Positions 1 through 64,000 of a stretch of DNA of 64,000 nt are shown here, in pieces. How positions within the stretch are numbered: the stretch's first letter is position 1; every line of letters starts with the position of its first letter. The stretch covers positions 1 through 64,000 of the IMG/VR virus record IMGVR_UViG_3300033996_000957, one strand, 5' to 3'. This stretch comes from a virus. The notes under the pieces were generated by a model, which worked only from the letters and a program-made list of their open reading frames with translations, was not told the origin of the DNA and did no database searches. Made by a program: the position numbers and the translations under genes.

Positions 1-45
1 AGAAAAGACTCTTCCATTATCCGAAATCGCAAAGAAAAAGCTTAA
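1..45 (+). CDS. C-terminal end of an upstream gene (partial)
   Basis: The first frame reads RKDSSIIRNRKEKA and stops at TAA 43-45, three bases before the next ATG. The tight stop-to-start spacing matches the rest of the left operon, so this is probably the tail of a real gene. Nothing can be said about its function. Confidence 0.4.
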   Translation, partial: RKDSSIIRNRKEKA

Positions 46-47
46 AA

Positions 48-479
48 ATGACAAACACACAAGAAACCGTAAATAGTATTCTTATTGATGTCCTTAAAGG
101 AGTCAAGGATGCTGGATCTGAAATGTACGCAACAAGTAAAGTTGGCTTGGCAAAAGCTGTTGACTTTGCTATGGAGCAAGCCCCAATTGTTGTCCAAGAG
201 TTTCTATCTTGGAAGATGGGCGAGGCAATATTTAATGTTATATTGTATACTATTGCAGCGATTGTTCTTTTTTGTGTTGCTCGCTTTCTCTTAAAAAAAA
301 TTAAAAATACAGAGATTGATTATCCTGAAGAAATTGTTCCAGTGGCTCTTGGTTTTATGTTTTCTGTGGTCATGTTTTGTCTTGTTACTTTTTTGCATAT
401 AAAACCCAATATTGAAACAATCATTCAAATCAAACTCGCTCCCCGAGTTTATATTCTTGAATATGTAACCAAGAAGTAA
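48..479 (+). CDS. Two-helix membrane protein, unknown function
   Basis: A 143-residue protein with an amphipathic N-terminal half and two clear membrane segments, near residues 58-82 and 96-118. It ends in a soluble tail containing APRVYILEYV. Size and topology would fit a holin or another phage inner-membrane protein, but no lysis gene lies beside it, so I do not assign one. It leads a run of genes spaced by one to a few bases. The start follows an A-rich stretch with no Shine-Dalgarno sequence. Confidence 0.7.
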   Translation: MTNTQETVNSILIDVLKGVKDAGSEMYATSKVGLAKAVDFAMEQAPIVVQEFLSWKMGEAIFNVILYTIAAIVLFCVARFLLKKIKNTEIDYPEEIVPVALGFMFSVVMFCLVTFLHIKPNIETIIQIKLAPRVYILEYVTKK

Positions 480-480
480 T

Positions 481-852
481 ATGAATATACCTCCTGAAGT
501 CATTGCTGCAATTGATGCTACTTTTGAAAAAGCAAAGTTCCCTAAAACCGTAAGAACTCGTCCATGTCGAATTAAATTTAATGGCGAATTTATTACTACA
601 GCCAGCAAAAAAACAGTTTGGCGCAATAAAGGATTTGCTAAAGCTGCTCTTTTGAATCATCTTCATGAGCGGCCTATTGGGGCAGCTATCAATCAATATA
701 TTCTCAAAAAAAACGCACTGACTCATACTCACCACCATGCTTATGTAGATTCTAGAATTATAAAAGAATTAAGAGACGAACTTGAAAAGCTTGGTATTAT
801 ACAATACGTTGAAGTTGACATTGAAGACTTCGCCGTGCAAAAAAAGTCTTGA
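481..852 (+). CDS. Conserved-looking phage protein, unknown function
   Basis: A 123-residue basic protein. The segment RIKFNGEFITTASKKTVW followed by a KGFAKAALLNHL helix looks like a small beta sheet plus helix. I do not recognise a named family. It starts one base after the previous stop (TAA-T-ATG), suggesting translational coupling. Its last codons overlap the -35 box of the promoter for the next gene. Confidence 0.6.
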   Translation: MNIPPEVIAAIDATFEKAKFPKTVRTRPCRIKFNGEFITTASKKTVWRNKGFAKAALLNHLHERPIGAAINQYILKKNALTHTHHHAYVDSRIIKELRDELEKLGIIQYVEVDIEDFAVQKKS

Positions 853-876
853 CTTCTGCCGCACATAGTTCATACT
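849..876 (+). promoter_or_regulatory. Sigma-70-like promoter, near-leaderless
   Basis: TTGACT (849-854), 16-bp spacer, CATACT (871-876), then 6 bases and the ATG at 883. Transcription would start at or next to the start codon. Confidence 0.5.
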
Positions 877-882
877 GCCCAC

Positions 883-1290
883 ATGAGAGCATATCTTGAG
901 TTCAGCTTTATTGATCAGGAGTTGGATCATCTCGACAAAATTGGTTTCGGCGCAAAGATTATTGACGCTTACGAAATGGAGAATGGCTTTGTTGCTGTTG
1001 TCGTTGATTGGAATAGTAAAACAGATAGTTATAAACTCAAATACGCTTCGCAAGGCTGCGTTACTTACAGCAACGATAAAATTGTGGGCGTACAGCTAGA
1101 ATTCAGAGATTACCCATATAAAATTGACGATTGCCAAATGAATCCTCGTATTTCAGTTAAGTTGGATTACGATGATTTTAATAAGAAAATGGATTATGTT
1201 TGTTTTCATAATCTGAAATATCAAGCAGTAGTTTATTTTGCCCCTGACTCATGGAATTGCAGCAGAAAGTCTAAGAAAATTAAATTCTAA
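883..1290 (+). CDS. Hypothetical protein
   Basis: A 135-residue, beta-rich looking protein with no recognised motif, no signal peptide and no membrane segment. A candidate promoter with its -10 box six bases upstream implies a leaderless transcript, a pattern repeated in the accessory island. The next gene begins two bases after the stop, so the two are probably co-transcribed. Confidence 0.55.
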   Translation: MRAYLEFSFIDQELDHLDKIGFGAKIIDAYEMENGFVAVVVDWNSKTDSYKLKYASQGCVTYSNDKIVGVQLEFRDYPYKIDDCQMNPRISVKLDYDDFNKKMDYVCFHNLKYQAVVYFAPDSWNCSRKSKKIKF

Positions 1291-1292
1291 TT

Positions 1293-1763
1293 ATGACAAA
1301 AGAAAGAGAAGAGTATTTGCAGAAAACTTTTCCTGAAATCTACACAAATTGCGGGGAAAATCATCCGTATACTTTATTTGGTTTTGAATGCGACGATGGC
1401 TGGTTTAATATACTAGTGCGCCTTAGTCAATATATTCAAAATTATATCAATAGCAATAATTCTTGGGTTAATAAATATCCTGAAGAATATAAAGAGATAC
1501 CTCAAGTTAAAGCTTTTCAAGTAAAAGAAAAATTTAGAACTCTTAGATTTTATTATAGCGGCGGTGATGAACATATTGCCGCAGTGATATCATTTGTTGA
1601 ATATCTTAGCGGATATATTTGTGAAACTACTGGTAAGACTGAAAATGTTGGCTATAATGTTAAAGGCTGGCAAAAAACCCATCACGAATCTTTAAAGATT
1701 AAGGACGATTTTGTTTTTGTAGACGATAAAGAACTCCGCGAACTAAACCTAAATAAAGAATAA
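1293..1763 (+). CDS. Conserved phage hypothetical (QVKEKFxTLRFYYxGG type)
   Basis: A 156-residue protein with a GWFNILVRLSQYI helix near residue 36 and the motif QVKEKFRTLRFYYSGGD near residue 76. This motif recurs in uncharacterised phage and prophage proteins. In relatives the following segment carries a Cys pair; here only one Cys (YICETTGK) remains. The function is unknown. It lies in a tight plus-strand operon. Confidence 0.65.
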   Translation: MTKEREEYLQKTFPEIYTNCGENHPYTLFGFECDDGWFNILVRLSQYIQNYINSNNSWVNKYPEEYKEIPQVKAFQVKEKFRTLRFYYSGGDEHIAAVISFVEYLSGYICETTGKTENVGYNVKGWQKTHHESLKIKDDFVFVDDKELRELNLNKE

Positions 1764-1765
1764 TT

Positions 1766-2341
1766 ATGCCCTCTGGATACACAGAAAATATATATTATGG
1801 TAAAGAAGTAACATTCAAGGACTTCGCTCTAGGTTGTGCTAGAGCGTTCGGTGCTTGTGTAATGCAACGCGATGATCCTGCTGACGTAAAGCCAAAGATC
1901 ATGCCAGAAGAGTCTTATCATACAGAGAAGCTAAAGGAGCTAAAGAAATTTGAAAAGCCTACTAAAGCTCAATTTGATTCTTACATTAAGGAAACGATAG
2001 CTGATTACGAAAAAAGCATCAAAGAAAAAAACGAACTAAAAAAGCGTTACTCCGATATTCTTGAAAAAGCCAAGAATTGGCAACCGCCCACTAAAGAACA
2101 TGAGAGACTAAAAGCTTTTATGATTGAACAGTTGACTGATTCAAGCAGTTTTGATTGTGGAGTTAGTTTTTATGAAAGCGAATTGGCTTCTCTTTATGCC
2201 ATGACTTACAAAGATTATGTAAAAAAGAAGCTTGCGGAACACAATAGATCTATTGAATATCATAAAGAATATGAAGCCAAAGATCTTAATAATATCAAGC
2301 AGCGCAACAAGTGGATAAAAGATTTATACGATAGCCTATGA
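1766..2341 (+). CDS. Conserved phage hypothetical (MPSGYT family)
   Basis: A 191-residue protein beginning MPSGYTENIYYGKEVTFKDF, followed by a CARAFGACVMQRDDP motif. This N-terminal signature is familiar from many unrelated phages, always without known function. The middle, residues 60-110, is highly charged and helical. The stop overlaps the ATG of the next gene by 4 bases, indicating translational coupling. Confidence 0.7.
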   Translation: MPSGYTENIYYGKEVTFKDFALGCARAFGACVMQRDDPADVKPKIMPEESYHTEKLKELKKFEKPTKAQFDSYIKETIADYEKSIKEKNELKKRYSDILEKAKNWQPPTKEHERLKAFMIEQLTDSSSFDCGVSFYESELASLYAMTYKDYVKKKLAEHNRSIEYHKEYEAKDLNNIKQRNKWIKDLYDSL

Positions 2342-2529
2342 AAATAATATTAAGGGCTATACTGATAGAAATATTAGTTAATGTTATTTCTATAATATGT
2401 ATTTACTATTTATGGAATTGGCTAATGCCAGAATTAATAATGGCTAAAAAAATTGGTCTCCTCCAAGCTTGGGGGATACGCACATTGGTGCAATTTTGTG
2501 TGTGGTTTAGGAGTCCTGATAAAAAATGA
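2338..2529 (+). CDS. Small membrane protein
   Basis: A 63-residue protein with one long hydrophobic segment, residues 4-30, and a second weaker one, residues 38-56, around YLWNWLMPELI and LLQAWGIRTLV. Similar NWLMP...QAWG proteins of about 60 residues are common in phages, with no known role. It overlaps both neighbours by 4 bases. Confidence 0.6.
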   Translation: MKIILRAILIEILVNVISIICIYYLWNWLMPELIMAKKIGLLQAWGIRTLVQFCVWFRSPDKK

Positions 2530-2855
2530 AAGCGACATTCGATTCAGACGGTTATCCAACAGATGAAACGCTGGCTTTAATCAGTTATTGGTATAGAAAT
2601 AATAACTGGGAGCCTGAATCATTCTTGGCCTTTGCTGAGACTGCTTTTAATAAACATTATGGAAGATGGGAGATTATTAATGATTATAATAAACTCTCGG
2701 CTTTCAAAGACAAAGAATTCAAAGCGTTAGAAATTGCTACTGGCGGCTGGAGCGGCAATGAACAAGTGATTAATGCTATGGAAAAGACTCCTTTCTGGAG
2801 TGTTTTTTGGAGAGCATCTTTTTCTGGAGGTTTGTATGTCTTAAAATTACAATAG
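2526..2855 (+). CDS. Conserved phage hypothetical (TGGWSGNE motif)
   Basis: A 109-residue soluble protein. The C-terminal half contains TGGWSGNEQVINAM and FWSVFWRASFSGGLYVL, a signature I associate with uncharacterised phage proteins. No catalytic motif is visible. It overlaps the preceding membrane-protein gene by 4 bases. Confidence 0.6.
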   Translation: MKATFDSDGYPTDETLALISYWYRNNNWEPESFLAFAETAFNKHYGRWEIINDYNKLSAFKDKEFKALEIATGGWSGNEQVINAMEKTPFWSVFWRASFSGGLYVLKLQ

Positions 2856-2858
2856 TAT

Positions 2859-3044
2859 ATGAACATCTCAGAGTTTGAAAGAGGCAAGCCAGTGCTAACA
2901 ATGCACAAAATAAATGATCTCATTAAAAGAATTGAAGACGAGAAATATAAAACTGAAAAACTTTACAAGGATAGAGTAGAGTCTCTAAATACTATTCATA
3001 ACCTTCTCCTGAGCGTCAAAGACAGCTTTAAAAAGGGAGAATAA
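2859..3044 (+). CDS. Small coiled-coil hypothetical protein
   Basis: A 61-residue charged protein, helical from about residue 18 onward with heptad-like spacing (INDLIKRIEDEKYKTEKLYK). The function is unknown. It starts three bases after the previous stop. Confidence 0.5.
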   Translation: MNISEFERGKPVLTMHKINDLIKRIEDEKYKTEKLYKDRVESLNTIHNLLLSVKDSFKKGE

Positions 3045-3079
3045 ATTTACATTCCGCCCGTTGGAGGTTATAATTTTTT

Positions 3080-3277
3080 ATGACTTACCAACAGGCAATG
3101 TATGTTAAGCAACTGATTAAAGATAGAAACCCGCTGCACAAAGTGGCGGAGCTATTTGTTAATAGATTTGGAACTACTGACGAGCTTCCTGCAAAGGGGA
3201 CTCGTCATAAGTTTTCTAATCTTGATGGTAATGATTTAAAAATGTCTGCTGAGTCCACTCTCAAAGAGAAACTATAA
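3080..3277 (+). CDS. Small basic hypothetical protein
   Basis: A 65-residue basic protein starting MTYQQAMYVKQLIKDR, with no recognised family. The spacer before it contains GGAGG, but 12 or more bases from the ATG, which is too far for a standard ribosome binding site. Its stop overlaps the next ATG (TAATGG). Confidence 0.5.
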   Translation: MTYQQAMYVKQLIKDRNPLHKVAELFVNRFGTTDELPAKGTRHKFSNLDGNDLKMSAESTLKEKL

Positions 3278-3504
3278 TGGAAAAAGAATTATATCTTAAA
3301 GATAAATATCCTGTTGTATCGGATGATTTGAAGTTTGATGGCAAGAATATCATTATTCCATCTTATTATTCAGATATTATTCATGATTATTTGGATCGCG
3401 TAGATGCTAAAGATATGAATGATGCAGATTATCAAGATTATCTTGCGTTTCGCAGATTCTTTAAGGATATTATGAATTATAAAGCTGATAAAGGAGGGAA
3501 CTAA
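3277..3504 (+). CDS. Small acidic hypothetical protein
   Basis: A 75-residue acidic protein rich in Asp, Tyr and Lys, with no membrane segment and no recognised family. Its last codons (AAAGGAGGGAAC) provide the strong Shine-Dalgarno sequence for the next gene. Confidence 0.5.
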   Translation: MEKELYLKDKYPVVSDDLKFDGKNIIIPSYYSDIIHDYLDRVDAKDMNDADYQDYLAFRRFFKDIMNYKADKGGN

Positions 3505-3505
3505 C

Positions 3506-4093
3506 ATGGGTATGTATGATAGCATAGAATGCGAATATCCACTGCCAATGCCAGAAGACCCCAAAGGATACACTGGCTCATACGGCTTTCAAACCAAAGA
3601 CTTTGAGAACAGTTTAGATATTTACATTATCGATAAAGATGGTCAACTATCCATTGAGCGTCGAGAAACAGAATGGGTAGGAGGAGATCCAAACGGCAAA
3701 AGCTTTTTGGAGAAATCAGGCTATCTTAAAACTAAAAAGACTTGGCTTGAAACTGTAAATAGAACCTGTACTATTCAATTTTATGATTATCTTAGTTCCA
3801 ATAAGACTGATTATGATTATTGGATTGTATATAACGCTGTATTTATTGAAGGTAAAATAACAGACGTTAAGCTAACTACTTTCGAAGCTAGACCAAATAG
3901 CGAACGCAAAGAAAAAGATGAAGCTTTCAAGATGAAGCTAAAACTAAGACATGAATTTATTCAAACTTGGCGTTACAAATACATTTATAAACCCTATAAT
4001 ACTATAATAAAAGCAGTAGTAAGAGGTTCTACTAAATGCCTAACAAAACTAAAAATGCTAATCTTCAAGTTAGAATCAAAGATGCTAATTTAA
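3506..4093 (+). CDS. Conserved phage hypothetical (MGMYDSIxCxYPLP family)
   Basis: A 195-residue protein starting MGMYDSIECEYPLPMP, then FQTKDFENSLDIYIIDKDG. This N-terminal signature marks a widespread phage family of unknown function. The C-terminal 45 residues are very basic. The start is one of the few here with a strong ribosome binding site, AAGGAGGG. The last 58 bases overlap the following zinc-ribbon gene in another frame. Confidence 0.7.
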   Translation: MGMYDSIECEYPLPMPEDPKGYTGSYGFQTKDFENSLDIYIIDKDGQLSIERRETEWVGGDPNGKSFLEKSGYLKTKKTWLETVNRTCTIQFYDYLSSNKTDYDYWIVYNAVFIEGKITDVKLTTFEARPNSERKEKDEAFKMKLKLRHEFIQTWRYKYIYKPYNTIIKAVVRGSTKCLTKLKMLIFKLESKMLI

Positions 4094-4248
4094 ATACTAA
4101 TTATAATTGCCAATCTTGTAACGAAATAGTTAATAGTAAATATACCACTTGCCCAAGATGCGGCAATTTTAAATCAGATGGTAAAGCTAGAATAGACTGG
4201 ACACCAACAAAATCTCCTAAAATAAATAAAGAACTTAAAACACATTAA
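4036..4248 (+). CDS. Small zinc-ribbon protein
   Basis: A 70-residue basic protein with a CxxC...CxxC zinc ribbon (CQSCNEIVNSKYTTCPRCGN, residues 25-44). Such proteins often bind nucleic acid or other proteins; the partner is unknown. Its start lies inside the 3' end of the preceding gene, a 58-base overlap. Confidence 0.6.
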   Translation: MPNKTKNANLQVRIKDANLNTNYNCQSCNEIVNSKYTTCPRCGNFKSDGKARIDWTPTKSPKINKELKTH

Positions 4249-4250
4249 CT

Positions 4251-4454
4251 ATGATTATTGAGTGCTGCGGTTGCAATAAGAAAGAAACATTCAAAGACAC
4301 TAAAGAAGCGTGGATGAAAGGTTGGGACTTTGTTAATGATAAATTTAATAAGTCTCAGGTAGTTTGTGACACTTGTACCCCTTCTGAAGCTCTTCAAGTG
4401 GTATATAATAAAGCTCGCGGGGGAGATTTATTTAATATAGTTTTAAAGGATTAA
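4251..4454 (+). CDS. Small Cys-rich protein
   Basis: A 67-residue protein with ECCGCNKK near the N-terminus and CDTC near residue 39, spacing that would suit a small zinc-binding fold. It is the last gene of the left operon; a 755-base gene-free region follows. Confidence 0.55.
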   Translation: MIIECCGCNKKETFKDTKEAWMKGWDFVNDKFNKSQVVCDTCTPSEALQVVYNKARGGDLFNIVLKD

Positions 4455-4611
4455 ACGCCTTTGTTAAGATAAGGGTGAAATAGTATAGTATAGATAGAAA
4501 TAAGAGACAAAAAGTATCTAATAGGATAGAAAAAAATGGTCATGGTATTTACTGTATTTTCTATGAGAAAACAGTAGCAAAACTAGGCAGATTTACTCTC
4601 TGAAAACAAGG

Positions 4612-4646
4612 CAAAAACTCTGGTTTTACTGGGGTTTTTGTCTTTT
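4612..4646 (+). terminator. Possible rho-independent terminator
   Basis: GGCAAAAACTC pairs imperfectly with GGGGTTTTTGTC, followed by a T-run. The stem is AT-rich and the site lies 160 bases after the last stop, so support is modest. Confidence 0.35.
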
Positions 4647-4915
4647 TTATTGACTTTATAAGAATACTAAGGATAGATAAAGATAAGATAGGTAATATAT
4701 AGTAGAATAGTATATAAGAATAGATAGGATTGTATGATATGGGGGGGATAATGATGGGTTTGCCCAAAATATAATTACTAATTCACTACCTTGCAATGCA
4801 AAGTACCCCAAAAATCACAAAAAAACGCACTTAAATGGCAATTTTGTCAGATTCTTCGCGCAATAATCATTAAATTTCATTCTAATCCCTGCTAAATAAC
4901 AATAAATTTATATTT

Positions 4916-5133
4916 ACCCCTAGGCAAAAGTTCATTTTTATATAAACCCCTAGGGAAAAGTAAACAAAACTCCCTATCAAATTCAAAAATATGCAAAAAC
5001 CCCAGCAAAATGGCACTTTTCGAAATAATGATTATTATTTGGGGTAGGTTTTGGTGAATTAAATTGTATTTTACCCTAGGGAAAAGTAAATAATAACTCA
5101 TAAGGTTATATAAACCCCTAGGAAATAATAAAC
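4916..5133. repeat. Four copies of a CCCTAGGG-centred repeat
   Basis: Copies lie at 4916-4931, 4946-4965, 5073-5091 and 5114-5133. The shared core is ACCCCTAGGGAAAAGTAAA, with a CCCTAGGG palindrome in the best copies. Spacings are about 30, 127 and 41 bases. They look like binding sites for a dimeric protein. Confidence 0.6.
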
Positions 5134-5206
5134 AATTTTGCCCGATTTGAGACTAAATAACTTAATCATAGACAATTTTACCAGATCTTAGACTAAATAA
5201 TTAAAT
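5131..5206. repeat. 36-bp tandem direct repeat, 40-bp period
   Basis: 5131-5166 and 5171-5206 share ACAATTTT, then CC-GAT, then AGACTAAATAA and a TTAAT-like end. A weaker relative (GGCAATTTTGTCAGATT) lies near 4838. The repeat ends just before the ATG at 5210, so it may also control that gene. Confidence 0.6.
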
Positions 5207-5209
5207 CAA

Positions 5210-5416
5210 ATGAAGCCAAATAATACCAATGACAGAGTAAATAATACACTTGAGTTTGTTTATTCGAATAAAAATATTACTAAGTGGCGAACAATTAATG
5301 CCATCAAAGAAGATAACGAGTACATCTATGGGTTTGATTTGGAGGATGATAATGATTACAAAGCCTTCAAGAAAAGCAAAATACTTGGCGGAAAAATTTT
5401 CTCTTTTCGTGGTTGA
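5210..5416 (+). CDS. Possible WYL-like small protein
   Basis: A 68-residue protein. The pattern LEFVYSNKNITKWRTI, then YIYGFDLEDDNDYKAFKKSKI resembles the ligand-binding core of WYL domains, including the short WYL_2 proteins of phages. This is a by-eye match and the aromatic triad is incomplete. A direct repeat abuts its start and the tRNA-Asn promoter overlaps its stop. Confidence 0.5.
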   Translation: MKPNNTNDRVNNTLEFVYSNKNITKWRTINAIKEDNEYIYGFDLEDDNDYKAFKKSKILGGKIFSFRG

Positions 5417-5441
5417 CGGGGTATGATGTATGGTGTAGGGT
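5413..5441 (+). promoter_or_regulatory. Promoter of tRNA-Asn
   Basis: TTGACG (5413-5418), 17-bp spacer, TAGGGT (5436-5441). The tRNA 5' end is at 5450, eight bases after the -10 box, so transcription would begin almost exactly at the mature 5' end. Confidence 0.6.
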
Positions 5442-5449
5442 GCTTGTGT

Positions 5450-5524
5450 TCTAGGGTGGCGCAATGGTAGCGCGGCGCACTGTTAATGCGTTGGTTGGGG
5501 GTTCGAGTCCCTCCCCTAGAGCCA
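5450..5524 (+). tRNA. tRNA-Asn (anticodon GTT)
   Basis: The acceptor TCTAGGG pairs with CCCTAGA, the D stem is GCGC/GCGC and the anticodon loop CTGTTAA gives GTT. The T arm reads GGGGG-TTCGAGT-CCCTC. The discriminator is G and CCA is encoded at 5522-5524. It reads Asn codons AAC and AAT. Confidence 0.92.
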
Positions 5525-5544
5525 AAAAAACTTTCGAAAAAGGG

Positions 5545-5572
5545 TTGACGAAAGTGTAGGACGGTGTAAATT
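5545..5572 (+). promoter_or_regulatory. Promoter of the HNH gene
   Basis: TTGACG (5545-5550), 16-bp spacer, TAAATT (5567-5572). A 54-base leader precedes the ATG at 5627. Confidence 0.5.
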
Positions 5573-5626
5573 GTCCCTGTTCTTTAAAATAATGTAGAGC
5601 AGCTTATTTTTAGTGTAATATTATGT

Positions 5627-6031
5627 ATGACTAATTCATACATGAAAGATTACATGCGGCTTCGTTATCACAAAAGAATGAGCGAAGCTAGAAATAAATT
5701 AGGAGGAAAATGTATTAAATGTAATTCTATTGAAGATTTACAACTTGACCATATAAATCCAGAAACAAAAAATTTTACTATTGCCCATTTGTGGAATAGC
5801 AAAAAAGAAGTTTTTGATTTAGAAATTAGCAAATGTCAATTACTGTGCAAAAAATGTCACGAAGAAAAAACTTTGCTTGACATGGGTCGAGTTTCGGCTA
5901 AGATTACGCACGGTACATTATCAAGTTACAGATATTGTAAATGTAAGACATGCAAGAAGGCAAAATCTGAGTACATGAAAGCCTTCAGAAAAAAGAAAAA
6001 AGCGGTTGACAGTGAGGCTCAGACGGGTTAA
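5627..6031 (+). CDS. HNH endonuclease (probable homing type)
   Basis: A 134-residue protein. Cys29 and Cys32 (KCIKC), the catalytic-type LQLDHI at 39-44, and CQLLCKKCH at 70-78 form a zinc-stabilised HNH nuclease core. A basic tail carries a second Cys pair (CKCKTCKK). Free-standing HNH genes of this kind are typical intron-less homing endonucleases in phages. It sits between two tRNA genes with its own promoter, as expected for a mobile insertion into the tRNA cluster. The promoter for tRNA-Lys overlaps its stop codon. Confidence 0.85.
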   Translation: MTNSYMKDYMRLRYHKRMSEARNKLGGKCIKCNSIEDLQLDHINPETKNFTIAHLWNSKKEVFDLEISKCQLLCKKCHEEKTLLDMGRVSAKITHGTLSSYRYCKCKTCKKAKSEYMKAFRKKKKAVDSEAQTG

Positions 6032-6034
6032 GGT
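6006..6034 (+). promoter_or_regulatory. Promoter of the tRNA-Lys cluster
   Basis: TTGACA (6006-6011), 17-bp spacer, TAAGGT (6029-6034). It overlaps the last codons of the HNH gene and probably drives the run of tRNAs and RNA candidates from 6052 onward. Confidence 0.6.
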
Positions 6035-6051
6035 TTAAATGTTCTTTAGAT

Positions 6052-6127
6052 GCATCCATAGCTCAACGGTAGTAGCATCGGCCTTTTAAGCCGAGGGTTG
6101 TGAGTTCAAGTCTCACTGGATGCACCA
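6052..6127 (+). tRNA. tRNA-Lys (anticodon TTT)
   Basis: The acceptor GCATCCA pairs with TGGATGC, the anticodon stem is TCGGC/GCCGA and the loop CTTTTAA gives TTT. The T stem is GTGAG/CTCAC, the discriminator is A and CCA is encoded. The D stem has one mismatched pair. Confidence 0.9.
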
Positions 6128-6145
6128 TTTTCGTTCTTTATCATT

Positions 6146-6216
6146 TTGAGCGGCGGAGTCAGTTAGATCTAATGTGTGTTAGATTTAATTAAGGAAATAG
6201 TTTCCTTCCCGCTCAA
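6146..6216 (+). ncRNA. tRNA-sized three-way-junction RNA candidate A
   Basis: 71 bases. Closing stem TTGAGCGG (6146-6153) with CCGCTCAA (6209-6216). Hairpin 1 pairs TTAGATCTAA with TTAGATTTAA around TGTGTG. Hairpin 2 is AAGGAAA-TAG-TTTCCTT (6191-6207). It has no CCA and no D arm. It is the first of three similar tandem units between tRNA-Lys and tRNA-Met. Confidence 0.5.
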
Positions 6217-6223
6217 TTAATTT

Positions 6224-6295
6224 GAGTAAAGAAGTAGACTTTATCTTAGAGCGATATAAGATAAAATTCGAAGTAATTGGAATTACACTTTACTC
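6224..6295 (+). ncRNA. tRNA-sized three-way-junction RNA candidate B
   Basis: 72 bases. Closing stem GAGTAAAG (6224-6231) with CTTTACTC (6288-6295). Hairpin 1 is a perfect 9-bp stem, TTTATCTTA (6240-6248) with TAAGATAAA (6257-6265). Hairpin 2 is GTAAT-TGGA-ATTAC (6273-6286). It shares AGTAGA after the closing stem, and AATTGGAATT in hairpin 2, with candidate C. Confidence 0.55.
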
Positions 6296-6301
6296 TATTT
6301 T

Positions 6302-6372
6302 TAAGTAAGATAGTAGAAATCATTATGGATCACATCTTGATTTTGAAAGCAATTGGAATTGCATCTTACTTA
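6302..6372 (+). ncRNA. tRNA-sized three-way-junction RNA candidate C
   Basis: 71 bases. A perfect 10-bp closing stem, TAAGTAAGAT (6302-6311) with ATCTTACTTA (6363-6372). Hairpin 1 is AAATCA (6317-6322) with TGATTT (6338-6343), holding a small inner GAT/ATC pair. Hairpin 2 is GCAAT-TGGA-ATTGC (6349-6362). It ends 3 bases before tRNA-Met. Confidence 0.55.
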
Positions 6373-6375
6373 TTC

Positions 6376-6452
6376 GGGCCAGTAGCTCAATTGGTTAGAG
6401 CAGGGAACTCATAATTCCTTGGTTATCGGTTCAAGTCCGGTTTGGCCCACCA
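6376..6452 (+). tRNA. tRNA with anticodon CAT (Met, elongator-like)
   Basis: The acceptor GGGCCAG pairs with TTGGCCC, the D stem is GCTC/GAGC and the anticodon loop CTCATAA gives CAT. The discriminator is A and CCA is encoded. The first acceptor pair is G-C, so it is not an initiator type. A lysidine-modified Ile tRNA cannot be excluded from sequence alone. Confidence 0.88.
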
Positions 6453-6475
6453 GCTTTTGTTCTTTTAAATTTGAT

Positions 6476-6551
6476 GGTCTCGTAGCTCAACGGTTAGAGC
6501 AAGCGGCATATAACCGCTAGGCTGTGGGTTCAAATCCTACCGAGACTACCA
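6476..6551 (+). tRNA. tRNA-Ile (anticodon TAT), with unusual loop base 33
   Basis: The acceptor GGTCTCG pairs with CGAGACT, with a G-T first pair. The anticodon stem is AGCGG/CCGCT, the T arm GTGGG/CCTAC, the discriminator A, and CCA is encoded. The seven-base loop CATATAA places TAT at 34-36 but A instead of the near-universal T at position 33. The Ile call follows from loop geometry only. Confidence 0.75.
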
Positions 6552-6556
6552 GATAC

Positions 6557-6644
6557 GCCACGGTGGTGAAATGGCAGACACAAGAGACTTAAAATCTCTA
6601 GATCCTAACAGGTCGTGCCGGTTCAAGTCCGGCCCGTGGCACCA
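6557..6644 (+). tRNA. tRNA-Leu (anticodon TAA)
   Basis: A class II tRNA with a long variable arm. The acceptor GCCACGG pairs with CCGTGGC, the anticodon stem is AGAGA/TCTCT and the loop CTTAAAA gives TAA. The T arm is GCCGG/CCGGC, the discriminator A, and CCA is encoded. It reads TTA, a common codon in this AT-rich genome. Confidence 0.92.
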
Positions 6645-7099
6645 ATTTGCCAACAGGACTCAGCTTGATGCTTTGGACAGCTAACAAAGTCTGATAGAGA
6701 GGCTAGTGCAGAAAATCCTGTATAAACTGCACAAATACTTTTGCAGCAATGAGGACAGTCGTTCAAGCGAGACGTAGCTTGGGGTGCTGGAAGTTTCCGG
6801 TATATCAAGCGTCTGAGTGACCTGATCTGCGAACAAACAGTGCGCCCAAGGGATAATGTTTCAAGTCCCCTTACACTGCGACAACAATGGGTCGATTTTA
6901 GTTCTTTTATAATTTTATTCGATGTCAGCAAGCTCATGATGCTGAAGAAAGAGTTGATAATTGCAAGTATCAATGTCGTGGAGAGTGAGTGGGTTGATCT
7001 ACGCAAGATATCGTGTTGTAGATTATAAAAATACTGAAGATTTTCCCGTAAACCAACATCGAATATTTTCCTTGCTAGAAGATTCTAGTGAGATTTAAC
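6645..7099 (+). ncRNA. 455-base structured non-coding stretch between tRNA genes
   Basis: I find no convincing gene. The first 240 bases are richer in G and C than the surroundings and fold locally. GTGCAG (6706-6711) pairs with CTGCAC (6727-6732). CAAGC (6764-6768) pairs with GCTTG (6777-6781), and its loop bases AGACG (6770-6774) match CGTCT (6810-6814), a possible pseudoknot. CAGTG (6838-6842) pairs with CACTG (6874-6878), enclosing AAGGGA/TCCCCTT. It could be a large structured RNA. I could not match it to RNase P RNA, tmRNA or a group I intron. Confidence 0.4.
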
Positions 7100-7176
7100 G
7101 TCCTCGTAGCTCAGTTGGATAGAGCATCCGCCTTCTAAGCGGATGGTCGCAGGTTCAAATCCTGCCGAGGACGCCA
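7100..7176 (+). tRNA. tRNA-Arg (anticodon TCT)
   Basis: The acceptor GTCCTCG pairs with CGAGGAC, the D stem is GCTC/GAGC, the anticodon stem TCCGC/GCGGA, and the loop CTTCTAA gives TCT. The T arm is CGCAGG/CCTGCC-like, the discriminator G, and CCA is encoded. It reads AGA. Confidence 0.92.
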
Positions 7177-7199
7177 ACTTTAACAAACACTTAGTAAAT

Positions 7200-7364
7200 A
7201 TGCAAAAAGAGCAGTTATTCATTGTGCAGGAGTTCATTAATCGCCATGCCACTAAAAACTTGTGGAATATTAGTGACAAACTTTATGATCTAATCGGCGA
7301 AATAATTGAAATCGAAAAGAAATCAAATGCAACTCTACCCGCCGCACAGCATGATTCTCATTAA
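7200..7364 (+). CDS. Small hypothetical protein
   Basis: A 54-residue helical protein starting MQKEQLFIVQEFINRH. The frame remains open upstream into the tRNA-Arg gene, so the ATG at 7200, 24 bases after the tRNA, is the sensible start. It overlaps the next small gene by 14 bases. The function is unknown. Confidence 0.5.
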   Translation: MQKEQLFIVQEFINRHATKNLWNISDKLYDLIGEIIEIEKKSNATLPAAQHDSH

Positions 7365-7482
7365 GAAAGAGGGGGAAGAATATTCCCTATCGTATTTCCG
7401 GTATGAGGAGCTTGACATAGAGCAATTCGTCAAGTATGGTTTGGAGAGTTGGGAGATAGCTCAACTATTCGGTGGCAATTAA
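7351..7482 (+). CDS. Very small hypothetical protein
   Basis: A 43-residue frame starting MILIKKEGEEYSLSYFRYEE and ending GLESWEIAQLFGGN. Charged and aromatic residues are well mixed and codon use matches its neighbours, so it is likely real. It overlaps the preceding frame by 14 bases. Confidence 0.45.
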   Translation: MILIKKEGEEYSLSYFRYEELDIEQFVKYGLESWEIAQLFGGN

Positions 7483-7490
7483 CCCCTTTT

Positions 7491-7630
7491 AAATAAGTAG
7501 AAGTAAATTAAAGGTAAAGAGTATATTCTAGATTGTCTGCTAGAATTGGTCATGTTGTGCTGTGTTATTCGTACCTCATTGAAACCTGCGCCGTAACTCA
7601 TAAAATCGGGGCCTTCTACTTATTTTTTCT
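7491..7630 (+). ncRNA. Candidate small RNA closed by a 13-bp stem
   Basis: AAATAAGTAGAAG (7491-7503) pairs perfectly with CTTCTACTTATTT (7613-7625), and further T-rich sequence follows as in an intrinsic terminator. The 109-base interior includes the hairpin TTCTAG (7526-7531)/CTAGAA (7540-7545). It lies between small genes and has no ORF. The AGTAGA in the left arm also occurs in RNA candidates B and C. Confidence 0.5.
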
Positions 7631-7639
7631 TTCTCTTAT

Positions 7640-7780
7640 ATGGAAATCGAAACAAATCAATCTTACTTCTTTATCTTCTTTTTATTCTTGTTTGGATTGG
7701 TGATGATTAAGATTCCCGCAGGATTTGCTTTGTTGGTTATTTCTTTATTTTTTTTGTACAAAAAGCTCTCCGGTGACTAG
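7640..7780 (+). CDS. Small membrane protein
   Basis: A 46-residue frame starting MEIETNQSYFFIFFLFLFGL. It is almost entirely hydrophobic from residue 9 to 40 and ends in basic KKLSGD, giving one or two membrane passes. The function is unknown. It follows the candidate small RNA. Confidence 0.5.
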   Translation: MEIETNQSYFFIFFLFLFGLVMIKIPAGFALLVISLFFLYKKLSGD

Positions 7781-7790
7781 TATGTAGTGT

Positions 7791-8006
7791 ATGTCATTAA
7801 CTGATACACTAAATAATACTGCCGGTCGTTTCACTACCCTAGTTGTTGGTTCTAAGAAGGAGAACACCACGTTCTGCGCTCAGATCCTATCTGCATCTAA
7901 TAAGACTGTTTCTTTTTATGATGTGAATGCTGATGCTGATCGTCGTGTACCTGTCAGTAAGATCCTATCTGTTAAGTCTGGCAAGATTAAGTACGTTAAG
8001 GCGTAA
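7791..8006 (+). CDS. Small basic hypothetical protein
   Basis: A 71-residue protein (MSLTDTLNNTAGRFTTLVVG...) with alternating beta-like segments (TFCAQILS, KTVSFYDV, KILSVKSGKIKYVKA), possibly a small barrel. No family is recognised. It uses more favoured codons (CGT, GTT, TCT) than its neighbours, as in highly expressed genes. A strong terminator follows. Confidence 0.6.
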   Translation: MSLTDTLNNTAGRFTTLVVGSKKENTTFCAQILSASNKTVSFYDVNADADRRVPVSKILSVKSGKIKYVKA

Positions 8007-8024
8007 TAAGCCAAATAATAACAG

Positions 8025-8056
8025 CCCATTAGTTAAATATAACTAGTGGGTTTTTC
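8025..8056 (+). terminator. Rho-independent terminator
   Basis: CCCATTAGTTA (8025-8035) pairs with TAACTAGTGGG (8040-8050) around a short loop, followed by TTTTTCTTTT. Confidence 0.8.
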
Positions 8057-8062
8057 TTTTAC

Positions 8063-8136
8063 TGGGGATTTGCATAATGGTAGTGCAGGAGTCTTTGAAG
8101 CTCTTTGTGGTGGTTCGATTCCATCATCCCCAACCA
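8063..8136 (+). tRNA. tRNA-Gln (anticodon TTG)
   Basis: The acceptor TGGGGAT pairs with ATCCCCA, the D stem is GCAT/GTGC and the anticodon loop CTTTGAA gives TTG. The T stem is GGTGG/CCATC, the discriminator A, and CCA is encoded. It lies between two terminators. Confidence 0.9.
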
Positions 8137-8150
8137 AATAATAAACACCA

Positions 8151-8176
8151 GCCTCCTAAATAAAGGGGGCTTTTTT
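8151..8176 (+). terminator. Rho-independent terminator
   Basis: GCCTCC (8151-8156) pairs with GGGGGC (8165-8170), followed by TTTTTT. Confidence 0.7.
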
Positions 8177-8314
8177 ATTACCTAATATTGTTAATTTTAT
8201 TCTTAAATATTAGAAATAATACCAGCAAATAAGCGAAATAAGAGATTGGTGTGTTTTAATAGGGGGAGAGATAGATAGAAAGAGAATAGATTTGTCAAGA
8301 ATTATTTATTATTA

Positions 8315-8353
8315 AGAGTTGCAGAAAAAGGGCACCCCGCCGCCAGCAACTCT
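8315..8353 (-). repeat. 39-bp dyad, copy 1 (inverted orientation)
   Basis: Arms AGAGTTGC and GCAACTCT are 23 bases apart. The centre reads GGGCACCCC, the reverse of the usual GGGGTGCCC, so this is the only copy in the opposite orientation. Confidence 0.9.
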
Positions 8354-8390
8354 CAGTCGAAAAAAATCTGAAGAAAAAGCGAAAAAGGAG

Positions 8391-8419
8391 TTGCGCCTGA
8401 TTTGATTGCCGTCTAACCT
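8391..8419 (+). promoter_or_regulatory. Promoter of the DUF932 gene
   Basis: TTGCGC (8391-8396), 17-bp spacer, TAACCT (8414-8419), followed by a 39-base leader. The -35 box lies 37 bases after the dyad. Confidence 0.45.
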
Positions 8420-8458
8420 CTGGTCCGTCAGTTAACACTTAACATCAACACTGCACTT

Positions 8459-9319
8459 ATGACCGAAATCAACGTCACCCCCGCCACTGCCACCACTCGC
8501 GCCGATAGCTTGCTCGACTACACGGTCGAGACTGTCCCGCTCCTCACCCCTGATGGCGAAGCCTCTGGTTGGCTCGCCAATCGCCGCACCGACAGCAAGC
8601 AGGTGCTTGGGGTTTGCACTGAACGCTACACTCTCGTTCAGAACCGCTCCCTGATGGATACTGTCGAAACCGCTTTCGCGGACAACAAGTTGGGCGAGTT
8701 CACCCGCAAGGAGTACTCCATGCGCGACGGTGCGCGGGTGTACGTCCAGTATGACTTCAAGAACCAACTGGTGAAGCTCCCCAAGGTTGGGGATGACCTT
8801 GGTTTGCGCCTGATCCTGAACAACTCCTTCGACCGCACCTGTCGCGTCTCTTTCGAGATGGGCATCCTTCGCCTCGTTTGCACCAACGGCCTGAAGACGC
8901 TTCAGGATGAGTTCAGCCTCACCCAGAAGCACTCCGACAAGCTCGACGTTTCCCGCCTTGTGGACGTTGTGGCTGGCGCGGTCGAGGGCTTCAAGGAAAG
9001 CACCACCGTTTTCAGCCGCTTGGCTGAACGCTCTATAAAGCAGGAGCAGGGCCACATTATCCTCGACAAGCTCACCAAGGCCAAGGTGATCGCTGACCGC
9101 AACGTGGATAAAATCAAGATCATCTGGAATGATCCGACGCACCGCGAGGACAAGAACCGCAGCCTCTGGAGCCTGTACAACGCCGTGACGCAGTTCACCT
9201 CCCATCAGGTCGAGCCTACCTCCTACGAACTGGCGCAACGCATCAACCGGGGCACCTTGGTCACCCTGAACAAGGCCAGCCTGATTGAGGCTGAGTTCAA
9301 GAAGCTCGCCAGCAACTAA
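8459..9319 (+). CDS. DUF932 family protein
   Basis: A 286-residue protein of the DUF932 (phage/plasmid-like) family. It shows VLGVCTERYTLVQNRSLMDTV near residue 48, LRLILNNSFD near 118 and RLVCTNGLKTL near 138. The family is common on phages and plasmids and its biochemical role is unknown. The gene is strikingly GC-rich compared with structural genes, with C or G at most third positions, suggesting a separate origin. It has its own promoter and terminator and is flanked by 39-bp dyads on both sides. Confidence 0.85.
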   Translation: MTEINVTPATATTRADSLLDYTVETVPLLTPDGEASGWLANRRTDSKQVLGVCTERYTLVQNRSLMDTVETAFADNKLGEFTRKEYSMRDGARVYVQYDFKNQLVKLPKVGDDLGLRLILNNSFDRTCRVSFEMGILRLVCTNGLKTLQDEFSLTQKHSDKLDVSRLVDVVAGAVEGFKESTTVFSRLAERSIKQEQGHIILDKLTKAKVIADRNVDKIKIIWNDPTHREDKNRSLWSLYNAVTQFTSHQVEPTSYELAQRINRGTLVTLNKASLIEAEFKKLASN

Positions 9320-9346
9320 CGCCAGATCGCCAAATACGGCCAGCGC

Positions 9347-9373
9347 GGGGCATCCTACGGGGTGCCCCTTTTT
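9347..9373 (+). terminator. Rho-independent terminator
   Basis: GGGGCA (9347-9352) pairs with TGCCCC (9363-9368), with extra G-rich pairing inside, followed by TTTTT. Confidence 0.75.
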
Positions 9374-9383
9374 GCGTCTCCAA

Positions 9384-9422
9384 AGACTTGCGCCATCCGG
9401 GGTGCCCACTTCTCGCAACTCT
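9384..9422 (+). repeat. 39-bp dyad, copy 2
   Basis: Arms AGACTTGC (one mismatch) and GCAACTCT with centre GGGGTGCCC. Seven bases separate it from the next -35 box. Confidence 0.9.
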
Positions 9423-9429
9423 TTTTCCT

Positions 9430-9457
9430 TTGATTTCCTCTGGGCATGAATTACTAT
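9430..9457 (+). promoter_or_regulatory. Promoter, leaderless
   Basis: TTGATT (9430-9435), 16-bp spacer, TACTAT (9452-9457), 7 bases, ATG 9465. Confidence 0.6.
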
Positions 9458-9464
9458 TTCCCCG

Positions 9465-9728
9465 ATGACAAAACGTAAAACGGTTAGCCTTGAATCAGTC
9501 AAACTGAAAGCCAATCACTTCTTTTGCACCAGCAAAAACGAAGCGATCATCCAGCGCAGAACTCTCCAGTTCTTCGTGACGGACCTGCTGATGGAAGCAA
9601 AGCAATACAAAGGTTTCAATTATTTACATAAACATCATGTCGAAGAAGGTTTGACATACGGTATCGAATGGGACGAAGCTGGCAAAGAGAAAACTTTCAA
9701 AGACGAATCACGAATCTTCTTTCACTAA
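9465..9728 (+). CDS. Conserved-looking small phage protein
   Basis: An 87-residue protein: MTKRKTVSLESVKLKANHFF, then RRTLQFFVTDLLMEAKQYKG and FNYLHKHHVEEGLTYGIEW. The motif layout is familiar from short phage proteins of unknown function. The -10 box is only 7 bases before the ATG, so its mRNA is probably leaderless. Two small genes follow in the same unit. Confidence 0.6.
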   Translation: MTKRKTVSLESVKLKANHFFCTSKNEAIIQRRTLQFFVTDLLMEAKQYKGFNYLHKHHVEEGLTYGIEWDEAGKEKTFKDESRIFFH

Positions 9729-9729
9729 T

Positions 9730-9825
9730 ATGCAATTAAATATGTACAAAAGGTTTTTGACTTATCTGATTCCTGCTGTTGTTTTAATTACTTTGGCTAT
9801 CTATTTATCAGAATTAAGTAAATAA
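9730..9825 (+). CDS. Single-pass membrane peptide
   Basis: A 31-residue frame starting MQLNMYKRFLTYLIPAVVLI with one membrane segment, residues 9-26, after a basic start. The ATG comes one base after the previous stop. It is short, so confidence is limited. Confidence 0.4.
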   Translation: MQLNMYKRFLTYLIPAVVLITLAIYLSELSK

Positions 9826-9837
9826 GAATATATTAAT

Positions 9838-10035
9838 ATGATAGTCTCTGTATTTGATATATCTTATGACATTGATGAAGAAGATGGTAAGGTAGAGAAC
9901 TTGCCAACTTCTTTTGAGTTTGAAATTGATAATTCTTTAATAATAATGGAAGGGGCTTTGGATGATGAATTAGCTGACATGATTAGTGATAGAACTGGTT
10001 GGTGTGTTAATAGTTTTAATTATAAAATACTTTAA
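9838..10035 (+). CDS. Small acidic conserved-looking phage protein
   Basis: A 65-residue acidic protein ending LADMISDRTGWCVNSFNYKI. The SDxTGxCVxxFxY ending occurs in many small phage proteins of unknown function. It is the last gene of its unit and is followed by a terminator and a dyad. Confidence 0.6.
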   Translation: MIVSVFDISYDIDEEDGKVENLPTSFEFEIDNSLIIMEGALDDELADMISDRTGWCVNSFNYKIL

Positions 10036-10085
10036 GTGCTTGTTTCTAAATAATAACAAGATTAAAGACAAATAAGCGAAATAAG

Positions 10086-10113
10086 CCCCGATTTGATAGA
10101 TCGGGGTTTATTG
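10086..10113 (+). terminator. Rho-independent terminator
   Basis: CCCCGAT (10086-10092) pairs with ATCGGGG (10100-10106), then TTTATTG. Confidence 0.75.
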
Positions 10114-10135
10114 TTATATAACTACATACTCATAG

Positions 10136-10174
10136 AGAGTTGCAGAAAATGGAGACCCCGAATCGCGCAACTCT
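10136..10174 (+). repeat. 39-bp dyad, copy 3
   Basis: Perfect arms AGAGTTGC/GCAACTCT with centre variant GGAGACCCC. Confidence 0.9.
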
Positions 10175-10197
10175 CAAAGAAAATCGCACCGAATCTG

Positions 10198-10226
10198 TTG
10201 ACACCGTTTGCCCTTTGCGCTAACCT
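10198..10226 (+). promoter_or_regulatory. Promoter, leaderless
   Basis: TTGACA (10198-10203), 17-bp spacer, TAACCT (10221-10226), 7 bases, ATG 10234. The -35 box lies 23 bases after the dyad. Confidence 0.65.
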
Positions 10227-10233
10227 TTCCACG

Positions 10234-10866
10234 ATGAATCTTGACCTTGCCCTTGACCTCGTTGGTGGACTCTCTGCGCCCTCAAAAATGCCGTGTCTTT
10301 CCTATTCGATCCCGGCAAAGTACTGCAAAACGGGCGGAAAGCTAGTGTCTATTAAGAATAGCGTTTGCTCTAAGTGTTATGCATTAAAGGGTTTCTATAA
10401 TATGCCCAATGTCAGAAACGCTTTACAAAAGCGATTTGACTCTATTAATAAACCCGAATGGGTTGAAGCAATGACTATTGCTATTGCTACAAAAGAAAAG
10501 AGTGGATTCTTTCGTTGGCATGATAGTGGTGATATTCAATCTGTAGAACATTTGACAAAGATTTGTCAGATCGCTATCAATCTTCCCCATATTAAATTCT
10601 GGTTGCCGACTAGGGAATATTCATTTGTTACTCAATACAAGAAACAATTTGGTGATATTCCTTCCAATCTCACTATTCGTCTTTCTTCCCTAATGATAAA
10701 TGGCAATGCGCCTAGTGGCATTGCTAAGATATTAGGATTAACGACTTCTGGTGTGTCAAAAGATAAAACATTCAATTGTCCTGCCTCCAATCAAGATAAT
10801 AAATGTCTCAATTGCCGCGCCTGTTGGGATAAATCAGTGACAAACGTTAGTTATAAATTACATTAA
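10234..10866 (+). CDS. GP88-like phage protein
   Basis: A 210-residue protein. CSKCYALKGFY near residue 47, FFRWHDSGDIQSVEHL near 91 and FWLPTREYSFV near 123, with a CxxCxxCW cluster near the end, match the phage family named after mycobacteriophage gp88. Its function is unknown, and the conserved Cys residues suggest a metal or Fe-S site. The frame stays open upstream through the dyad, but the promoter position fixes the start at 10234. The first ~110 bases are GC-rich and the rest AT-rich, suggesting a recombination joint inside the gene. Confidence 0.75.
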   Translation: MNLDLALDLVGGLSAPSKMPCLSYSIPAKYCKTGGKLVSIKNSVCSKCYALKGFYNMPNVRNALQKRFDSINKPEWVEAMTIAIATKEKSGFFRWHDSGDIQSVEHLTKICQIAINLPHIKFWLPTREYSFVTQYKKQFGDIPSNLTIRLSSLMINGNAPSGIAKILGLTTSGVSKDKTFNCPASNQDNKCLNCRACWDKSVTNVSYKLH

Positions 10867-10867
10867 A

Positions 10868-10939
10868 ATGCTTATACTACTATTGGTAGTATTGCTATTA
10901 ACAATAATAATAGAAGGAAACAAAAATGACACAAGATAA
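10868..10939 (+). CDS. Tiny hydrophobic peptide
   Basis: A 23-residue frame (MLILLLVVLLLTIIIEGNKN...) one base after the previous stop, overlapping the next gene by 14 bases. It could be a membrane peptide or merely a leader that couples translation. Confidence 0.3.
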   Translation: MLILLLVVLLLTIIIEGNKNDTR

Positions 10940-11120
10940 GCAAATAGCTAAGTTGCAAACTAAACTCAATAACCTAAAGGAGATGAAAAAGTCTGTAAGG
11001 TTATTGCTAAACAGACGCGAAAAGATTCGTGCTGAATTGACGAAGATTAGAAAAGACCTTAATAATATTCGTTTTAAAGTCTATAGGTTTACTAATAATA
11101 AAACCGAAAACATTAAATAA
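10926..11120 (+). CDS. Small coiled-coil protein
   Basis: A 64-residue, strongly basic protein, helical throughout, with leucine heptads (IAKLQTKLNNLKEMKK). A Shine-Dalgarno-like AGAAGGA precedes the ATG by 8 bases, unusual for this genome. The function is unknown. A strong terminator follows. Confidence 0.5.
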   Translation: MTQDKQIAKLQTKLNNLKEMKKSVRLLLNRREKIRAELTKIRKDLNNIRFKVYRFTNNKTENIK

Positions 11121-11146
11121 TAACAGATCAAATATCAAATAAAGCA

Positions 11147-11176
11147 CCCTCTAGTGTTTAACACTAGGGGGTTTTT
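11147..11176 (+). terminator. Rho-independent terminator
   Basis: CCCTCTAGTG (11147-11156) pairs with CACTAGGGGG (11162-11171), then TTTTT. Confidence 0.85.
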
Positions 11177-11192
11177 GTTTATAAACAACCAG

Positions 11193-11231
11193 AGAGTTGC
11201 AGGATTCCGGGTGCCCAACTCTCGCAACTCT
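11193..11231 (+). repeat. 39-bp dyad, copy 4 (between convergent units)
   Basis: Perfect arms, centre CGGGTGCCC. It lies between two convergent terminators, so no promoter follows on either side. This makes it look like a boundary element and not only an operator. Confidence 0.9.
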
Positions 11232-11234
11232 AAA

Positions 11235-11252
11235 GGGGGGCCGAAGCCCCCC
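11235..11252 (-). terminator. Rho-independent terminator (minus strand)
   Basis: GGGGGGC (11235-11241) pairs with GCCCCCC (11246-11252). On the minus strand the loop is TTCG and TTTAG follows. Confidence 0.75.
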
Positions 11253-11265
11253 AGTCGTTATTGTA

Positions 11266-12138
11266 TTACCAAGCTTTCCACATAGTCATCCAAGCTTTAC
11301 AAGCGGCAAGTGTGCCTGTACTAATACTATGCTTCTCACAGATCTCTTTATCACTAACGCGCTCTTTCAAATCCGCATAGACGGCGCTCAATTCGCGTTT
11401 ATTGAGAACCAATTTAGTCTTATTAACACCAGCCTTATTGTCTTTCTTTTCGTGAGTGATGAAGTCTTTAACCTGCAAAGAGCGATTTGTGATAACATTC
11501 ATGTCATTACTGACACAGATAGTCATCATGGGATTTTGATTTGACACATATTCAAACGACCAGACTAGTGACAAACCAAGCTCTATTGCCAGAGTCAACA
11601 GATAACATTGAATAGCGTATCCTTTGTTATATTCGTTAGCCGTATTGATAACAATCGGGCTAATGTTACTATCACACCGCCAGTGAGTATTGAAAGTAAA
11701 AATGAAAGTAACAGTTTTGTCTTTGGCTGTTTTAATCAAATCAAGGTTATGTTCTGTAGGGTTACCACAGAAGTCAAACCATGCGAAAATGTTCTTTGAT
11801 TTGAGAGATTTAACGCTATTGGCGTTTATGTATTCGTTTTTGTATGTAACGCCAGAGTGGTTAAGTATGTAGGCACTTGTCTTATTATGGGGAAAGATAG
11901 TAGCAATGGGGCGAAGATTGCTTTGATATTCTTGTGAGTTACATTCAAAGAGTGACATTTGAAGAGAATATACATTCCCGAATGTATCACCATAAGCTTT
12001 GTGATTTATCACATATTTCTCAAACTCCCACGAAGAGCCGGGGAGAGAAGTGACGGCAATGTCTGTTTTGTTTTGTGCAAAAGCGTCGTAGGCTTTGCAA
12101 ACGAGGTGGCGGATAGCGTTTTTAACTGTGTTATTCAT
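11266..12138 (-). CDS. Hypothetical protein with C-terminal HTH-like end
   Basis: A 290-residue protein of unrecognised family. The segment NIFAWFDFCGNPTEHNLDLI recalls the acidic loop region of some SAM-dependent methyltransferases, but I see no clear SAM-binding glycine motif and treat that as weak. The last 35 residues (SDKEICEKHSISTGTLAACK) look like a helix-turn-helix. The frame extends upstream to 12195, but the promoter with its -10 box 8 bases before 12138 sets the start. It forms a single-gene unit. Confidence 0.65.
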   Translation of the reverse strand: MNNTVKNAIRHLVCKAYDAFAQNKTDIAVTSLPGSSWEFEKYVINHKAYGDTFGNVYSLQMSLFECNSQEYQSNLRPIATIFPHNKTSAYILNHSGVTYKNEYINANSVKSLKSKNIFAWFDFCGNPTEHNLDLIKTAKDKTVTFIFTFNTHWRCDSNISPIVINTANEYNKGYAIQCYLLTLAIELGLSLVWSFEYVSNQNPMMTICVSNDMNVITNRSLQVKDFITHEKKDNKAGVNKTKLVLNKRELSAVYADLKERVSDKEICEKHSISTGTLAACKAWMTMWKAW

Positions 12139-12146
12139 ACGCGGAC

Positions 12147-12176
12147 ACAGTAGCACTGAGTGGGAAAAAGAGTCAA
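12147..12176 (-). promoter_or_regulatory. Promoter, leaderless (minus strand)
   Basis: On the minus strand: TTGACT, 18-bp spacer, TACTGT with a TGC extension before it, 8 bases, ATG at 12138. The -35 box is 6 bases from the dyad. Confidence 0.65.
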
Positions 12177-12182
12177 AAAAAA

Positions 12183-12221
12183 AGAGTTGCGTCATTCGGG
12201 GTGCCCAAAGTCTGCAACTCT
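12183..12221 (+). repeat. 39-bp dyad, copy 5
   Basis: Perfect arms, centre GGGGTGCCC. It lies between a minus-strand terminator and a minus-strand promoter, yet its orientation is the same as at plus-strand genes. Confidence 0.9.
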
Positions 12222-12241
12222 AAGACCCCACCGAAGTGGGG
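12222..12241 (-). terminator. Rho-independent terminator (minus strand)
   Basis: CCCCAC (12226-12231) pairs with GTGGGG (12236-12241) around CGAA. The U-run is short (TCTTA). Confidence 0.6.
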
Positions 12242-12249
12242 CGTGTTAT

Positions 12250-12444
12250 TTATTTAAAGTTTACAATACTACGCCCACTCTGTAGTAGTATAATGCAAAT
12301 CGGTGGAACTTTTGCGCCTGTATCTAAAAGAGCCTTTATGTAAGTACGCTCTGCAAGTTTTCCGCTTCTGGTATCGGGCTTTATACTATCACCCATCCAT
12401 TCTTTTAAGTTAGCTTGTATCTGTTGAAGTGTGAGGGATTTCAT
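12250..12444 (-). CDS. Small conserved-looking phage protein
   Basis: A 64-residue protein starting MKSLTLQQIQANLKEWMGD and ending PPICIILLQSGRSIVNF. Short phage proteins with DTRSGKLAERTYIKALL and a PPI...SGRSI ending are familiar but uncharacterised. The start at 12444 lies one base after the stop of the upstream gene. It is the last gene of a five-gene minus-strand operon. Confidence 0.6.
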   Translation of the reverse strand: MKSLTLQQIQANLKEWMGDSIKPDTRSGKLAERTYIKALLDTGAKVPPICIILLQSGRSIVNFK

Positions 12445-12445
12445 A

Positions 12446-12619
12446 TTATTCTTTAATTTCTTCACAACCAATGATTTCAGACTCTTTTACTTCGTTATCA
12501 ATAGTGTTAGCATCATCAAATTCTCCGCTTAAGACTAAATCTCTTGCTTCATCTTCTGATTTAGCTTCAATTTCTAAATAAGTATAAATCTCTTGGTATA
12601 GCGCGACTTTGTATTTCAT
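12446..12619 (-). CDS. Small acidic hypothetical protein
   Basis: A 57-residue acidic protein starting MKYKVALYQEIYTYLEIEAK and ending SEIIGCEEIKE. The layout of a short beta hairpin followed by SEDEARDLVLSGEF resembles small phage proteins of unknown role. It is separated by one base from the next gene and two from the previous one. Confidence 0.55.
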   Translation of the reverse strand: MKYKVALYQEIYTYLEIEAKSEDEARDLVLSGEFDDANTIDNEVKESEIIGCEEIKE

Positions 12620-12621
12620 AT

Positions 12622-12891
12622 TTATTTATTCTTAAACGATTCAGGATCTATAGTAGTACAAGTGAGGAAAGACAAATCGTATTCTGTTTCCAATTCATCT
12701 TCCACAGTGAGAAACAGTCCATCAAAGATTACTTCATTATTTAATGGAAAAAGCAAAACTCGCTCATTCTTTCTGTGCAATTTTAGAAAATCATCTTCAA
12801 TTTGAAAACTCGGAACTATTTCACAATCAGCAATACAAATCATGCTTGTATTATTTAACAAACCATGATCAATTAAGTTTTTGAGAGTCAT
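12622..12891 (-). CDS. Hypothetical protein
   Basis: An 89-residue acidic protein with no recognised family, no signal peptide and no membrane segment. It starts one base after the stop of the upstream gene at 12893, so it is translated from the same operon message. Confidence 0.5.
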   Translation of the reverse strand: MTLKNLIDHGLLNNTSMICIADCEIVPSFQIEDDFLKLHRKNERVLLFPLNNEVIFDGLFLTVEDELETEYDLSFLTCTTIDPESFKNK

Positions 12892-12892
12892 A

Positions 12893-13075
12893 TTATTTAT
12901 TCTTAAGGATTTCTTTTAGCGTTACAATCCTGATATAACTATAGTGTGCGTTTTTAGGAAAAGGGTTTGGGTGTTTAATCTTCCAAAGGTTTTGTAAGTA
13001 ATTGATTTCTGATTGGATTTCTTCTTTTGATTTATCAGTAGCCCAACATTCGGCAGCATAAACAGATTCTCTCAT
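12893..13075 (-). CDS. Small hypothetical protein
   Basis: A 60-residue protein starting MRESVYAAECWATDKSKEEI, helical in the first half. No family is recognised. It is the second gene of the operon headed by the DUF2958 gene, two bases after its stop. Confidence 0.5.
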   Translation of the reverse strand: MRESVYAAECWATDKSKEEIQSEINYLQNLWKIKHPNPFPKNAHYSYIRIVTLKEILKNK

Positions 13076-13077
13076 AA

Positions 13078-13383
13078 TTAAATAGCCGCGAGGGTTTCAA
13101 GCTCAAAGTAGTTCACGCCTTCCTTGGGTTGCCAGTACAAATCGCGCTCAATGGTCATTCCAAGCGGTCCCTTGATTGCTTCCAATTCTTCCACGGAAGC
13201 GATACTGCCCCATTCAACGCAACCCATGCCCAAGTCAGCGAACCCGTAAAGGATGCCACCTTCGATCCCAGTGATCAACCAAGTAGCGTCACTCCACGGA
13301 GTGAAAAGCTTGCAAATAGGGACCATGCCGTCAGAACCGGCCTTGTTGAGTTTTTCGGCGAGTTGTTTCGTCAGCAGTTTCAT
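13078..13383 (-). CDS. DUF2958 family protein
   Basis: A 101-residue protein: MKLLTKQLAEKLNKAG, then KLFTPWSDATWLITG, YGFADLGMGCVEWGSI and GPLGMTIERDLYW. This is the DUF2958 signature, a family found on plasmids, conjugative elements and phages with unknown function. The gene is GC-rich while the four genes behind it are AT-rich. The frame runs on through the dyad, but the leaderless promoter fixes the start at 13383. Confidence 0.85.
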   Translation of the reverse strand: MKLLTKQLAEKLNKAGSDGMVPICKLFTPWSDATWLITGIEGGILYGFADLGMGCVEWGSIASVEELEAIKGPLGMTIERDLYWQPKEGVNYFELETLAAI

Positions 13384-13390
13384 CGGGGAC

Positions 13391-13419
13391 AAGGTAATCA
13401 CAAGCGGCGCGAGTTTCAA
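13391..13419 (-). promoter_or_regulatory. Promoter of the DUF2958 operon, leaderless
   Basis: On the minus strand: TTGAAA, 17-bp spacer, TACCTT, 7 bases (GTCCCCG), ATG 13383. The -35 box is 6 bases from the dyad. Confidence 0.6.
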
Positions 13420-13425
13420 ACAAAA

Positions 13426-13464
13426 AGAGTTGCAGCATTCGGGGTGCCCAGAGTCTGCAAGTCT
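13426..13464 (+). repeat. 39-bp dyad, copy 6
   Basis: Arms AGAGTTGC and GCAAGTCT (one uncompensated mismatch), centre GGGGTGCCC. Confidence 0.9.
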
Positions 13465-13465
13465 C

Positions 13466-13489
13466 AAAGAAAAACCCGCCGAAGCGGGT
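13466..13489 (-). terminator. Rho-independent terminator (minus strand)
   Basis: CCCGC (13475-13479) pairs with GCGGG (13484-13488) around CGAA. On the minus strand a T-run interrupted by C follows. Confidence 0.7.
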
Positions 13490-13494
13490 GTGAT

Positions 13495-13683
13495 TTAATC
13501 TCTTTGTATAATAGATTTAAGAGCGTCTTTTCCTTTTTCTATTGAATCAATATCTAAATGATACAATTTATGCCAGTCTTCATGCTTTAATGCCATTAAC
13601 TCTTTGATACGGCGTTCTGCATTATTTAATGCCACACGAAGGTCTACAACTTCTTGTATTGTTATCTTTAGTTCGCCACTCAT
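13495..13683 (-). CDS. Small helical hypothetical protein
   Basis: A 62-residue, mostly helical protein (ITIQEVVDLRVALNNAERRI) of unknown function. It is the last gene of the lysozyme-headed minus-strand unit and overlaps the preceding gene by 4 bases. Confidence 0.5.
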   Translation of the reverse strand: MSGELKITIQEVVDLRVALNNAERRIKELMALKHEDWHKLYHLDIDSIEKGKDALKSIIQRD

Positions 13684-13961
13684 GCTGTTCTTAGGTTATT
13701 GTTAAATCTATAGTAATTACCAACGTTTTTGAGATAGTAATCGAAGTCTTTAATCAATTTGTAATGAACAGAGTATTTGTAATTCCTTTTCTTGGCTTCG
13801 TCAATGAAGATAGAAGCATCACAGTCTTCCTCTAAGTAAGCAAAGTCTCTTGTTCTATAACTATACTCTGATATTAAGATATCAATATTCCAGTCTTCAA
13901 GTAATTTATGAGGAACACGAAGCCAACCGTGGCCGGGGTCAGAAAGAAAAGTGAGTTCCAT
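13680..13961 (-). CDS. Conserved-looking phage protein (DPGHGWLxVP motif)
   Basis: A 93-residue protein starting MELTFLSDPGHGWLRVPHKL, then YSYRTRDFAYLEEDCDASIF. This combination is common in short phage and plasmid proteins of unknown function. The frame extends upstream by 22 codons, but those overlap the separate membrane peptide at 13966-14067, so I use the ATG at 13961. Confidence 0.65.
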   Translation of the reverse strand: MELTFLSDPGHGWLRVPHKLLEDWNIDILISEYSYRTRDFAYLEEDCDASIFIDEAKKRNYKYSVHYKLIKDFDYYLKNVGNYYRFNNNLRTA

Positions 13962-13965
13962 TTTA

Positions 13966-14067
13966 TTAAAAGATGATGTTGTAAACCACAGTAACACTAA
14001 CAACAGTAGCAATAGTGAGTGATACAATTACAGCATTTATAATTCTATCAAAAGTCTTGTTGCTCAT
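13966..14067 (-). CDS. Small single-pass membrane protein
   Basis: A 33-residue frame starting MSNKTFDRIINAVIVSLTIA with one membrane segment, residues 10-30. It lies 4 bases after the lysozyme-like gene, so it could assist export or lysis; that is a guess from position. Confidence 0.45.
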   Translation of the reverse strand: MSNKTFDRIINAVIVSLTIATVVSVTVVYNIIF

Positions 14068-14071
14068 ATTA

Positions 14072-14464
14072 TTACAGGTTCTTTTTAATGTTATTCCAGT
14101 ATTTATCAGTAGATGATTTATTCTTGCGCCAGTTGGGACCGGCGTTGTGCAATCTAGCTAACACTTCCCAGTCTCCATTGTCAAGAGCCTTTTTCTCGTA
14201 TCGGGCGAAATAAGCCTTGCAAACCATTTTTGCCACGTTGGGGTCAAATACGTCTTTATGGTTGGCTTTTACGCCAGAATCTTTGAAATAAGCAAATCGA
14301 ATTTGATAAATACCCAAAGCTTGTTCTCTTTTGTTGACGGCGTTTGGATTACCAGAAGCCTCGACTTTGCCAAGGGCTTTGAAAAATAGTTCTTCAGTGA
14401 CTTTCCCGTAGGTTGTCAAAGAGAATGAGCAAATAAGGGCAAACACAAGTGATTTGTTTTTCAT
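14072..14464 (-). CDS. Secreted lysozyme-like / lytic transglycosylase-like protein
   Basis: A 130-residue protein. The first 20 residues (MKNKSLVFALICSFSLTTYG) form a signal peptide or signal anchor. The mature part has GKVEASGNPNAVN with Glu35 as candidate catalytic acid, GIYQIRFAYFKD, and LARLHNAGPNW, the layout of small goose-type or SLT lysozymes. It should cut peptidoglycan in the periplasm, as a lysis enzyme or host-wall modifier. The frame continues upstream across the dyad, but the leaderless promoter sets the start at 14464. Confidence 0.75.
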   Translation of the reverse strand: MKNKSLVFALICSFSLTTYGKVTEELFFKALGKVEASGNPNAVNKREQALGIYQIRFAYFKDSGVKANHKDVFDPNVAKMVCKAYFARYEKKALDNGDWEVLARLHNAGPNWRKNKSSTDKYWNNIKKNL

Positions 14465-14472
14465 ACGGGGAA

Positions 14473-14500
14473 ACATTATCAGATTTAGGAAAACCGTCAA
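14473..14500 (-). promoter_or_regulatory. Promoter of the lysozyme unit, leaderless
   Basis: On the minus strand: TTGACG, 16-bp spacer, TAATGT, 8 bases, ATG 14464. The -35 box is 6 bases from the dyad. Confidence 0.6.
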
Positions 14501-14506
14501 AGGAAA

Positions 14507-14545
14507 AGAGTTGCAGGATTTGGGGTGGCGGATTGCTGCAAGTCT
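14507..14545 (+). repeat. 39-bp dyad, copy 7
   Basis: Arms AGAGTTGC and GCAAGTCT, with the most divergent centre, GGGGTGGCG. Confidence 0.85.
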
Positions 14546-14618
14546 CGGAAAGATTCGTGTCTGTTTCATGGGGGCTAAAACCTTCAAAGAGAATCACAAC
14601 AAACTCTTTGCAAAAAAC

Positions 14619-14722
14619 CCCGCCGCAGGATCTCCCTGCGTACCATTTGACACGAATCTAACCGAAAAAGCAGTGTTTCTAAAGGTTCAACTAACCCGCC
14701 GCAGGATCTCCCTGCGTACCAT
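14619..14722 (-). repeat. 28-bp direct repeat, two copies
   Basis: Exact copies at 14619-14646 and 14695-14722, 76 bases apart. On the minus strand each reads ATGGTACGCAGGGAGATC followed by CTGCGGCGGG, with a CGCAGG/CCTGCG hairpin; the downstream copy runs into GTTTTTT and may serve as the terminator of the 14744 gene. Confidence 0.75.
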
Positions 14723-14743
14723 GCCGCTTGCCTTAACCCGCCC

Positions 14744-14944
14744 TCACTTCGACTTCGAAGGGGGCAAAATTTGTTTGAAGTGAATCAGACCACCGGAGAG
14801 GTCACGAATCAACTCGCGCTCCACACTAGTGATCGTTTTCTTTCCCGTCAAGCGGTAAACAATGTTTGCGTCATTTTCATTTGCGATGTACTCGCGCACA
14901 TTGCCGTAGACTTCGCGGTTGTAAAACTCAATCGTTTTTTGCAT
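14744..14944 (-). CDS. Small conserved-looking phage protein
   Basis: A 66-residue protein starting MQKTIEFYNREVYGNVREYI, then IVYRLTGKKTITSVERELIR and GGLIHFKQILPPS. This pattern is known from short phage proteins of unknown function. It forms a single-gene unit with its own leaderless promoter. Codon use is GC-rich. Confidence 0.65.
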   Translation of the reverse strand: MQKTIEFYNREVYGNVREYIANENDANIVYRLTGKKTITSVERELIRDLSGGLIHFKQILPPSKSK

Positions 14945-14950
14945 GCCCAA

Positions 14951-14979
14951 ACCTTAGCCCAGACCAGCCCACTCGTCAA
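14951..14979 (-). promoter_or_regulatory. Promoter, leaderless (minus strand)
   Basis: On the minus strand: TTGACG, 17-bp spacer, TAAGGT, 6 bases, ATG 14944. The -35 box is 17 bases from the dyad. Confidence 0.65.
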
Positions 14980-14996
14980 AAGAAAAAAGAAAAAAA

Positions 14997-15035
14997 AGAG
15001 TTGCGAGCTTCGGGGTGCCCGAAACGCGCAACTGT
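14997..15035 (+). repeat. 39-bp dyad, copy 8
   Basis: Arms AGAGTTGC and GCAACTGT, centre GGGGTGCCC. Confidence 0.9.
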
Positions 15036-15055
15036 AAAGCCCCGCCGTAGCGGGG
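15036..15055 (-). terminator. Rho-independent terminator (minus strand)
   Basis: CCCCGC (15040-15045) pairs with GCGGGG (15050-15055) around CGTA; on the minus strand CTTTACAG follows. Confidence 0.65.
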
Positions 15056-15063
15056 TGAATTTT

Positions 15064-15339
15064 TCAGTAAATTCTCTTGACTTTATCGTATTCCGTTCTG
15101 TCCAAGAGGTCTTGAGCCTCTTTGGCGACTTGCTCCCGGTACTCTGGGCGGTAGTGTGTCAAGTACTTTATTTCGAACAAGTACATTTTCAGAGCCACGC
15201 GCATTTCGCGGAAGGATTTCGCGTCAACCACAACCAAAGGCTCAGAGTCTTGACGAGAAGGCTCAAACTCTTCGGGGGTCTGCGCGATGAGGTCGCGGAG
15301 GTCGCTGGCGGTATCGATGCTGTCGTGTTGTGTTTTCAT
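15064..15339 (-). CDS. Hypothetical protein
   Basis: A 91-residue soluble protein. The N-terminal 35 residues are acidic and probably flexible, and the rest is helical (SFREMRVALKMYLFEIKYL). No family is recognised. GC-rich codon use and a single-gene promoter-terminator unit match the neighbouring cassettes. Confidence 0.6.
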   Translation of the reverse strand: MKTQHDSIDTASDLRDLIAQTPEEFEPSRQDSEPLVVVDAKSFREMRVALKMYLFEIKYLTHYRPEYREQVAKEAQDLLDRTEYDKVKRIY

Positions 15340-15349
15340 TACGGAGAAG

Positions 15350-15378
15350 AGTCTCGCACGGGCCGTGACTCTTGTAAA
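15350..15378 (-). promoter_or_regulatory. Promoter, near-leaderless (minus strand)
   Basis: On the minus strand: TTTACA, 17-bp spacer, GAGACT preceded by TGC, 10 bases, ATG 15339. The -10 box is weak. The -35 box is 16 bases from the dyad. Confidence 0.45.
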
Positions 15379-15394
15379 CAATTTTTCTCAAAAA

Positions 15395-15433
15395 AGAGTT
15401 GCTGGATTCGGGGTGCCCAAAAGTTGCAACTCT
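15395..15433 (+). repeat. 39-bp dyad, copy 9
   Basis: Perfect arms, centre GGGGTGCCC. Confidence 0.9.
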
Positions 15434-15459
15434 CAAAAAAAAGCCCCGCCGTAGCGGGG
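15434..15459 (-). terminator. Rho-independent terminator (minus strand)
   Basis: CCCCGC (15444-15449) pairs with GCGGGG (15454-15459). On the minus strand an eight-base T-run follows and touches the dyad. Confidence 0.8.
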
Positions 15460-15478
15460 TGATTTTCTTCTTGACTTT

Positions 15479-15775
15479 TCAATCCACGTTCAAGCGACCC
15501 TCTCTTTCGGCTTCTTCGGTCTCACGGGTCCACTCTTCGTAGCGGGAGAAGATCGCGGCTTGGATCTCCTTCTCCTCTGCCCAAGTGAAGCCTTCGCAAT
15601 CCCAAATGACTTCGGAGATGACGAGGAAGTCTGTGCCTCGGATCTCGTCAGGGTTGCACTCGTAATCCCACTCAAAGCCCACAAGGACTTCGATCTCGGA
15701 AACGTCGTACCGATCTTCAAGTTGGATCTCAAAGGTGAACTTGCGTTGGATGCTTGCGCTAATTTCTGGTTTCAT
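15479..15775 (-). CDS. Acidic hypothetical protein
   Basis: A 98-residue, strongly acidic protein (many Glu and Asp) with beta-like N-terminal strands, FTFEIQLEDRYDVSEIEVLV. The high negative charge would suit a DNA mimic, but nothing else supports that. It has its own promoter and GC-rich codons. Confidence 0.6.
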   Translation of the reverse strand: MKPEISASIQRKFTFEIQLEDRYDVSEIEVLVGFEWDYECNPDEIRGTDFLVISEVIWDCEGFTWAEEKEIQAAIFSRYEEWTRETEEAEREGRLNVD

Positions 15776-15782
15776 CGTGCCT

Positions 15783-15810
15783 ACGGTATCAGATTGGTCG
15801 AGGTTGTCAA
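15783..15810 (-). promoter_or_regulatory. Promoter, leaderless (minus strand)
   Basis: On the minus strand: TTGACA, 16-bp spacer, TACCGT, 7 bases, ATG 15775. It is divergent from the promoter at 15979, and the nearest dyad is 121 bases away. Confidence 0.65.
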
Positions 15811-15931
15811 AAAATTATTTCAAATAATCGCAAATATTGCCAGACCTCCCCCAAATAGACCAAAGGGCGGCTTCGCCCTCAGAGTCAACACAAATCGCTC
15901 ACCAAATGAAGAAAAAAAAGTCAAGCCCAAA

Positions 15932-15970
15932 AGAGTTGCAGAATTCGGGGAGCCTAACTCTTGCAACTCT
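15932..15970 (+). repeat. 39-bp dyad, copy 10 (between divergent units)
   Basis: Perfect arms, centre variant GGGGAGCCT. The transcription direction switches here. Confidence 0.9.
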
Positions 15971-15978
15971 CAAATCTA

Positions 15979-16006
15979 TTGACTTTTTCATTCTTTTTGC
16001 TATCTT
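15979..16006 (+). promoter_or_regulatory. Promoter, leaderless
   Basis: TTGACT (15979-15984), 16-bp spacer, TATCTT (16001-16006), 8 bases, ATG 16015. Eight bases separate it from the dyad. Confidence 0.7.
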
Positions 16007-16014
16007 GGTGCCCT

Positions 16015-16233
16015 ATGGATAAATCAAAATGGATTGAGCAACTGAAGCAACTGGCGGAAGATAATTATAATAAAGGATATGGTTATCAAGTCTATGTTGA
16101 ATGTTATAGTAAAGAAGATTGGATTCATTTTGTTTCTGATTTAAATACTTGGGAAGAAGCTTTGGATATCTTTCACACTATTGCTAATATTAGAACAGAA
16201 CAAAACAATTCAGTTTGCAACGAAATCTTTTAA
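16015..16233 (+). CDS. Small conserved-looking phage protein
   Basis: A 72-residue protein: WIEQLKQLAEDNYNKGYGYQ, then VECYSKEDWIHFVSDLNTWE. The gYxxxVECYs pattern occurs in short phage proteins of unknown function. AT-rich codon use contrasts with the GC-rich gene that follows. It is a single-gene unit; the promoter sets the start at 16015 although the frame is open upstream. Confidence 0.6.
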   Translation: MDKSKWIEQLKQLAEDNYNKGYGYQVYVECYSKEDWIHFVSDLNTWEEALDIFHTIANIRTEQNNSVCNEIF

Positions 16234-16260
16234 ATACTATTTAAATAAATAACAGATAAG

Positions 16261-16293
16261 CCCCCGTTATACTACTATAGCGGGGGTTTTTTT
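16261..16293 (+). terminator. Rho-independent terminator
   Basis: CCCCCGTTATA (16261-16271) pairs with TATAGCGGGGG (16276-16286), then seven T. Confidence 0.9.
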
Positions 16294-16301
16294 ATACAAA
16301 A

Positions 16302-16340
16302 ACAGTTGCAGAATTCGGGGAGCCTAAATCTCGCAACTCT
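16302..16340 (+). repeat. 39-bp dyad, copy 11
   Basis: Arms ACAGTTGC (one mismatch) and GCAACTCT, centre GGGGAGCCT. The interior nearly matches copy 10. Confidence 0.9.
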
Positions 16341-16357
16341 CTTTGTGCGATTTTCTC

Positions 16358-16385
16358 TTGATTTCACTTGTGCGCCTGTTATGGT
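16358..16385 (+). promoter_or_regulatory. Promoter, leaderless
   Basis: TTGATT (16358-16363), 16-bp spacer, TATGGT (16380-16385), 7 bases, ATG 16393. The -35 box is 17 bases from the dyad. Confidence 0.65.
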
Positions 16386-16392
16386 AGGGACG

Positions 16393-16809
16393 ATGAAATC
16401 AACAATGCAGTCCCTGATCGAAAAAATCGAAGCCCACGCCGAATTCAACGTGCCGCAAGGCGCGTGGGTCAGCGTGTACCGCCGCAGCCAGAACTACGGT
16501 GGACCGGAGGAGGGTGGCTGGTGGTACACCCGCAACACCTTGGAAGGGTCCATCTACTTTCCCGCGATGGAAGCCGCCGAGGCTTGGCTTGAAAACGCCA
16601 AGGTGGAGGTAGAGCGTGAAAACCGCGAGGAAGCCCCTGCGCGGTATCGTGCGATGGCCGCGCTTCCGGGCGAGGAATGCGACACGGCGTACCACGATGA
16701 GGGGTACATCCCCACGGGGTGGAGCGACGGGGGCGAGCTATGGGTCACGATTGAGCAGGTGCGGGGCGAGTGTGACAATAGCGCGGAGCCTCGCCCACAT
16801 TATGAATAA
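16393..16809 (+). CDS. Conserved-looking phage protein (GGPEEGGWWYT motif)
   Basis: A 138-residue protein with WVSVYRRSQNYGGPEEGGWW near residue 25 and GYIPTGWSDGGELWVTIEQ near residue 103. Phage proteins with this double signature are widespread and uncharacterised. Codon use is very GC-rich, in sharp contrast to the previous gene. It is a single-gene unit between dyads 11 and 12. Confidence 0.7.
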   Translation: MKSTMQSLIEKIEAHAEFNVPQGAWVSVYRRSQNYGGPEEGGWWYTRNTLEGSIYFPAMEAAEAWLENAKVEVERENREEAPARYRAMAALPGEECDTAYHDEGYIPTGWSDGGELWVTIEQVRGECDNSAEPRPHYE

Positions 16810-16829
16810 ACGCTAAACAAATACAATAG

Positions 16830-16859
16830 CCCCGCTGTGATAAACAGTGGGGTTTTTTT
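16830..16859 (+). terminator. Rho-independent terminator
   Basis: CCCCGCTGT (16830-16838) pairs with ACAGTGGGG (16844-16852), then seven T. Confidence 0.9.
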
Positions 16860-16869
16860 ATATACAAAA

Positions 16870-16908
16870 AGAGTTGCGGGTTTCGGGGTGCCCGACTCTT
16901 GCAACTCT
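16870..16908 (+). repeat. 39-bp dyad, copy 12
   Basis: Perfect arms, centre GGGGTGCCC. Confidence 0.9.
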
Positions 16909-16943
16909 CGGAAATGATTACCTAAAAAAATCTCACAAAAAAA

Positions 16944-16971
16944 TTGTATCATAATGAGTCCGTGCTACCCT
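16944..16971 (+). promoter_or_regulatory. Promoter, leaderless
   Basis: TTGTAT (16944-16949), 16-bp spacer, TACCCT (16966-16971) preceded by TGC, 9 bases, ATG 16981. The -35 box is 35 bases from the dyad. Confidence 0.5.
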
Positions 16972-16980
16972 TTGGGCACC

Positions 16981-17184
16981 ATGAGTTCCTCTTCCTGCCC
17001 CGCCCCTGCCACCGCCACCCTCGCGCTCGCGCATGAGGTGCAGTCTCTCATTGAACAAATTAACAATTGCGCCAATAACATCACAAATGCTAATTATCAT
17101 TCTGCTAGTGATATTGCTTTGGAGCTTGATAGAATCAATTGCAGACTAGCTTCTGTTTGTCACTCTCTCGGACTAAAAAACTAA
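16981..17184 (+). CDS. Small helical protein with mosaic composition
   Basis: A 67-residue protein with an Ala/Pro/Ser-rich start, MSSSSCPAPATATLALAHEV, then a helical part, SLIEQINNCANNITNANY. The first ~60 bases are GC-rich and the rest AT-rich, a change of composition within one small gene. The function is unknown. The next gene follows after 16 bases without a new dyad, so they share a unit. Confidence 0.55.
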   Translation: MSSSSCPAPATATLALAHEVQSLIEQINNCANNITNANYHSASDIALELDRINCRLASVCHSLGLKN

Positions 17185-17200
17185 ATCACTATATCACACT

Positions 17201-17404
17201 ATGGCTTGCGAAGACTTCCCTTGTTGTGGGCACGAAGCTGGCGGTTGCCCTGTCATCGATGAAAACGGCGCAGAGCGCTTCCATTGCGCCCGTTGCAGCG
17301 TTCTGATGCCCCCGAAGGCACGGAGCGCGGTTTGCCAGCCCTGTCATTCTGAGTGGCAACGCGAGTGGGACGAAGACCCCACTGGACAAGATTCGGATTG
17401 GTGA
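17201..17404 (+). CDS. Small zinc-ribbon-like protein
   Basis: A 67-residue protein starting MACEDFPCCGHEAGGCPVID, then FHCARCSVLMP and AVCQPCHSEW. Several CxxC pairs and His residues suggest one or two zinc sites. The acidic Trp-containing tail ends DEDPTGQDSDW. It is GC-rich and shares a transcription unit with the preceding gene. The function is unknown. Confidence 0.65.
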   Translation: MACEDFPCCGHEAGGCPVIDENGAERFHCARCSVLMPPKARSAVCQPCHSEWQREWDEDPTGQDSDW

Positions 17405-17423
17405 AATAGTAATAAATACAAAA

Positions 17424-17456
17424 CCCCGTTGTAGCAATACAGCGGGGATTTTTTTA
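17424..17456 (+). terminator. Rho-independent terminator
   Basis: CCCCGTTGTA (17424-17433), loop GCAA, TACAGCGGGG (17438-17447), then A and a T-run. Confidence 0.9.
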
Positions 17457-17553
17457 TCCAAACATTAAATATTAAATCAGCAAATATTAAATAATAAATG
17501 ATCAAATAACAAATAGTGACTTCTCTTATATATGTACAAGTTGTCAACAAAAA

Positions 17554-17592
17554 AGAGTTGCGGATTTCGGAGACCCCAAAACGTGCAACTCT
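17554..17592 (+). repeat. 39-bp dyad, copy 13
   Basis: Perfect arms, centre variant GGAGACCCC. Confidence 0.9.
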
Positions 17593-17626
17593 CGGTTTAG
17601 GTATGAAAAATACTTAAAGAAAAGTG

Positions 17627-17654
17627 TTTACTGGATTCGTGGCTGTGCTAAGGT
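17627..17654 (+). promoter_or_regulatory. Promoter with 52-base leader
   Basis: TTTACT (17627-17632), 16-bp spacer, TAAGGT (17649-17654) preceded by TGC. Unlike most units here, a 52-base leader precedes the ATG at 17707. Confidence 0.5.
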
Positions 17655-17706
17655 ATCAACGTCGGTTCGGTAATTATATAAACAGCAACACTTATTTATA
17701 AACAAC

Positions 17707-18144
17707 ATGATTAACACTGCTACTATCAAAGCCGGTCAGATCGCCACTATACTACTACAGGGCGAGCTGTCTATGAATAAAGGTGGGCGCAAGGGTATTG
17801 CTATTAATCCCTTCCTTGGGCGTGTTACTAGGAATCACCGTTTTACTATTACAATTGCCGGTGAGGAAACTTATACTAATATCCAAACTCGTAAGGGTAA
17901 TGAGATAGCTGGTAAAGAGCCTTGGTTTCGTTTTATTAAAGACGGTCTGGTTGTTCATAAACAGACCAACCAATTGTATATCGCTGGTATTCCTACTAGC
18001 AATGTTGGTAAGATTGAATATTTATTAGACGGTCGCCCTATGACAGAAGAAGAACTAGAAACCTTGTATAAGTACAAGCCAGCTAGTGAGCCAGCCGAGT
18101 TTCTCACTATTGCAATTGAAAATGTCGTAAACGTAGAAGGCTAA
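17707..18144 (+). CDS. Hypothetical protein, AT-rich paralogue of the 19410 gene
   Basis: A 145-residue protein starting MINTATIKAGQIATILLQGE, then MNKGGRKGIAINPFLGRVTR and PWFRFIKDGLVVHKQTNQLY. It aligns end to end with the protein at 19410-19850, with about half the residues identical by eye. Codon use here is AT-rich, whereas the paralogue is GC-rich. No named family is recognised; the strand-rich pattern suggests a compact beta domain. The next small gene follows in the same unit. Confidence 0.7.
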   Translation: MINTATIKAGQIATILLQGELSMNKGGRKGIAINPFLGRVTRNHRFTITIAGEETYTNIQTRKGNEIAGKEPWFRFIKDGLVVHKQTNQLYIAGIPTSNVGKIEYLLDGRPMTEEELETLYKYKPASEPAEFLTIAIENVVNVEG

Positions 18145-18212
18145 TTGATAAACAGTGGGGCGCGAATACTATAAACGCGCATTTAATACTAAAACCCTTA
18201 TATATAAACACT

Positions 18213-18410
18213 ATGTCTGACACTTCTCTTACTCATATTGAAATGGTTCATTTGCAGATAGCACTAGAGCAAGCTATACAAGAATGCGATAAACTAATAC
18301 AATCATGTCAGAGTATTAAAACAGATCATTCTATTTGGAGCGAAAAGAAGCAACACATAACAGAAGCCCTATCCAAATTGCAATACAAATACAATAGGGA
18401 CGAGCTATGA
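18213..18410 (+). CDS. Small helical hypothetical protein
   Basis: A 65-residue helical, probably coiled-coil protein (MVHLQIALEQAIQECDKLIQ) of unknown function. It lies 68 bases behind the AT-rich paralogue with no new dyad between them, so it probably shares that transcript. Confidence 0.5.
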   Translation: MSDTSLTHIEMVHLQIALEQAIQECDKLIQSCQSIKTDHSIWSEKKQHITEALSKLQYKYNRDEL

Positions 18411-18466
18411 TTATACTATTGATTGCGATATTCCTATTTGGTTGTTTCTCTAACATTAAACATTAA
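18407..18466 (+). CDS. Tiny hydrophobic peptide
   Basis: A 19-residue frame (MIILLIAIFLFGCFSNIKH) overlapping the previous stop by 4 bases. A lipobox-like LFGC is visible, but the peptide is so short that it may not be functional. Confidence 0.25.
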   Translation: MIILLIAIFLFGCFSNIKH

Positions 18467-18491
18467 ATAGATAAATATCAAATACCCTCAG

Positions 18492-18520
18492 ATCCTCTGT
18501 ACTAGTACAGGGGATTTTTT
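18492..18520 (+). terminator. Rho-independent terminator
   Basis: ATCCTCTGTA (18492-18501), loop CTAG, TACAGGGGAT (18506-18515), then T-run. Confidence 0.9.
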
Positions 18521-18577
18521 GTATATATATAAGGATTTATCACTAACATTAGTGAGAAATGGCTTATAGTAGTATAA

Positions 18578-18770
18578 GGGGAAGCAAGTTCCATGCCAAC
18601 CGACTTGGCACGATTCGTGCTGGGGAGCAAGTGCCATGCCAACCGGAAAACCGAGAGTTGCAAGAAAAGGAGACCCCAACTCTCGCAACTCTCTGGAGTG
18701 CGGACTTGGCATAGTCTATGCTGGGGAGCAAAGAGCATGCCAACCTAGACTTGGCATGAAACGTGCTGGG
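18578..18770. repeat. Second dyad family: TTGGCA/TGCCAA modules
   Basis: GGGGA-GCAA followed after 4 bases by CATGCCAACC occurs at 18578-18601, 18622-18644 and 18723-18745. GACTTGGCA occurs at 18602-18610, 18703-18711 and 18748-18756. Together they make inverted repeats such as CATGCCAA/TTGGCATG (18737-18757). Dyad copy 14 is embedded among them. Confidence 0.75.
18654..18692 (+). repeat. 39-bp dyad, copy 14
   Basis: Perfect arms, centre variant GGAGACCCC. It sits inside the TTGGCA repeat region. Confidence 0.9.
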
Positions 18771-18808
18771 CTTTCGATTGGGTACTCAAAGATTCTTTGA
18801 GAAAGTTG

Positions 18809-18862
18809 GTGACAATCAAAATGCATCCGTGCGAAAGTCTTCCCGTCGTCAATGACGGCGAC
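18809..18862 (+). promoter_or_regulatory. Candidate promoter and leader hairpin
   Basis: GTGACA (18809-18814), 18-bp spacer, GAAAGT (18833-18838), then a leader with a CCGTC/GACGG hairpin. A related module precedes the 19410 gene. The hexamers are weak. Confidence 0.4.
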
Positions 18863-18877
18863 ACTATAAAACACAAC

Positions 18878-19135
18878 ATGGAAAACATCATCACCGCAGA
18901 GCAAGCCACCAAAGTCCGCGCCGCCTTGATTGGCGGAATGGTCGCCTTGGAAACCGACATCGTGTTCCTTGAAGACAGGACTTCCTTGGTCGCTAGTCGA
19001 AAGCGGCAGTTGCAGGAAATCAAGGACGCTCTGAACCTCATGACCTACCGCCTTTCCTTCATCCCCACGGATGTGAGCAAGACTCATGCCATCATGGCTC
19101 ACTCTCGCGCCAAGGCCGATCTTTTCGCAGAGTGA
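18878..19135 (+). CDS. GC-rich helical hypothetical protein
   Basis: An 85-residue, largely helical protein starting MENIITAEQATKVRAALIGG, with RKRQLQEIKDALNLM in the middle. No family is recognised. The frame is open to 18797, but the upstream part is taken by the promoter and leader hairpin, so I use the ATG at 18878. Codon use is GC-rich. Dyads flank the unit on both sides. Confidence 0.55.
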   Translation: MENIITAEQATKVRAALIGGMVALETDIVFLEDRTSLVASRKRQLQEIKDALNLMTYRLSFIPTDVSKTHAIMAHSRAKADLFAE

Positions 19136-19144
19136 CCCAAGGCT

Positions 19145-19190
19145 AGACTGGCACGGCTCTTGCTAGGACAGCAGGGACCGTGCCAAGTCT
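19145..19190. repeat. Imperfect inverted repeat after the 18878 gene
   Basis: AGACTGGCACGG pairs with CCGTGCCAAGTCT with one bulged base. It belongs to the TTGGCA/TGCCAA family seen upstream of the gene and may also act as its terminator. Confidence 0.6.
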
Positions 19191-19201
19191 CTTTCCAAAG
19201 G

Positions 19202-19240
19202 AGAGTTGCAGAAAACGGAGTCCCCGATTCTTGCAACTCT
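19202..19240 (+). repeat. 39-bp dyad, copy 15 (last)
   Basis: Perfect arms, centre variant GGAGTCCCC. I see no copy to the right of this point. Confidence 0.9.
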
Positions 19241-19335
19241 TTTTCCTTGACAATCTTTTTCCACTTTTTGGCTTGACGCGCTTCGGACCCTATGCATGAC
19301 CCTGAAAGGTTTTTCACTTTTCTTTCACTTTCTAG

Positions 19336-19388
19336 GTGACAACGGAAGCGACCCGTGAGAGTCTTTCCTTGTCGCCAATCACGGCGAC
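19336..19388 (+). promoter_or_regulatory. Candidate promoter and leader hairpin
   Basis: GTGACA (19336-19341) and GAGTCT (19359-19364) with 17-bp spacing, then GTCGCC (19371-19376) pairing with GGCGAC (19383-19388). It parallels the module at 18809-18862. An alternative promoter is TTGGCT/TATGCA at 19268-19296. Confidence 0.4.
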
Positions 19389-19409
19389 GTTTTAAGAAAG
19401 CAACGCATC

Positions 19410-19850
19410 ATGATTGACACCACCACCATCCGCGCCGGTCGCCTCGCCACCATCCTCTTGACTGGCGAACACAAAATGAACAAGGGGGGCCGCGCTGGCG
19501 TTCCCCTGAACCCGCTCTTGGGTCGCGTGACCCGCGACCACCGCATCACGGTCACCGTGGCGGGGCCTGAGACATACTCCAACGTTTTAGAGGCCCGCAC
19601 AGGCGAGGCCCCCGCTGGCAAGGCCCCGTGGTTCACTTGGGTCAAGGATGGGTTGGTCATGCACAAGGAAAGCGGGGCCTTGTATCTGGCCGCCGTTCCT
19701 ACGTCCGCCAAGCGGGTCACCCGTTACCTTGTGGATGGCCGCGAAGCGACCCCCGAGGAACTCGCCACCATTCGCGACTATAGCCCCGACAAGGGGGAAC
19801 CGCAGTTCCTTTGCTTCGCGTTGGAAAACGTCGCCAATCTGGCCGACTGA
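19410..19850 (+). CDS. Hypothetical protein, GC-rich paralogue of the 17707 gene
   Basis: A 146-residue protein starting MIDTTTIRAGRLATILLTGE, then MNKGGRAGVPLNPLLGRVTR and PWFTWVKDGLVMHKESGALY. It aligns over its full length with the 17707-18144 product, and conserved MNKGGR, LGRVTR, ETY.N, PWF and KDGLV blocks point to the same fold. Third codon positions are dominated by G and C, opposite to the paralogue, so the copies probably have different recent histories. The function is unknown. Confidence 0.7.
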   Translation: MIDTTTIRAGRLATILLTGEHKMNKGGRAGVPLNPLLGRVTRDHRITVTVAGPETYSNVLEARTGEAPAGKAPWFTWVKDGLVMHKESGALYLAAVPTSAKRVTRYLVDGREATPEELATIRDYSPDKGEPQFLCFALENVANLAD

Positions 19851-19872
19851 TTCAAACGAAAGTCAAGCACAA

Positions 19873-19897
19873 CCCCCTCGAAAGAGGGGGCTTTTTC
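19873..19897 (+). terminator. Rho-independent terminator
   Basis: CCCCCTC (19873-19879), loop GAAA, GAGGGGG (19884-19890), then CTTTTTC. Confidence 0.9.
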
Positions 19898-20243
19898 TTG
19901 TCAAGATTGCCAAAGATTGCCCTTGACAGACCCCCCTAATTTTGAAAAGATCCTCGACCTCTTTTCTGAAAGTGGGGGGAGGGGGGATGAAAATCATTCT
20001 GCCCTTAATCTATAAAACCTTCTTTTATTAATATACCAATTAAAGAAGTCTATCTATTCTGCCCTTAATTTAATAAATACTTACTATCTCTATGTAATAA
20101 TATATATATCTCCATATAAGACCCCCCTATTTCTCAAAAAATAAGACCAAAAGCCAGACCCAAAAACTTTGCAAGGTCAAAAAATCCCCGGAGCCTCCCC
20201 TGAAAAATACCTTTTTTAGATATAGCTTGTGTAGATATATCTA
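19898..20243. other. Gene-free region closing the accessory island
   Basis: No gene is visible. TTCTGCCCTTAAT occurs twice (near 19996 and 20059) and AGACCCCCCTA twice (near 19928 and 20119). The region switches from GC-rich to very AT-rich. No clear promoter for the next gene; TAGATATATCTA lies just before its ATG. Confidence 0.5.
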
Positions 20244-20759
20244 ATGTTAATCAAATGTTCTGTCTGTGGGGTTGACAAAGAAGATACAGAGTTCAATAGA
20301 ATAAAAGGCAAGTGCAATACTTGTTGCTACTCCCAAGAATACAATAAAATTAAAGAAAAGATGGGAAACGTTGATGGAGGCGAGATAGTTTATCTCAAAA
20401 AAGTCATCTTAAGTAAAGCAAAAAAGCGTTCAAAAAAGAAAAATCTGGAATTCAACCTTACGCTGGGGGATTTAATAAACATTAAAAATAATACCTGCCC
20501 CATTTTAGGCCACGAAATCCTATACAAATCAGGCATCGACCACAGGAGATCAGCATCATTGGATAGAGTAGATCCAAATAAAGGATACATAAAAGGTAAC
20601 GTTAAAATAGTATCCTATGAGGGCAACTCCCTAAAGAATAGAAATAATTACCATTCCGCCGTTAAGATGCTGGAATATATAATACAAAATTCGCCGCCAG
20701 AAGATATGACCCCCGAAAAACAAGATAAATTACTTAATCTTCTTAAAAATTTTAATTAA
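20244..20759 (+). CDS. HNH-type endonuclease with N-terminal zinc finger
   Basis: A 171-residue protein. A zinc finger is formed by Cys5, Cys8, Cys24 and Cys27. The nuclease half reads CPILGHEI near residue 85, then SLDRVDPNKGYIKGNVKIVS near residue 105 and N-S-L-K, the pattern of a phage HNH subfamily in which the DRxD...GYxxGNV segment forms the metal-binding beta-beta-alpha core. It is probably a mobile homing-type nuclease. Its 3' end overlaps the convergent gene at 20730 by 30 bases. Confidence 0.75.
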   Translation: MLIKCSVCGVDKEDTEFNRIKGKCNTCCYSQEYNKIKEKMGNVDGGEIVYLKKVILSKAKKRSKKKNLEFNLTLGDLINIKNNTCPILGHEILYKSGIDHRRSASLDRVDPNKGYIKGNVKIVSYEGNSLKNRNNYHSAVKMLEYIIQNSPPEDMTPEKQDKLLNLLKNFN

Positions 20760-21071
20760 TTCTTGCTCAAATTCGGGGTCTTTACTATATTCTATATTTA
20801 TTTGTTTTGTATTTTCCTCTCCTTTAATTATAATACTAATATATGGTAAATCATATTTCGCACAAGTCATGGACGCGAGAGATACTAAACACGAATCGCA
20901 AATCTTTATTTGTTTACCGTCTTCTGCAAGCATATTAAAATAAACAAGTTTACGCACAGTGAAGAATAATAAATAATCTTGTTTACTATATGACAGTTCG
21001 CAACCCTCACAGCAAATCTTCTTTCTGCAAGTCTTAGGGTTTACAACTGTAACATTTAATTTATTCTTCAT
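20730..21071 (-). CDS. Cys-rich hypothetical protein
   Basis: A 113-residue basic protein starting MKNKLNVTVVNPKTCRKKIC, then CEGCELSYSKQDY and IKICDSCLVSL. The CxxC pairs suggest a zinc site. No family is recognised. It is one of only two minus-strand genes between 19.9 and 64 kb, and both flank the PhoH gene. Its tail overlaps the HNH gene. Confidence 0.55.
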   Translation of the reverse strand: MKNKLNVTVVNPKTCRKKICCEGCELSYSKQDYLLFFTVRKLVYFNMLAEDGKQIKICDSCLVSLASMTCAKYDLPYISIIIKGEENTKQINIEYSKDPEFEQELIKIFKKIK

Positions 21072-21084
21072 TCTATATAATACA

Positions 21085-21102
21085 TGTAATTAAAATAATA
21101 AG
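21085..21102 (+). promoter_or_regulatory. Candidate late promoter
   Basis: TGTAATTAAAATAATAAG lies upstream of the PhoH gene. It matches the GTGTA-(A/T)-ATTAG/AATAAG motif seen before several structural genes, with no -35 box. Confidence 0.4.
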
Positions 21103-21112
21103 GCTAATTAAA

Positions 21113-21835
21113 ATGTCAAAAAAAGATAATTCCCCACATGTCGCGCAAAAAGACAAGGTAAAAGACGATTTCGAAATTCGTAAATTAAAATGGACCCCAA
21201 AACAAGAGGAAATTATTGCTGCTGCTTTAGACAAAAGCACTAATATTATTATTCTTGATGGGCTTCCCGGCACAGCTAAAACGCTATTGAGCGTTTATTG
21301 CTCATTAGAGCTACTAAAAGCTAAAAAGATATCCGATATTGTATATATCCGATCTCTAATTCAAAGCACAGATGGTCAAACTGGCTTCTTAACTGGCGAT
21401 CTAGACGAAAAAACCTTCTTCTATAATGTACCTCTATTTGATAAGCTGGAAGAATTACTAAATAAGTCCAGCATCGAATTACTAAATAAGCAAGAAAGGA
21501 TTAAAACATATCCTGTTTCTCTACTTCGCGGCTATACCTTCAATGTTAATTCCGTTATTTTGGATGAAGGTCAGAACATGATGTTCGATTCTCTTGTAAC
21601 TGCTGCTACCCGTATGGGCAAGTTTAGCAAACTGTTTATTTGCGGTGATACCATCATGCAAAATGACTTAGGCAAGAAGTCTGGCTTTAAAGAATTTTGT
21701 GATATCTTCCAAGATCAAGATAGCAAAGATCATGGTATTCAATATTTTAAACTTGGACCAGAAGATATTATGAGAAGTGGAATTACTCGCTTTATCGTTG
21801 ATAAGATTACTAAATATAAATCAATTATTCATTAA
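21113..21835 (+). CDS. phoH: PhoH-like ATPase
   Basis: A 240-residue protein. Walker A is GLPGTAKT (residues 50-57), followed by YIRSLIQSTDGQTGFLTGDL, Walker B VILDEGQN near residue 148, and FICGDTIMQNDLG. This is the PhoH-like P-loop fold, common in large phages and thought to act in RNA or nucleotide metabolism; the exact role is unsettled. It is transcribed on the plus strand between two minus-strand genes and is the first gene carrying the candidate late-promoter motif. Confidence 0.9.
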   Translation: MSKKDNSPHVAQKDKVKDDFEIRKLKWTPKQEEIIAAALDKSTNIIILDGLPGTAKTLLSVYCSLELLKAKKISDIVYIRSLIQSTDGQTGFLTGDLDEKTFFYNVPLFDKLEELLNKSSIELLNKQERIKTYPVSLLRGYTFNVNSVILDEGQNMMFDSLVTAATRMGKFSKLFICGDTIMQNDLGKKSGFKEFCDIFQDQDSKDHGIQYFKLGPEDIMRSGITRFIVDKITKYKSIIH

Positions 21836-22100
21836 ACTTTTGCTTCATCCTTTGATGAATAAGTCTTGATAAAGTATTAGCGCATTTAGTCACTTTTGTT
21901 TCGGACTCATGCCAGAAGAATGCGTGTAATACTTCATGTATTAGAATATTGATCGTTTTTTGCTTGGTTAGAGTTGGGTCAATTTTAATCTTTGGGTTTT
22001 CCATCTCTGGAGAGTCGCATATGCCATAGCACCCTCTAGGAGGTTTAACCCAATTGATGAAATACTCAACTTTTTCGTAATTTTTAAACGAATACTTCAT
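21825..22100 (-). CDS. Zincin-like protein (HExxH)
   Basis: A 91-residue protein with ILIHEVLHAFFWHESE. His55, Glu56 and His59 form the HExxH zinc motif, with His64 nearby. Small phage proteins of this type look like truncated metallopeptidases; their substrate is unknown. The 3' end overlaps the convergent PhoH gene by 11 bases, and the gene sits alone on the minus strand. Confidence 0.65.
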   Translation of the reverse strand: MKYSFKNYEKVEYFINWVKPPRGCYGICDSPEMENPKIKIDPTLTKQKTINILIHEVLHAFFWHESETKVTKCANTLSRLIHQRMKQKFNE

Positions 22101-22158
22101 TCTATTACAATTACACTTGCTTTTTTACTGTTACTAAACTATAATAAATTAATGAATT

Positions 22159-22560
22159 ATGCAAAAAATTTACTGCTCCAAATGTGGAAGTCCTAATTTA
22201 TACACGCAAGCAAAACCAAAATTTTGTTCCGCTTGCGCTAATCCATTCTATGGCGTTGTCGTAGAAAAACCACAAGATAAAAAGGTAAAAGAAAATAAAG
22301 TCCGCGCTCAGGAAGAGTACGATGAGCAAGACGATGATGAAGGCGAAGAGGAGCAAGAGTCAACTCCTATTCCTGAGTTAACAGGAGGACTAGATGTTGA
22401 TATTGAATTTGATGCGCCAAGAAAAGAATCTCTTTCTAAGATTGCTGGAACTGTTCCAGATCAATTTCTTCAAGGCGTAGAGAGAACAGGGCAAAGCATC
22501 TCTAGCAAAGAGATGATGAAAATATTTAAACAAGAAGCCGGTACATTAAGGCAAAAATAA
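22159..22560 (+). CDS. Zinc-ribbon protein with acidic linker
   Basis: A 133-residue protein. A four-Cys ribbon is visible at the N-terminus (YCSKCGSPN and FCSACANPF). A very acidic stretch follows (QDDDEGEEEQE, residues 57-67), then a conserved-looking C-terminal helix region. It ends one base before the sigma-like gene. An accessory role in late transcription is possible from position only. Confidence 0.6.
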   Translation: MQKIYCSKCGSPNLYTQAKPKFCSACANPFYGVVVEKPQDKKVKENKVRAQEEYDEQDDDEGEEEQESTPIPELTGGLDVDIEFDAPRKESLSKIAGTVPDQFLQGVERTGQSISSKEMMKIFKQEAGTLRQK

Positions 22561-22561
22561 A

Positions 22562-23254
22562 ATGGCTCATAAAGTCCAAAAAGAATCATTTGAAAAGAAC
22601 ATTGCTATAATAGACGAAGAAATTCGCAAACGCAAGAACAAGTGGAACCTTGCTGCATTGTCTTGGATTGATTTCGAGGACGTTGAGCAGATACTAAGGA
22701 TTCATATTTACAAAAAATGGACTTTATATGATCCAAAGAAGCCTCTTGCTCCTTGGCTAAACATTATCATTTCTAATCAAATAAAGAACATCATAAGAAA
22801 CAACTATGGCAATTATGCTAGACCTTGTTTGAAGTGTGCGGCGGCAGAATGGGATGACTCTTGTTCAATATATGGTGAACAGTGCAAGAAATGCCCCTTA
22901 TATGCTCATTGGGAGAATAATAAAAAAGACGCTTTCAATACAAAGGTAACTCTTCCTCTCGAAAATCATATTAAAGAAGTTCATGACATGACAAACGAAG
23001 GCTTTGACCTTTTGAGAAGCACTCAGAGTTTATCGTCAGCACTAAAGAAAGTATTAAAGCCAGCAGAGTGGGTTGTTTACGAGATGCTTTGTCTAAGAAA
23101 TAAAAGAGAAGAAGAAGTGGCAAAAGTATTGGGTTTTAAGACTACTGAAAAAAATCGTTCCCCCGGTTACAAGCAAATAAAGAATCTTAAACGTTCCATT
23201 ATAGTCAAAGCTAAGAAGTGCATTGTAAATGGAGAAGTAGAAATTTATGTCTGA
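22562..23254 (+). CDS. Sigma-factor-like protein (possible late sigma)
   Basis: A 230-residue protein. Residues 38-77 (DFEDVEQILRIHIYKKWTLY, then DPKKPLAPWLNIIISNQIKN) match sigma-70 region 2, which binds core polymerase and the -10 element. The C-terminal part (EVAKVLGF...KQIKNLKRSI) resembles a region 4 helix-turn-helix. Between them a Cys cluster (CLKC...CSIYGEQCKKC) may bind metal. T4-type phages use the sigma-like gp55 for late genes; a similar job is plausible here. It overlaps the next gene by 8 bases. Confidence 0.65.
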   Translation: MAHKVQKESFEKNIAIIDEEIRKRKNKWNLAALSWIDFEDVEQILRIHIYKKWTLYDPKKPLAPWLNIIISNQIKNIIRNNYGNYARPCLKCAAAEWDDSCSIYGEQCKKCPLYAHWENNKKDAFNTKVTLPLENHIKEVHDMTNEGFDLLRSTQSLSSALKKVLKPAEWVVYEMLCLRNKREEEVAKVLGFKTTEKNRSPGYKQIKNLKRSIIVKAKKCIVNGEVEIYV

Positions 23255-24365
23255 AAATGGAAACCAGCCTCAAGAACTTAATGATCAACAGAGATTGGCG
23301 ATTTTAAATGAGTGGAACAATCGCCCTACTAATCCTCCTTCTTTGCTTGAACTTGTCAGGCTTGCTTTTCCTAACGTTGATGGCGCAGACGGTAGAAGTT
23401 GGCACGGTAAAAAAGTCAAAGAGTTCTTGTCAACAAGACAAATTAAAGCAAGAGCTTCATACGAATACTTAGCAAAAGATAAAATTGAACTATCTCCAGA
23501 CCAAAGAGAATTTATTGCTAATAATGCTGGTTCAATGGGCGCACTTGAGATCACTAAGAGTATTTTTAATAATCAAAATCTTACTAGTCTCAGTCAAGAG
23601 ACTCGTACTGTTATTGATTTCATTAAAACACTTGACCAGAAAGTAATTCAAGCAGGTCCAGTTTCTCAGAGAGAAGTAGAGAGCCTTTCTGACTCTGAAT
23701 ATATGCCGCCAAAGACATTTGAGCGGATGTTGTTTCGCATAAATAAATATGTTCACGAAGGTATTGATAAAGATAAAGTAACTTCACGCCAGAAAGCTGC
23801 TATTAATGCTATTATTGGCTACATGCACACTTATCGTTTCTTGCATCAGATAAATAGTTATACTTCTAACATTGATCGTGAATTATTTGAAAGCTCATTT
23901 GTCCGTTATACGTTTGATAAGCCAGATCTCACTCAAGAAGAAGTAGACCAATATATTGTATTGGCTACTGAAGTAGTAATCTCGGCTAATATTCAAGAAA
24001 CAATTCAAACTTTACAAGATCAGATTGATGTAGAAGTAGATGGTGGCGGCAAAATTCCAATGGGTCTTATTGAAGCAATTAGCGGAGCAAGAGATGAGTA
24101 TAATCAATCTACTATTCGCCAACAAAAGCTTCTAAATGACCTCAAAGTAAAGCGCAGTGATCGCCTTAGCAAGCAAATAAAAGAAAACGCCAGCATTCTT
24201 AATCTTGTTCAGATGTGGAAAGAAGAAGAGTCCCGCGCTCAACTACTAAAGCTTGCCGAAAGAAGAAAAGCGATGGTTAAAAACGAGATCGACAGGCTTT
24301 CTACAATGGACGAAATCAAATGTCGTATCTTGGGAATTTCAGAAGACGAGGTGCTAAATGGCTGA
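23247..24365 (+). CDS. Hypothetical protein, possible small terminase
   Basis: A 372-residue, mostly helical protein. The N-terminus (LNDQQRLAILNEWNNRPTNP, then SLLELVRLAFP and WHGKKVKEFL) looks like a DNA-binding helix-turn-helix, and the C-terminal ~100 residues are coiled coil. It lies two genes before the large terminase, a usual place for the small subunit that recognises phage DNA. No sequence signature proves this. It overlaps both neighbours by 8 bases. Confidence 0.6.
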   Translation: MSENGNQPQELNDQQRLAILNEWNNRPTNPPSLLELVRLAFPNVDGADGRSWHGKKVKEFLSTRQIKARASYEYLAKDKIELSPDQREFIANNAGSMGALEITKSIFNNQNLTSLSQETRTVIDFIKTLDQKVIQAGPVSQREVESLSDSEYMPPKTFERMLFRINKYVHEGIDKDKVTSRQKAAINAIIGYMHTYRFLHQINSYTSNIDRELFESSFVRYTFDKPDLTQEEVDQYIVLATEVVISANIQETIQTLQDQIDVEVDGGGKIPMGLIEAISGARDEYNQSTIRQQKLLNDLKVKRSDRLSKQIKENASILNLVQMWKEEESRAQLLKLAERRKAMVKNEIDRLSTMDEIKCRILGISEDEVLNG

Positions 24366-25296
24366 GACCTGCAAAATATGTCAAAAAGTTTATGAAGCTG
24401 ATGTAGATTTTAATCGCCATCTCAAAGCTCATAAAATAAGAGTAATTGAATATTATCAACAGCAATTGCCTCGCTATGATCTCTTCGATAATTCTATTAT
24501 CAATTATAAAAATAAAGAACAGTATTTCTCTACTGACTTTAACAATAAAAACAATCTTAAAAACTGGCTCAAAGCTCAGTCTCTAGAGAAACAGCAAGAG
24601 TACTGTAGAAACTTTTTAGTTAAACGCAAAGAAAAGAAAAATCTAGAATATACTCCTTCTCAAGTTGAGTTAAGGAGCGTTTTAAGTCCAAGTGTTATTT
24701 ATTTGCAAGAAATTTTTGGTGACTACTATAAACTCGCTGAAGAAATTGGATTTAAAAATAAATATGTATATCCAAAGAGCTTGGAGAATCTTCCCAAGCT
24801 ACAAACCAAAGACTCAATAATTTATATCGATACCCGCGAACAGAAACCATTTATATTTAATATGGCTTCTGAAGTTCGCACTCTTAAATTTGGTGATTAT
24901 GGATTTAGCCATCCAAGTTATGATGGCAAACTTTACTTTGAGAGAAAGTCTATCTCTGATTTTATAGGAACTTTGAGTGCTGGGTATGAAAGATTCTGTC
25001 GAGAGATTGAAAAAGCCAGCGAAGCAAAAGCTAACATGGTTATTATCGTTGAGGAAAGCTTAAACAATACACTCTCATTTAACTATTTACCTCATGTGTA
25101 TAAGAAAGCAACGAAGGTAAATCCTGAGTTCATTTTTCACAACGTTAGAGAGCTAATACAAAAATATCCACACGTTCAATTCCTATTTGCAAAGGGACGC
25201 AAGGAATCTGTCAGAATTATTGAGAAGATGTTCTCAACTGATGAGAACTTTTTTAAATACGATCTACAACTTTGCTACGATCTAAAGATGTTATAA
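24358..25296 (+). CDS. ERCC4-type nuclease with C2H2 zinc finger
   Basis: A 312-residue protein. A C2H2 finger starts it (CKICQKVYEADVDFNRHLKA, with a final HKI). The nuclease part has IIYIDTREQKPFIF near residue 155, LKFGDYGF near 178 and ERKSISDFIGTL near 194, the D...GDY...ERK-D signature of XPF/ERCC4 nucleases that cut branched DNA. It ends one base before the large terminase. It may clear branched replication intermediates before packaging, an inference from position and family. Confidence 0.8.
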   Translation: MAETCKICQKVYEADVDFNRHLKAHKIRVIEYYQQQLPRYDLFDNSIINYKNKEQYFSTDFNNKNNLKNWLKAQSLEKQQEYCRNFLVKRKEKKNLEYTPSQVELRSVLSPSVIYLQEIFGDYYKLAEEIGFKNKYVYPKSLENLPKLQTKDSIIYIDTREQKPFIFNMASEVRTLKFGDYGFSHPSYDGKLYFERKSISDFIGTLSAGYERFCREIEKASEAKANMVIIVEESLNNTLSFNYLPHVYKKATKVNPEFIFHNVRELIQKYPHVQFLFAKGRKESVRIIEKMFSTDENFFKYDLQLCYDLKML

Positions 25297-25297
25297 T

Positions 25298-27139
25298 ATG
25301 TGGTATACCCCAGAAAAGTATAATAGAATAATTCCTAACTTAAATGATGAATATTCTAAATTAAAAGACACTCTTGAAGACAAAGAAGCCAAAATAACTT
25401 TGGCTAAATTTTTGCGTTCAAATATAGGCATAACTACAGAGCTAATTTCTGGTATAAAATTATGGCCTTATCAAGAGATCGTAATCAAAGGAATGTTGAA
25501 CCGCAATTTCTGCATGAACGTATGGGGTCGTGGTGCATCCAAATCTTTCTCTGCTGCGGTATTTTGTTTTTTACAATGTATCTTTGAGCCTAAGAGTAAA
25601 ATTCTAATTGCTGGTCCTACATTCAGAACAGCAAGAAGCATTTTTAATTCAATAGAAAAAATTACTGAGTCTAAAGGTGCAGACTTATTGATGCAAGCAT
25701 TTGGTGCAAAATCAAAACGCAATGACGAATATGATTGGTCAATAAACGAAGGCTCTATTAAAGCTATTCCTCTAAGTGGCGAAAAGATTCGTGGTTTCCG
25801 TGCTAATGTTCTTGTACTAGACGAGTTTTTATTGTTGCCAGAAGACATAATTAAAAATGTATTAATGCCATTCTTGATTGTCCCTCAAGACATTAAAGAA
25901 CGTATTAGCATTCGTGAACAAGAAGATGAATTAATTCGCCAAGGCGCAATGACAGAAGCTGACCGCATGGAATTTAAAAATACTTCCAAGATGATTGCCC
26001 TTTCCTCTGCTTCTTATACTTTTGAAAACCTTTATAAAACTTATAAAGAATGGTGTGACAACATTTATTCTAAAGAACCAACAAGTGCGACTTACTTTGT
26101 ATCACAATTAAGCTATGAATCTTTGCCACCAGAGATGATTGACTCTTCTATTACAGAAGAAGCTCAAAACGGTGGCTCTTCTCATGCTTCTTTCTTGAGA
26201 GAATACTGCGCTCAGTTTACTGACGGTAGCGATTCTTATTTCAGCATGAAGAAGATGGAAGAATGTACTCTTAAGTTTGAAGAAAGGCCGCATTCTCAAA
26301 TCAGAGGAGATTCTGGCAAGCAATATATCTTAGCAATGGACCCTAACATGAGCGACAGTCCAAATGCTGACTATTTTGCAATGGCAATTTTAGAAATAGA
26401 CCGAGAAAATAAGAATGATGTTCTTGTTCATGCATACGCGGGTCTTGGAAGCTTAAATAGTCATATTAAATACTTTCATTACTTAATGACTAGCTTTAAT
26501 ATTGTTTATATCATTTGCGATAATGCCGGTGCCGATATTTTCTTTGACACTTATAATGAATCTCAATATGTAAACTCGGAATCTGAGAAGATAAAGTTTA
26601 TTAACTTCGATTCTGATCTTGAGGGAATTGAATATACAAAGATGGTTCAGAAAGCCAAGAGTCAATACAACTTAGAAAATAAACAAATAGCAGTAACTCA
26701 GGTATTTACAACTACATTTATTCGAAGAGGTAACGAAAATCTGCAAGCAGCTATTGACTATAAGAAAATTTGGTTCGCATCCAAAACTGTAGCCAATGAA
26801 TCTTTCTTTAATGAAGAAATAAACAAGAGAATACCTGAAGACCTTATATTTATAGAAGACATTAAAGATTGGAATAAGCTAGACCTTATAGAGCATCAAG
26901 ATTTATTAGTTTACAACACTAAAAAGCAATGCTCACTTGTAGAATTTACTACTAGTAGTCGTGGATCTGTTAATTTCGATTTGCCTCAACACTTAAAACG
27001 CTCCAATTCCCCTAATAGAGCAAGAAAAGATAATTACACGGCTTTAATGTTAGCGAAATGGGGTTCTAAATGCTATAATGATATCATGACTACTGAAAAT
27101 AAAATAGTAGCTGCGGGATTTACACCAATTTTAATTTAA
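25298..27139 (+). CDS. terL: Terminase large subunit
   Basis: A 613-residue packaging motor. Walker A is WGRGASKS (residues 76-83), Walker B VLVLDEFLL (171-179) and the coupling motif SSAS near 236. The RNase H-like nuclease half starts with LAMDPNMSD near 344 and continues with YIICDNAGAD, and a late Asp lies in KDNYTALMLAKWG. It drives DNA into the prohead and cuts the concatemer. Length is typical. The start follows the previous stop by one base, with no Shine-Dalgarno sequence. Confidence 0.93.
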   Translation: MWYTPEKYNRIIPNLNDEYSKLKDTLEDKEAKITLAKFLRSNIGITTELISGIKLWPYQEIVIKGMLNRNFCMNVWGRGASKSFSAAVFCFLQCIFEPKSKILIAGPTFRTARSIFNSIEKITESKGADLLMQAFGAKSKRNDEYDWSINEGSIKAIPLSGEKIRGFRANVLVLDEFLLLPEDIIKNVLMPFLIVPQDIKERISIREQEDELIRQGAMTEADRMEFKNTSKMIALSSASYTFENLYKTYKEWCDNIYSKEPTSATYFVSQLSYESLPPEMIDSSITEEAQNGGSSHASFLREYCAQFTDGSDSYFSMKKMEECTLKFEERPHSQIRGDSGKQYILAMDPNMSDSPNADYFAMAILEIDRENKNDVLVHAYAGLGSLNSHIKYFHYLMTSFNIVYIICDNAGADIFFDTYNESQYVNSESEKIKFINFDSDLEGIEYTKMVQKAKSQYNLENKQIAVTQVFTTTFIRRGNENLQAAIDYKKIWFASKTVANESFFNEEINKRIPEDLIFIEDIKDWNKLDLIEHQDLLVYNTKKQCSLVEFTTSSRGSVNFDLPQHLKRSNSPNRARKDNYTALMLAKWGSKCYNDIMTTENKIVAAGFTPILI

Positions 27140-27141
27140 AA

Positions 27142-27160
27142 TGTGTAATTAATTATTAGG
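27142..27160 (+). promoter_or_regulatory. Candidate late promoter
   Basis: TGTGTAATTAATTATTAGG lies just after the large terminase stop, and the portal ATG is at 27164. It is one of the best matches to the motif. Confidence 0.5.
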
Positions 27161-27163
27161 CTT

Positions 27164-29050
27164 ATGGCAAAGGTTAAAAAAGAAAAATTTGAGGAATCTT
27201 CTTTCGCTCCAATGATGGTAGAAGGCTCTACTCCTGCTCATGGCGGCGTAGCAAGCAGAGTTACCGAGACAAGAAGCCGTAGAAATGCCGCATCAACGAT
27301 TGAGAGAACGGATCGTTTTCGCAATATTGATGATGGAATGGTGCCATTTAATTATGCCACTGGGTATAATTATAATAAGTCCAATATTGACGTAAGAGAT
27401 ACTGTAATCTTATGCCAAAAAGCTTATTATAATTTTGGCCTTTTTAGAAACACAATTGATCTAATGTCAGAATTGTCTTGTGGCAATATACATCTTAAAG
27501 GCGGCAATAAAAGCGCAAGAGATTTCTTTCAAGCTTTATTTAACAAGATAAATATTACGGCTCTGCAAGATAAATTCTTTAGAGAGTATTATCGTTCTGG
27601 AAATGTTTTTATTTACAGATACGACACTAACATAAGAGAAGAAGATATCTCTAAAATTAGCCAAGTTTTTGGATCTGAAGCTTTGGCGGCAAAAGTTTCT
27701 TTACCTGCTAGATATATAATTATTAATCCAGCAGATGTTCAAGTAAATGGCAACCTTTCTTTCAATAGAGGACAGTACTATAAAGTATTGACTGATTACG
27801 AACTTGAGCAAATTAGAAATCCAAGAACAGAAGAAGACAAAGAAATATTAGACTCTCTTGATCCATTAGTAAAAGAGCAAGTTTTAAAAGGAAAAGCTAC
27901 AGCGGTTCTCTTACATTTAGATACTAAGAAGTTTTATGCTGTATTTTACAAGAAGCAAGACTATGAACCTTTTGCTGTACCAATGGGTTTCCCAGTTCTT
28001 GAAGACATTAGTGCGAAAATTGAAATGCGCCGTATGGATATGGCTCTTACAAGGACGATCCAGCAAGTCATCTTGCTTGTAACGATGGGTGCTGAACCTG
28101 ATAAGGGTGGCGTTAACCAAGAAAACTTAAAAACGATGCAGAATCTCTTCGCTAATCAATCGATTGGCAGAGTTTTAATTGCAGATTATACAACAAAAGC
28201 GGAGTTTGTTATTCCTCAAATTGCTGACATTCTTGACCCTAAAAAGTATGAAGTAATTGATAAGGATATCAATATCGGATTAAATAATATTCTAACAGGA
28301 AATGAAAAGTTTGCAAATACTAGTGCAAAGATTTCCTTATTGAGTCAAAAATTACTACAGGCTAGACAAGCTTTCGTAACTGACTTTCTACTTCCTGAAG
28401 TTAAGAGAATTTCTAAAGAGATCGGATTTAAAGTATTTCCCACTCCTTTCTTTGAAGATATGGATCTTAAGACAGATCAAAATCTTAATAGAATTTATAC
28501 TCGTCTTATTGAGCTTGGCGTTCTTACTCCAGAAGAAGGTCTCAAAGCAATTGAAACAGGCGTTCTGCCAACGCCAGATGAGTCTGTGCAATCTCAAACA
28601 TCATTTGTTGATTTAAAAGACAAAGGATTTTATCAGCCTCTAATTGGTGGTCCTAAAGTAGAAGCAGGTAGACCCGGAGGAACCACTGGAATTAAACAAA
28701 CTACCAAAAACGTTAAACCAATTGGCACCTCTTCCAAGGCTAATTACAGTGTTATGAAATTAAAAAACATTGTAGAAGCTACAAACAAACTAGGAGAAGA
28801 AGTAGAAAATTCTCTAAAGAAAAAACACAAGCTTAAAAAACTAAACGATAAACAAAAAGAAGTCGCTCTTGATATTACTAAGATTATTGTCGCTAATGAA
28901 GACAAGTCTAATTGGGCTTCTAAAATAAGTGAGTATATCGAAACTCCTGTTGACAAAAATCCACAAAGAATTGAAGAAATTCACGAAATAGCTTGTGAGC
29001 ATCAAGTCGATTCTTACATGGCTAGTTTGCTTTACCATAGCAAAATATAA
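27164..29050 (+). CDS. Portal protein
   Basis: A 628-residue protein directly after the large terminase. FRNTIDLMSELSCGNIHLKG near residue 93 and FFREYYRSGNVFIYRYD near 141 are typical of portal clip and wing regions, as is NNILTGNEKFANTSAKISL near 373. Twelve copies should form the head vertex through which DNA enters. The C-terminal ~110 residues are charged and helical. Its stop overlaps the next ATG (ATAATGG). Confidence 0.88.
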   Translation: MAKVKKEKFEESSFAPMMVEGSTPAHGGVASRVTETRSRRNAASTIERTDRFRNIDDGMVPFNYATGYNYNKSNIDVRDTVILCQKAYYNFGLFRNTIDLMSELSCGNIHLKGGNKSARDFFQALFNKINITALQDKFFREYYRSGNVFIYRYDTNIREEDISKISQVFGSEALAAKVSLPARYIIINPADVQVNGNLSFNRGQYYKVLTDYELEQIRNPRTEEDKEILDSLDPLVKEQVLKGKATAVLLHLDTKKFYAVFYKKQDYEPFAVPMGFPVLEDISAKIEMRRMDMALTRTIQQVILLVTMGAEPDKGGVNQENLKTMQNLFANQSIGRVLIADYTTKAEFVIPQIADILDPKKYEVIDKDINIGLNNILTGNEKFANTSAKISLLSQKLLQARQAFVTDFLLPEVKRISKEIGFKVFPTPFFEDMDLKTDQNLNRIYTRLIELGVLTPEEGLKAIETGVLPTPDESVQSQTSFVDLKDKGFYQPLIGGPKVEAGRPGGTTGIKQTTKNVKPIGTSSKANYSVMKLKNIVEATNKLGEEVENSLKKKHKLKKLNDKQKEVALDITKIIVANEDKSNWASKISEYIETPVDKNPQRIEEIHEIACEHQVDSYMASLLYHSKI

Positions 29051-30324
29051 TGGCTACAAATAGAGTAATATATAATAACGAATTGCTATTCGTTGGACCT
29101 GCTCCAGCGAGTGGCTACTTTTTTTCTGATCCAAATGGTAACTTATTCAATACTGGAGTTTATAATTTAATTCAGCCTCTTAAAAGAATAAATCAATTCA
29201 GCTATCAAATCAATACTCAGCCATTAAGATTCTCAGAGATTGGAAATGCTTCTGCAATTTATGATTATATCTTAACTCCTCCTGATGTCAGTATTAGTTT
29301 TAATTATAACATAAAAGATTTAAGAAATGAAGCTCGCATGGGTTTCTATGTTGATCTTGGGCCTCCAAACTTAGATCAATTTGATGGCGGTCAAGTTTAT
29401 CCTAGTGGCAATATCCTTTCTGGATTTTCTTTTGGAGATCAAAGTTACGCTTTTAATACAGACTTGACTCAAGCCACTAACAATACATTCAAGTATCCAT
29501 TTAAATACAGAGACCAGCGCAATTTATTCTTAACTATCACTCCAAATAATACAGACGCAATAGGAAACAATATTTCTGGGTTTCCAGTCTTGGCTTTTGG
29601 TAATTGCTACATAACTTCTTATGGAGTTCAGGCTCAAGTAAATGATTTTCCTAAAGCTACCGTTAATTATACGGCTGATAATGTAATGTATTATTCTTCT
29701 GGAATAAACGCAGTATCTCCTTATTTAAATCCAAAGAGCGGCTCACTAAATACTGGAGTTCGTTTCAACATTCCAAACTACAATTCATTAGTAGAAGAAA
29801 CTGGAAATGCTATTTCTGTTTTGCTTCCCGGTGAGATTGTTATTGATATATATGACATAAATTCTGTTTCTAAAACTAAGTCTAATAGAATAGTTCAAGA
29901 CGCCGCAATACAAAGTTTCAACTTTAGTGTTCCGCTAGAAAGAGAACCTTTAAAAACATTAGGCTATGTCTATCCCGTAGATAGACAAATAAACACTCCA
30001 ATTACTGTTGAAGGATCTTTTTCTACTATTTATAGGAATTTAAACTATTCAGGAGATTTATTATCAGATATAAGATCCAATTCTAAATACGATATTGTTA
30101 TTAAGATGAATAAGAGTTCTGATACGATTATTAGATATGATATCAGAGGCGCAAAATTCAAAGACTTATCTTATGACTCTTCAATCGGCGCAAATGCTGT
30201 TTTAGATTTTAGTTTTTATTGTGATATGGATTTAAATTCTTACCCTCATTCTAATGGTTTGTTTATGAGCGGACTATTGAAAGGATTAAGCTACACGAAT
30301 TTTAATACCAATGGTCCATTATAA
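29050..30324 (+). CDS. Tail-tube-like structural protein, paralogue of the 61379 gene
   Basis: A 424-residue, beta-rich protein starting MATNRVIYNNELLFVGPAPA. N-terminal blocks NRVIY, INQFSYQINTQPLRFSEIGN, SAIYDYILTPPDVSISFNYN and ARMGF match equivalent blocks of the 61379-62563 product, so the two are paralogues. The other copy lies in the tail region, so both probably form tube-like or connector parts; which is the true tube protein is unclear. It overlaps the portal stop. Confidence 0.6.
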   Translation: MATNRVIYNNELLFVGPAPASGYFFSDPNGNLFNTGVYNLIQPLKRINQFSYQINTQPLRFSEIGNASAIYDYILTPPDVSISFNYNIKDLRNEARMGFYVDLGPPNLDQFDGGQVYPSGNILSGFSFGDQSYAFNTDLTQATNNTFKYPFKYRDQRNLFLTITPNNTDAIGNNISGFPVLAFGNCYITSYGVQAQVNDFPKATVNYTADNVMYYSSGINAVSPYLNPKSGSLNTGVRFNIPNYNSLVEETGNAISVLLPGEIVIDIYDINSVSKTKSNRIVQDAAIQSFNFSVPLEREPLKTLGYVYPVDRQINTPITVEGSFSTIYRNLNYSGDLLSDIRSNSKYDIVIKMNKSSDTIIRYDIRGAKFKDLSYDSSIGANAVLDFSFYCDMDLNSYPHSNGLFMSGLLKGLSYTNFNTNGPL

Positions 30325-30345
30325 TTTCCTTAATCGTTAAATTTT

Positions 30346-30362
30346 AGTGTATAAATAATAAG
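30346..30362 (+). promoter_or_regulatory. Candidate late promoter
   Basis: AGTGTATAAATAATAAG contains TATAAATA, identical to the T4 late-promoter core. ATG follows at 30372. Confidence 0.55.
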
Positions 30363-30371
30363 CTACAAAAT

Positions 30372-30941
30372 ATGAATCTACAGGGTTTAGAAATTGAAAT
30401 TTTAGAATCAAAGAGGTCTGGGCCTAAAAGCTCTGCTCAGACCCCTTCGAAACCCTCTGAAAGGCGCAAAGGTTCTAGCAAAAATCCTGCCGGTAGCGCA
30501 GGGACAAAAAGCGATAAGGCAATAGAGTTTTCTGCTAAAGTAGTAGAAGCTTTAAAAGCTAAAGTTAAAGAGCATAACAGCAAGTACTCTAAAAAAGTCT
30601 CCCTTTCTCAATTAAAAAAAGTTTATCGTAGAGGTGCCGGTGCTTTTAGTTCAAGCCATAGACCCGGAAAAACTAGAGGACAATGGGCAATGGCCCGTGT
30701 GAATACATTCCTAAGAATGATGGCTGGTAAACCAGTTAAAGATTCTTATCGCAAAGCTGATAGCGATGTAGCTAGAGCTTCAGAGATTGATATCTCTGAT
30801 TCTTGGGAGCCAAATGATAGTGATTTTTCTCAAGCAGATACTGATATTCAAGATTATAATCTTGATTATGATTTTGAAGATGAGAATGATTTATACTTAG
30901 ACACAGAACAAGAAAAAGCAAACTGGTTGGAATATATTTAA
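30372..30941 (+). CDS. Head-region protein with conserved RRGAGAF motif
   Basis: A 189-residue protein. The N-terminus is Ser/Lys/Pro-rich and disordered. The central KVYRRGAGAFSSSHRPGKT, then GQWAMARVNTFLRM resembles a short domain found in capsid-region proteins of large phages, in which RG-GA and WAxARVN are conserved. The C-terminal 60 residues are acidic. It lies between portal and protease genes and is probably a virion or assembly protein. Confidence 0.6.
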   Translation: MNLQGLEIEILESKRSGPKSSAQTPSKPSERRKGSSKNPAGSAGTKSDKAIEFSAKVVEALKAKVKEHNSKYSKKVSLSQLKKVYRRGAGAFSSSHRPGKTRGQWAMARVNTFLRMMAGKPVKDSYRKADSDVARASEIDISDSWEPNDSDFSQADTDIQDYNLDYDFEDENDLYLDTEQEKANWLEYI

Positions 30942-30942
30942 T

Positions 30943-31908
30943 ATGAAAAACAAAGAACTAGAAATAGATATCTCATTTAAGATTGTCGCCGCAGACAAAG
31001 AGAAGAAGACTCTCAACAAACCTTTTAGAACTCCTAAAGGCCCAAAGAAGTTCTCTGTTTATGTAAAAAACGAAAAAGGAAATGTCGTTAAAGTTAATTT
31101 TGGTGATCCAAATATGACTATTAAGCGAGACCAACCTGCTCGCAGAAAGAGCTATAGAGCTAGACATGGTTGCGATAAAAATCCCGGTCCAAAATGGAAA
31201 GCTAATTATTGGTCTTGTAAGATGTGGGAAGCCAAGAAGTCAGTAACAGACTATACCAATGCTTCAATTGAAGTTTATCAAGATAATTGGGATGGAAAGA
31301 CTCTTTGGAATCAAGAAGATTTATTAAATATTTATCCAGATCTTTCTAAGGCTGACGATATTCCCATTGAAGATGATGTCGAAGAGATGATGTATCATAG
31401 CCAAGATGCTGCGGAAATGGCTGTCGGTCAATTCTCTCTTTGCGTAGATAAACTACAAGATTTAATTGTAAAGATTCAAACAGATCCAGAGATTGCTTTA
31501 GAAATTTCAGAGCCTTGGATCATAAATAAAATCGCTATAACTGAACATAATATAAACGCTATCCACACTTACTTAGTTTATCCAAAAGGGGGTTTTTTAA
31601 AACAAGATGGCGCTGAATCTGAAAACGAATCCGAAGATGAATCCGAAGATGAGTCTGAAGACGCTGGAGAAGGCCCAGAACTAACAGAAGCTAACTATAT
31701 GACTCCAATGTTTATGGTTGGCAAAATGGTAAGAAACATTAATAGAGCCTGTTATCATTTTGGCAGCGAAGGAATTATTAAAGAAATAAAAGAACTACCT
31801 GATCGCATGGGCAAAGTGATTTCTTATGAAGTCACAAATGAAGGGCCAACATATAAAAAAGGCGATCTCCTTACTAAAACACAAGACCAGTTAATTCAAA
31901 TAGGTTAA
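30943..31908 (+). CDS. Head-region protein with conserved FGDPNM/WSCKMW domain
   Basis: A 321-residue protein. Residues 35-98 (KKFSVYVKNEKGNVVKVNFG, then DPNMTIKRDQPARRKSYRAR and YWSCKMW) form a small basic domain found in capsid-region proteins of many large phages. A helical middle follows, then an acidic repeat (ESEDESEDESED near 228). The last ~80 residues include a beta-rich SH3-like end. The role is unknown and probably structural. Confidence 0.65.
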   Translation: MKNKELEIDISFKIVAADKEKKTLNKPFRTPKGPKKFSVYVKNEKGNVVKVNFGDPNMTIKRDQPARRKSYRARHGCDKNPGPKWKANYWSCKMWEAKKSVTDYTNASIEVYQDNWDGKTLWNQEDLLNIYPDLSKADDIPIEDDVEEMMYHSQDAAEMAVGQFSLCVDKLQDLIVKIQTDPEIALEISEPWIINKIAITEHNINAIHTYLVYPKGGFLKQDGAESENESEDESEDESEDAGEGPELTEANYMTPMFMVGKMVRNINRACYHFGSEGIIKEIKELPDRMGKVISYEVTNEGPTYKKGDLLTKTQDQLIQIG

Positions 31909-31910
31909 AA

Positions 31911-31928
31911 AGTGTACAAATATTAAAG
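31911..31928 (+). promoter_or_regulatory. Candidate late promoter
   Basis: AGTGTACAAATATTAAAG right after the previous stop, ATG 31932. Confidence 0.45.
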
Positions 31929-31931
31929 AAT

Positions 31932-32297
31932 ATGAATATCTTATCCGCAATGCTAGAATTTCAAAATCAAGTCAAAATTTTTCATTGGCAAACTTATGGC
32001 TATTCAGAGCATGAGAGTTTTGGAGAGTTGTACGATAGTCTTTCTGGTCACATTGATGAATTTGTTGAGGTTTTTATGGGTAAATATGGTCGTATTGTAG
32101 CTAAAGATTCATTTGTACTAACTCTTCAAAATTATAAATCTATTAGCCCATTAGAGTCTATGAATAATTTCATTTCTTTTCTTAGTTCTGATTTGCCTTC
32201 TCAGTTAGATCCCGCCAAGGACACTGACCTTTTAAATATTAGAGATGAAATTTTAGGAAGTGTTAATAAAACTAAATATCTTATAACTTTAAAATAA
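31932..32297 (+). CDS. DUF5856-like phage protein
   Basis: A 121-residue helical protein. QVKIFHWQTYGYSEHESFGE, then LYDSLSGHIDEFVEVFMGKY gives a ferritin-like four-helix pattern with His and Glu residues. It matches what I know of the DUF5856 phage family near capsid genes. Whether it binds metal is unknown. Confidence 0.65.
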   Translation: MNILSAMLEFQNQVKIFHWQTYGYSEHESFGELYDSLSGHIDEFVEVFMGKYGRIVAKDSFVLTLQNYKSISPLESMNNFISFLSSDLPSQLDPAKDTDLLNIRDEILGSVNKTKYLITLK

Positions 32298-32600
32298 ATG
32301 AAATCTTTTATTCAAAATGGAGTAGCTGCGGTAAATGGTATTACCGTTAATTTTACTACTTCTGGTGTAGTAATTCAACCTCCTAATAGTGGAAATTCAA
32401 GAATTTTTATTACTGATATTACAGCTACTAATAATGCTATTACATTAATGAACGCAAGCGCAACTGCGACCGGAAGCGTTTTGGCTTATATTGCTCAAGG
32501 TAATTGCAATCTTTCAGTTCCAATAGATGTTCCTGATTTTTCAGGTGTCGCTATTTCTCCTGCAAATTCAATCGGCAGTATTAATTATTTCCTAGAATAA
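32298..32600 (+). CDS. Small beta-rich structural protein
   Basis: A 100-residue protein of short strands rich in Ser, Thr, Ala, Asn and Ile (GVAAVNGITVNFTTSGVVI), without Cys. It starts immediately after the previous stop (TAA-ATG). Size and position suggest a head decoration or fibre-attachment protein. No family is recognised. Confidence 0.5.
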   Translation: MKSFIQNGVAAVNGITVNFTTSGVVIQPPNSGNSRIFITDITATNNAITLMNASATATGSVLAYIAQGNCNLSVPIDVPDFSGVAISPANSIGSINYFLE

Positions 32601-32602
32601 AT

Positions 32603-34072
32603 ATGAATTTTGATTTTTTAACAACATTTAGTTCCTCAATAAGACCTTTAGTATCTGAGGAAAAAGATAAATATCTATCATTAGCCAGCTTAGTTGATGT
32701 AGGGAATTTCATTCCTGAAGTTAATGCTGAGTCTAATATGGACCTTTTGCCTATTGCTTTTAATGCTTGCGTTGTAAATCGTGTTAATAAAAATGGAGAC
32801 GTAATTGATTCTTCTATCGCTACTGAAGTATATAAAAATTTTATAAATAAGCCAATTAACATTGAACATAATCGCTCAAATATAGTTGGCGTTATTTTAT
32901 CAGCAGGATTTTCTGAGTTTGGAACTGATTTGCCTCTTACAGAAGAGCAAGTAAAAGATAAAAAAGAACCATATAATGTTACTCTTGGCGGTGTCATTTG
33001 GAAAATAGTAAATAAAGATCTCGCAAATACAATAGAAGAGTCAAACGATCCTACGTCCAATAATTACATGAAGGTTAGTGCTTCTTGGGAGTTGGGATTT
33101 AATGACTTTGAAATAGCTGTTTTAGAAGGAGGCGAGAAGAATATTGAAAATGCTTCTATCATTTCCAACAAAGAAGAGATTGAGAAGATTAAAGGTAAAT
33201 TAACTGGATACGGTGGTAGTGGAAGACTAAGCGAAAATCAATCTGTTTACCGTAAAATTAAAGGAAGAGTACTTCCCCTCGGAATTGGTTTAACTGCAAA
33301 TCCTGCTGCTGATGTTGTCGGCGTTAGTGTCAAAAAACCAGAATCAGAAGAAATAGTGCAGCAAAAAGCAGAAGAAATTTCACAAACCTTAGAATCTAAT
33401 GTAATTATCGAAAGAAAGAATATGAAAATATCTGAAGTATCGCAAATTACTGATGACTTGCTTAAAGAAGCAACCGCTTCTTCCATCAGAGATTTTATCG
33501 GAGAGCAACTCAAGGAAGCCTCTGAGAAATTTGCTGCTGAAAAGAAAGCTAAAGAAGACGCAATCAAGGACGCTGAAGAGAAGTATACTAGTCTCTCTGC
33601 CGATTCTGAAAACCTAAAGAAGGAGCTTGAGGCTCTCAAGCAATCTTTAGAAACCCTACAACAAGAAAAAGCTTCTAAGGAGAAGCAAGAACTATTTTCT
33701 TCCAGAATGGCTGGACTTGATGAGGAGTTCGATCTTGATTCAGAAGATAGAGAAGTAATTGCTAACGATATCAGAGATTTGGATGAGGATTCTTTCGCCG
33801 CCTACAAAAAGAAAATGGGCGTTCTAATGAAGGAGAAGAACAAGGCTTATAAAGCTTCTAAGATGCCAAAACAAGAGAAAAAAGAGACAATGGCTACAGA
33901 GGATAACCAAGTTGTTGCTTCTACCGAAAATGCTACTGTCGTTGATGATGCTATCAGCAATGGAACTCAGCAAGCTGACAAGATCACTGCTGGCGTTGTT
34001 GCTCCATCAAAGACAATTAAGCAAAAATATCAATCAGCTTTTAATGACGAAGGCTTCGTTATTACAAAATAA
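32603..34072 (+). CDS. Prohead protease-scaffold fusion protein
   Basis: A 489-residue protein. The N-terminal ~240 residues look like a prohead serine protease, with His89 in KPINIEHNRSNIVG and candidate Ser159/Ser161 in NYMKVSASWELG. The C-terminal half is an acidic and basic coiled coil (residues 275-430) like scaffold proteins. An in-frame ATG at 33422 after GAAAGAAAGAAT could start a separate scaffold. It precedes the decoration and major capsid genes, the usual order. Confidence 0.8.
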   Translation: MNFDFLTTFSSSIRPLVSEEKDKYLSLASLVDVGNFIPEVNAESNMDLLPIAFNACVVNRVNKNGDVIDSSIATEVYKNFINKPINIEHNRSNIVGVILSAGFSEFGTDLPLTEEQVKDKKEPYNVTLGGVIWKIVNKDLANTIEESNDPTSNNYMKVSASWELGFNDFEIAVLEGGEKNIENASIISNKEEIEKIKGKLTGYGGSGRLSENQSVYRKIKGRVLPLGIGLTANPAADVVGVSVKKPESEEIVQQKAEEISQTLESNVIIERKNMKISEVSQITDDLLKEATASSIRDFIGEQLKEASEKFAAEKKAKEDAIKDAEEKYTSLSADSENLKKELEALKQSLETLQQEKASKEKQELFSSRMAGLDEEFDLDSEDREVIANDIRDLDEDSFAAYKKKMGVLMKEKNKAYKASKMPKQEKKETMATEDNQVVASTENATVVDDAISNGTQQADKITAGVVAPSKTIKQKYQSAFNDEGFVITK

Positions 34073-34103
34073 ACAAACAATAAATATATAATAGGAAAAC
34101 ACT

Positions 34104-34673
34104 ATGCCATATTCATCTACTAAAAGATTAATTAAACCATTTCGTGGTTATGGTGAGCATGAAGTTATCAACATGTTCGCTTTCGATCTCGAAACTGTAA
34201 ACAAAGGAACTTTCGTTAAAGTTCTTGGAGCCGGTTGGAAAAATACCGATGATGCTCTAAATATTACATCAGCTACTGCTGTTGGAGCTTCTTACAGCAA
34301 CGTAGTTTCTGATCGTTATTCTACCACTGCTCGCGTTACCACTGCTGGTACTGGCGACTTGGGTAAGGTTGTCGGACTTCTTCTCAATGACGTTCGTGAA
34401 ACAGACGAAAACGGCGAGAAACTAATCTATAACCCTCGCAAAGCTGCTGAATTGAGTGCCGTTGTCTCTGGACAAACCGTACCAGTTCTCAAGCGTGGCG
34501 TCATCTTGGCTTATGCAACTGGAGCTACTGCTGGTAACTCTGCTTTCATTAACGCTAATGGTGAATTGGAAACCAATGCTACTATTTATGGTGGTAGCGG
34601 TGGTGCTAAAGTTGGAACTTATTTAGGTTCTGCTGATGATGATGGTTATGCATTATTGAACCTCGACCTATAA
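34104..34673 (+). CDS. Probable head decoration / stabilising protein
   Basis: A 189-residue, beta-rich protein between protease-scaffold and major capsid genes, with favoured codons typical of abundant proteins. The GEHEVINMFAFDLETVNKGT start and the Gly-rich end, GGSGGAKVGTYLGSADDDGY, suit a capsid-binding protein. A weak ribosome binding site (TAGGA) precedes the ATG by 9 bases. The assignment rests mainly on position and expression signature. Confidence 0.65.
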   Translation: MPYSSTKRLIKPFRGYGEHEVINMFAFDLETVNKGTFVKVLGAGWKNTDDALNITSATAVGASYSNVVSDRYSTTARVTTAGTGDLGKVVGLLLNDVRETDENGEKLIYNPRKAAELSAVVSGQTVPVLKRGVILAYATGATAGNSAFINANGELETNATIYGGSGGAKVGTYLGSADDDGYALLNLDL

Positions 34674-34710
34674 TAAGCAATAATAACAACTAACTAATTA
34701 ACTAAATAAT

Positions 34711-35856
34711 ATGAGACTTAAATTAAAAAATACGCCAGAACAAGTAGAGCTAATCAAAAAGGTTGGTTCTCGCAATGTTGTTGAGTCCGCTGAAGCTATG
34801 GAAGCTTTGGCCGCTTTCGTTGGACCAGTTATCCAAAAGGTACTCGCTCAAGCTGGTACTGCCGGTATGATCTATAGAGATATGGAGTTTAATGAGGATG
34901 ATAGTCCTTCTTATCCTCTTGACCTTTATTACAATGAGGCTGCTGGTCTAGTTTCCGTTTGGTCACAAAATGTCGCTGGTGGTCTACCCACTAACTACAT
35001 GGATCAACCAGTTCAAGAGTTGAAGATCGCTACTTATCGTCTTGACTCTGCCGTTTCTTTCAACAAGAAGTATGCTCGCAAAGCTCGTCTTGACGTAGTT
35101 AGCGGAGCTTTGGATCGTATGGCTCAAGAGGTTCTTGTTAAGCAAGAGCGCAATGCGTGGGCTGTTATTCTAAAGGCTCTCGGTGCTGCTGCTACCTTGA
35201 ATGGTCGCTCAATTCCTTATTCAACCTCTGGAGCTTTGAAGCATCTTATCGCTCCAACTGGTGGTGCAAGAGCTTTTGATATGGGCTGCTTGAACGACTT
35301 GATTCTCCGCTTTAAGAGAATTAATGTTTCATTCGCTGGCGGCACTCCTTCTGATGCTTCTGCTCGCGGATTGACTGATCTCTTCATTAGCCCTGAAATC
35401 AAGGCTAAGATCCGCGCTTTCTCATTTAATCCTCTTTTCGGAACTTCTTCTACTACTCAAACTCAATTGTCTGAAGATGTCCGCACTGAGATTTATAGAG
35501 GTGGCGGAATGGAGAGCTTGTTCGGTATTAACATTATCGAACTAGTCGAACTCGGTAAGAACCAAAAGTATAACACTCTATTTGATTCATTTGACGTAAC
35601 CACTTATCCTGACATCAATGGAGCAAATGCTATTACCTTCGCCACTGCTTCTCATGACCTCTCAATCGGTCTTGACTTGAGCCGCGATGCCTTCATTCGC
35701 CCTGTCGCTACTAACGCTGAGAGCGGTGGTCAACTCACTGTTCTCCCTGATGACCAATTTATCTCTCGCGCAGAGAAGACTGGTTTCTATGGCTTCCTAG
35801 AGGAAGGTCGCATTTGTGTTGACGCTCGCGCAATCGGTGGCGTTATCACCAACTAA
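34711..35856 (+). CDS. Major capsid protein (HK97-fold type)
   Basis: A 381-residue protein after protease and decoration genes. Codon use is the most biased toward favoured codons in the window, as expected for the most abundant virion protein. The helical N-terminus, VIQKVLAQAGTAGMIYRDME, then the E-loop-like region with YNEAAGLVSVWSQ and the beta-rich C-terminal third are consistent with an HK97 fold. A strong terminator follows, as is common for capsid genes. Confidence 0.85.
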   Translation: MRLKLKNTPEQVELIKKVGSRNVVESAEAMEALAAFVGPVIQKVLAQAGTAGMIYRDMEFNEDDSPSYPLDLYYNEAAGLVSVWSQNVAGGLPTNYMDQPVQELKIATYRLDSAVSFNKKYARKARLDVVSGALDRMAQEVLVKQERNAWAVILKALGAAATLNGRSIPYSTSGALKHLIAPTGGARAFDMGCLNDLILRFKRINVSFAGGTPSDASARGLTDLFISPEIKAKIRAFSFNPLFGTSSTTQTQLSEDVRTEIYRGGGMESLFGINIIELVELGKNQKYNTLFDSFDVTTYPDINGANAITFATASHDLSIGLDLSRDAFIRPVATNAESGGQLTVLPDDQFISRAEKTGFYGFLEEGRICVDARAIGGVITN

Positions 35857-35877
35857 TTAAAACTTCTTTAGTTTTAA

Positions 35878-35905
35878 CCCCGGAGGCAACCCTCCGGGGT
35901 TTTTT
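35878..35905 (+). terminator. Rho-independent terminator after the capsid gene
   Basis: CCCCGGAGG (35878-35886) pairs with CCTCCGGGG (35891-35899), then TTTTTT. Confidence 0.92.
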
Positions 35906-35941
35906 ATTTTATATTTTTGTTTATATACATTAGTATATGGT

Positions 35942-36298
35942 ATGGCTAAAAAGAAGAAGCAAAATTTAGAAGAGCTAAGTCAGACTCATGCCAAGATCGA
36001 AGAAAAGGAGTATCAAACTCTTGATCAGATTCTTGGCGACTCTGGATCAGATAAGTATGGTACTTTTAATGAAGACGAATATTGGAGTCAGCTAAACGCA
36101 ATGACTAAAAGCGATCTTCAAAATCATGCTCTCAAAATGAATCTCATTCCCATTGATAACATGAAGATGTTGAGAGAACGATTATTGAATGAATTTCGCA
36201 GACACAATAACTCTTATTTAAAAGTATCTACAAATAAAAGAGTTACTGATACTAGTGTTTCTGATATTGCAAAGCGAATTTTAGCCGAAGGAAGATAA
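35942..36298 (+). CDS. Basic protein with SAP-like helices
   Basis: A 118-residue protein with a Lys-rich N-terminus. MTKSDLQNHALKMNLIPIDN, then MKMLRERLLNEFRRHN resembles a SAP-type helix-hinge-helix (LxxHAxxxgLiP). Similar small proteins follow capsid genes in other phages. A DNA-binding or head-completion role is possible. Confidence 0.6.
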   Translation: MAKKKKQNLEELSQTHAKIEEKEYQTLDQILGDSGSDKYGTFNEDEYWSQLNAMTKSDLQNHALKMNLIPIDNMKMLRERLLNEFRRHNNSYLKVSTNKRVTDTSVSDIAKRILAEGR

Positions 36299-36307
36299 TA
36301 CAAATAT

Positions 36308-36532
36308 ATGGAACAGACTAATCAACAGCAACCACAGCAACCTCCATCCGTCAAAGACTTGCCAGATCCTACTGCACAAGTTGCGCTAAACACTTTTGTA
36401 GGTCTAGCTCGTCAAAGCAGATTGAGTTATGATGAGCATGTATATCTTGATAAGTGTACCGCTGCTCTTCAAGCCGCAATTAATGGGGCAAAGGGTCCAG
36501 AAATCCCTCCATTCCCAAAGATGCAGGTCTAA
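36308..36532 (+). CDS. Small Gln/Pro-rich protein
   Basis: A 74-residue protein with a disordered Gln/Pro N-terminus (MEQTNQQQPQQPPSVKDLPD) and a short helical domain (YDEHVYLDKCTAALQAAING). The function is unknown. A terminator separates it from the first fibre gene. Confidence 0.55.
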   Translation: MEQTNQQQPQQPPSVKDLPDPTAQVALNTFVGLARQSRLSYDEHVYLDKCTAALQAAINGAKGPEIPPFPKMQV

Positions 36533-36562
36533 AATATTAGATCAAAATATTAGAAACGCAAT

Positions 36563-36600
36563 CTTTAGCTCTCGATTTTTAGGGGGCTAAAGATTTTTTT
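36563..36600 (+). terminator. Rho-independent terminator
   Basis: CTTTAGC pairs with GCTAAAG around a T-rich loop with extra G-C pairs, then ATTTTTTT. Confidence 0.75.
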
Positions 36601-36618
36601 GTGTAAATAATAATAAGG
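36600..36618 (+). promoter_or_regulatory. Candidate late promoter of the fibre genes
   Basis: TGTGTAAATAATAATAAGG lies between a terminator and the first fibre ATG at 36633. Confidence 0.55.
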
Positions 36619-36632
36619 TATAAGGTTTTAAA

Positions 36633-39600
36633 ATGGCGCAATTTGCTATAGATGAATTATTCGCTACGGGCGTTCAGATATCTGGTTTTATATTTGACCG
36701 TTCGAATAGTATAGGAGCTAATGGCCAAGTCCTAACAGCTACGTCGTCTGGCGTAATGTGGCAAGCAGATTCAAGTAATGCTGATCTTGCTGCTTTAAGT
36801 GGGCAGATTGCTGCTACTGGAACGTTATTAAATAATAGAATTAATTCTTTAAGTGGATATGCGAATGATACTTTCCTATCAGGAAATGGTATTACTAATT
36901 ATGTTCCTCGTTGGAATGGGAGCAAGTTATTAATTACTGGAAGTATATATGATAATGGTACAAATGTTGGAATAGGTACTATTAGTCCAACAACCCTTTT
37001 GTCTGTTGGTGGTGCAGGTTCTACTTCTGCGGCAAGTGGCTTGACTTTTGGTGGAGATTCTACTGCAAATTTATACAGATCAGCAGCGGGGGCTTTAAAA
37101 ATAGATGGTAGTTTAGGTATTGGCATTAACCCAGTTCAAAAATTTCAAGTTGATGGAACCGTTGGTAATCCTGCTTCTGTAGGCACAACTCAAAGCGGTA
37201 TATTTAGAATTAGTAATACCACGGATAATGCAGTAATAGATTTTGGTATCAGAGGAGGAGGTTTAGGTGGATGGATACAATCAACTGATGAAACTAGTTT
37301 ATCTGCAACTTATCCACTTTTATTAAATCCAAATGGCGGCTATGTTGGAATAGGCATAACTACTCCATCGGGTCAATTGCATTTAAGAAATATGGGATTT
37401 ACCGCCCAATCAGGAATTCCCGATACAAACTCATATCCAAATGCTACTGGAGTTTTTGGTTTAGTTTTCGATCATAATACATATACAAATGGTCAATATA
37501 GACATAGATTCATAAAAGTAGATCGCTCCTCAAATATTCCTTTATACTTACAACAAGCGGGAGGCACTGCTAATCAATACATAAATCTAGTAAGATTTGG
37601 AGCGCACTCTCAGTCTTCTGATACTTTTGAAGTATTTGGTGATTCAAAAATAAATGGCACTACCAATATAACCTCAAATTTATTAGTTAGTGGAAACGCA
37701 GGAATTGGAATAGGTAACCCCGGTTATAAATTAGATGTAATTGGATCAGTAAGAGCAAGCGGAGAATTAATTAGCGAAGGAAATAACTCTAGACTTTCTT
37801 TGTTTAGAAATAATGGAATAAATTATTTTGATTGGGCAAGTGGTCAAAGTTTATATTTTAGTACTCAGACTTCTGTTGGTGGTGGCGGAAGAAGTACTTT
37901 AATGAGTATAACTTCTGGAGGAAATGTAGGAATAGGTACAGTTACTCCAAATGGTAGATTACATGTTGTAAGTCCTGATAGTACATATGCTTTTTCTGTG
38001 GCAGGTGCAACTAAAGGAGTAAGATTTAATCTCAACTCTGCTGGCACTTATATACAGGGCGTAGATAATACTTTATCTAGCTCTTATCAAAGTTTAATAT
38101 TAGGTGGTTCAGATTTATACTTTCAAACAAATGGTCTAACTAATGCCGTTTATATTGATCCTAGTGGTGACGTAGGCATAAATACGACTTCGCCTACTTC
38201 TAAATTACATGTAGTAGAAACTACTGCAACAGGAACAAGAATTCAATTAGGTACTTCTTCTGAAAGTGCTTTGATGAATTCGGGTTCTACAAATGATTTA
38301 TTAATTTTAAATGCTCCTTATGGCGTTAATTCAGCGACAACTTCTAATATTGGAGCAAAATGGGGTATTAAATTTATTGGAGCGGTCGATTCTCTTTCAA
38401 ATAGCTTAGGGAAAACTTCAGCAATTTATGCTGTCAGCGAAGATACTTTGGGTTACAATAGAGGCACAAGTTTAGCATTTTATACAAATCAACTCAATGA
38501 CCAAACTTATGCTGAAAGAATGCGTATTTACCATAATGGTAATATTGGTATAGGAACAACTGCTCCAGAACAAAAATTACATATTGCATCTTCTGCTGCT
38601 TTTGCTGCTATAAAATTTTCAAATAGCACTAATAGTGCCGGTATAATAAGTTATTCCGCTGATAATCTTTATTTTTATACATCAAATACGCAACGTTTAA
38701 CAATAGATACAAATGGTAATGTTGGTATCGGCACAACTAATCCACTTAGAAAACTTCATATCACTTCAAGCGACAACCAATTGGTATTTATTTCTGGATC
38801 AACTGCTGGTACTTGGATGGATTTCCAAAGCAGTACAAGTAATTTATGGTCCGCTGGTGCAGATGGCACAAATGGATTTGCTATTTTCAATAGAACCACT
38901 AACGCTAATGCTGTTACTGTAGCAAATGGTGGAAATGTTGGAATAGGAACAACTAATCCTACCGTAAAATTACATATAATAAATAGCGGTACAGTATCAA
39001 GCATTGCTACAGTCAGATTAGTAGGGAGTACAGGAAATAATGCTGGTTCTCAAATTGAATTTTATAAAGCACAAACTCCAGAAGCCAGCATCGGGTTGGC
39101 ATCTGCTGTCACCGGAGGTCTTTCTGATGATTTGATTTTACTTTCAGCTAATCCTAATTCTATTGTTCTTTCTGCTGGTGCTAGTGGTATATCTGTATTT
39201 AAGGCTGATGGCAAAGTTGGAATTGGAACTATAAATCCACAAACACTTCTTTCTCTTGGTGGACTTGGATCAACTTCAGCAGCAAGCGGATTAACTTTTG
39301 GAGGAGACGCTCAGGCAAATTTATATAGATCCGCTGAAGACACAATTAAAACAGATGGTTCTTTAGTAGTCACTTCAAATGGAACTTTTGCTGGTAATGT
39401 TGGTATAGGCACAACTGGCCCACTTACTGCTTTAGACGTAAGAGGTAGAGCTAGAGTTCAAAATAATACTGCTGGTACTGCATTTTATGTTCAACAAGAT
39501 GATGGTTCAAACGATGTTGTAGAATTTTATAGAAATACTACTTCTAATTTTATATTAAAAAGTAATGGAAATGTTGGAATAGGATTATCAAATCCCGCAG

Positions 39601-42600
39601 TTAAGCTAGATGTTTCCGGTGGAAACGCTAGATTTTCTGATTATATAATTGTTGGTGAAGATTTAGCTTATCCTTCGAATACGGGTAGTGCTTATTTAGG
39701 GTATACCGCAAACACAGCTTTTGCTCCACAATCCAATTTAGAATTAATAGATGCACTATCTAATGCTATTGGTGTCAATGATCCATTAAGATTTAAAACT
39801 ACTCTTAGCGGTCAGTATTTTTCTGGTGATAACTGGTATGCAGATCCAGCACCTTTGTCATATCGTAATTTATTGGATGGTAATGCGACATCTTATTTAG
39901 ATGTAGTAACTTCTTCAGAATATTCTGTTGGAATTTCTGGAAAAAGGTTCGTTGTAGATTTAGCAGATTATTACAGAAGACCAAATTTTATACTTTTAAA
40001 TACTGATTGGAGTCAAAACTGGTGGGGATTCAAATTAAATGTTGAAAATAGTAATGACTTAGTAAATTGGACCAATTGCATAACAGAACAAAATTTCCCT
40101 ACTAATAATACAAGGGGAACAATTGCTTTAAGTGTTGCTAATTCAATTCAGGCGGGTGGTATTTCAAGATATTTTAGATTTTCTTTTGTAGCAAATCAAG
40201 CTATCTCTGCTGGTGCATTAAGAGTAAATAAAATTAGATCTTTAGGAAATCAAAACTATAGCTCTGTTATTCCTGTCTCTACTTCTTCTACTGGTCATTT
40301 AATTGCTTCTGTTGGAATTATTTCTCCAACTATTACTTCTTTAAGCGGAAATCTCGCTACCACAGGTTCAACCCTTGATTCTAAGATCAACTCTCTGAGC
40401 GGTTATTCCAACGCGAACTTTGCGACGATCCTTAACCTAGCTGCAACTGGTTCGGTCCTTGATACGAAGATTAACTCTCTGAGCGGTTACGCAGGTAACA
40501 CTTTCCTTTCTGGAGTCGGAGTATCCAACTACGTCCCTCGCTGGAGCGGCACTAAACAATTGGTTACAGGTAGTATTTATGACAACGGCACAGGTGTCGG
40601 AATAGGCACTACAAATCCTGCTGTAAATTTTGAAGTTTTGGGCGCATCCGAAACAGCGGGTACTATTCGTATAAATGGCGGAAAAGTAAATGTTCTTGCT
40701 GTTGGAGAAATTAATTCTGCATTGGAATTTGCACAAAGAGATCTTTCTATTAGCGGTATTGTAGCTGGTAAAATAGCAAGTATATCAGAATTTTCTAATG
40801 GAGCCTATGCTGGTTTGGGATTTTACACTGCCAAACAAAGTAGAACGCCGGAATTACAAGAAGCTGTAAGAATAAATTACGATGGCAATGTTGGTATAGG
40901 AACAACAAATCCCGCACAAAAATTAGAAGTTAGTGGAAACATAAAGCTAACAGATGGTGGATATATTTATGGAGACACTACTGCGCCTTATTTAAGATTA
41001 AATCAAGCAAATGGAACGTATTTGGCATACAGCACGACATCTGTTCTAGCGTTATTAGGCAGCGTTACTACTTTAAGTGCTGGTTCAAATTATCTTGGAT
41101 TAATAACAAATGGTTCAGAACGCTTCCGCATTTCTTCCAATGGTAATGTTGGCATAGGAACTACGAATCCTGTATCTGCATTACATATATATTCTGGAAA
41201 TGGCACTTCTCAAATATTTAATCAACTTCAATTAACTAATATGGGTACGCCTAATCAAGGCGACATAGTAGGCATCGGTTTTGCAGCAGGAGAATCTACT
41301 GTATATGGAGTCAAAGGTTCAGTTGGTTTTGTAAGAACTAATAACTACGGAAGAGGAGCTTTAACATTTTATACAAATAACACTGCTGGTACTGAATCTG
41401 TTTCTACCGCTAACGAAAGAGTCAGAATTCAGGCTGACGGAAATGTTGGAATTGGTACAAATGTTACTCCATTAAAATTAAATGTCAGCGGCAGTATTTA
41501 TATGGCTGCTGGAAGTGGATCTGCTATTAGTTGGGCTAATGATATTTCTTCTCAGTATCTAAAATATGATTCTGTAATTGACGGAATGATTTTAAGCAGT
41601 TGGAATCATACAACATTTCATACTCAACAAACAGAAAGAGTAAGAATTACATCTGATGGTAAATTAGGAATAGGTACGAATATTCCAACAACTCTTTTAT
41701 CAGTTGGTGGTGTCGGTTCAACATCAGCAGCAAGTGGGTTAACTTTTGGAGGCGATGCTCAAGTAAATTTATATCGCGCTTCTGAAGATCTTCTTAAAAC
41801 AGATGCCGCTTTTACTGCTGCTTCTTTGTCGTCTTCTTCTTATATATATGCTGCTTCGTATTTACAAACTGCTCTTGGTGAAATTTATGGAGGGGCACCT
41901 TATGGAACTTTGAGTGTATTTGTTGGGAATGTAGCTCAAAATGCTTGGGAAACCGCTCTGTACATTGGAAGAGGCTCTTATGTAGGAATAGGTACAACAC
42001 AACCAACCGGAAAGCTTCATGTAGTTTCTTCTGTCGCTGGAGAAACCGTTTTAAGAGCAGATGGAACTAATGGTACTCTTTTCTCAGTCACTGATGATTT
42101 AAGTGACTCTTTGATGTCGGTTAATAATTCTGCTGGTCTTCCAGTTTTTGAAGTATTCGCTGACGATAGAGTTGTCGCAGGGCAATATGGAAGCGGCGAT
42201 TTTGTTCTTGTTAATAATAAAGTTGGAATTGGCAACACTAATCCTTCATTTAAACTAGATGTAAATGGTTCACTAGGAATAAATGCTTCAACTTCTGATA
42301 CTAACTGGCCTTTTGTAGTTTCAGATAATTCTTCTTCTGGAAGCAGATATGGATTAAATAAAGTAGGTTCAATGGGCTTTAATTACGCAGACGCTTATGC
42401 TCAATTACAATTACTAGGAGCAAATGGAGCTTATATTGACTTTACAAATTCTGTTGGAGGAGATTCTAATGCTAGATTAATTTATTATGCTGGTAATAGA
42501 TTAGACCTTACTTATGGATTTGTAACTAAAGGAACTATTTCATTAAACTCTAATGGTATAGGAATTGGAACTACTTCACCAGTCGTTGCACTAGACGTTG

Positions 42601-44432
42601 TAGGACCAATTGGAAGCTTCCCAATCGCAGCAGGTACAACTGCAACAGGAGTCAACTTAAGACTAAGAAATAGTGATTCCAATTTAGTATTAGATATTGG
42701 CGGCAACGGCGGAAATGGAAATTGGTTACAATCTACAAGTCGTGTAGATTTATCTTTAGGTTATCCATTACTATTAAATCCAAATGGTGGTAATGTTGGT
42801 ATTGGAACAACGGCTCCAAGTTATAAATTAGATGTACAAAAAACATCTGATGGTACTATTGGATATTTTAGAAGAATTGGAGCTACAATTAATCCAGCAT
42901 TAGCTATATATGCTAATGAAAGCAGTAATACTGTAGGATTAAATACAGATTATGCAGGGGCAGTATCTCCAGCGATTACATTTTCAATTGCATCATCTGA
43001 AAAAGTAAGAATAGCTAATGATGGTAATGTTGGTATTGGCACTATCGCTCCAACTGGAGTTTTAACAATCCATTCAAATGGAACTCAATTAAGGCTCCAA
43101 ACTGCAAGTGGTCCCGGAGCTTACTTCGCAAACATTTCTTCTATATATGATGCGACTCATCCATTTACAATTGCAGTAGCTAATAATAGTGCAAGTGCTA
43201 CAGAGTTTTTTGGAATTTATGCTGATGGAGGCGGAGCAAATAATAGAGCAGTTTTCCCAAATGGAAATGTAGGAATTGGATTAACTAATCCTTCTGCTAA
43301 ACTTCATGTTACTGGCTCTAATGGAGATGAGGTCCAAATTGGTACGATTGGATCTGCTCAAATAGTTGGCGGTAGAACGGGTGGTTCATTTTCAATATTA
43401 ACAAAATCAACTAGTAATGGAAATCTAATACTAGCAGCAAACGCTGCCATGTATCTTAGAACAAACACTTCTAATGAAAGTCTCTACATCGCAGCAAATG
43501 GAAATGTCGGTATAGGTACGACTAATCCTGATAAAAAATTAGTAGTAATTGGAACCGCTTATATTTCTGGACTGTTAGATGTAAGTTCAGCAGGGGCTAC
43601 ATCAAATACAGAAGGAATAAGATTTGGCGGAGATAGTGAAGCTAATCTTTATAGAAGCGCAACAGACACATTAAAGACAGATGGCAGTTTAGTAGTCAAT
43701 GGTAATTTCAGTACTAATACTGTTACTGTTACTACCTTAAATATAAATGCAGGATTATTACCCGGCATTCCTGCTGGATCTACTATTACTGGATTTACTT
43801 ATGCTGTCAATAATGGAAACGTTTCACAAATTAATTTTGTAGAAACACGTTTTGCAACAGGAGGAGACTGGACAACTGCCAGCACGAAGATTCAAAAGCG
43901 TACAGATGTAACAAATCAAGCTTACATTGAATTTAACCCAAGCGGCTCGCTTTATGGAATGGCTTTTGGGGTTGGAGTCGGAAACACAGAAGCAATGAGA
44001 ATAGCCTCCAATGGAACAATTGGAATAGGCATTACAAGTACTTCTTATAAATTACAAGTTAATGGCAGCTTCGCTGCTACAACAAAGAGCTTCGATATAG
44101 TTCACCCAACGGTTTCTGGCAAGAGACTAACCTATGCCTCTCTAGAAGGTCCAGAAAATGGCGTTTATTACAGAGGTCAAAACAATAACAATGAAATAGA
44201 TCTACCTCATTATTGGTCAGGTTTGGTTCATGATGATTCTATTACTGTTAATTTAACAGCAGTAGGAAAGCGTAAAGACGGGAAAATAAGAAACTATAGT
44301 GTAGATCAAATAGGGCACAACAAAGTGTACATTTATACAGATAGTGATGATAATATATATAATTATTACTATACAATTTTTGCAGAACGTAAGGATGTTT
44401 CTAAACTTGTAATCGAAAGGGATATGGAATAA
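36633..44432 (+). CDS. Giant tail-fibre-like protein 1 with C-terminal chaperone-like domain
   Basis: 2599 residues. By eye about 25 copies of the xGNVGIGTTNPxxKLxV beta-turn motif are spread along it, the pattern of trimeric fibres of cyanophages and other large phages. A GSTSAASGLTFGGD...LYRSAEDTIKTDGS block recurs at least four times. A discoidin-like insert lies at about residues 1050-1210 (NLLDGNATSYLDVVTSSEYS). The end carries RLTYASLEGPENGVYYRG and LPHYWSGLVHDDSITVNLT, a terminal domain seen on such proteins and probably an assembly or chaperone module. It is likely host-binding. Confidence 0.8.
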   Translation: MAQFAIDELFATGVQISGFIFDRSNSIGANGQVLTATSSGVMWQADSSNADLAALSGQIAATGTLLNNRINSLSGYANDTFLSGNGITNYVPRWNGSKLLITGSIYDNGTNVGIGTISPTTLLSVGGAGSTSAASGLTFGGDSTANLYRSAAGALKIDGSLGIGINPVQKFQVDGTVGNPASVGTTQSGIFRISNTTDNAVIDFGIRGGGLGGWIQSTDETSLSATYPLLLNPNGGYVGIGITTPSGQLHLRNMGFTAQSGIPDTNSYPNATGVFGLVFDHNTYTNGQYRHRFIKVDRSSNIPLYLQQAGGTANQYINLVRFGAHSQSSDTFEVFGDSKINGTTNITSNLLVSGNAGIGIGNPGYKLDVIGSVRASGELISEGNNSRLSLFRNNGINYFDWASGQSLYFSTQTSVGGGGRSTLMSITSGGNVGIGTVTPNGRLHVVSPDSTYAFSVAGATKGVRFNLNSAGTYIQGVDNTLSSSYQSLILGGSDLYFQTNGLTNAVYIDPSGDVGINTTSPTSKLHVVETTATGTRIQLGTSSESALMNSGSTNDLLILNAPYGVNSATTSNIGAKWGIKFIGAVDSLSNSLGKTSAIYAVSEDTLGYNRGTSLAFYTNQLNDQTYAERMRIYHNGNIGIGTTAPEQKLHIASSAAFAAIKFSNSTNSAGIISYSADNLYFYTSNTQRLTIDTNGNVGIGTTNPLRKLHITSSDNQLVFISGSTAGTWMDFQSSTSNLWSAGADGTNGFAIFNRTTNANAVTVANGGNVGIGTTNPTVKLHIINSGTVSSIATVRLVGSTGNNAGSQIEFYKAQTPEASIGLASAVTGGLSDDLILLSANPNSIVLSAGASGISVFKADGKVGIGTINPQTLLSLGGLGSTSAASGLTFGGDAQANLYRSAEDTIKTDGSLVVTSNGTFAGNVGIGTTGPLTALDVRGRARVQNNTAGTAFYVQQDDGSNDVVEFYRNTTSNFILKSNGNVGIGLSNPAVKLDVSGGNARFSDYIIVGEDLAYPSNTGSAYLGYTANTAFAPQSNLELIDALSNAIGVNDPLRFKTTLSGQYFSGDNWYADPAPLSYRNLLDGNATSYLDVVTSSEYSVGISGKRFVVDLADYYRRPNFILLNTDWSQNWWGFKLNVENSNDLVNWTNCITEQNFPTNNTRGTIALSVANSIQAGGISRYFRFSFVANQAISAGALRVNKIRSLGNQNYSSVIPVSTSSTGHLIASVGIISPTITSLSGNLATTGSTLDSKINSLSGYSNANFATILNLAATGSVLDTKINSLSGYAGNTFLSGVGVSNYVPRWSGTKQLVTGSIYDNGTGVGIGTTNPAVNFEVLGASETAGTIRINGGKVNVLAVGEINSALEFAQRDLSISGIVAGKIASISEFSNGAYAGLGFYTAKQSRTPELQEAVRINYDGNVGIGTTNPAQKLEVSGNIKLTDGGYIYGDTTAPYLRLNQANGTYLAYSTTSVLALLGSVTTLSAGSNYLGLITNGSERFRISSNGNVGIGTTNPVSALHIYSGNGTSQIFNQLQLTNMGTPNQGDIVGIGFAAGESTVYGVKGSVGFVRTNNYGRGALTFYTNNTAGTESVSTANERVRIQADGNVGIGTNVTPLKLNVSGSIYMAAGSGSAISWANDISSQYLKYDSVIDGMILSSWNHTTFHTQQTERVRITSDGKLGIGTNIPTTLLSVGGVGSTSAASGLTFGGDAQVNLYRASEDLLKTDAAFTAASLSSSSYIYAASYLQTALGEIYGGAPYGTLSVFVGNVAQNAWETALYIGRGSYVGIGTTQPTGKLHVVSSVAGETVLRADGTNGTLFSVTDDLSDSLMSVNNSAGLPVFEVFADDRVVAGQYGSGDFVLVNNKVGIGNTNPSFKLDVNGSLGINASTSDTNWPFVVSDNSSSGSRYGLNKVGSMGFNYADAYAQLQLLGANGAYIDFTNSVGGDSNARLIYYAGNRLDLTYGFVTKGTISLNSNGIGIGTTSPVVALDVVGPIGSFPIAAGTTATGVNLRLRNSDSNLVLDIGGNGGNGNWLQSTSRVDLSLGYPLLLNPNGGNVGIGTTAPSYKLDVQKTSDGTIGYFRRIGATINPALAIYANESSNTVGLNTDYAGAVSPAITFSIASSEKVRIANDGNVGIGTIAPTGVLTIHSNGTQLRLQTASGPGAYFANISSIYDATHPFTIAVANNSASATEFFGIYADGGGANNRAVFPNGNVGIGLTNPSAKLHVTGSNGDEVQIGTIGSAQIVGGRTGGSFSILTKSTSNGNLILAANAAMYLRTNTSNESLYIAANGNVGIGTTNPDKKLVVIGTAYISGLLDVSSAGATSNTEGIRFGGDSEANLYRSATDTLKTDGSLVVNGNFSTNTVTVTTLNINAGLLPGIPAGSTITGFTYAVNNGNVSQINFVETRFATGGDWTTASTKIQKRTDVTNQAYIEFNPSGSLYGMAFGVGVGNTEAMRIASNGTIGIGITSTSYKLQVNGSFAATTKSFDIVHPTVSGKRLTYASLEGPENGVYYRGQNNNNEIDLPHYWSGLVHDDSITVNLTAVGKRKDGKIRNYSVDQIGHNKVYIYTDSDDNIYNYYYTIFAERKDVSKLVIERDME

Positions 44433-44436
44433 AAAT

Positions 44437-47400
44437 ATGGGCGATATCGTAATTACACCAGCGTCAAACGATGTAAATTCAACAGCAGGAACGCTAGTTA
44501 TCAGGACATCTGATAGCCAAGCAATGTCATTGAAGACAAATAATGCTAATAGACTTTACATTACTCCTGCGGGTTATTTTGGCGTAGGGACTACTGGTCC
44601 AAATTATCCATTTGATTTAAATTTAGGGACGATTAGCACAAATACAAATGCTTTTGGATACAACGTATCTGGAGATGCGACTTCAAATGTGGGTTATTGC
44701 GGTTATAATTTTCAATTAAATAATAGCACTGCTAATGCTTCCGCTTACATACGTCTTGCGAGGACGAGTGCCACAGCTTATTTGGGTTTAGAAATAGCTT
44801 CTCAATCACGCGATGGAATTAGGTTTTTAACTAATGCTACAAGTCCTGTTGAAGTTGCGCGTATAACTGCTGCTGGTGATGTGGGTCTAGGAGTAACAAA
44901 TCCCGCATCTAAACTGCATGTCTCTGGTTCCATGCTCGTCTCTGGATCTGCCGCGACTACGATAACAATTATAGATGACGCATTATATACTAATAGTATA
45001 TCAAACAATAACTCTGTAATGACTTACAGGGTAGATGCAGGTAATACTGCCGCAGCTTCTGCTGCACATATATTTACACGATTCAATACAGAGTTAGTCA
45101 GAATTGATGCTGCTGGTGATCTTGGCATTGGAATAAGTAATCCGGGATCTTTAATAAATAGCAATGCTACTTATTTTAGACCAAATCCTAGTGCTAAATT
45201 TTTAGACTTATATTCTGAAACAAATGAAGCAGATATAAATCTAATCTCAAATAATTCAGGAGACGGCTCTGGAGTAGGTGGCATTTATTTTACAAGAGCA
45301 AGAGGACAAACAGATGCACATTTACAAATAGCTGCTATTAAGGCTATTCAAGGTGGAACTAATGGCACAATTGCTGGTGGTAAATTATATTTTTATACTA
45401 AAGTTGATGGCGGTGGAACTCCTGAAGCTTCACCGCAAATGGTAATTGGTTCTGATGGAAATATAGGAATAGGAACAACAAATCCTGCTGCACTATTGGA
45501 TTTATATAGCTCTGCATCTAGAATTAGATTCAATAGAGGTTCATCATATAACATGAGTTTTGGAATGCATGATGCCACTTTGTCTGCTTTATCAATAAAA
45601 AATTCTTCTGATGCAGCTACAATTGCATACTTTCAATATGATGGTAAAATTGGAATAGGGACAACGAATCCATTAGCTCTCCTTTCTGTAGGCAATGGAT
45701 CATTGTCTGATGGTAATGTACCTATACAAATAAGTTCAACTGGACCGGGAACAGAAAAATGGTTTGCTGCGAATAGAAATGGTGGTTATGGTTTGCTTTT
45801 AGGATATTACGAAGGTTCTTCTCTTGCTGGTTCTGGTGCTTATGTTAGACAGGTCACATCAGATCCTATGCATTTTCTTGTTAATAATAGCACAGTTGCT
45901 ATGTCTATTATTAGCAATGGTAATATTGGAATGGGAGTAACGACTCCTTCTCAAAAATTAGATGTAAATGGTGCAATAATTGCTGGTATAAATAACTCTT
46001 ATGGTGCTTATACTAGAACTCCCGGTGGAGTCCTCAAGCCTTGGTTTGCAACCGCTTCAGCCAATACTTTTTTCTATAATACTAATGTTAGTGGATCAAT
46101 ATTTTGGCAAAATGCTGCTGATTCTGCGACATTAATGATTTTAACTGACCAAGCAAGATTAGGAATAAATACTAATGATCCAAGCGGAAGGCTTCATGTC
46201 TTAGATACTGTTTTATATCCTCCTTCTTTAACTTGGAATAAACCCGCTGCTGCAATTATTCGTAGTGAAAATGGTCAGATAGCATTTGGATCAGATGATA
46301 CTTCTCCTTATGGTATATGGCAACAAGTAAGAACTCTTAGCAGCACTGCAAGGCCATTATTATTAAATCCCCTTGGTGGGAACATTGGTATAGGAATAAG
46401 AAATCCTTCTGATAGACTCCATGTTGCTGGAAGTATTAGAATTTCTGGTGGAGAAATAATCAGATGGGATGGTCAAGGATTTATTGATACAATTGGTAAT
46501 AATGATTTGTTCTTTAGACCAAATCAAACATTTAAAATGATCCTTACTGCCGCTGGTCGCTTAGGAGTAGGATTGTTAAGTCCTGATAGTCTTATTGGAG
46601 TTGGTGGCGCAGGTTCAACAACCGCAGCAAGTGGAATAACTTTCGGAGCAGATCCTCAAGCAAACCTTTATCGCGCTGCCGAAGATACCATTAAAACAGA
46701 TGGATCTCTTAACGTCGCAGGATTAATTTATAATTCTAATTCTGCTTATTATTCTTCTCTTTCTAAATCAACTAATGCTAACTGGGGTCAATATACAGTA
46801 GTATTAGGAAATGCTTCTTATTCTAGTCAGTTGATACAAGTTTCAGTAAATGGTGGAAACCTCGTTTGGGCAGGAACATTTTTGGCTAGTTGCCATCTTT
46901 CTTATCGACCAAATGAAACATGGATTAATGTAAAACTTTTAGAATGCGCCACTTATAATTGCAGTAATGATGACGTTACTCTTTTAGCATTATCTAATTC
47001 TAGCACTAGTCAATATGGAACGCCATCTTTAGTTTTAAAAACTAATGGCGCTATAAATGGTGGTTATGGTACTGGTTACGCTAATAATATTGTTGTAACA
47101 GTAAACGGTCCATCACCTAATGAGTTTGTTTTATCATCAAGTTCGTGGAGTCAGCCTTATACTTATCAAATTGCAACTTCCGCAAATACAAAACAAATAT
47201 ATACAAATGAAAATGGAAATGTGGGTATTGGCACTACAGGTCCAGTTGTAAAATTAGAAGTAGCTGGAGCTTTAAGAGTTACTGGAGTTGGGCAAATTGG
47301 ACCTGCTAATGGTTATGGATTTGCCTTGTTTAATGGTGGAACTAATACTTTTGCTGGTCAATTATATGGTAGAGCAAATGGTATTCAGTTTACTGATAAT

Positions 47401-50400
47401 ATAGGAGGTAATACTGTTTATATTGCAAGCGGTGGAAATGTTGGTATTGGATTAACAAATCCTAGTTATAAACTTGAAATAGCTGCTGGAACATCTAATG
47501 CTGTAGTTGCTAAATTAACGCAAGGAAATGAACGCGTAAGATACAATGGGTTTGATTTATTAGGATACAATGATGGTAATTTGTGGATGATGGGAAATAA
47601 TGCCACAAGCACAATATTAATAAGTAAAGATTGGGATTGGGATAGTCAAGTAGGAATAGCTTATACTCCCGGTACTGTTGGTGTAGCTGGTGGGTCTCTA
47701 GAAATAGGACAATTAACAAAAAACAATGCTAGTTTTACACATGGTAATACAAGATTTTATACCAGCGGTGTTGAAAGATTAAGGATTAATAATATAGGAA
47801 ACGTTGGCATAGGCACAAATAATCCCGGTGCGACATTGCAAGTATATGGAGGAGCAACAGCAAATAATAATAAATCACTAATGGCAGGTGATGCTGCAAA
47901 TAGTTTAAGCTATGTGCCATATACAACTGCGGGAGGATGGAATAATGCTTCTGTATTAGGAGGTTCTGCTTTATTTAATTCATTAGGAAGTACTTGGCTA
48001 GTTGGAACACATAATGGTCCAGCGATGAGAATTGGAACCAATAATATTTCCTTTACGAATCCAATAGGAGGTATTGATTTATATGTAGGTTCAGGTGCTA
48101 ATATTGGTATTTCAAATACTGCTCCTAAATTTGCGCTCCATGTTAATGGAGATGTAACAATTCCAAATGCTAGATATTTAAATTTTAATCCCGGAGAATT
48201 GCAAGGTAACTCTATGACCAGAGCATTGGTTGTAAGCTACTCTGATAATACCGCTACTACTCAGCCAAAACAACTTGGAATCATTCTTCACAATGATTCA
48301 AATACAAATGATACATTTTCTCCTGCATTAGTATTTGGAAGCAAGTCAAATTCATCAAACTACTCTCAAGCTACTGCTGTAATTGCCGGTAGAAGACGTT
48401 CTCAAGTAGTTGACGCTAACTGGCATGGAGGAGAGTTGTGGTTTTGGACAGCTACTAGTAATAATGTAGCGGGTATTGACGTTGGAATTCCTACCGCTTC
48501 TCCAGCAATGGTAATCAATAGCACCAGAAACGTAGGTATTGGTACAAGTAATCCCGGAGACAAACTGCAAGTTAACTTAAATAGCGGCGAAAATATACTA
48601 GCGAATATCGCAAGCAATGGAGTTTCTGCTGCTAATAAAGTAAGTTTTAGATTGAGCGAATTGGGAACTGCTTTAGGAGAGTTTTCTACTGTAAGAGATG
48701 GAACCAACTATCAAGTTAAATTACAAACAATACTCGGTCAGCCTCTTTCACTTGGCACAAGCGGAGTAACAAGGATGGTTATTGATGCTGTGGGTTATGT
48801 AGGTGTAGGAATTACTAATCCTACAGCTAGATTACAAATTGTACAAAGTAACGCTGCTGGTGTAGCTGCGATTCTCTTGTCTCAAGACGAGAGTACGATC
48901 CAAGGCCCAAGCGCAAACACTCAAATAAGAATGGGTGGTAATTTGGTGCTAAATGCAGCAAACGTCATGCCTATTGGAACTAATGGCGCTGAAAGAATTC
49001 GTATTACTGCTGCTGGTTTAGTTGGTATAGGAACTAATACACCCACTACTTTATTGTCTGTTGGTAACGCTGGTTCTACAACTGCTGCGAGTGGTCTAAC
49101 ATTTGGTGGAGATGCTTCTGCAAATCTTTATAGAGATTCAAGTGCTTCTATTAGAACAGATGGTGGATTTTTAGCGGCTGGGCGCATAAGGTCTTTAGAT
49201 TATATTCAATTTAATAGTAATCTATACTCTAATGCTTTTACTAATCCTATTGATATTAATGTAGGAAATGTCGCAGGAAATGCTTGGTTATCAGCAATTA
49301 GATTCAATCAAGGAGGTTATGTTGGAATAGGAACAAATGTTCCGAGCGGCAAGCTTCATGTGGTTTCTTCAGTAGCTGGCGAAACTGTTCTTAGAGCAGA
49401 TGGTACAAATGGAATACTTTTCTCAGTTGTTGATGACTTGTCTGATTCATTAATGTCTGTAAATAATAGCGCAGGTTTGCCTGTGCTTGAAGTATTCGCA
49501 GATGACAGAATTGTAATGGGTCAGTATGGTGCGAATGATTTTGTTTTGGCTAACAATAAGATAGGATTAGGAACAAATAATCCTGAATACGAATTAGATA
49601 TTGTTGGGGCTGGAACAAATGCCGCAGTTAATATAATTACAAGGATGCGCAGCACCGCTGGATCTAATGTTTTTAATACTGCTTCTGTGCTTGCGTTCAC
49701 TAACACAACAACTAATTCAAATGCTTATTCTTACATTGGAGGAAGAATAGACTTAGGAGGCGCAGGTGATAATTGTCAATCTTTGGTATTTGCAACTAAT
49801 GCTACAAACACTTTGCCAACAGAAAAGATGCGCATAACTAGTGCTGGTAATGTTGGCATAGGTAGTACAGATCCTCAATATAAATTAGATGTATATGGCA
49901 CAAATCAAGACGCAGTTAGGTTTTATAATAATCAAACTGCATTTGGATTAATTTTAGGTAGTACTAATAATACATTATTTACAAATATAGTTTGGACCAC
50001 TAGCAATGGTAATGCTCAGTTCTTTAAAAATAGAAGCAGTACAAGTTGGGGTGGCGCAGATTCGATGAATTTGTATAGTAGCAATGGAGGTTTCGCATTT
50101 CATGCTAATGGTGTTGCAAATAGATTTAATATCACTACTGCTGGAGATGTAGGAATTGGAGCATCAACGCCTTCTCAAAAATTAGATGTTAGAGGCTTTG
50201 TTGTGTCTGATGTAAATAGCAATTCCGTAGAAGGAGGATTTTTCTTAGGCAATCAATCTCATGGAATAAGAAGAGCGGCTGGAACAAATGATGTTCGTCT
50301 ACATACAAATGGTGGAGATGTAATACTCGGCGCAGCAGGATCTGGATCTCAACAAGTTACATTAAAGAATGGTGGAAATTTTGGTATAAATATATCTACT

Positions 50401-52257
50401 CCTACAAGTAAATTACATGTTGTAGAAACTACTCCTACAGGTTCTAGAATACAATTAGATACTGCATCTGCTAATGCATACATGAATGCTGGTAGGGTTA
50501 ATGATTTCTTAATATTAACTGCTCCATTTAATGCTGTTCCAGCTTCTAATTCAAATAATAATGCAAAATGGGGTATTAAATTAAATGGTAGTATTGATAG
50601 TCCAAATACTAATTCAAAAACTGCTGCTATATATGCTGTTTCAGAAGAAGATGTTGCTGGTGGTGCTGGTTATAATAGAAAAGTTGGTATTGCATTGCAT
50701 ACTTCTGCATTTGATCTTGAGCATACAGAAAGAGTAAGAATTGATAACTTAGGCAATGTAGGTATTGGAATTACAAATCCTGCTTATCGATTGGTTGTTT
50801 CTGGTGGAGACATGAGTATTGCTTCTGCAAATATTCTAAGGTTTGGAGCAGTCTCAGTATTAAATACGTCATCTAATGCTAATGATATATACGCTAATAT
50901 AAGAGTTATTAGAAATGAATCTACCGTTAATACGGATGGAATGTATGTTAATTATAATAGTAACGGCGCTACTGCGGCTCATTTAAGATTCTATGCTAGT
51001 GGCTCAACTGAAAGAATGCGTATTGATGCAAGCAATGGAAATGTTGGAATAGCCACTACAAGTCCATTTGAAAAATTAGATGTTAGAGGGGGAATTTTAA
51101 GAACAAATACTAGGGTTGACAATACTGAGCTTTATCCAGTTGGACATTATGCCGCAGGAGAAACCGTCTTTGAAATAGATCCTACTTGGAGTCAAGTTGA
51201 ACTTCAAAGATATTTTAACAATTCTAATGTCACTTGGGAGGCAGTGGCTGATGCTCCCGGTGGTTATTGTATTTATATTAATGGTTCAGTTGATGTTGGG
51301 GGACCATATGGTTCTGGTTTCCCATATATTCCAGTAGATACTAATGATGTTTTCTACATGGAGTGCTGGATACAAAATGTAGGAACGGCTCAAGGCCACT
51401 ACATGGGAAGTCAAGACTTAGATCAAAATTTTGGCAACTTAGGAGGCAATCCCGGTTCTTATGGTTATTGGGTAATGAGTAATTATAATCCCGGTACTAG
51501 CTGGATTAAAGTAACTGGATATATTGGTGGATTTTCGAATACAATTGGTCAATTTAAAGCAGGTACTAAATATTGGACTCCTCTAGCTTTATTTAATTAC
51601 ACAGCAGGAACTGGAACAAGGGCTTGTCGTATTTCTGGATGGAAAGTTATAAAAGTTTATCAACCCGGAAATAGATTCTTTGCAGGAACCGTTGGAATAG
51701 GCTTGTCGAATTCAGCTACAATCTTAGGTGTTGGCGGTGCCGGTTCAACATCGGCTGCAAGTGGTATAACTTTTGGAGCAGATTCTGCGGCTAATATTTA
51801 TAGATCGTCAACAAGTCAACTTAAAACAGATGGCAGCTTTGTAGTTACAAATACTTTAACAGTAGGAGGTGCAGACCTTGGAGCGAGAGTCCTAAAAAAT
51901 GGCTCTGATTCAATCTCTTCTACATTATATTTAGCAAACGCAGCGAATAGTAGAGCTTACAATTTTCAACCAAATGCCGCAGGTACAAATTTAGCTCTTT
52001 GGGCTTACAACTCTTCAAATGCGTGGATAAATACTGTTAATTTTAATTATGATGGAAATGTGGGAATTGGGGCTTCTCCCGTCGCCGCAAGGCTTCATAT
52101 TAAAGGTGATGGTCTTAATCCAGTCCTGAGAGTAGAATCTGCTATGCTTGCAGGAGCCGCAGGAGGTACTGCTGGTAAAACTTTCGTTGGATGGATGCCA
52201 ATACAGACTGGGGCGCTTAGTCCCGCAGATACAGTTTACATACCATTATTCAAATAA
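44437..52257 (+). CDS. Giant tail-fibre-like protein 2
   Basis: 2606 residues, nearly the same length as fibre 1 and again with about 25 VGIG-type repeats by eye. It shares long blocks with fibre 1, for example GKLHVVSSVAGETVLRADGT and SDSLMSVNNSAGLP, but with different synonymous codons. Unique inserts lie near residues 770-920 and 2225-2410, the latter with WIQNVGTAQGHYMGS and likely carbohydrate-binding. It lacks the C-terminal chaperone-like domain and ends GWMPIQTGALSPADTVYIPL. It starts 4 bases after fibre 1. Confidence 0.78.
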   Translation: MGDIVITPASNDVNSTAGTLVIRTSDSQAMSLKTNNANRLYITPAGYFGVGTTGPNYPFDLNLGTISTNTNAFGYNVSGDATSNVGYCGYNFQLNNSTANASAYIRLARTSATAYLGLEIASQSRDGIRFLTNATSPVEVARITAAGDVGLGVTNPASKLHVSGSMLVSGSAATTITIIDDALYTNSISNNNSVMTYRVDAGNTAAASAAHIFTRFNTELVRIDAAGDLGIGISNPGSLINSNATYFRPNPSAKFLDLYSETNEADINLISNNSGDGSGVGGIYFTRARGQTDAHLQIAAIKAIQGGTNGTIAGGKLYFYTKVDGGGTPEASPQMVIGSDGNIGIGTTNPAALLDLYSSASRIRFNRGSSYNMSFGMHDATLSALSIKNSSDAATIAYFQYDGKIGIGTTNPLALLSVGNGSLSDGNVPIQISSTGPGTEKWFAANRNGGYGLLLGYYEGSSLAGSGAYVRQVTSDPMHFLVNNSTVAMSIISNGNIGMGVTTPSQKLDVNGAIIAGINNSYGAYTRTPGGVLKPWFATASANTFFYNTNVSGSIFWQNAADSATLMILTDQARLGINTNDPSGRLHVLDTVLYPPSLTWNKPAAAIIRSENGQIAFGSDDTSPYGIWQQVRTLSSTARPLLLNPLGGNIGIGIRNPSDRLHVAGSIRISGGEIIRWDGQGFIDTIGNNDLFFRPNQTFKMILTAAGRLGVGLLSPDSLIGVGGAGSTTAASGITFGADPQANLYRAAEDTIKTDGSLNVAGLIYNSNSAYYSSLSKSTNANWGQYTVVLGNASYSSQLIQVSVNGGNLVWAGTFLASCHLSYRPNETWINVKLLECATYNCSNDDVTLLALSNSSTSQYGTPSLVLKTNGAINGGYGTGYANNIVVTVNGPSPNEFVLSSSSWSQPYTYQIATSANTKQIYTNENGNVGIGTTGPVVKLEVAGALRVTGVGQIGPANGYGFALFNGGTNTFAGQLYGRANGIQFTDNIGGNTVYIASGGNVGIGLTNPSYKLEIAAGTSNAVVAKLTQGNERVRYNGFDLLGYNDGNLWMMGNNATSTILISKDWDWDSQVGIAYTPGTVGVAGGSLEIGQLTKNNASFTHGNTRFYTSGVERLRINNIGNVGIGTNNPGATLQVYGGATANNNKSLMAGDAANSLSYVPYTTAGGWNNASVLGGSALFNSLGSTWLVGTHNGPAMRIGTNNISFTNPIGGIDLYVGSGANIGISNTAPKFALHVNGDVTIPNARYLNFNPGELQGNSMTRALVVSYSDNTATTQPKQLGIILHNDSNTNDTFSPALVFGSKSNSSNYSQATAVIAGRRRSQVVDANWHGGELWFWTATSNNVAGIDVGIPTASPAMVINSTRNVGIGTSNPGDKLQVNLNSGENILANIASNGVSAANKVSFRLSELGTALGEFSTVRDGTNYQVKLQTILGQPLSLGTSGVTRMVIDAVGYVGVGITNPTARLQIVQSNAAGVAAILLSQDESTIQGPSANTQIRMGGNLVLNAANVMPIGTNGAERIRITAAGLVGIGTNTPTTLLSVGNAGSTTAASGLTFGGDASANLYRDSSASIRTDGGFLAAGRIRSLDYIQFNSNLYSNAFTNPIDINVGNVAGNAWLSAIRFNQGGYVGIGTNVPSGKLHVVSSVAGETVLRADGTNGILFSVVDDLSDSLMSVNNSAGLPVLEVFADDRIVMGQYGANDFVLANNKIGLGTNNPEYELDIVGAGTNAAVNIITRMRSTAGSNVFNTASVLAFTNTTTNSNAYSYIGGRIDLGGAGDNCQSLVFATNATNTLPTEKMRITSAGNVGIGSTDPQYKLDVYGTNQDAVRFYNNQTAFGLILGSTNNTLFTNIVWTTSNGNAQFFKNRSSTSWGGADSMNLYSSNGGFAFHANGVANRFNITTAGDVGIGASTPSQKLDVRGFVVSDVNSNSVEGGFFLGNQSHGIRRAAGTNDVRLHTNGGDVILGAAGSGSQQVTLKNGGNFGINISTPTSKLHVVETTPTGSRIQLDTASANAYMNAGRVNDFLILTAPFNAVPASNSNNNAKWGIKLNGSIDSPNTNSKTAAIYAVSEEDVAGGAGYNRKVGIALHTSAFDLEHTERVRIDNLGNVGIGITNPAYRLVVSGGDMSIASANILRFGAVSVLNTSSNANDIYANIRVIRNESTVNTDGMYVNYNSNGATAAHLRFYASGSTERMRIDASNGNVGIATTSPFEKLDVRGGILRTNTRVDNTELYPVGHYAAGETVFEIDPTWSQVELQRYFNNSNVTWEAVADAPGGYCIYINGSVDVGGPYGSGFPYIPVDTNDVFYMECWIQNVGTAQGHYMGSQDLDQNFGNLGGNPGSYGYWVMSNYNPGTSWIKVTGYIGGFSNTIGQFKAGTKYWTPLALFNYTAGTGTRACRISGWKVIKVYQPGNRFFAGTVGIGLSNSATILGVGGAGSTSAASGITFGADSAANIYRSSTSQLKTDGSFVVTNTLTVGGADLGARVLKNGSDSISSTLYLANAANSRAYNFQPNAAGTNLALWAYNSSNAWINTVNFNYDGNVGIGASPVAARLHIKGDGLNPVLRVESAMLAGAAGGTAGKTFVGWMPIQTGALSPADTVYIPLFK

Positions 52258-52263
52258 AATTTT

Positions 52264-52539
52264 ATGCAAGAAATTGAATACAAAATATACAAATACGAGT
52301 TATGCCCAGTGCCAAACCCTAATTCTATTGTGATAGGATTTTTAATCACTGATTTATCTTTTGGGAAACATGTTAATTATGAAAGCGTTTTAATGTTTTC
52401 TGAAACGAATGGGTTATCCGAAGAAGAGATATGTCAATTAGCATTTGACAGATTAAAATCTCAAATAAATGATACAATTCAAAAATTTAAAGCTTCAAAT
52501 AATTCAATCGTAGGAAAAGTATTCTTACCTTCAAATTAA
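52264..52539 (+). CDS. Small hypothetical protein
   Basis: A 91-residue protein between fibre and LamG genes, starting MQEIEYKIYKYELCPVPNPN, with a helical C-terminal half. It may be a fibre-assembly helper judging by position; no family is recognised. Confidence 0.5.
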   Translation: MQEIEYKIYKYELCPVPNPNSIVIGFLITDLSFGKHVNYESVLMFSETNGLSEEEICQLAFDRLKSQINDTIQKFKASNNSIVGKVFLPSN

Positions 52540-52540
52540 A

Positions 52541-52555
52541 AGTATAATAACTTAG
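52541..52555 (+). promoter_or_regulatory. Weak late-promoter-like site
   Basis: AGTATAATAACTTAG just before the ATG at 52557. It departs from the consensus at the GTGTA end. Confidence 0.3.
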
Positions 52556-52556
52556 T

Positions 52557-54308
52557 ATGTCCATTCAGCACGGCAACAGAGGAGTAGTAAAGAAAGATTT
52601 ACAGTTATATTATAACCGTGAATTTTTGAAAAGCTTTAGAGGAGAAGCTGCTACAAATTATGCTGGGGTAGTGACTGCTAATTGCGAAAGTGCTTCTTCT
52701 TATTGGGTATCAACAATAACAAAAGATACAAGTACTGGATATACTGCTCTTAAAGTAGTTCCATTGGCAGGAGGATATCAGTTTTCGCCCGGTTTTTGGG
52801 CGTCTTGCGGTATTATAGCTGGCAATGGTGGATTTCAACCTCCCGGTGTTTATAGCTTCTCTGCAAAAGTTTTATTGCCAAAAGATTCTATTTTTACTTT
52901 TGGATTTAGAATTTATCCACAAGGAGAAGAATTTGCGGCAAGTGTAACAGGCACTGGTACTTGGCAAACAATTAAAAGAGAAAATTTTACTTGTACTGGT
53001 TATAATTATGTTCAAATCCAAATGGTAAGAGTAGTGAATGGAACGACAAGTGGATCATCTGCTATATACCCCGGTGAGCCATTTTGGATAAGAGATATAA
53101 TGATTAATTCTGGTTCTTATGCAAAGGCATTTGCTTCTATGGCAAATGAATTAAGTGCAAGACCAGAGAATACCACAAATATAACGAACAATGCAAACTT
53201 TGCTTCTGCTATATCTGGAACAGATTCTGGAGGAACGCAGAATGGGTGGACTTTTGGATCTTGGAGTGGAACAGGAAATTCTTATGTTACTCAGTCTTCA
53301 ACAGTGATTTATTCTTCTGGAAGTACATCTTATAGCGCAATACCTCTAAGAGTAACAAGGGCAGCGGCTGGCGCTATGGATTTTTTTAGCTCTAATTGGA
53401 ATACTCTTATAAATGGAGTAGTCTATACAATTTCATTTTGGGCAAGATCAAATATCACGACAACGCTAAATATAAATCATCAAAATTTAGGAACTATAAA
53501 ATCTTATTCTATTGATGCTGCTACTGGGTGGTATAAATATAGCGCTAAATTTACTCATGCGGGAAGTACTCAGTATCCATATTTAACTCACGCAGGGTCT
53601 AATGGTACTTGGATTGAAATTGCAAATGTTCAATTAGAAGCAAAATCATTTCCTACAGATTTTACTCTAACAAGTAGAACTAGTTCTGCAAATACTGCTG
53701 CAAACGGCGGAGGTTTATTGGATATAAGCGGAAATAACTATAATATTGATTTAAACGGCGCTAATGTTTTGTTTGATAGTGGCGGATTTTATTTTAATGG
53801 AAATACGGCAGGACCATATATCACTCCTGTATCTAATTCTACTTTAGATTCTTTAAGTAATAATACTCACACATATGAATGCTGGATAAAATTATTAGGA
53901 ACTCCGCCGGGAGCATATGATGGTTATCTTTTCGGTCGTTCAGGATATCATGAAGGTATAATGCATTATAAAGCAAGTAATAATATTATTGGAATAATTA
54001 CATGGTATAACGATTCAACGAACACAGGAATGACATACACAGGAGCATTAAATACATGGTATCATGTCGTATATGTCGCAGACGTAGAAGCTTCAATGAG
54101 ATATTTATATATTAATGGTATCATACAAAGTAGCGCTACATTAACAAAGCAATTAAGACAATACACATCTGCATATTATATTGGTGCAGCGAGTATAGAT
54201 TATGCTAGTAATGCAATCGTTTCAACTGCAAGAGCCTATAGTAGAGCTTTGACTGTGGCAGAAATACAACAAAATTTCAACGCAACACGCAAAACTTATG
54301 GTGTCTAA
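52557..54308 (+). CDS. LamG-like tail protein 1
   Basis: 583 residues. Two carbohydrate-binding-like beta domains (about 40-190 and 205-365) precede a LamG/concanavalin-like domain (about 395-583) with HTYECWIKLLG, NTWYHVVYVADVEASMRYLY and IGAASIDYAS. It ends ARAYSRALTVAEIQQNFNAT, the closing motif of LamG proteins in marine phages. These domains bind glycans, so it is probably an adhesin on the tail or capsid. Start MSIQHGNRGVVKKDLQLYYN matches the two following genes in style. Confidence 0.75.
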   Translation: MSIQHGNRGVVKKDLQLYYNREFLKSFRGEAATNYAGVVTANCESASSYWVSTITKDTSTGYTALKVVPLAGGYQFSPGFWASCGIIAGNGGFQPPGVYSFSAKVLLPKDSIFTFGFRIYPQGEEFAASVTGTGTWQTIKRENFTCTGYNYVQIQMVRVVNGTTSGSSAIYPGEPFWIRDIMINSGSYAKAFASMANELSARPENTTNITNNANFASAISGTDSGGTQNGWTFGSWSGTGNSYVTQSSTVIYSSGSTSYSAIPLRVTRAAAGAMDFFSSNWNTLINGVVYTISFWARSNITTTLNINHQNLGTIKSYSIDAATGWYKYSAKFTHAGSTQYPYLTHAGSNGTWIEIANVQLEAKSFPTDFTLTSRTSSANTAANGGGLLDISGNNYNIDLNGANVLFDSGGFYFNGNTAGPYITPVSNSTLDSLSNNTHTYECWIKLLGTPPGAYDGYLFGRSGYHEGIMHYKASNNIIGIITWYNDSTNTGMTYTGALNTWYHVVYVADVEASMRYLYINGIIQSSATLTKQLRQYTSAYYIGAASIDYASNAIVSTARAYSRALTVAEIQQNFNATRKTYGV

Positions 54309-54311
54309 AAT

Positions 54312-55502
54312 ATGAGTACAGTAAATAATGGGCCGCAAATAGTTAGGAGTGGACTAATATTGAATCTAGATGCTGGAAATAAAAAAAGTTATTCCACAAA
54401 TAGATTTCAATCTTTAGGTTCTGGTTTAATAACAGAAAATGTTACTTTTCCTATTAATGGTACTGGCACTTTCCAAAGAGTCGCGGCTGGAACTGTGATT
54501 GGTGGCTATACTGTAAGACCCAATGATGTAGTATACAGTTATACTTTGGGAGTAAATGGATGTCATTATCACGGAAATTCTGCGCCAGTAATTGCAGGAA
54601 GTTATGCTACTTTTAGTTTTGATTATTTAGTTACTGGAGCTACAAATTATCCAAGCACAGATTATCTTGCTAACTTTGAAGGAGTCGCAAATGGATCTAT
54701 TGGAATAGCAAATACATTACAAAATGTTTGGCAACGTAGAAGTTTTACAGTTGGGCCAATAAGCACAAGTGGAAACTTAAACATGTATTTATATCCCGGC
54801 GCTTGCGGAGCGACAAGACTAGCTGACGCTGGTACAATTTATTATAGAAATCCAAAAGTAGAATTGACAAATATAGATACTGGAAATAACACTTTCAGTG
54901 CAACAAGCAATATTGGACTTTGGTACGATTTAAGTGGAAATACAAACAATGGAACTCTTACAAATGGCCCTACATCTAATGTTTCTAATAAAGGAAATAT
55001 TTTATTTGATACTAATTATATAGCTTTGCCAACTAGTGGTCTTGCGTTTGGAACTGGAACATTTACTATCGAAGCTTGGGTCAATTTGTCTTCTTCTACT
55101 ACTAATAATATAATTTATTGTTCACAATCTTCAAATGTATCTGGGTTTATCGGATTAGTTTATGCTAGTGGAACTGGATTTCAATTAACAGATTTTAATG
55201 GATCTACAAGAGTTACAACCACAAATACAGCAAGCCTTTTGATAGGCAATTGGTATCATGTGGTTGGAATTAGAAATGCATCTAATCAATATGTAGTTTA
55301 TATAAACACAGTAGCATCAACAACTAATAATAGTTCAACACTATCATTAGCTACGGCAGATCCGAGAATAGGAATAAATCCAGCAACCAACACTGAAAAG
55401 TGGGTTGGTAAAATAGCAATGTTTAGAATGTATAATAGAGCTTTGAGTCAAACAGAAATATCACAAAATTACGAAGCAGCAAAAACAAAATTCGGACTAT
55501 AA
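54312..55502 (+). CDS. LamG-like tail protein 2
   Basis: 396 residues. The N-terminus (QIVRSGLILNLDAGNKKSYS) resembles those of its neighbours. The LamG-like domain covers about 205-396, with GTFTIEAWVNLSSSTTNNII, NWYHVVGIRNASNQYVVYIN and AMFRMYNRALSQTEISQNYE. It is one of three tandem paralogues spaced by 3 bases, probably glycan-binding virion proteins that diversified by duplication. Confidence 0.75.
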   Translation: MSTVNNGPQIVRSGLILNLDAGNKKSYSTNRFQSLGSGLITENVTFPINGTGTFQRVAAGTVIGGYTVRPNDVVYSYTLGVNGCHYHGNSAPVIAGSYATFSFDYLVTGATNYPSTDYLANFEGVANGSIGIANTLQNVWQRRSFTVGPISTSGNLNMYLYPGACGATRLADAGTIYYRNPKVELTNIDTGNNTFSATSNIGLWYDLSGNTNNGTLTNGPTSNVSNKGNILFDTNYIALPTSGLAFGTGTFTIEAWVNLSSSTTNNIIYCSQSSNVSGFIGLVYASGTGFQLTDFNGSTRVTTTNTASLLIGNWYHVVGIRNASNQYVVYINTVASTTNNSSTLSLATADPRIGINPATNTEKWVGKIAMFRMYNRALSQTEISQNYEAAKTKFGL

Positions 55503-55505
55503 AAT

Positions 55506-57593
55506 ATGTCGAAAATATATTCTCCAAAAATAGTAACAGATAGTTTAGTGATGTGTTTAGACGCATCACAAAATAAATCATATCCAACAACAGATTTGCC
55601 AGTCAAAGGCGGATTGGTTATGTGGATGGACGCATCTGATGATACTACATTTAGTTATAGTTCAGGTACAACTGTAAGTCAATGGAGAGATAAGAGTGGA
55701 TTTAATTATCATATGGTTCCAATATCTGCTGGACCAACAAGAAGCTCTTCTTTAAATTCTAGAAAAGTATTAACATTTACGACTTCACAAACCATAGGAA
55801 GTTTATCTTTTACTATGGAAACTTCAGCTAATACAGTTTTTGTTGTTAGTAGATACACATCGTCTTCATTAAACACGAATAGAGTTTTAACTGCTTATTA
55901 TAATAATTGGTTATTAGGTCATTGGGGATCGCAATTTAATAAATATTATGCTGAAGGATGGGTATATGGCGCAACAGATCCAGCAGATACTGTTTGGAGA
56001 ATGTATATGGGAGATTGGAGCGGGTCTTCAACAGATTTAGCAAATTTTTATAGCAATGGAACCGCATTGGCTACTGGAAGCACCGCAGCTTCAGCAGGGC
56101 CGAAAGGACTGGGAATTAATTATCAAAGTGGAGAACCAAGTGCTTGTGAAGCAGCAGAAATTATTGTTTTCAATAGAGTTCTAACAACCACAGAAAGAAG
56201 ATTAGTTCACACATATCTTGGTCAAAAATGGGGTATTTTTAATACAGATAGATGTGTATTTGATTTGAGTGGTAATGGTTTTGATTTTGTTTTTAATGGT
56301 GCAAATCCAAGATATAATGCTAAAACATTTGTTTCTAATTTTAATACCACTAGTCCTTTTGCGGTTAGTTCTTACGGAGGTCAAAATTTAACGAGTAATA
56401 TTTTAAATTTATTATATTCAGACCACACAATAGAAGTTGCATTTAACGCAAAAGGATTCAGAAGCGTTTATAGCTATGACAATACTCTTACGACACAAGA
56501 TGGGCAATCCATAGTTATATGGACAGGACGACATAGTGGATTGCGTGTGTATCAGAATACAATTATTTATGAATATTGGAATACTCAGTCTAGTACTGTG
56601 GGTATAAGCGTTAGTATTTCAAGTTATATAGATAAAATAATATACATTACTGCTACTAGAACTGGAGATGTATTGCGTCTTTATATAAATGGTGTTTTAC
56701 TTTCTGGACCTACTACTGTAGCCGCTACAACTTCACCAGTATCTTATAGTCAAATAAATATTGGAGCCGCATATCAAGGAAATCCGACAACTCAAGGATA
56801 TATTTGGGCTGGACAACATGAATATCATTTATTAAGAATGTACGGTAGACGATTAAGTGATAGTGAAGTTGCTTCAAATTATCAAGCATTCAAAGCTAGA
56901 TTTGATAATAATATTGTTAGATTTGGATTAGTTATGGAACTTGATGCAGGTAATCCATATAGTTATGCGGGGGCTGGAACAACTTGGTACGATGTTAGTG
57001 GAAATAGCAATAGTGGAACATTAACAAATGGTCCGACTTATAACTCTGATGCAGGTGGAAATATAGTATTTGATGGCAGCAATGATTATGTATCAATACC
57101 AAGCGCCGCTTCTATTAAAAATACTTCTAATTTGTCTTTAGAAGGATGGGTATTCATTAGTTCTGCTATGAGTTACTATGGTGGTATTATAGGGAAAGGA
57201 ATATCAGATTCCCAAGAAGAGTATTGTTTATTAGTCAATTCGGCGAACTCTAAAGTTTATATGGACGTTGGAGCTGGCGGAGGTCCATACACAGACGCTA
57301 CTTATTCTTTCTCCTTGAATACTTGGTATCATATAATAGGCACTCACGAAAGGGTAGCGGGATCTTCTACAATAAAAATATATGTAAATGGCTCTCTTCT
57401 ATCAAGTACTACTGTAAATCCAACAAGTGCGGTTAATGATAACACAACAAATGTAAGTATTGGTTCAAGATATGATGGAGGGACTTCTGTATGGAATGGA
57501 AAAATAGCAACAGCAAGAATTTACACTAGAACATTATCTGCTGCTGAAGTTTTGCAAAATTACAACGCTACAAAAGGAAGATTCGGATTATAA
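55506..57593 (+). CDS. LamG-like tail protein 3 with three beta domains
   Basis: 695 residues. It has three consecutive jelly-roll-like domains: about 38-245 (GGLVMWMDASDDTTFSYSSG), about 250-470 and about 478-695. The last two end in ...EVASNYQAFKARF and ...EVLQNYNATKGRFGL. The middle boundary RFGLVMELDAGNPYSYAG repeats the N-terminal LNLDAGNKKSY-like start, so the gene looks like a fusion of two LamG-type genes. It is likely a glycan-binding adhesin. Confidence 0.75.
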   Translation: MSKIYSPKIVTDSLVMCLDASQNKSYPTTDLPVKGGLVMWMDASDDTTFSYSSGTTVSQWRDKSGFNYHMVPISAGPTRSSSLNSRKVLTFTTSQTIGSLSFTMETSANTVFVVSRYTSSSLNTNRVLTAYYNNWLLGHWGSQFNKYYAEGWVYGATDPADTVWRMYMGDWSGSSTDLANFYSNGTALATGSTAASAGPKGLGINYQSGEPSACEAAEIIVFNRVLTTTERRLVHTYLGQKWGIFNTDRCVFDLSGNGFDFVFNGANPRYNAKTFVSNFNTTSPFAVSSYGGQNLTSNILNLLYSDHTIEVAFNAKGFRSVYSYDNTLTTQDGQSIVIWTGRHSGLRVYQNTIIYEYWNTQSSTVGISVSISSYIDKIIYITATRTGDVLRLYINGVLLSGPTTVAATTSPVSYSQINIGAAYQGNPTTQGYIWAGQHEYHLLRMYGRRLSDSEVASNYQAFKARFDNNIVRFGLVMELDAGNPYSYAGAGTTWYDVSGNSNSGTLTNGPTYNSDAGGNIVFDGSNDYVSIPSAASIKNTSNLSLEGWVFISSAMSYYGGIIGKGISDSQEEYCLLVNSANSKVYMDVGAGGGPYTDATYSFSLNTWYHIIGTHERVAGSSTIKIYVNGSLLSSTTVNPTSAVNDNTTNVSIGSRYDGGTSVWNGKIATARIYTRTLSAAEVLQNYNATKGRFGL

Positions 57594-57610
57594 AGTGTAA
57601 AAAATATTAG
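57594..57610 (+). promoter_or_regulatory. Candidate late promoter
   Basis: AGTGTAAAAAATATTAG right after the LamG-3 stop. ATG 57641 follows after a 30-base leader. Confidence 0.5.
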
Positions 57611-57640
57611 AATAACTTAATTTTAGATTAAAATAAGAAA

Positions 57641-58468
57641 ATGAATACAATATTTATCCCCGTTTATCCAAAGCCATCTGGCGCAAATGTGACAGAACTT
57701 TGTGTTGATTTTAATGCATTTGATCCTCATGAAGGAATAAGATTTTCAGTTGTAATGAAAAATCCAGCAGGTCTAGTTTTAGATAAAACTTTTACTAATC
57801 TTGCAGGAGACGACTGGCAAGACTGGCCACCTGAGCAAACTGCTACAGCCGATTATGATTATGTAAAGAATGTGGTATTAGAAAATTTAGGATACACTCA
57901 AGCTATTGCTCCATTTATTACTTCTCAACCAGTAGATCAAAAAGTTCTAGATGGACAAGCTGCTGAATTTTCCGTAGTGGCAAGCGGTGATTCTCCATTA
58001 AGTTATCAATGGGTTAAAAATGGATCAGATGTCGAAGGAGCGACTTCTTCAATTTATTCTATACCAACTGTTGGAACTGGAGATTTGGGTTCTTATAATG
58101 TTAAGATCAACAATCCAGCAGGTTCAATTACTAGCTCTAACGCTTCATTGAATTTATTCCAAGCTCCAGTAATTACATCTCAGCCTCAAAATCTTGACTT
58201 GATGGTCAGTGGGGTTGGCTACTTGAACGTGGGAGTTATGGGAGATCAGCCATTTGCTTTCCAATGGGATAAAAATGGTGAGATTATTCTAGCTGCCACT
58301 GGAAGTGCTTTTGAAATTACGAATGCTCAAATCTCTGATTCTGGAAATTACTCTGTAACAGTTAGCAATGTTGCTGGATCTGTAAAGAGTGATCTTGCTA
58401 TCGTAACTGTAAATGAGCCAACTCCTCCACCTCCTCCTCCACCAGTTCCAACTGGAGATAATGCTTAA
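57641..58468 (+). CDS. Virion protein with two Ig-like domains
   Basis: 275 residues. The N-terminal ~85 residues are unrecognised. Two Ig-like domains follow: about 88-176 (ITSQPVDQKVLDGQAAEFSV, PLSYQWVKNGSDVEGATSS) and about 178-262 (ITSQPQNLDLMVSGVGYLNV, FAFQWDKNGEI, DSGNYSVTVSNVAGSV). It ends in a Pro-rich tail. Ig-like domains on phage particles usually bind cell-surface glycans weakly. This subtype is very common in Verrucomicrobia and Planctomycetes. Confidence 0.78.
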   Translation: MNTIFIPVYPKPSGANVTELCVDFNAFDPHEGIRFSVVMKNPAGLVLDKTFTNLAGDDWQDWPPEQTATADYDYVKNVVLENLGYTQAIAPFITSQPVDQKVLDGQAAEFSVVASGDSPLSYQWVKNGSDVEGATSSIYSIPTVGTGDLGSYNVKINNPAGSITSSNASLNLFQAPVITSQPQNLDLMVSGVGYLNVGVMGDQPFAFQWDKNGEIILAATGSAFEITNAQISDSGNYSVTVSNVAGSVKSDLAIVTVNEPTPPPPPPPVPTGDNA

Positions 58469-58488
58469 TTTTTAAAATATCTCTTCTC

Positions 58489-58511
58489 AAGCCCCGAAAG
58501 GGGCTTTTTTT
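58489..58511 (+). terminator. Rho-independent terminator
   Basis: AAGCCCC, loop GAAA, GGGGCTT and a T-run. Confidence 0.88.
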
Positions 58512-58522
58512 GTGTAATAATG
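58511..58522 (+). promoter_or_regulatory. Late-promoter-like site
   Basis: TGTGTAATAATG follows the terminator and overlaps the first ATG (58520), so the functional start may be the next ATG at 58526. Confidence 0.35.
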
Positions 58523-58900
58523 TGTATGAATTTAACAGGTACACAAGGAAACTCTTTTTATAAGAGACTTGTTGCCCGTGACTCTGATGGAGTTGTTATA
58601 AACTTATCAGGCTTCACGGCTTCTGGCTATGTAAGGGCAAGTTATGGGGCAGGATATACAAATGACGATGTATATGTGCCCAATTCTGGTATTTTATTAA
58701 ACTTAAAACCACAAATCATATCAGGAGCCGCAGGAGAAAGCTTTGTTAGTGGATATATCGATATCAGCATTGGCAGAACAGGAATGGCGGCTTTACCTTG
58801 CAGTTACTTACTATACGATGTTCAAGTTTTCTCGGGAGAAGATTATGCTCGTACTATTGAAGGCGGTTATTTTATAATTAATCCAGAAATAACATACTAA
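58520..58900 (+). CDS. Beta-rich neck or baseplate-type protein
   Basis: 126 residues: GTQGNSFYKRLVARDSDGVV, then INLSGFTASGYVRASYGAGY. This resembles the N-terminal beta domain of phage proteins that begin with G-x-s-F...D-G-x-x-x-nLsG-y, often in neck or fibre-attachment proteins. The start is either 58520 or the ATG two codons later, at 58526. It heads a run of connector genes. Confidence 0.6.
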   Translation: MCMNLTGTQGNSFYKRLVARDSDGVVINLSGFTASGYVRASYGAGYTNDDVYVPNSGILLNLKPQIISGAAGESFVSGYIDISIGRTGMAALPCSYLLYDVQVFSGEDYARTIEGGYFIINPEITY

Positions 58901-58901
58901 T

Positions 58902-59396
58902 ATGAAAATTGTAGACATGGCTCAAGAAATATATTTCGAATTAGGTCAACCAAGTGATCTATCAGTACCAGCTATTAGTTATTGGCTTAGGAGCAATATA
59001 GGTATTCTTAATAATAAGCTGAACAAAGATATTGTTATTGATGACAATACTTTGGAGCTTGTGCCTAATTTGGGCGAAACAGAGAAGTCTATTTATAAAA
59101 AAATCTACGAATGTTATTTCTATGACTTAAAAGTCAAGCAAACTTTAAATGCAATAAATGGAGATAGTTTGTTGGAAGTTACAGACGGCGGTGGAACTGT
59201 CCGTAGGATTAATAAAAATGAAACCAGCAAAATATACTTAGAAGCTAAGAAAAATATGCTTAATGAATTAACTATGATGATTAATGATTATAATATCAAC
59301 GACGTTGGTCCTTTGCAAGTTGCTGGCGACGATACTGTGGCTGGATCTTATATTACCGATAAGTATTATTCAATCAGACCATTTAATAGAATCTAA
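58902..59396 (+). CDS. Head-tail connector protein (putative)
   Basis: 164 residues, mostly helical: MAQEIYFELGQPSDLSVPAI, then SYWLRSNIGILNNKLNKDIV. Similar proteins occur next to neck genes in large phages and look like head-completion adaptors that dock on the portal. The run of four short genes here, each overlapping or adjoining the next, has the usual connector-cluster layout. Confidence 0.6.
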   Translation: MKIVDMAQEIYFELGQPSDLSVPAISYWLRSNIGILNNKLNKDIVIDDNTLELVPNLGETEKSIYKKIYECYFYDLKVKQTLNAINGDSLLEVTDGGGTVRRINKNETSKIYLEAKKNMLNELTMMINDYNINDVGPLQVAGDDTVAGSYITDKYYSIRPFNRI

Positions 59397-59398
59397 TT

Positions 59399-59839
59399 AT
59401 GGCATCTTTACTAACAGACGCACAAAGACTTAGCTTTGGATCAAATTACAATGATCTTTTTGATACATTGTCTAGGGATATTGTCGTTTACAAAGAGCCT
59501 ATTAAAAATATAACTTCTGTTAATGAAACTCCTGTATTTGGTTATCCTACAGATCAATTGCCTGATAGTGTAACTTATACACCAGTCTCTGGAGTTTACA
59601 AAGCTAGAATATTTTATGGTAGCCCAGATGAAGATATTGTATCTTTAAATTCTGAGATTAAAAATCCTAATACTACTGCAAGAATAAGAGTCCGTTTAGA
59701 GGCTAAAGATTACATTGAAAATGGCAAAACAGAAAGAATAACTTTTGACAATAAATCTTGGAATGTGCAATATGGTTTTGTAGTTAAAAGATACATTGAT
59801 GAACCTTATTATGAGTACATGATGAAGGAAATAATGTAA
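59399..59839 (+). CDS. Neck protein (putative head closure)
   Basis: 146 residues with a short helical start and a strand-rich body (YKARIFYGSPDEDIVSLNSE and TARIRVRLEAKDYIENGKTE). It fits a head-closure protein by size and order, but there is no diagnostic motif. Its stop overlaps the next ATG. Confidence 0.55.
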   Translation: MASLLTDAQRLSFGSNYNDLFDTLSRDIVVYKEPIKNITSVNETPVFGYPTDQLPDSVTYTPVSGVYKARIFYGSPDEDIVSLNSEIKNPNTTARIRVRLEAKDYIENGKTERITFDNKSWNVQYGFVVKRYIDEPYYEYMMKEIM

Positions 59840-60450
59840 TGGCCACAATAAATAAAGCAGTTTTAAATAGAGAAGTTAAAAAACTTCTTTTCAGTAAAGA
59901 TGTTCAAAATTTAGCTTATCAAAGAGCTGAAAAAGAATTTCAAAAAATTAAAGGCCAAACACTAAAAGAATTTGATCAGCATCCAGTTACTGTCGAATTA
60001 GAAATGGGAGTTGAAGGAAAGAACGTGTCAAAAACATTGCCCGGAACTAAACCTGACTCTAATTTATTTACATTTATTGGATTCGATCAAGATTCTAAGC
60101 CTACACAAGAGGTAAGACAAATTTTAGAAGAAGAAATATTATTAAATAGAATTCCAAAAACAAAAACAATAGAAACAGGCGTTCAATTCGAATTCTCTGT
60201 TTCAGTTCCTACTTTAAAATCAATAGAGCAAAAAACTCCATTGCCTTGGGAAACAGGAAGAAGCTGGGTTAGAGGAATTGAAAGAGGTATTTCTGGATTG
60301 GGATATTACTTGTCTGGAAAATTCAAATCTCCTGAACCTAGCCGATCTGGAGGCGGTATTCAGTCAGATGACAAAGTTAGATCAGGCTCTTTCTCTACTG
60401 TAAAATACTTAAGTACAATACTAAAAAATCTAAAGGATAAACTTAAATAA
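59839..60450 (+). CDS. Neck or tail-completion protein (putative)
   Basis: 203 residues. The helical N-terminus (AVLNREVKKLLFSKDVQNLA) is followed by FDQHPVTVELEMGVEGKNVS and NLFTFIGFDQ. The HPVT-E-x-x-G and LF-FIGF pattern is familiar from conserved neck-region proteins of large phages. It overlaps both neighbours by one or more bases. Confidence 0.6.
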   Translation: MATINKAVLNREVKKLLFSKDVQNLAYQRAEKEFQKIKGQTLKEFDQHPVTVELEMGVEGKNVSKTLPGTKPDSNLFTFIGFDQDSKPTQEVRQILEEEILLNRIPKTKTIETGVQFEFSVSVPTLKSIEQKTPLPWETGRSWVRGIERGISGLGYYLSGKFKSPEPSRSGGGIQSDDKVRSGSFSTVKYLSTILKNLKDKLK

Positions 60451-61298
60451 TGAAACCGCAATTTGACAACCAAATATCTTCATCGTTTTTAATGTGGTTT
60501 GATCACACTCTGTTATCCAAGGGTGAGGCTTACTATAACGTAACTACTACATTTCCTGCCAATTCTTCTTATGTGAATGGTTTCTATGCTTATAACGGAC
60601 CTTACAAAGGATTGGTTTATGATTCTTCAATTGCTGGAGCGACAGTAATGACAGGGGTTAGCATAAATGGCACGAATTATAATTTAGGTCAAAGCCCTCT
60701 AAGCGGTATAAATTATTCAGAAGGCCAGATTTATTTAAGTTCTGGATCTCTTAGCGTTTCTGGAACTTATTCAGTTAAAGAATTTAACGTGTTAATGACA
60801 TCTCAGCCAGAAGAGGTATTGTTATTCGAAACTCAATATGTTAGAAGAAACAAAACCCCTGCTGGATCTTTGAAAGATTCTTTAAAAGAAAATACAATAA
60901 CTTATCCTGTAATTTTCATTAAAAACAATGGAAGCACAAACGATCCTTGGGCTTTTGGAGGCACAGACGAAACGAGAGTAGACTTTAGAGCTATTGTTAT
61001 TGCTGATTCACAATATACATTAGATGCGGTTTGTTCATTATTTAGAGATAGAAATTATGATAATGTTCCTCTAATTGATCCAACATACAATCCATTTAAT
61101 GTTTTAGGCAGCTTTAAGAGTGGGGTAGTTTTTAATTATAATAAGATTACAAGCGGCAAAGACTACTGCATGATAGATAGAGTTTCCGTATCAAAGGTCG
61201 CGGGTGTAAGAGACAGGGAGAATAACATCAATCCCGGTTCTTATTATGGGCTGATTGATTTTGAGTTAGTTAAATTCAGAGAGCCAAGACAAACATAA
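60450..61298 (+). CDS. Tail-terminator-like or neck protein (putative)
   Basis: 282 residues starting MKPQFDNQISSSFLMWFDHT, with a strand-rich middle and C-terminal FNVLGSFKSGVVFNYNKITS. It directly precedes the tail-tube-like gene, a usual place for tail completion proteins. No motif proves the function. Confidence 0.55.
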   Translation: MKPQFDNQISSSFLMWFDHTLLSKGEAYYNVTTTFPANSSYVNGFYAYNGPYKGLVYDSSIAGATVMTGVSINGTNYNLGQSPLSGINYSEGQIYLSSGSLSVSGTYSVKEFNVLMTSQPEEVLLFETQYVRRNKTPAGSLKDSLKENTITYPVIFIKNNGSTNDPWAFGGTDETRVDFRAIVIADSQYTLDAVCSLFRDRNYDNVPLIDPTYNPFNVLGSFKSGVVFNYNKITSGKDYCMIDRVSVSKVAGVRDRENNINPGSYYGLIDFELVKFREPRQT

Positions 61299-61302
61299 AA
61301 AT

Positions 61303-61374
61303 ATGGCGAGGAATATAATAATTTCTCAAAATACAATAAAAAATGTAATAATAAAAAGAAATTTAAAGGATTAA
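61303..61374 (+). CDS. Tiny basic peptide
   Basis: A 23-residue frame (MARNIIISQNTIKNVIIKRN...) 4 bases after the previous stop and 4 before the next ATG. Its start resembles the MPRNRVIYQSEAL start of the next gene. It could be a remnant of a duplicated start. Confidence 0.3.
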   Translation: MARNIIISQNTIKNVIIKRNLKD

Positions 61375-61378
61375 AAAT

Positions 61379-62563
61379 ATGCCAAGAAATCGTGTAATTT
61401 ACCAATCAGAAGCTCTATTCAATACAAAAGATACTGTTGATGTATCTGCTTCTACGCCACCACAAACTGGGGCTTTATATATTAACCAGTTTTCTCGCGT
61501 TCAATCTTGTAATTATAATTTCAATATTACAAGAAGAGACGTTAACCAATTCGGCAATCTAGCCGCTATTGATCGTATTATTCTAGAACAGCCTACTGTA
61601 GGAGTTGATTTTACTTACTTGCTAACAGACATGGCTAATGAAAAAAATCTTGGTTTTTCAGTTATCGATGCAGGAATCACTGGTATTGTCAATATAACTA
61701 GTGCCGCTGCTACTCAATCTTGTTTATCTGGAATTCTTACTAGTGGATTTGTTAATACAAAGAACTATTTCATTAGAACTGTTAGTGAAGGAAATGACGC
61801 TTCTTCTTTTGCTAGTGATACAACTGCAAATAACTCAGTTGGAAGCACTATTGGACTAGGCAATGGCTTCTTAACTAATTATTCAATTAATGCTGCCGTA
61901 GGAGATTTCCCAACTACTTCTGTTAGCTTGGAATGCTTAAATATGAATTTCAGCAATGGAAATTCAGGTGCTGCTCCCGGTGTTACTGCTGCTGGAAATA
62001 TTGCTGGAGGAAATTTCGTTCTTCCTCAAGCTACTGGTAATCCAAATGGCGAAAACGCTCTTGGAAAAGTCGCTGCTCTCAGACACGGAGATATTTCTTT
62101 CTCTTTAACAAAGACTCAAGGTCAGTCTTATGGTGGTACAGATTTAACTACCTCTGCCGCTATTCAAAACTTCTCCATCTCAATGGGTCTAAACAGAACT
62201 CCATTGCAAAAGATCGGAAGCAGATATGCTTATTCAAGAGAAATTGATTTCCCAGTTACTGTAACCCTTTCTGTTACAGCTTTAGTGCAAGATCTTACTA
62301 CTGGTAACTTGGTTGATTTAGTAAATACAGACGGTATTTATGATGCAGTTATTACTCTCGCTGCTCCTGCTGTCGCTAATACAGATTTAATCGCCAGCGA
62401 AGGAGTTGGTTACGTTCTAAAGAGACTTAACTTGGATTCACAAGACTTCTCTTCTTCAATCGGAGCCAACAAGCAAGTTACATTAAACTTCTCTACTCAA
62501 GTCGGTTCTCCTCAACAAAATGATAGAGGACTATTCATGCTTGAGACCTTGCCTCTCCACTAA
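61379..62563 (+). CDS. Tail-tube-like protein (putative major tail protein)
   Basis: 394 residues starting MPRNRVIYQSEALF. The block VQSCNYNFNITRRDVNQFGN, then LAAIDRIILEQPTVGVDFTY is a recurring signature in tail proteins of large phages. Codon use is strongly biased to favoured codons, as in the capsid gene, so it is abundant and a good tail-tube candidate. It is a paralogue of the 29050 gene. A Shine-Dalgarno-like AAAGGA lies upstream and a terminator follows. Confidence 0.68.
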   Translation: MPRNRVIYQSEALFNTKDTVDVSASTPPQTGALYINQFSRVQSCNYNFNITRRDVNQFGNLAAIDRIILEQPTVGVDFTYLLTDMANEKNLGFSVIDAGITGIVNITSAAATQSCLSGILTSGFVNTKNYFIRTVSEGNDASSFASDTTANNSVGSTIGLGNGFLTNYSINAAVGDFPTTSVSLECLNMNFSNGNSGAAPGVTAAGNIAGGNFVLPQATGNPNGENALGKVAALRHGDISFSLTKTQGQSYGGTDLTTSAAIQNFSISMGLNRTPLQKIGSRYAYSREIDFPVTVTLSVTALVQDLTTGNLVDLVNTDGIYDAVITLAAPAVANTDLIASEGVGYVLKRLNLDSQDFSSSIGANKQVTLNFSTQVGSPQQNDRGLFMLETLPLH

Positions 62564-62582
62564 TTAAATAAATATCAACTTC

Positions 62583-62613
62583 AAAGCCCCAGCCTAAAAA
62601 CTGGGGCTTTTTT
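62583..62613 (+). terminator. Rho-independent terminator
   Basis: AAAGCCCCAG (62583-62592) pairs with CTGGGGCTTT (62601-62610), then T-rich sequence. Confidence 0.9.
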
Positions 62614-62622
62614 GTTTTTGTG

Positions 62623-62640
62623 TGTGTAAAGATTATTAGG
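62623..62640 (+). promoter_or_regulatory. Candidate late promoter
   Basis: TGTGTAAAGATTATTAGG between the terminator and the ATG at 62662. Confidence 0.5.
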
Positions 62641-62661
62641 CAAAGGCATTTCAAAGGTATT

Positions 62662-62880
62662 ATGGCTATGGATATAAAAATGAAAGAGTTCATCCTCTTT
62701 CAAAATCGGCGCAAAGTTATTAATCTATATAAAAACTTTTTAATCTTACTTGAAGATTTAAAAGAAGATGGTTATAATATATCTGAAGATAAGTACCAAA
62801 GATTAAGAAAAAAAGTTCTTGATTCTGGTAATGATGCTATTAGACAGTTTGAAGAAGAGCTAAACAATATAGATTTATAA
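62662..62880 (+). CDS. Small helical protein (putative tail assembly)
   Basis: 72 residues, helical and charged (MKEFILFQNRRKVINLYKNF). A GTG at 62620 would extend the frame through the promoter-like motif, so I prefer the ATG at 62662. It overlaps the next gene by one base. Position between tube and tape-measure region suggests a tail assembly factor. Confidence 0.5.
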   Translation: MAMDIKMKEFILFQNRRKVINLYKNFLILLEDLKEDGYNISEDKYQRLRKKVLDSGNDAIRQFEEELNNIDL

Positions 62881-63620
62881 TGAAAACAATATACGAATTT
62901 GCAGTAAATAAAGAGGGTATTGTAAAAGAAACAGAAGAGTCTGTAAATGAAGCTGGACAAAAGGTTACGATTACCAAAGATGTAGTAACTCAAATCCCTC
63001 ATAATTATTTTATCAAGAAGCCAACAAGAGCTTTATTTGATGAAGCTGAGTTATTTTATGGAGTTAAGCTCTCTGAAGGCGTTAAAGCTGGACTGCTTAC
63101 TCGTACACTCCTAAATAAGAGATATGTTGATGACGGCGGAATCTTAGCAGACAAGACTAAGAGCGCAGAGGCAGATGCCTATAAGGATCTATATGATACT
63201 CAAAATGAGCTACAAAGACTTGTCGCTTTAGAGGAGAAAGATCGGCCAGAATATTTTGTAACTAAGAAGGAAGAACTAGAAACCAAAATTACTGTAATTA
63301 AAAGCTCTCTAACTGAATTAGAGATGCAAAAAGAATCCTTGTTTGATAATACCGCAGAGACGAGGGCGCGTAATAAGGTAATTACTTGGTGGATATTATT
63401 TTTGTCATACTATGAGAAAAACGGGGAGAAACTGCCATTCTTTGGCGAAGGAGATTATGAAGCCCGAATGAACAGGTATGACGAAATTTTTGAATCGGAA
63501 GACCCTCATTTAACTAAAGCAGCTAACGCTTTTATTTATTTTATTAGCTTCTGGTATGTTGGAAGAGCAAATACTAGAGAAGACTTCGATTTACTAAAAC
63601 TAGAGCAAAAGATTTTCTGA
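62880..63620 (+). CDS. Putative tail assembly chaperone-like protein
   Basis: 246 residues. The N-terminal third is strand-like (MKTIYEFAVNKEGIVKETEE) and the middle a coiled coil (LYDTQNELQRLVALEEKDRP). The helical C-terminus has TWWILFLSYYEKNGEKLPFF. It follows the tube gene and precedes the probable tape-measure region, the usual place of tail chaperones. I see no slippery frameshift site. Confidence 0.5.
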   Translation: MKTIYEFAVNKEGIVKETEESVNEAGQKVTITKDVVTQIPHNYFIKKPTRALFDEAELFYGVKLSEGVKAGLLTRTLLNKRYVDDGGILADKTKSAEADAYKDLYDTQNELQRLVALEEKDRPEYFVTKKEELETKITVIKSSLTELEMQKESLFDNTAETRARNKVITWWILFLSYYEKNGEKLPFFGEGDYEARMNRYDEIFESEDPHLTKAANAFIYFISFWYVGRANTREDFDLLKLEQKIF

Positions 63621-63641
63621 TTTCTTGCAAAAATTAATCCT

Positions 63642-63667
63642 AGCCCCTGCGAAAGCGGGGGCTTTTT
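63642..63667 (+). terminator. Rho-independent terminator
   Basis: AGCCCCTGC (63642-63650), loop GAAA, GCGGGGGCT (63655-63663), then T-run. Confidence 0.9.
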
Positions 63668-63672
63668 AGTAT

Positions 63673-64000
63673 ATGGACATAGAAGCATTCAATAAAAATT
63701 TAAAGTCTCTCTATTGGGAAATAATAGTAGGCTCTTCTGCATTTACCTTAAACGGCAAAACTTACTATATGAAACACTTGTCTCCAAAAGACGCAGGAAC
63801 AATAGAAATTCAAGAAAATTATTATTATAATAAAGCCAAATCTCAGGGCATTCCGACGAACGAAGAAAAGATAAAAGAACTAATTAAAGAAAATATTTAC
63901 AGCGAAAAAGACGATAAAAAGATAGAAAATAACAAATTAACTCTTGCTAATTTAACAAAAACTCGTCGCAAACTATACTTGACTAGAGACCTTGACAGCG
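63673..64000 (+). CDS. Hypothetical protein (cut by the window end)
   Basis: The first 109 residues are visible, starting MDIEAFNKNLKSLYWEIIVG, with KTYYMKHLSPKDAGTIEIQE following. The later part is very Lys-rich and helical. It may be a second tail assembly protein. The frame is open at the right edge. Confidence 0.6.
   Translation, partial: MDIEAFNKNLKSLYWEIIVGSSAFTLNGKTYYMKHLSPKDAGTIEIQENYYYNKAKSQGIPTNEEKIKELIKENIYSEKDDKKIENNKLTLANLTKTRRKLYLTRDLDS

Follow-up and report, generated by a model that had tools for sequence, protein, structure and literature searches.

The tRNA array and the three units between tRNA-Lys and tRNA-Met

The window studied here, a stretch of 64,000 nucleotides, is part of a virus record of 79.4 kb and holds a tRNA array at 5450-8136 on the + strand, in which ARAGORN identifies genes for tRNA-Asn, Lys, Met, Ile, Leu, Arg and Gln. 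Three units, here designated A, B and C, lie on the tRNA strand between the end of tRNA-Lys and the start of tRNA-Met, and the features of this part of the array are as follows.

5627-6031, + strand: HNH endonuclease open reading frame between tRNA-Asn and tRNA-Lys, a homing-type neighbour (PHROG 4234, E 1.2e-30)
6052-6127, + strand: tRNA-Lys(UUU), the upstream neighbour, with encoded CCA (ARAGORN; Rfam RF00005, 66.8 bits)
6128-6145, + strand: linker TTTTCGTTCTTTATCATT, preceding RNA A
6146-6216, + strand: RNA A, 71 nt; P1 6146-6153/6209-6216, P2 6163-6173/6178-6188, P3 6193-6197/6201-6205
6224-6295, + strand: RNA B, 72 nt; P1 6224-6231/6288-6295, P2 6237-6248/6257-6269, P3 6273-6277/6282-6286; unpaired AGUA 6233-6236 and GAA 6270-6272, P3 loop UGGA
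6302-6372, + strand: RNA C, 71 nt; P1 6302-6311/6363-6372, P2 6316-6322/6338-6344 plus 3 inner base pairs, P3 6349-6353/6358-6362; unpaired AGUA 6312-6315 and GAA 6345-6347
6376-6452, + strand: tRNA-Met(CAU), starting 3 nt past RNA C (ARAGORN)

Each unit consists of a closing stem of 8-10 bp, one long hairpin and one short hairpin; the spacings are 7 and 6 nt, and CCA is not encoded at 6217, 6296 or 6373, the positions 3' of A, B and C. An initial annotation of the sequence had described three units with these positions, lengths, spacings, stems and hairpins, none of them encoding CCA, and all of this is present. No credible open reading frame extends across A to C, the longest on the tRNA strand being a 45-aa TTG frame that runs into tRNA-Met; the units are not coding, and their substitutions are explained by the pairing pattern.

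Folding was scored against 200 dinucleotide shuffles. The whole three-unit stretch reached a z-score of -4.55, and 0 of 200 shuffles folded equally well; the single units scored -5.5 (A), -3.4 (B) and -3.2 (C). When 1,598 windows of 74 nt were scanned coarsely across the entire stretch, A ranked 3rd, C 15th and B 139th. As the rank of B is ordinary, folding energy alone is weak evidence for this unit, and the decisive evidence for all three is comparative, namely copies in related arrays whose helices are kept by two-sided changes. Note that the same scan also returned several strongly folding windows at about 9300-20200, for example at 11106 (z -8.8) and 14986 (z -6.8), in a region of mostly short, overlapping open reading frames. 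Further downstream, two open reading frames of about 2,600 aa each (36633-44432 and 44437-52257) gave no Pfam match. The phage belongs to a group without a close isolate; compared with the phage records listed, its terminase reaches an identity of at most about 27%.

Comparative analysis of A and of the pair B and C

A BLASTN search of 50,697 phage records found nothing credible for A to C in isolated phages; their relatives come from IMG/VR contigs, and the more distant arrays were reached via a pattern derived from the neighbouring element N2 described below. For RNA A, four close sequences and a manually specified structure served to build a covariance model (R1), which was searched over 0.94 Mb with E-values up to 1. 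It returned 11 matching places, all inside tRNA arrays, and recovered A in six contigs absent from the model (L452, L451, L444, L253, L443 and L447) with E-values from 1.6e-14 in L452 to 1.3e-4. Counted over the whole records and including the window's own copy, A is present in 11 contigs, each time in a tRNA array and nowhere else. Protein identity to the window is 59-61% for L443, L445 and L447 and 46% for L452, with a common gene order upstream of the array, and this low identity indicates that A has been kept over a long divergence. A search of bacterial and archaeal genomes with the A pattern gave two matches, both lacking the closing stem and judged to be chance.

Because MAFFT mis-registered the distant copies of A by one column, pairs were counted on model-guided alignments, which lean towards the model. 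In these, 95% of cells are paired, 7 pairs are changed on both sides and the covariation score is 0.318, compared with 0-2 pairs and a score of at most 0.114 in controls whose partners were slid by 1-3 columns; only a few independent events, in about three or four clades, underlie this covariation. Among the relatives, P1 shifts from GAGCGG/CCGCTC to AAGCAG/CTGCTT, and P2 has a rewritten sequence. In the helices, G-U cells outnumber A-C cells by 10 to 2, the bias that an RNA on the + strand would produce. In spite of the changed stems, unpaired letters are conserved, namely GAAGUCA, more generally (G)RAGUCA, in J12 (altered in L079) and AAYGUGUGUU at the apex of P2. Independent sequences of family A share one fold and show compensatory changes in it.

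Judged by their sequences, B and C are paralogues and A is unrelated to them, so that the three tandem units of the initial annotation are real and in place, but do not form one family. B and C have AGTAGA and AATTGGAATT in common, as had been noted, and differ by G-C/A-U exchanges in P1 and one U-A/C-G exchange in P3. The model of the B/C family, R2, left out the copy in L444 and found it as the one distant copy of B, located in that contig's tRNA array (46 bits, E 7e-8). B has homologues in L079 and L444, and the B/C family occurs in 3 contigs. The P2 stem of the L444 copy is entirely different, while AGUA before it and GAA after it are retained, and its P3 reads AUAAU-UGGA-AUUAU versus GUAAU-UGGA-AUUAC, with the loop UGGA kept. 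Note that for this copy an alternative fold is predicted to be better than the three-way junction, at -13.5 versus -8.4 kcal/mol.

In the B/C alignment, which includes L444, 12 pairs are changed on both sides, 93.5% of cells are paired and the score is 0.464, against at most 0.178 with slid partners; across the slid controls of both families, two-sided pairs number 0-3. The covariation of B draws on two lineages, the two paralogues and the one distant copy, and the helices show a weak bias of 5 G-U versus 3 A-C. A further match of R2 in L197 (21.7 bits, E 0.16) does not lie in a tRNA array; it was rejected as chance and left out of the pair counts. Scanning for the exact motif AAGYAATTGGAATTRCA returned at least 119 stretches, of which only that in L079 was real among those inspected, the remainder being unrelated sequence without the AGTAGA context and the stems, and a gapped B/C pattern returned 101 stretches with a closing stem in L079 only. 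In family B/C, too, independent sequences share a fold and show compensatory changes in it. The initial annotation had suggested that structure is conserved while the stems differ, and had proposed a covariance-model search; this search, carried out across the contigs, yielded homologues that do covary.

Further non-tRNA RNAs and turnover of the array

The array holds additional non-tRNA RNAs that were missing from the initial annotation. They are located between tRNA-Leu and tRNA-Arg, within 6649-7067:

6649-6722, + strand: N1, closing stem ACAGGA/UCCUGU; 2 differences in 86 nt relative to L444
6739-6895, + strand: N2, about 157 nt, after tRNA-Leu, with a possible pseudoknot GCCCA/UGGGY at its end
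6916-7067, + strand: N3, about 150 nt, closing stem UAUUCGAUG/CAUCGAAUA

N2 is more widespread than A to C and absent from Rfam. It stands beside tRNAs in L202, L203, L204, L205, L206, L253, L443, L445, L447, L450, L451 and L452, carries an insertion in L444, and shows a G-C/U-A/C-G exchange in its stem, with 2 pairs bearing compensatory changes. The near-identity of N1 to its counterpart in L444, while N2 differs far more, suggests either recent transfer or strong constraint. One hairpin of N3 is rewritten with its pairing fully kept in L202 (about 5139-5286), where another cassette of about 165 nt with the closing stem UUUGGUUGA/UCAACCAAA lies directly before N3. Two more elements occur in the related arrays: E, of about 140 nt and with its own closing stem, between tRNA-Lys and A in L443, L447, L451 and L444, and D, of about 120 nt, which folds as a chain of hairpins, in L205, L206 and L452. 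The gap between tRNA-Leu and tRNA-Arg in L444 also contains, on the reverse strand, a short element with the closing stem UACUAAGUAAGU/ACUUACUUAGUA and a T-arm-like GCGGGTTCAAGTCCCC that resembles in kind the T-arm hairpin of phage T4 rnaC.

The interval between tRNA-Lys and tRNA-Met thus differs from contig to contig. It holds A, B and C in the window and in L079/L204, A only in L202 and L203, D instead of A to C in L205 and L206, E and A in L443, L447 and L451, and E, A and B in L444; in L452, A and D follow an interrupted tRNA. B and C are missing from L203 with borders exactly at the element ends (CCGCTCA|TTCGGGCC where the window has B and C), and tRNA-Ile is missing from L202 just as cleanly, which indicates that the non-tRNA RNAs are gained and lost in the manner of tRNA genes. 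A, the pair B and C, D, E and the larger RNAs appear, vanish or replace one another at element borders. Linkers of the form TTTTNGTTCTTT(T)A, like that at 6128-6145, recur before many array elements, in the window and in L202, L203, L206 and L443-L452; a scan with the linker pattern CACCA..TTTTNGTTCTTT matched mostly unrelated sequence. Note that Lys-like and Leu-like tRNA genes in L444 (after the first tRNA-Met) and L451 (after tRNA-Glu) are interrupted near the anticodon by several hundred nucleotides; the interruptions are intron-like and gave no Rfam group I match at the gathering score.

A large share of the content of phage tRNA arrays is thus overlooked by tRNA finders. Tentatively, the array of this phage group may be viewed as an exchangeable island of many families of small RNAs (A, B/C, D, E, N1, N2, N3 and more), self-contained cassettes behind a common linker that would make up an RNA-only accessory arsenal directed at host defences or the translation machinery of the host.

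Possible functions and comparison with known RNAs

We consider it probable that A to C are genes for stable small RNAs that act in trans, constitute two new families and are released from the tRNA precursor, with counter-defence as the likeliest single function. They would be co-transcribed with the tRNAs of the array and set free by the tRNA-processing enzymes; if RNase P cut at the 5' end of tRNA-Met, C would retain only 3 extra nucleotides. The mature RNA of about 71 nt would form a compact three-way junction in which the closing stem joins the ends and provides stability. Its binding surface may comprise GAAGUCA and AAYGUGUGUU in A, and AGUA and GAA flanking P2 together with the loop UGGA in B and C, and through it the RNAs would act on a protein or RNP of the host or of the phage. 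We rank counter-defence first because the units are gained, lost and swapped within one locus like accessory genes. That the partner is a host factor and that the turnover reflects an arms race is a guess, and a counter-defence role as such is possible rather than probable. A homing endonuclease has been described to amplify a phage tRNA locus under pressure from a tRNA-cutting defence (PMC13096335); the array in the window also carries an HNH gene. All in all, the data suggest that A to C are small RNA tools of a set that is swapped from phage to phage.

A rival explanation, raised in the initial annotation in the form of tRNA mimics or decoys, is that the units imitate the L-shape of a tRNA, with P1 and P3 as acceptor and T arm and P2 as anticodon arm, and absorb host proteins that cut or bind tRNAs. 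Defences that cut tRNAs are known to be countered by phage tRNAs (PMC13096335), and the size of the units, their place in the array, and a P3 that follows P1 with 0-3 nt, as the T arm does, all fit. The likeness ends at size and topology: the closing stem has 8-10 bp instead of 7, a T-loop, a D arm and an encoded CCA are missing, the tRNA model RF00005 gives no match on A to C even at E 10, with no tRNA called there by ARAGORN, and the conserved letters of neither family resemble tRNA identity elements, so that we regard such mimicry as unlikely. The lack of any residual tRNA similarity, together with actively maintained pairing through compensatory evolution, speaks far more strongly against decayed tRNA genes, the other origin that had been proposed from size and location; this can practically be dismissed. 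No better than mimicry do we rate a role in cis, in which the units, as structured linkers, direct RNase cleavage or keep neighbouring tRNAs insulated, and are functionless after release. The units do abut tRNAs and linkers, their structure is kept, and two of the three are close tandem paralogues; however, other neighbours in related arrays are only 7-10 nt apart without such elements, the flanking tRNAs are intact in phages without B and C, unpaired letters are conserved, and two unrelated folds occupy one site.

The inverted repeats, the HNH genes in the locus and the precise gain and loss could also be read at the level of DNA, as hairpins that serve as recombination or homing sites or are remnants of mobile palindromes. 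DNA palindromes need no G-U pairs, yet A has 10 of these to 2 A-C (B/C only 5 to 3), non-palindromic junction letters are conserved and no copies exist elsewhere in the genome, which renders this explanation very unlikely. A three-way junction with GA-rich junction strands finally recalls self-cleaving ribozymes of hammerhead-like topology. Reading the sequences reveals neither the CUGANGA nor the cleavage-site triplet of the hammerhead core CUGANGA ... GAAA ... NUH, no Rfam ribozyme is matched and the junction letters differ between A and B/C; we give self-cleavage only the slimmest chance.

Among known RNAs, A to C match no Rfam family above the gathering score, GOLLD, ROOL and the ribozymes included, and a search at low threshold returned only tRNA and chance matches. 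The loop-E or bulged-G (sarcin-ricin) motif has as its consensus AGUA opposite GAA where a helix ends, and a 5'-AGUA-3' facing a 5'-GAA-3' is found at the base of P2 in 5 of 5 B/C sequences, where the motif may form; loop-E is a general building block rather than a family, placed in B and C at a three-way junction within a phage tRNA array. The RNAs of type III toxin-antitoxin systems (ToxI and its relatives) are likewise small structured RNAs in tandem, and those of the ToxI kind neutralise proteins; the units of A to C are about twice as long, have no Rfam match to this kind and no recognised toxin gene beside them. GOLLD and ROOL are structured RNAs of no known function that are often phage-encoded near tRNA islands (PMC12286853). 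In contrast to A to C, GOLLD is often longer than 800 nt; GOLLD and ROOL assemble into large nanocages.

The closest parallel, already drawn in the initial annotation, is with rnaC and rnaD of phage T4, two RNAs without a known function that have been tracked by RNA-seq and checked on a Northern blot (PMC9697503). Like A to C, they are non-tRNA RNAs in a phage tRNA cluster, on the same strand and abutting tRNAs; they lie a few nucleotides apart at the cluster end, next to tRNA-Arg, and the cluster contains a homing endonuclease gene. The parallel holds for position and not for descent. rnaC and rnaD measure 139 and 119 nt against 71-72 nt, unfiltered searches of the T4 cluster with R1 and R2 gave a best score of 14.1 bits outside both genes and at most 9.1 bits within them, and A to C are not homologous to either. 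rnaC (L464:909-1047) also carries near its 3' end a T-arm-like hairpin, CCGGG-UUCGAAU-CCCGG, which suggests a tRNA-related origin of rnaC and is missing from A to C. Unexplained RNAs in phage tRNA clusters are hence a kind already known, whereas families A and B/C and their patchwork turnover appear to be new, as searches of Rfam and of the literature, the latter mostly outside subscription journals, turned up neither. Since the T4 work, phage tRNA clusters have held non-tRNA RNAs without known function and few families for comparison; two compact families with covariation, conserved unpaired letters and natural presence/absence variants at one locus render structure, processing and partner binding testable.
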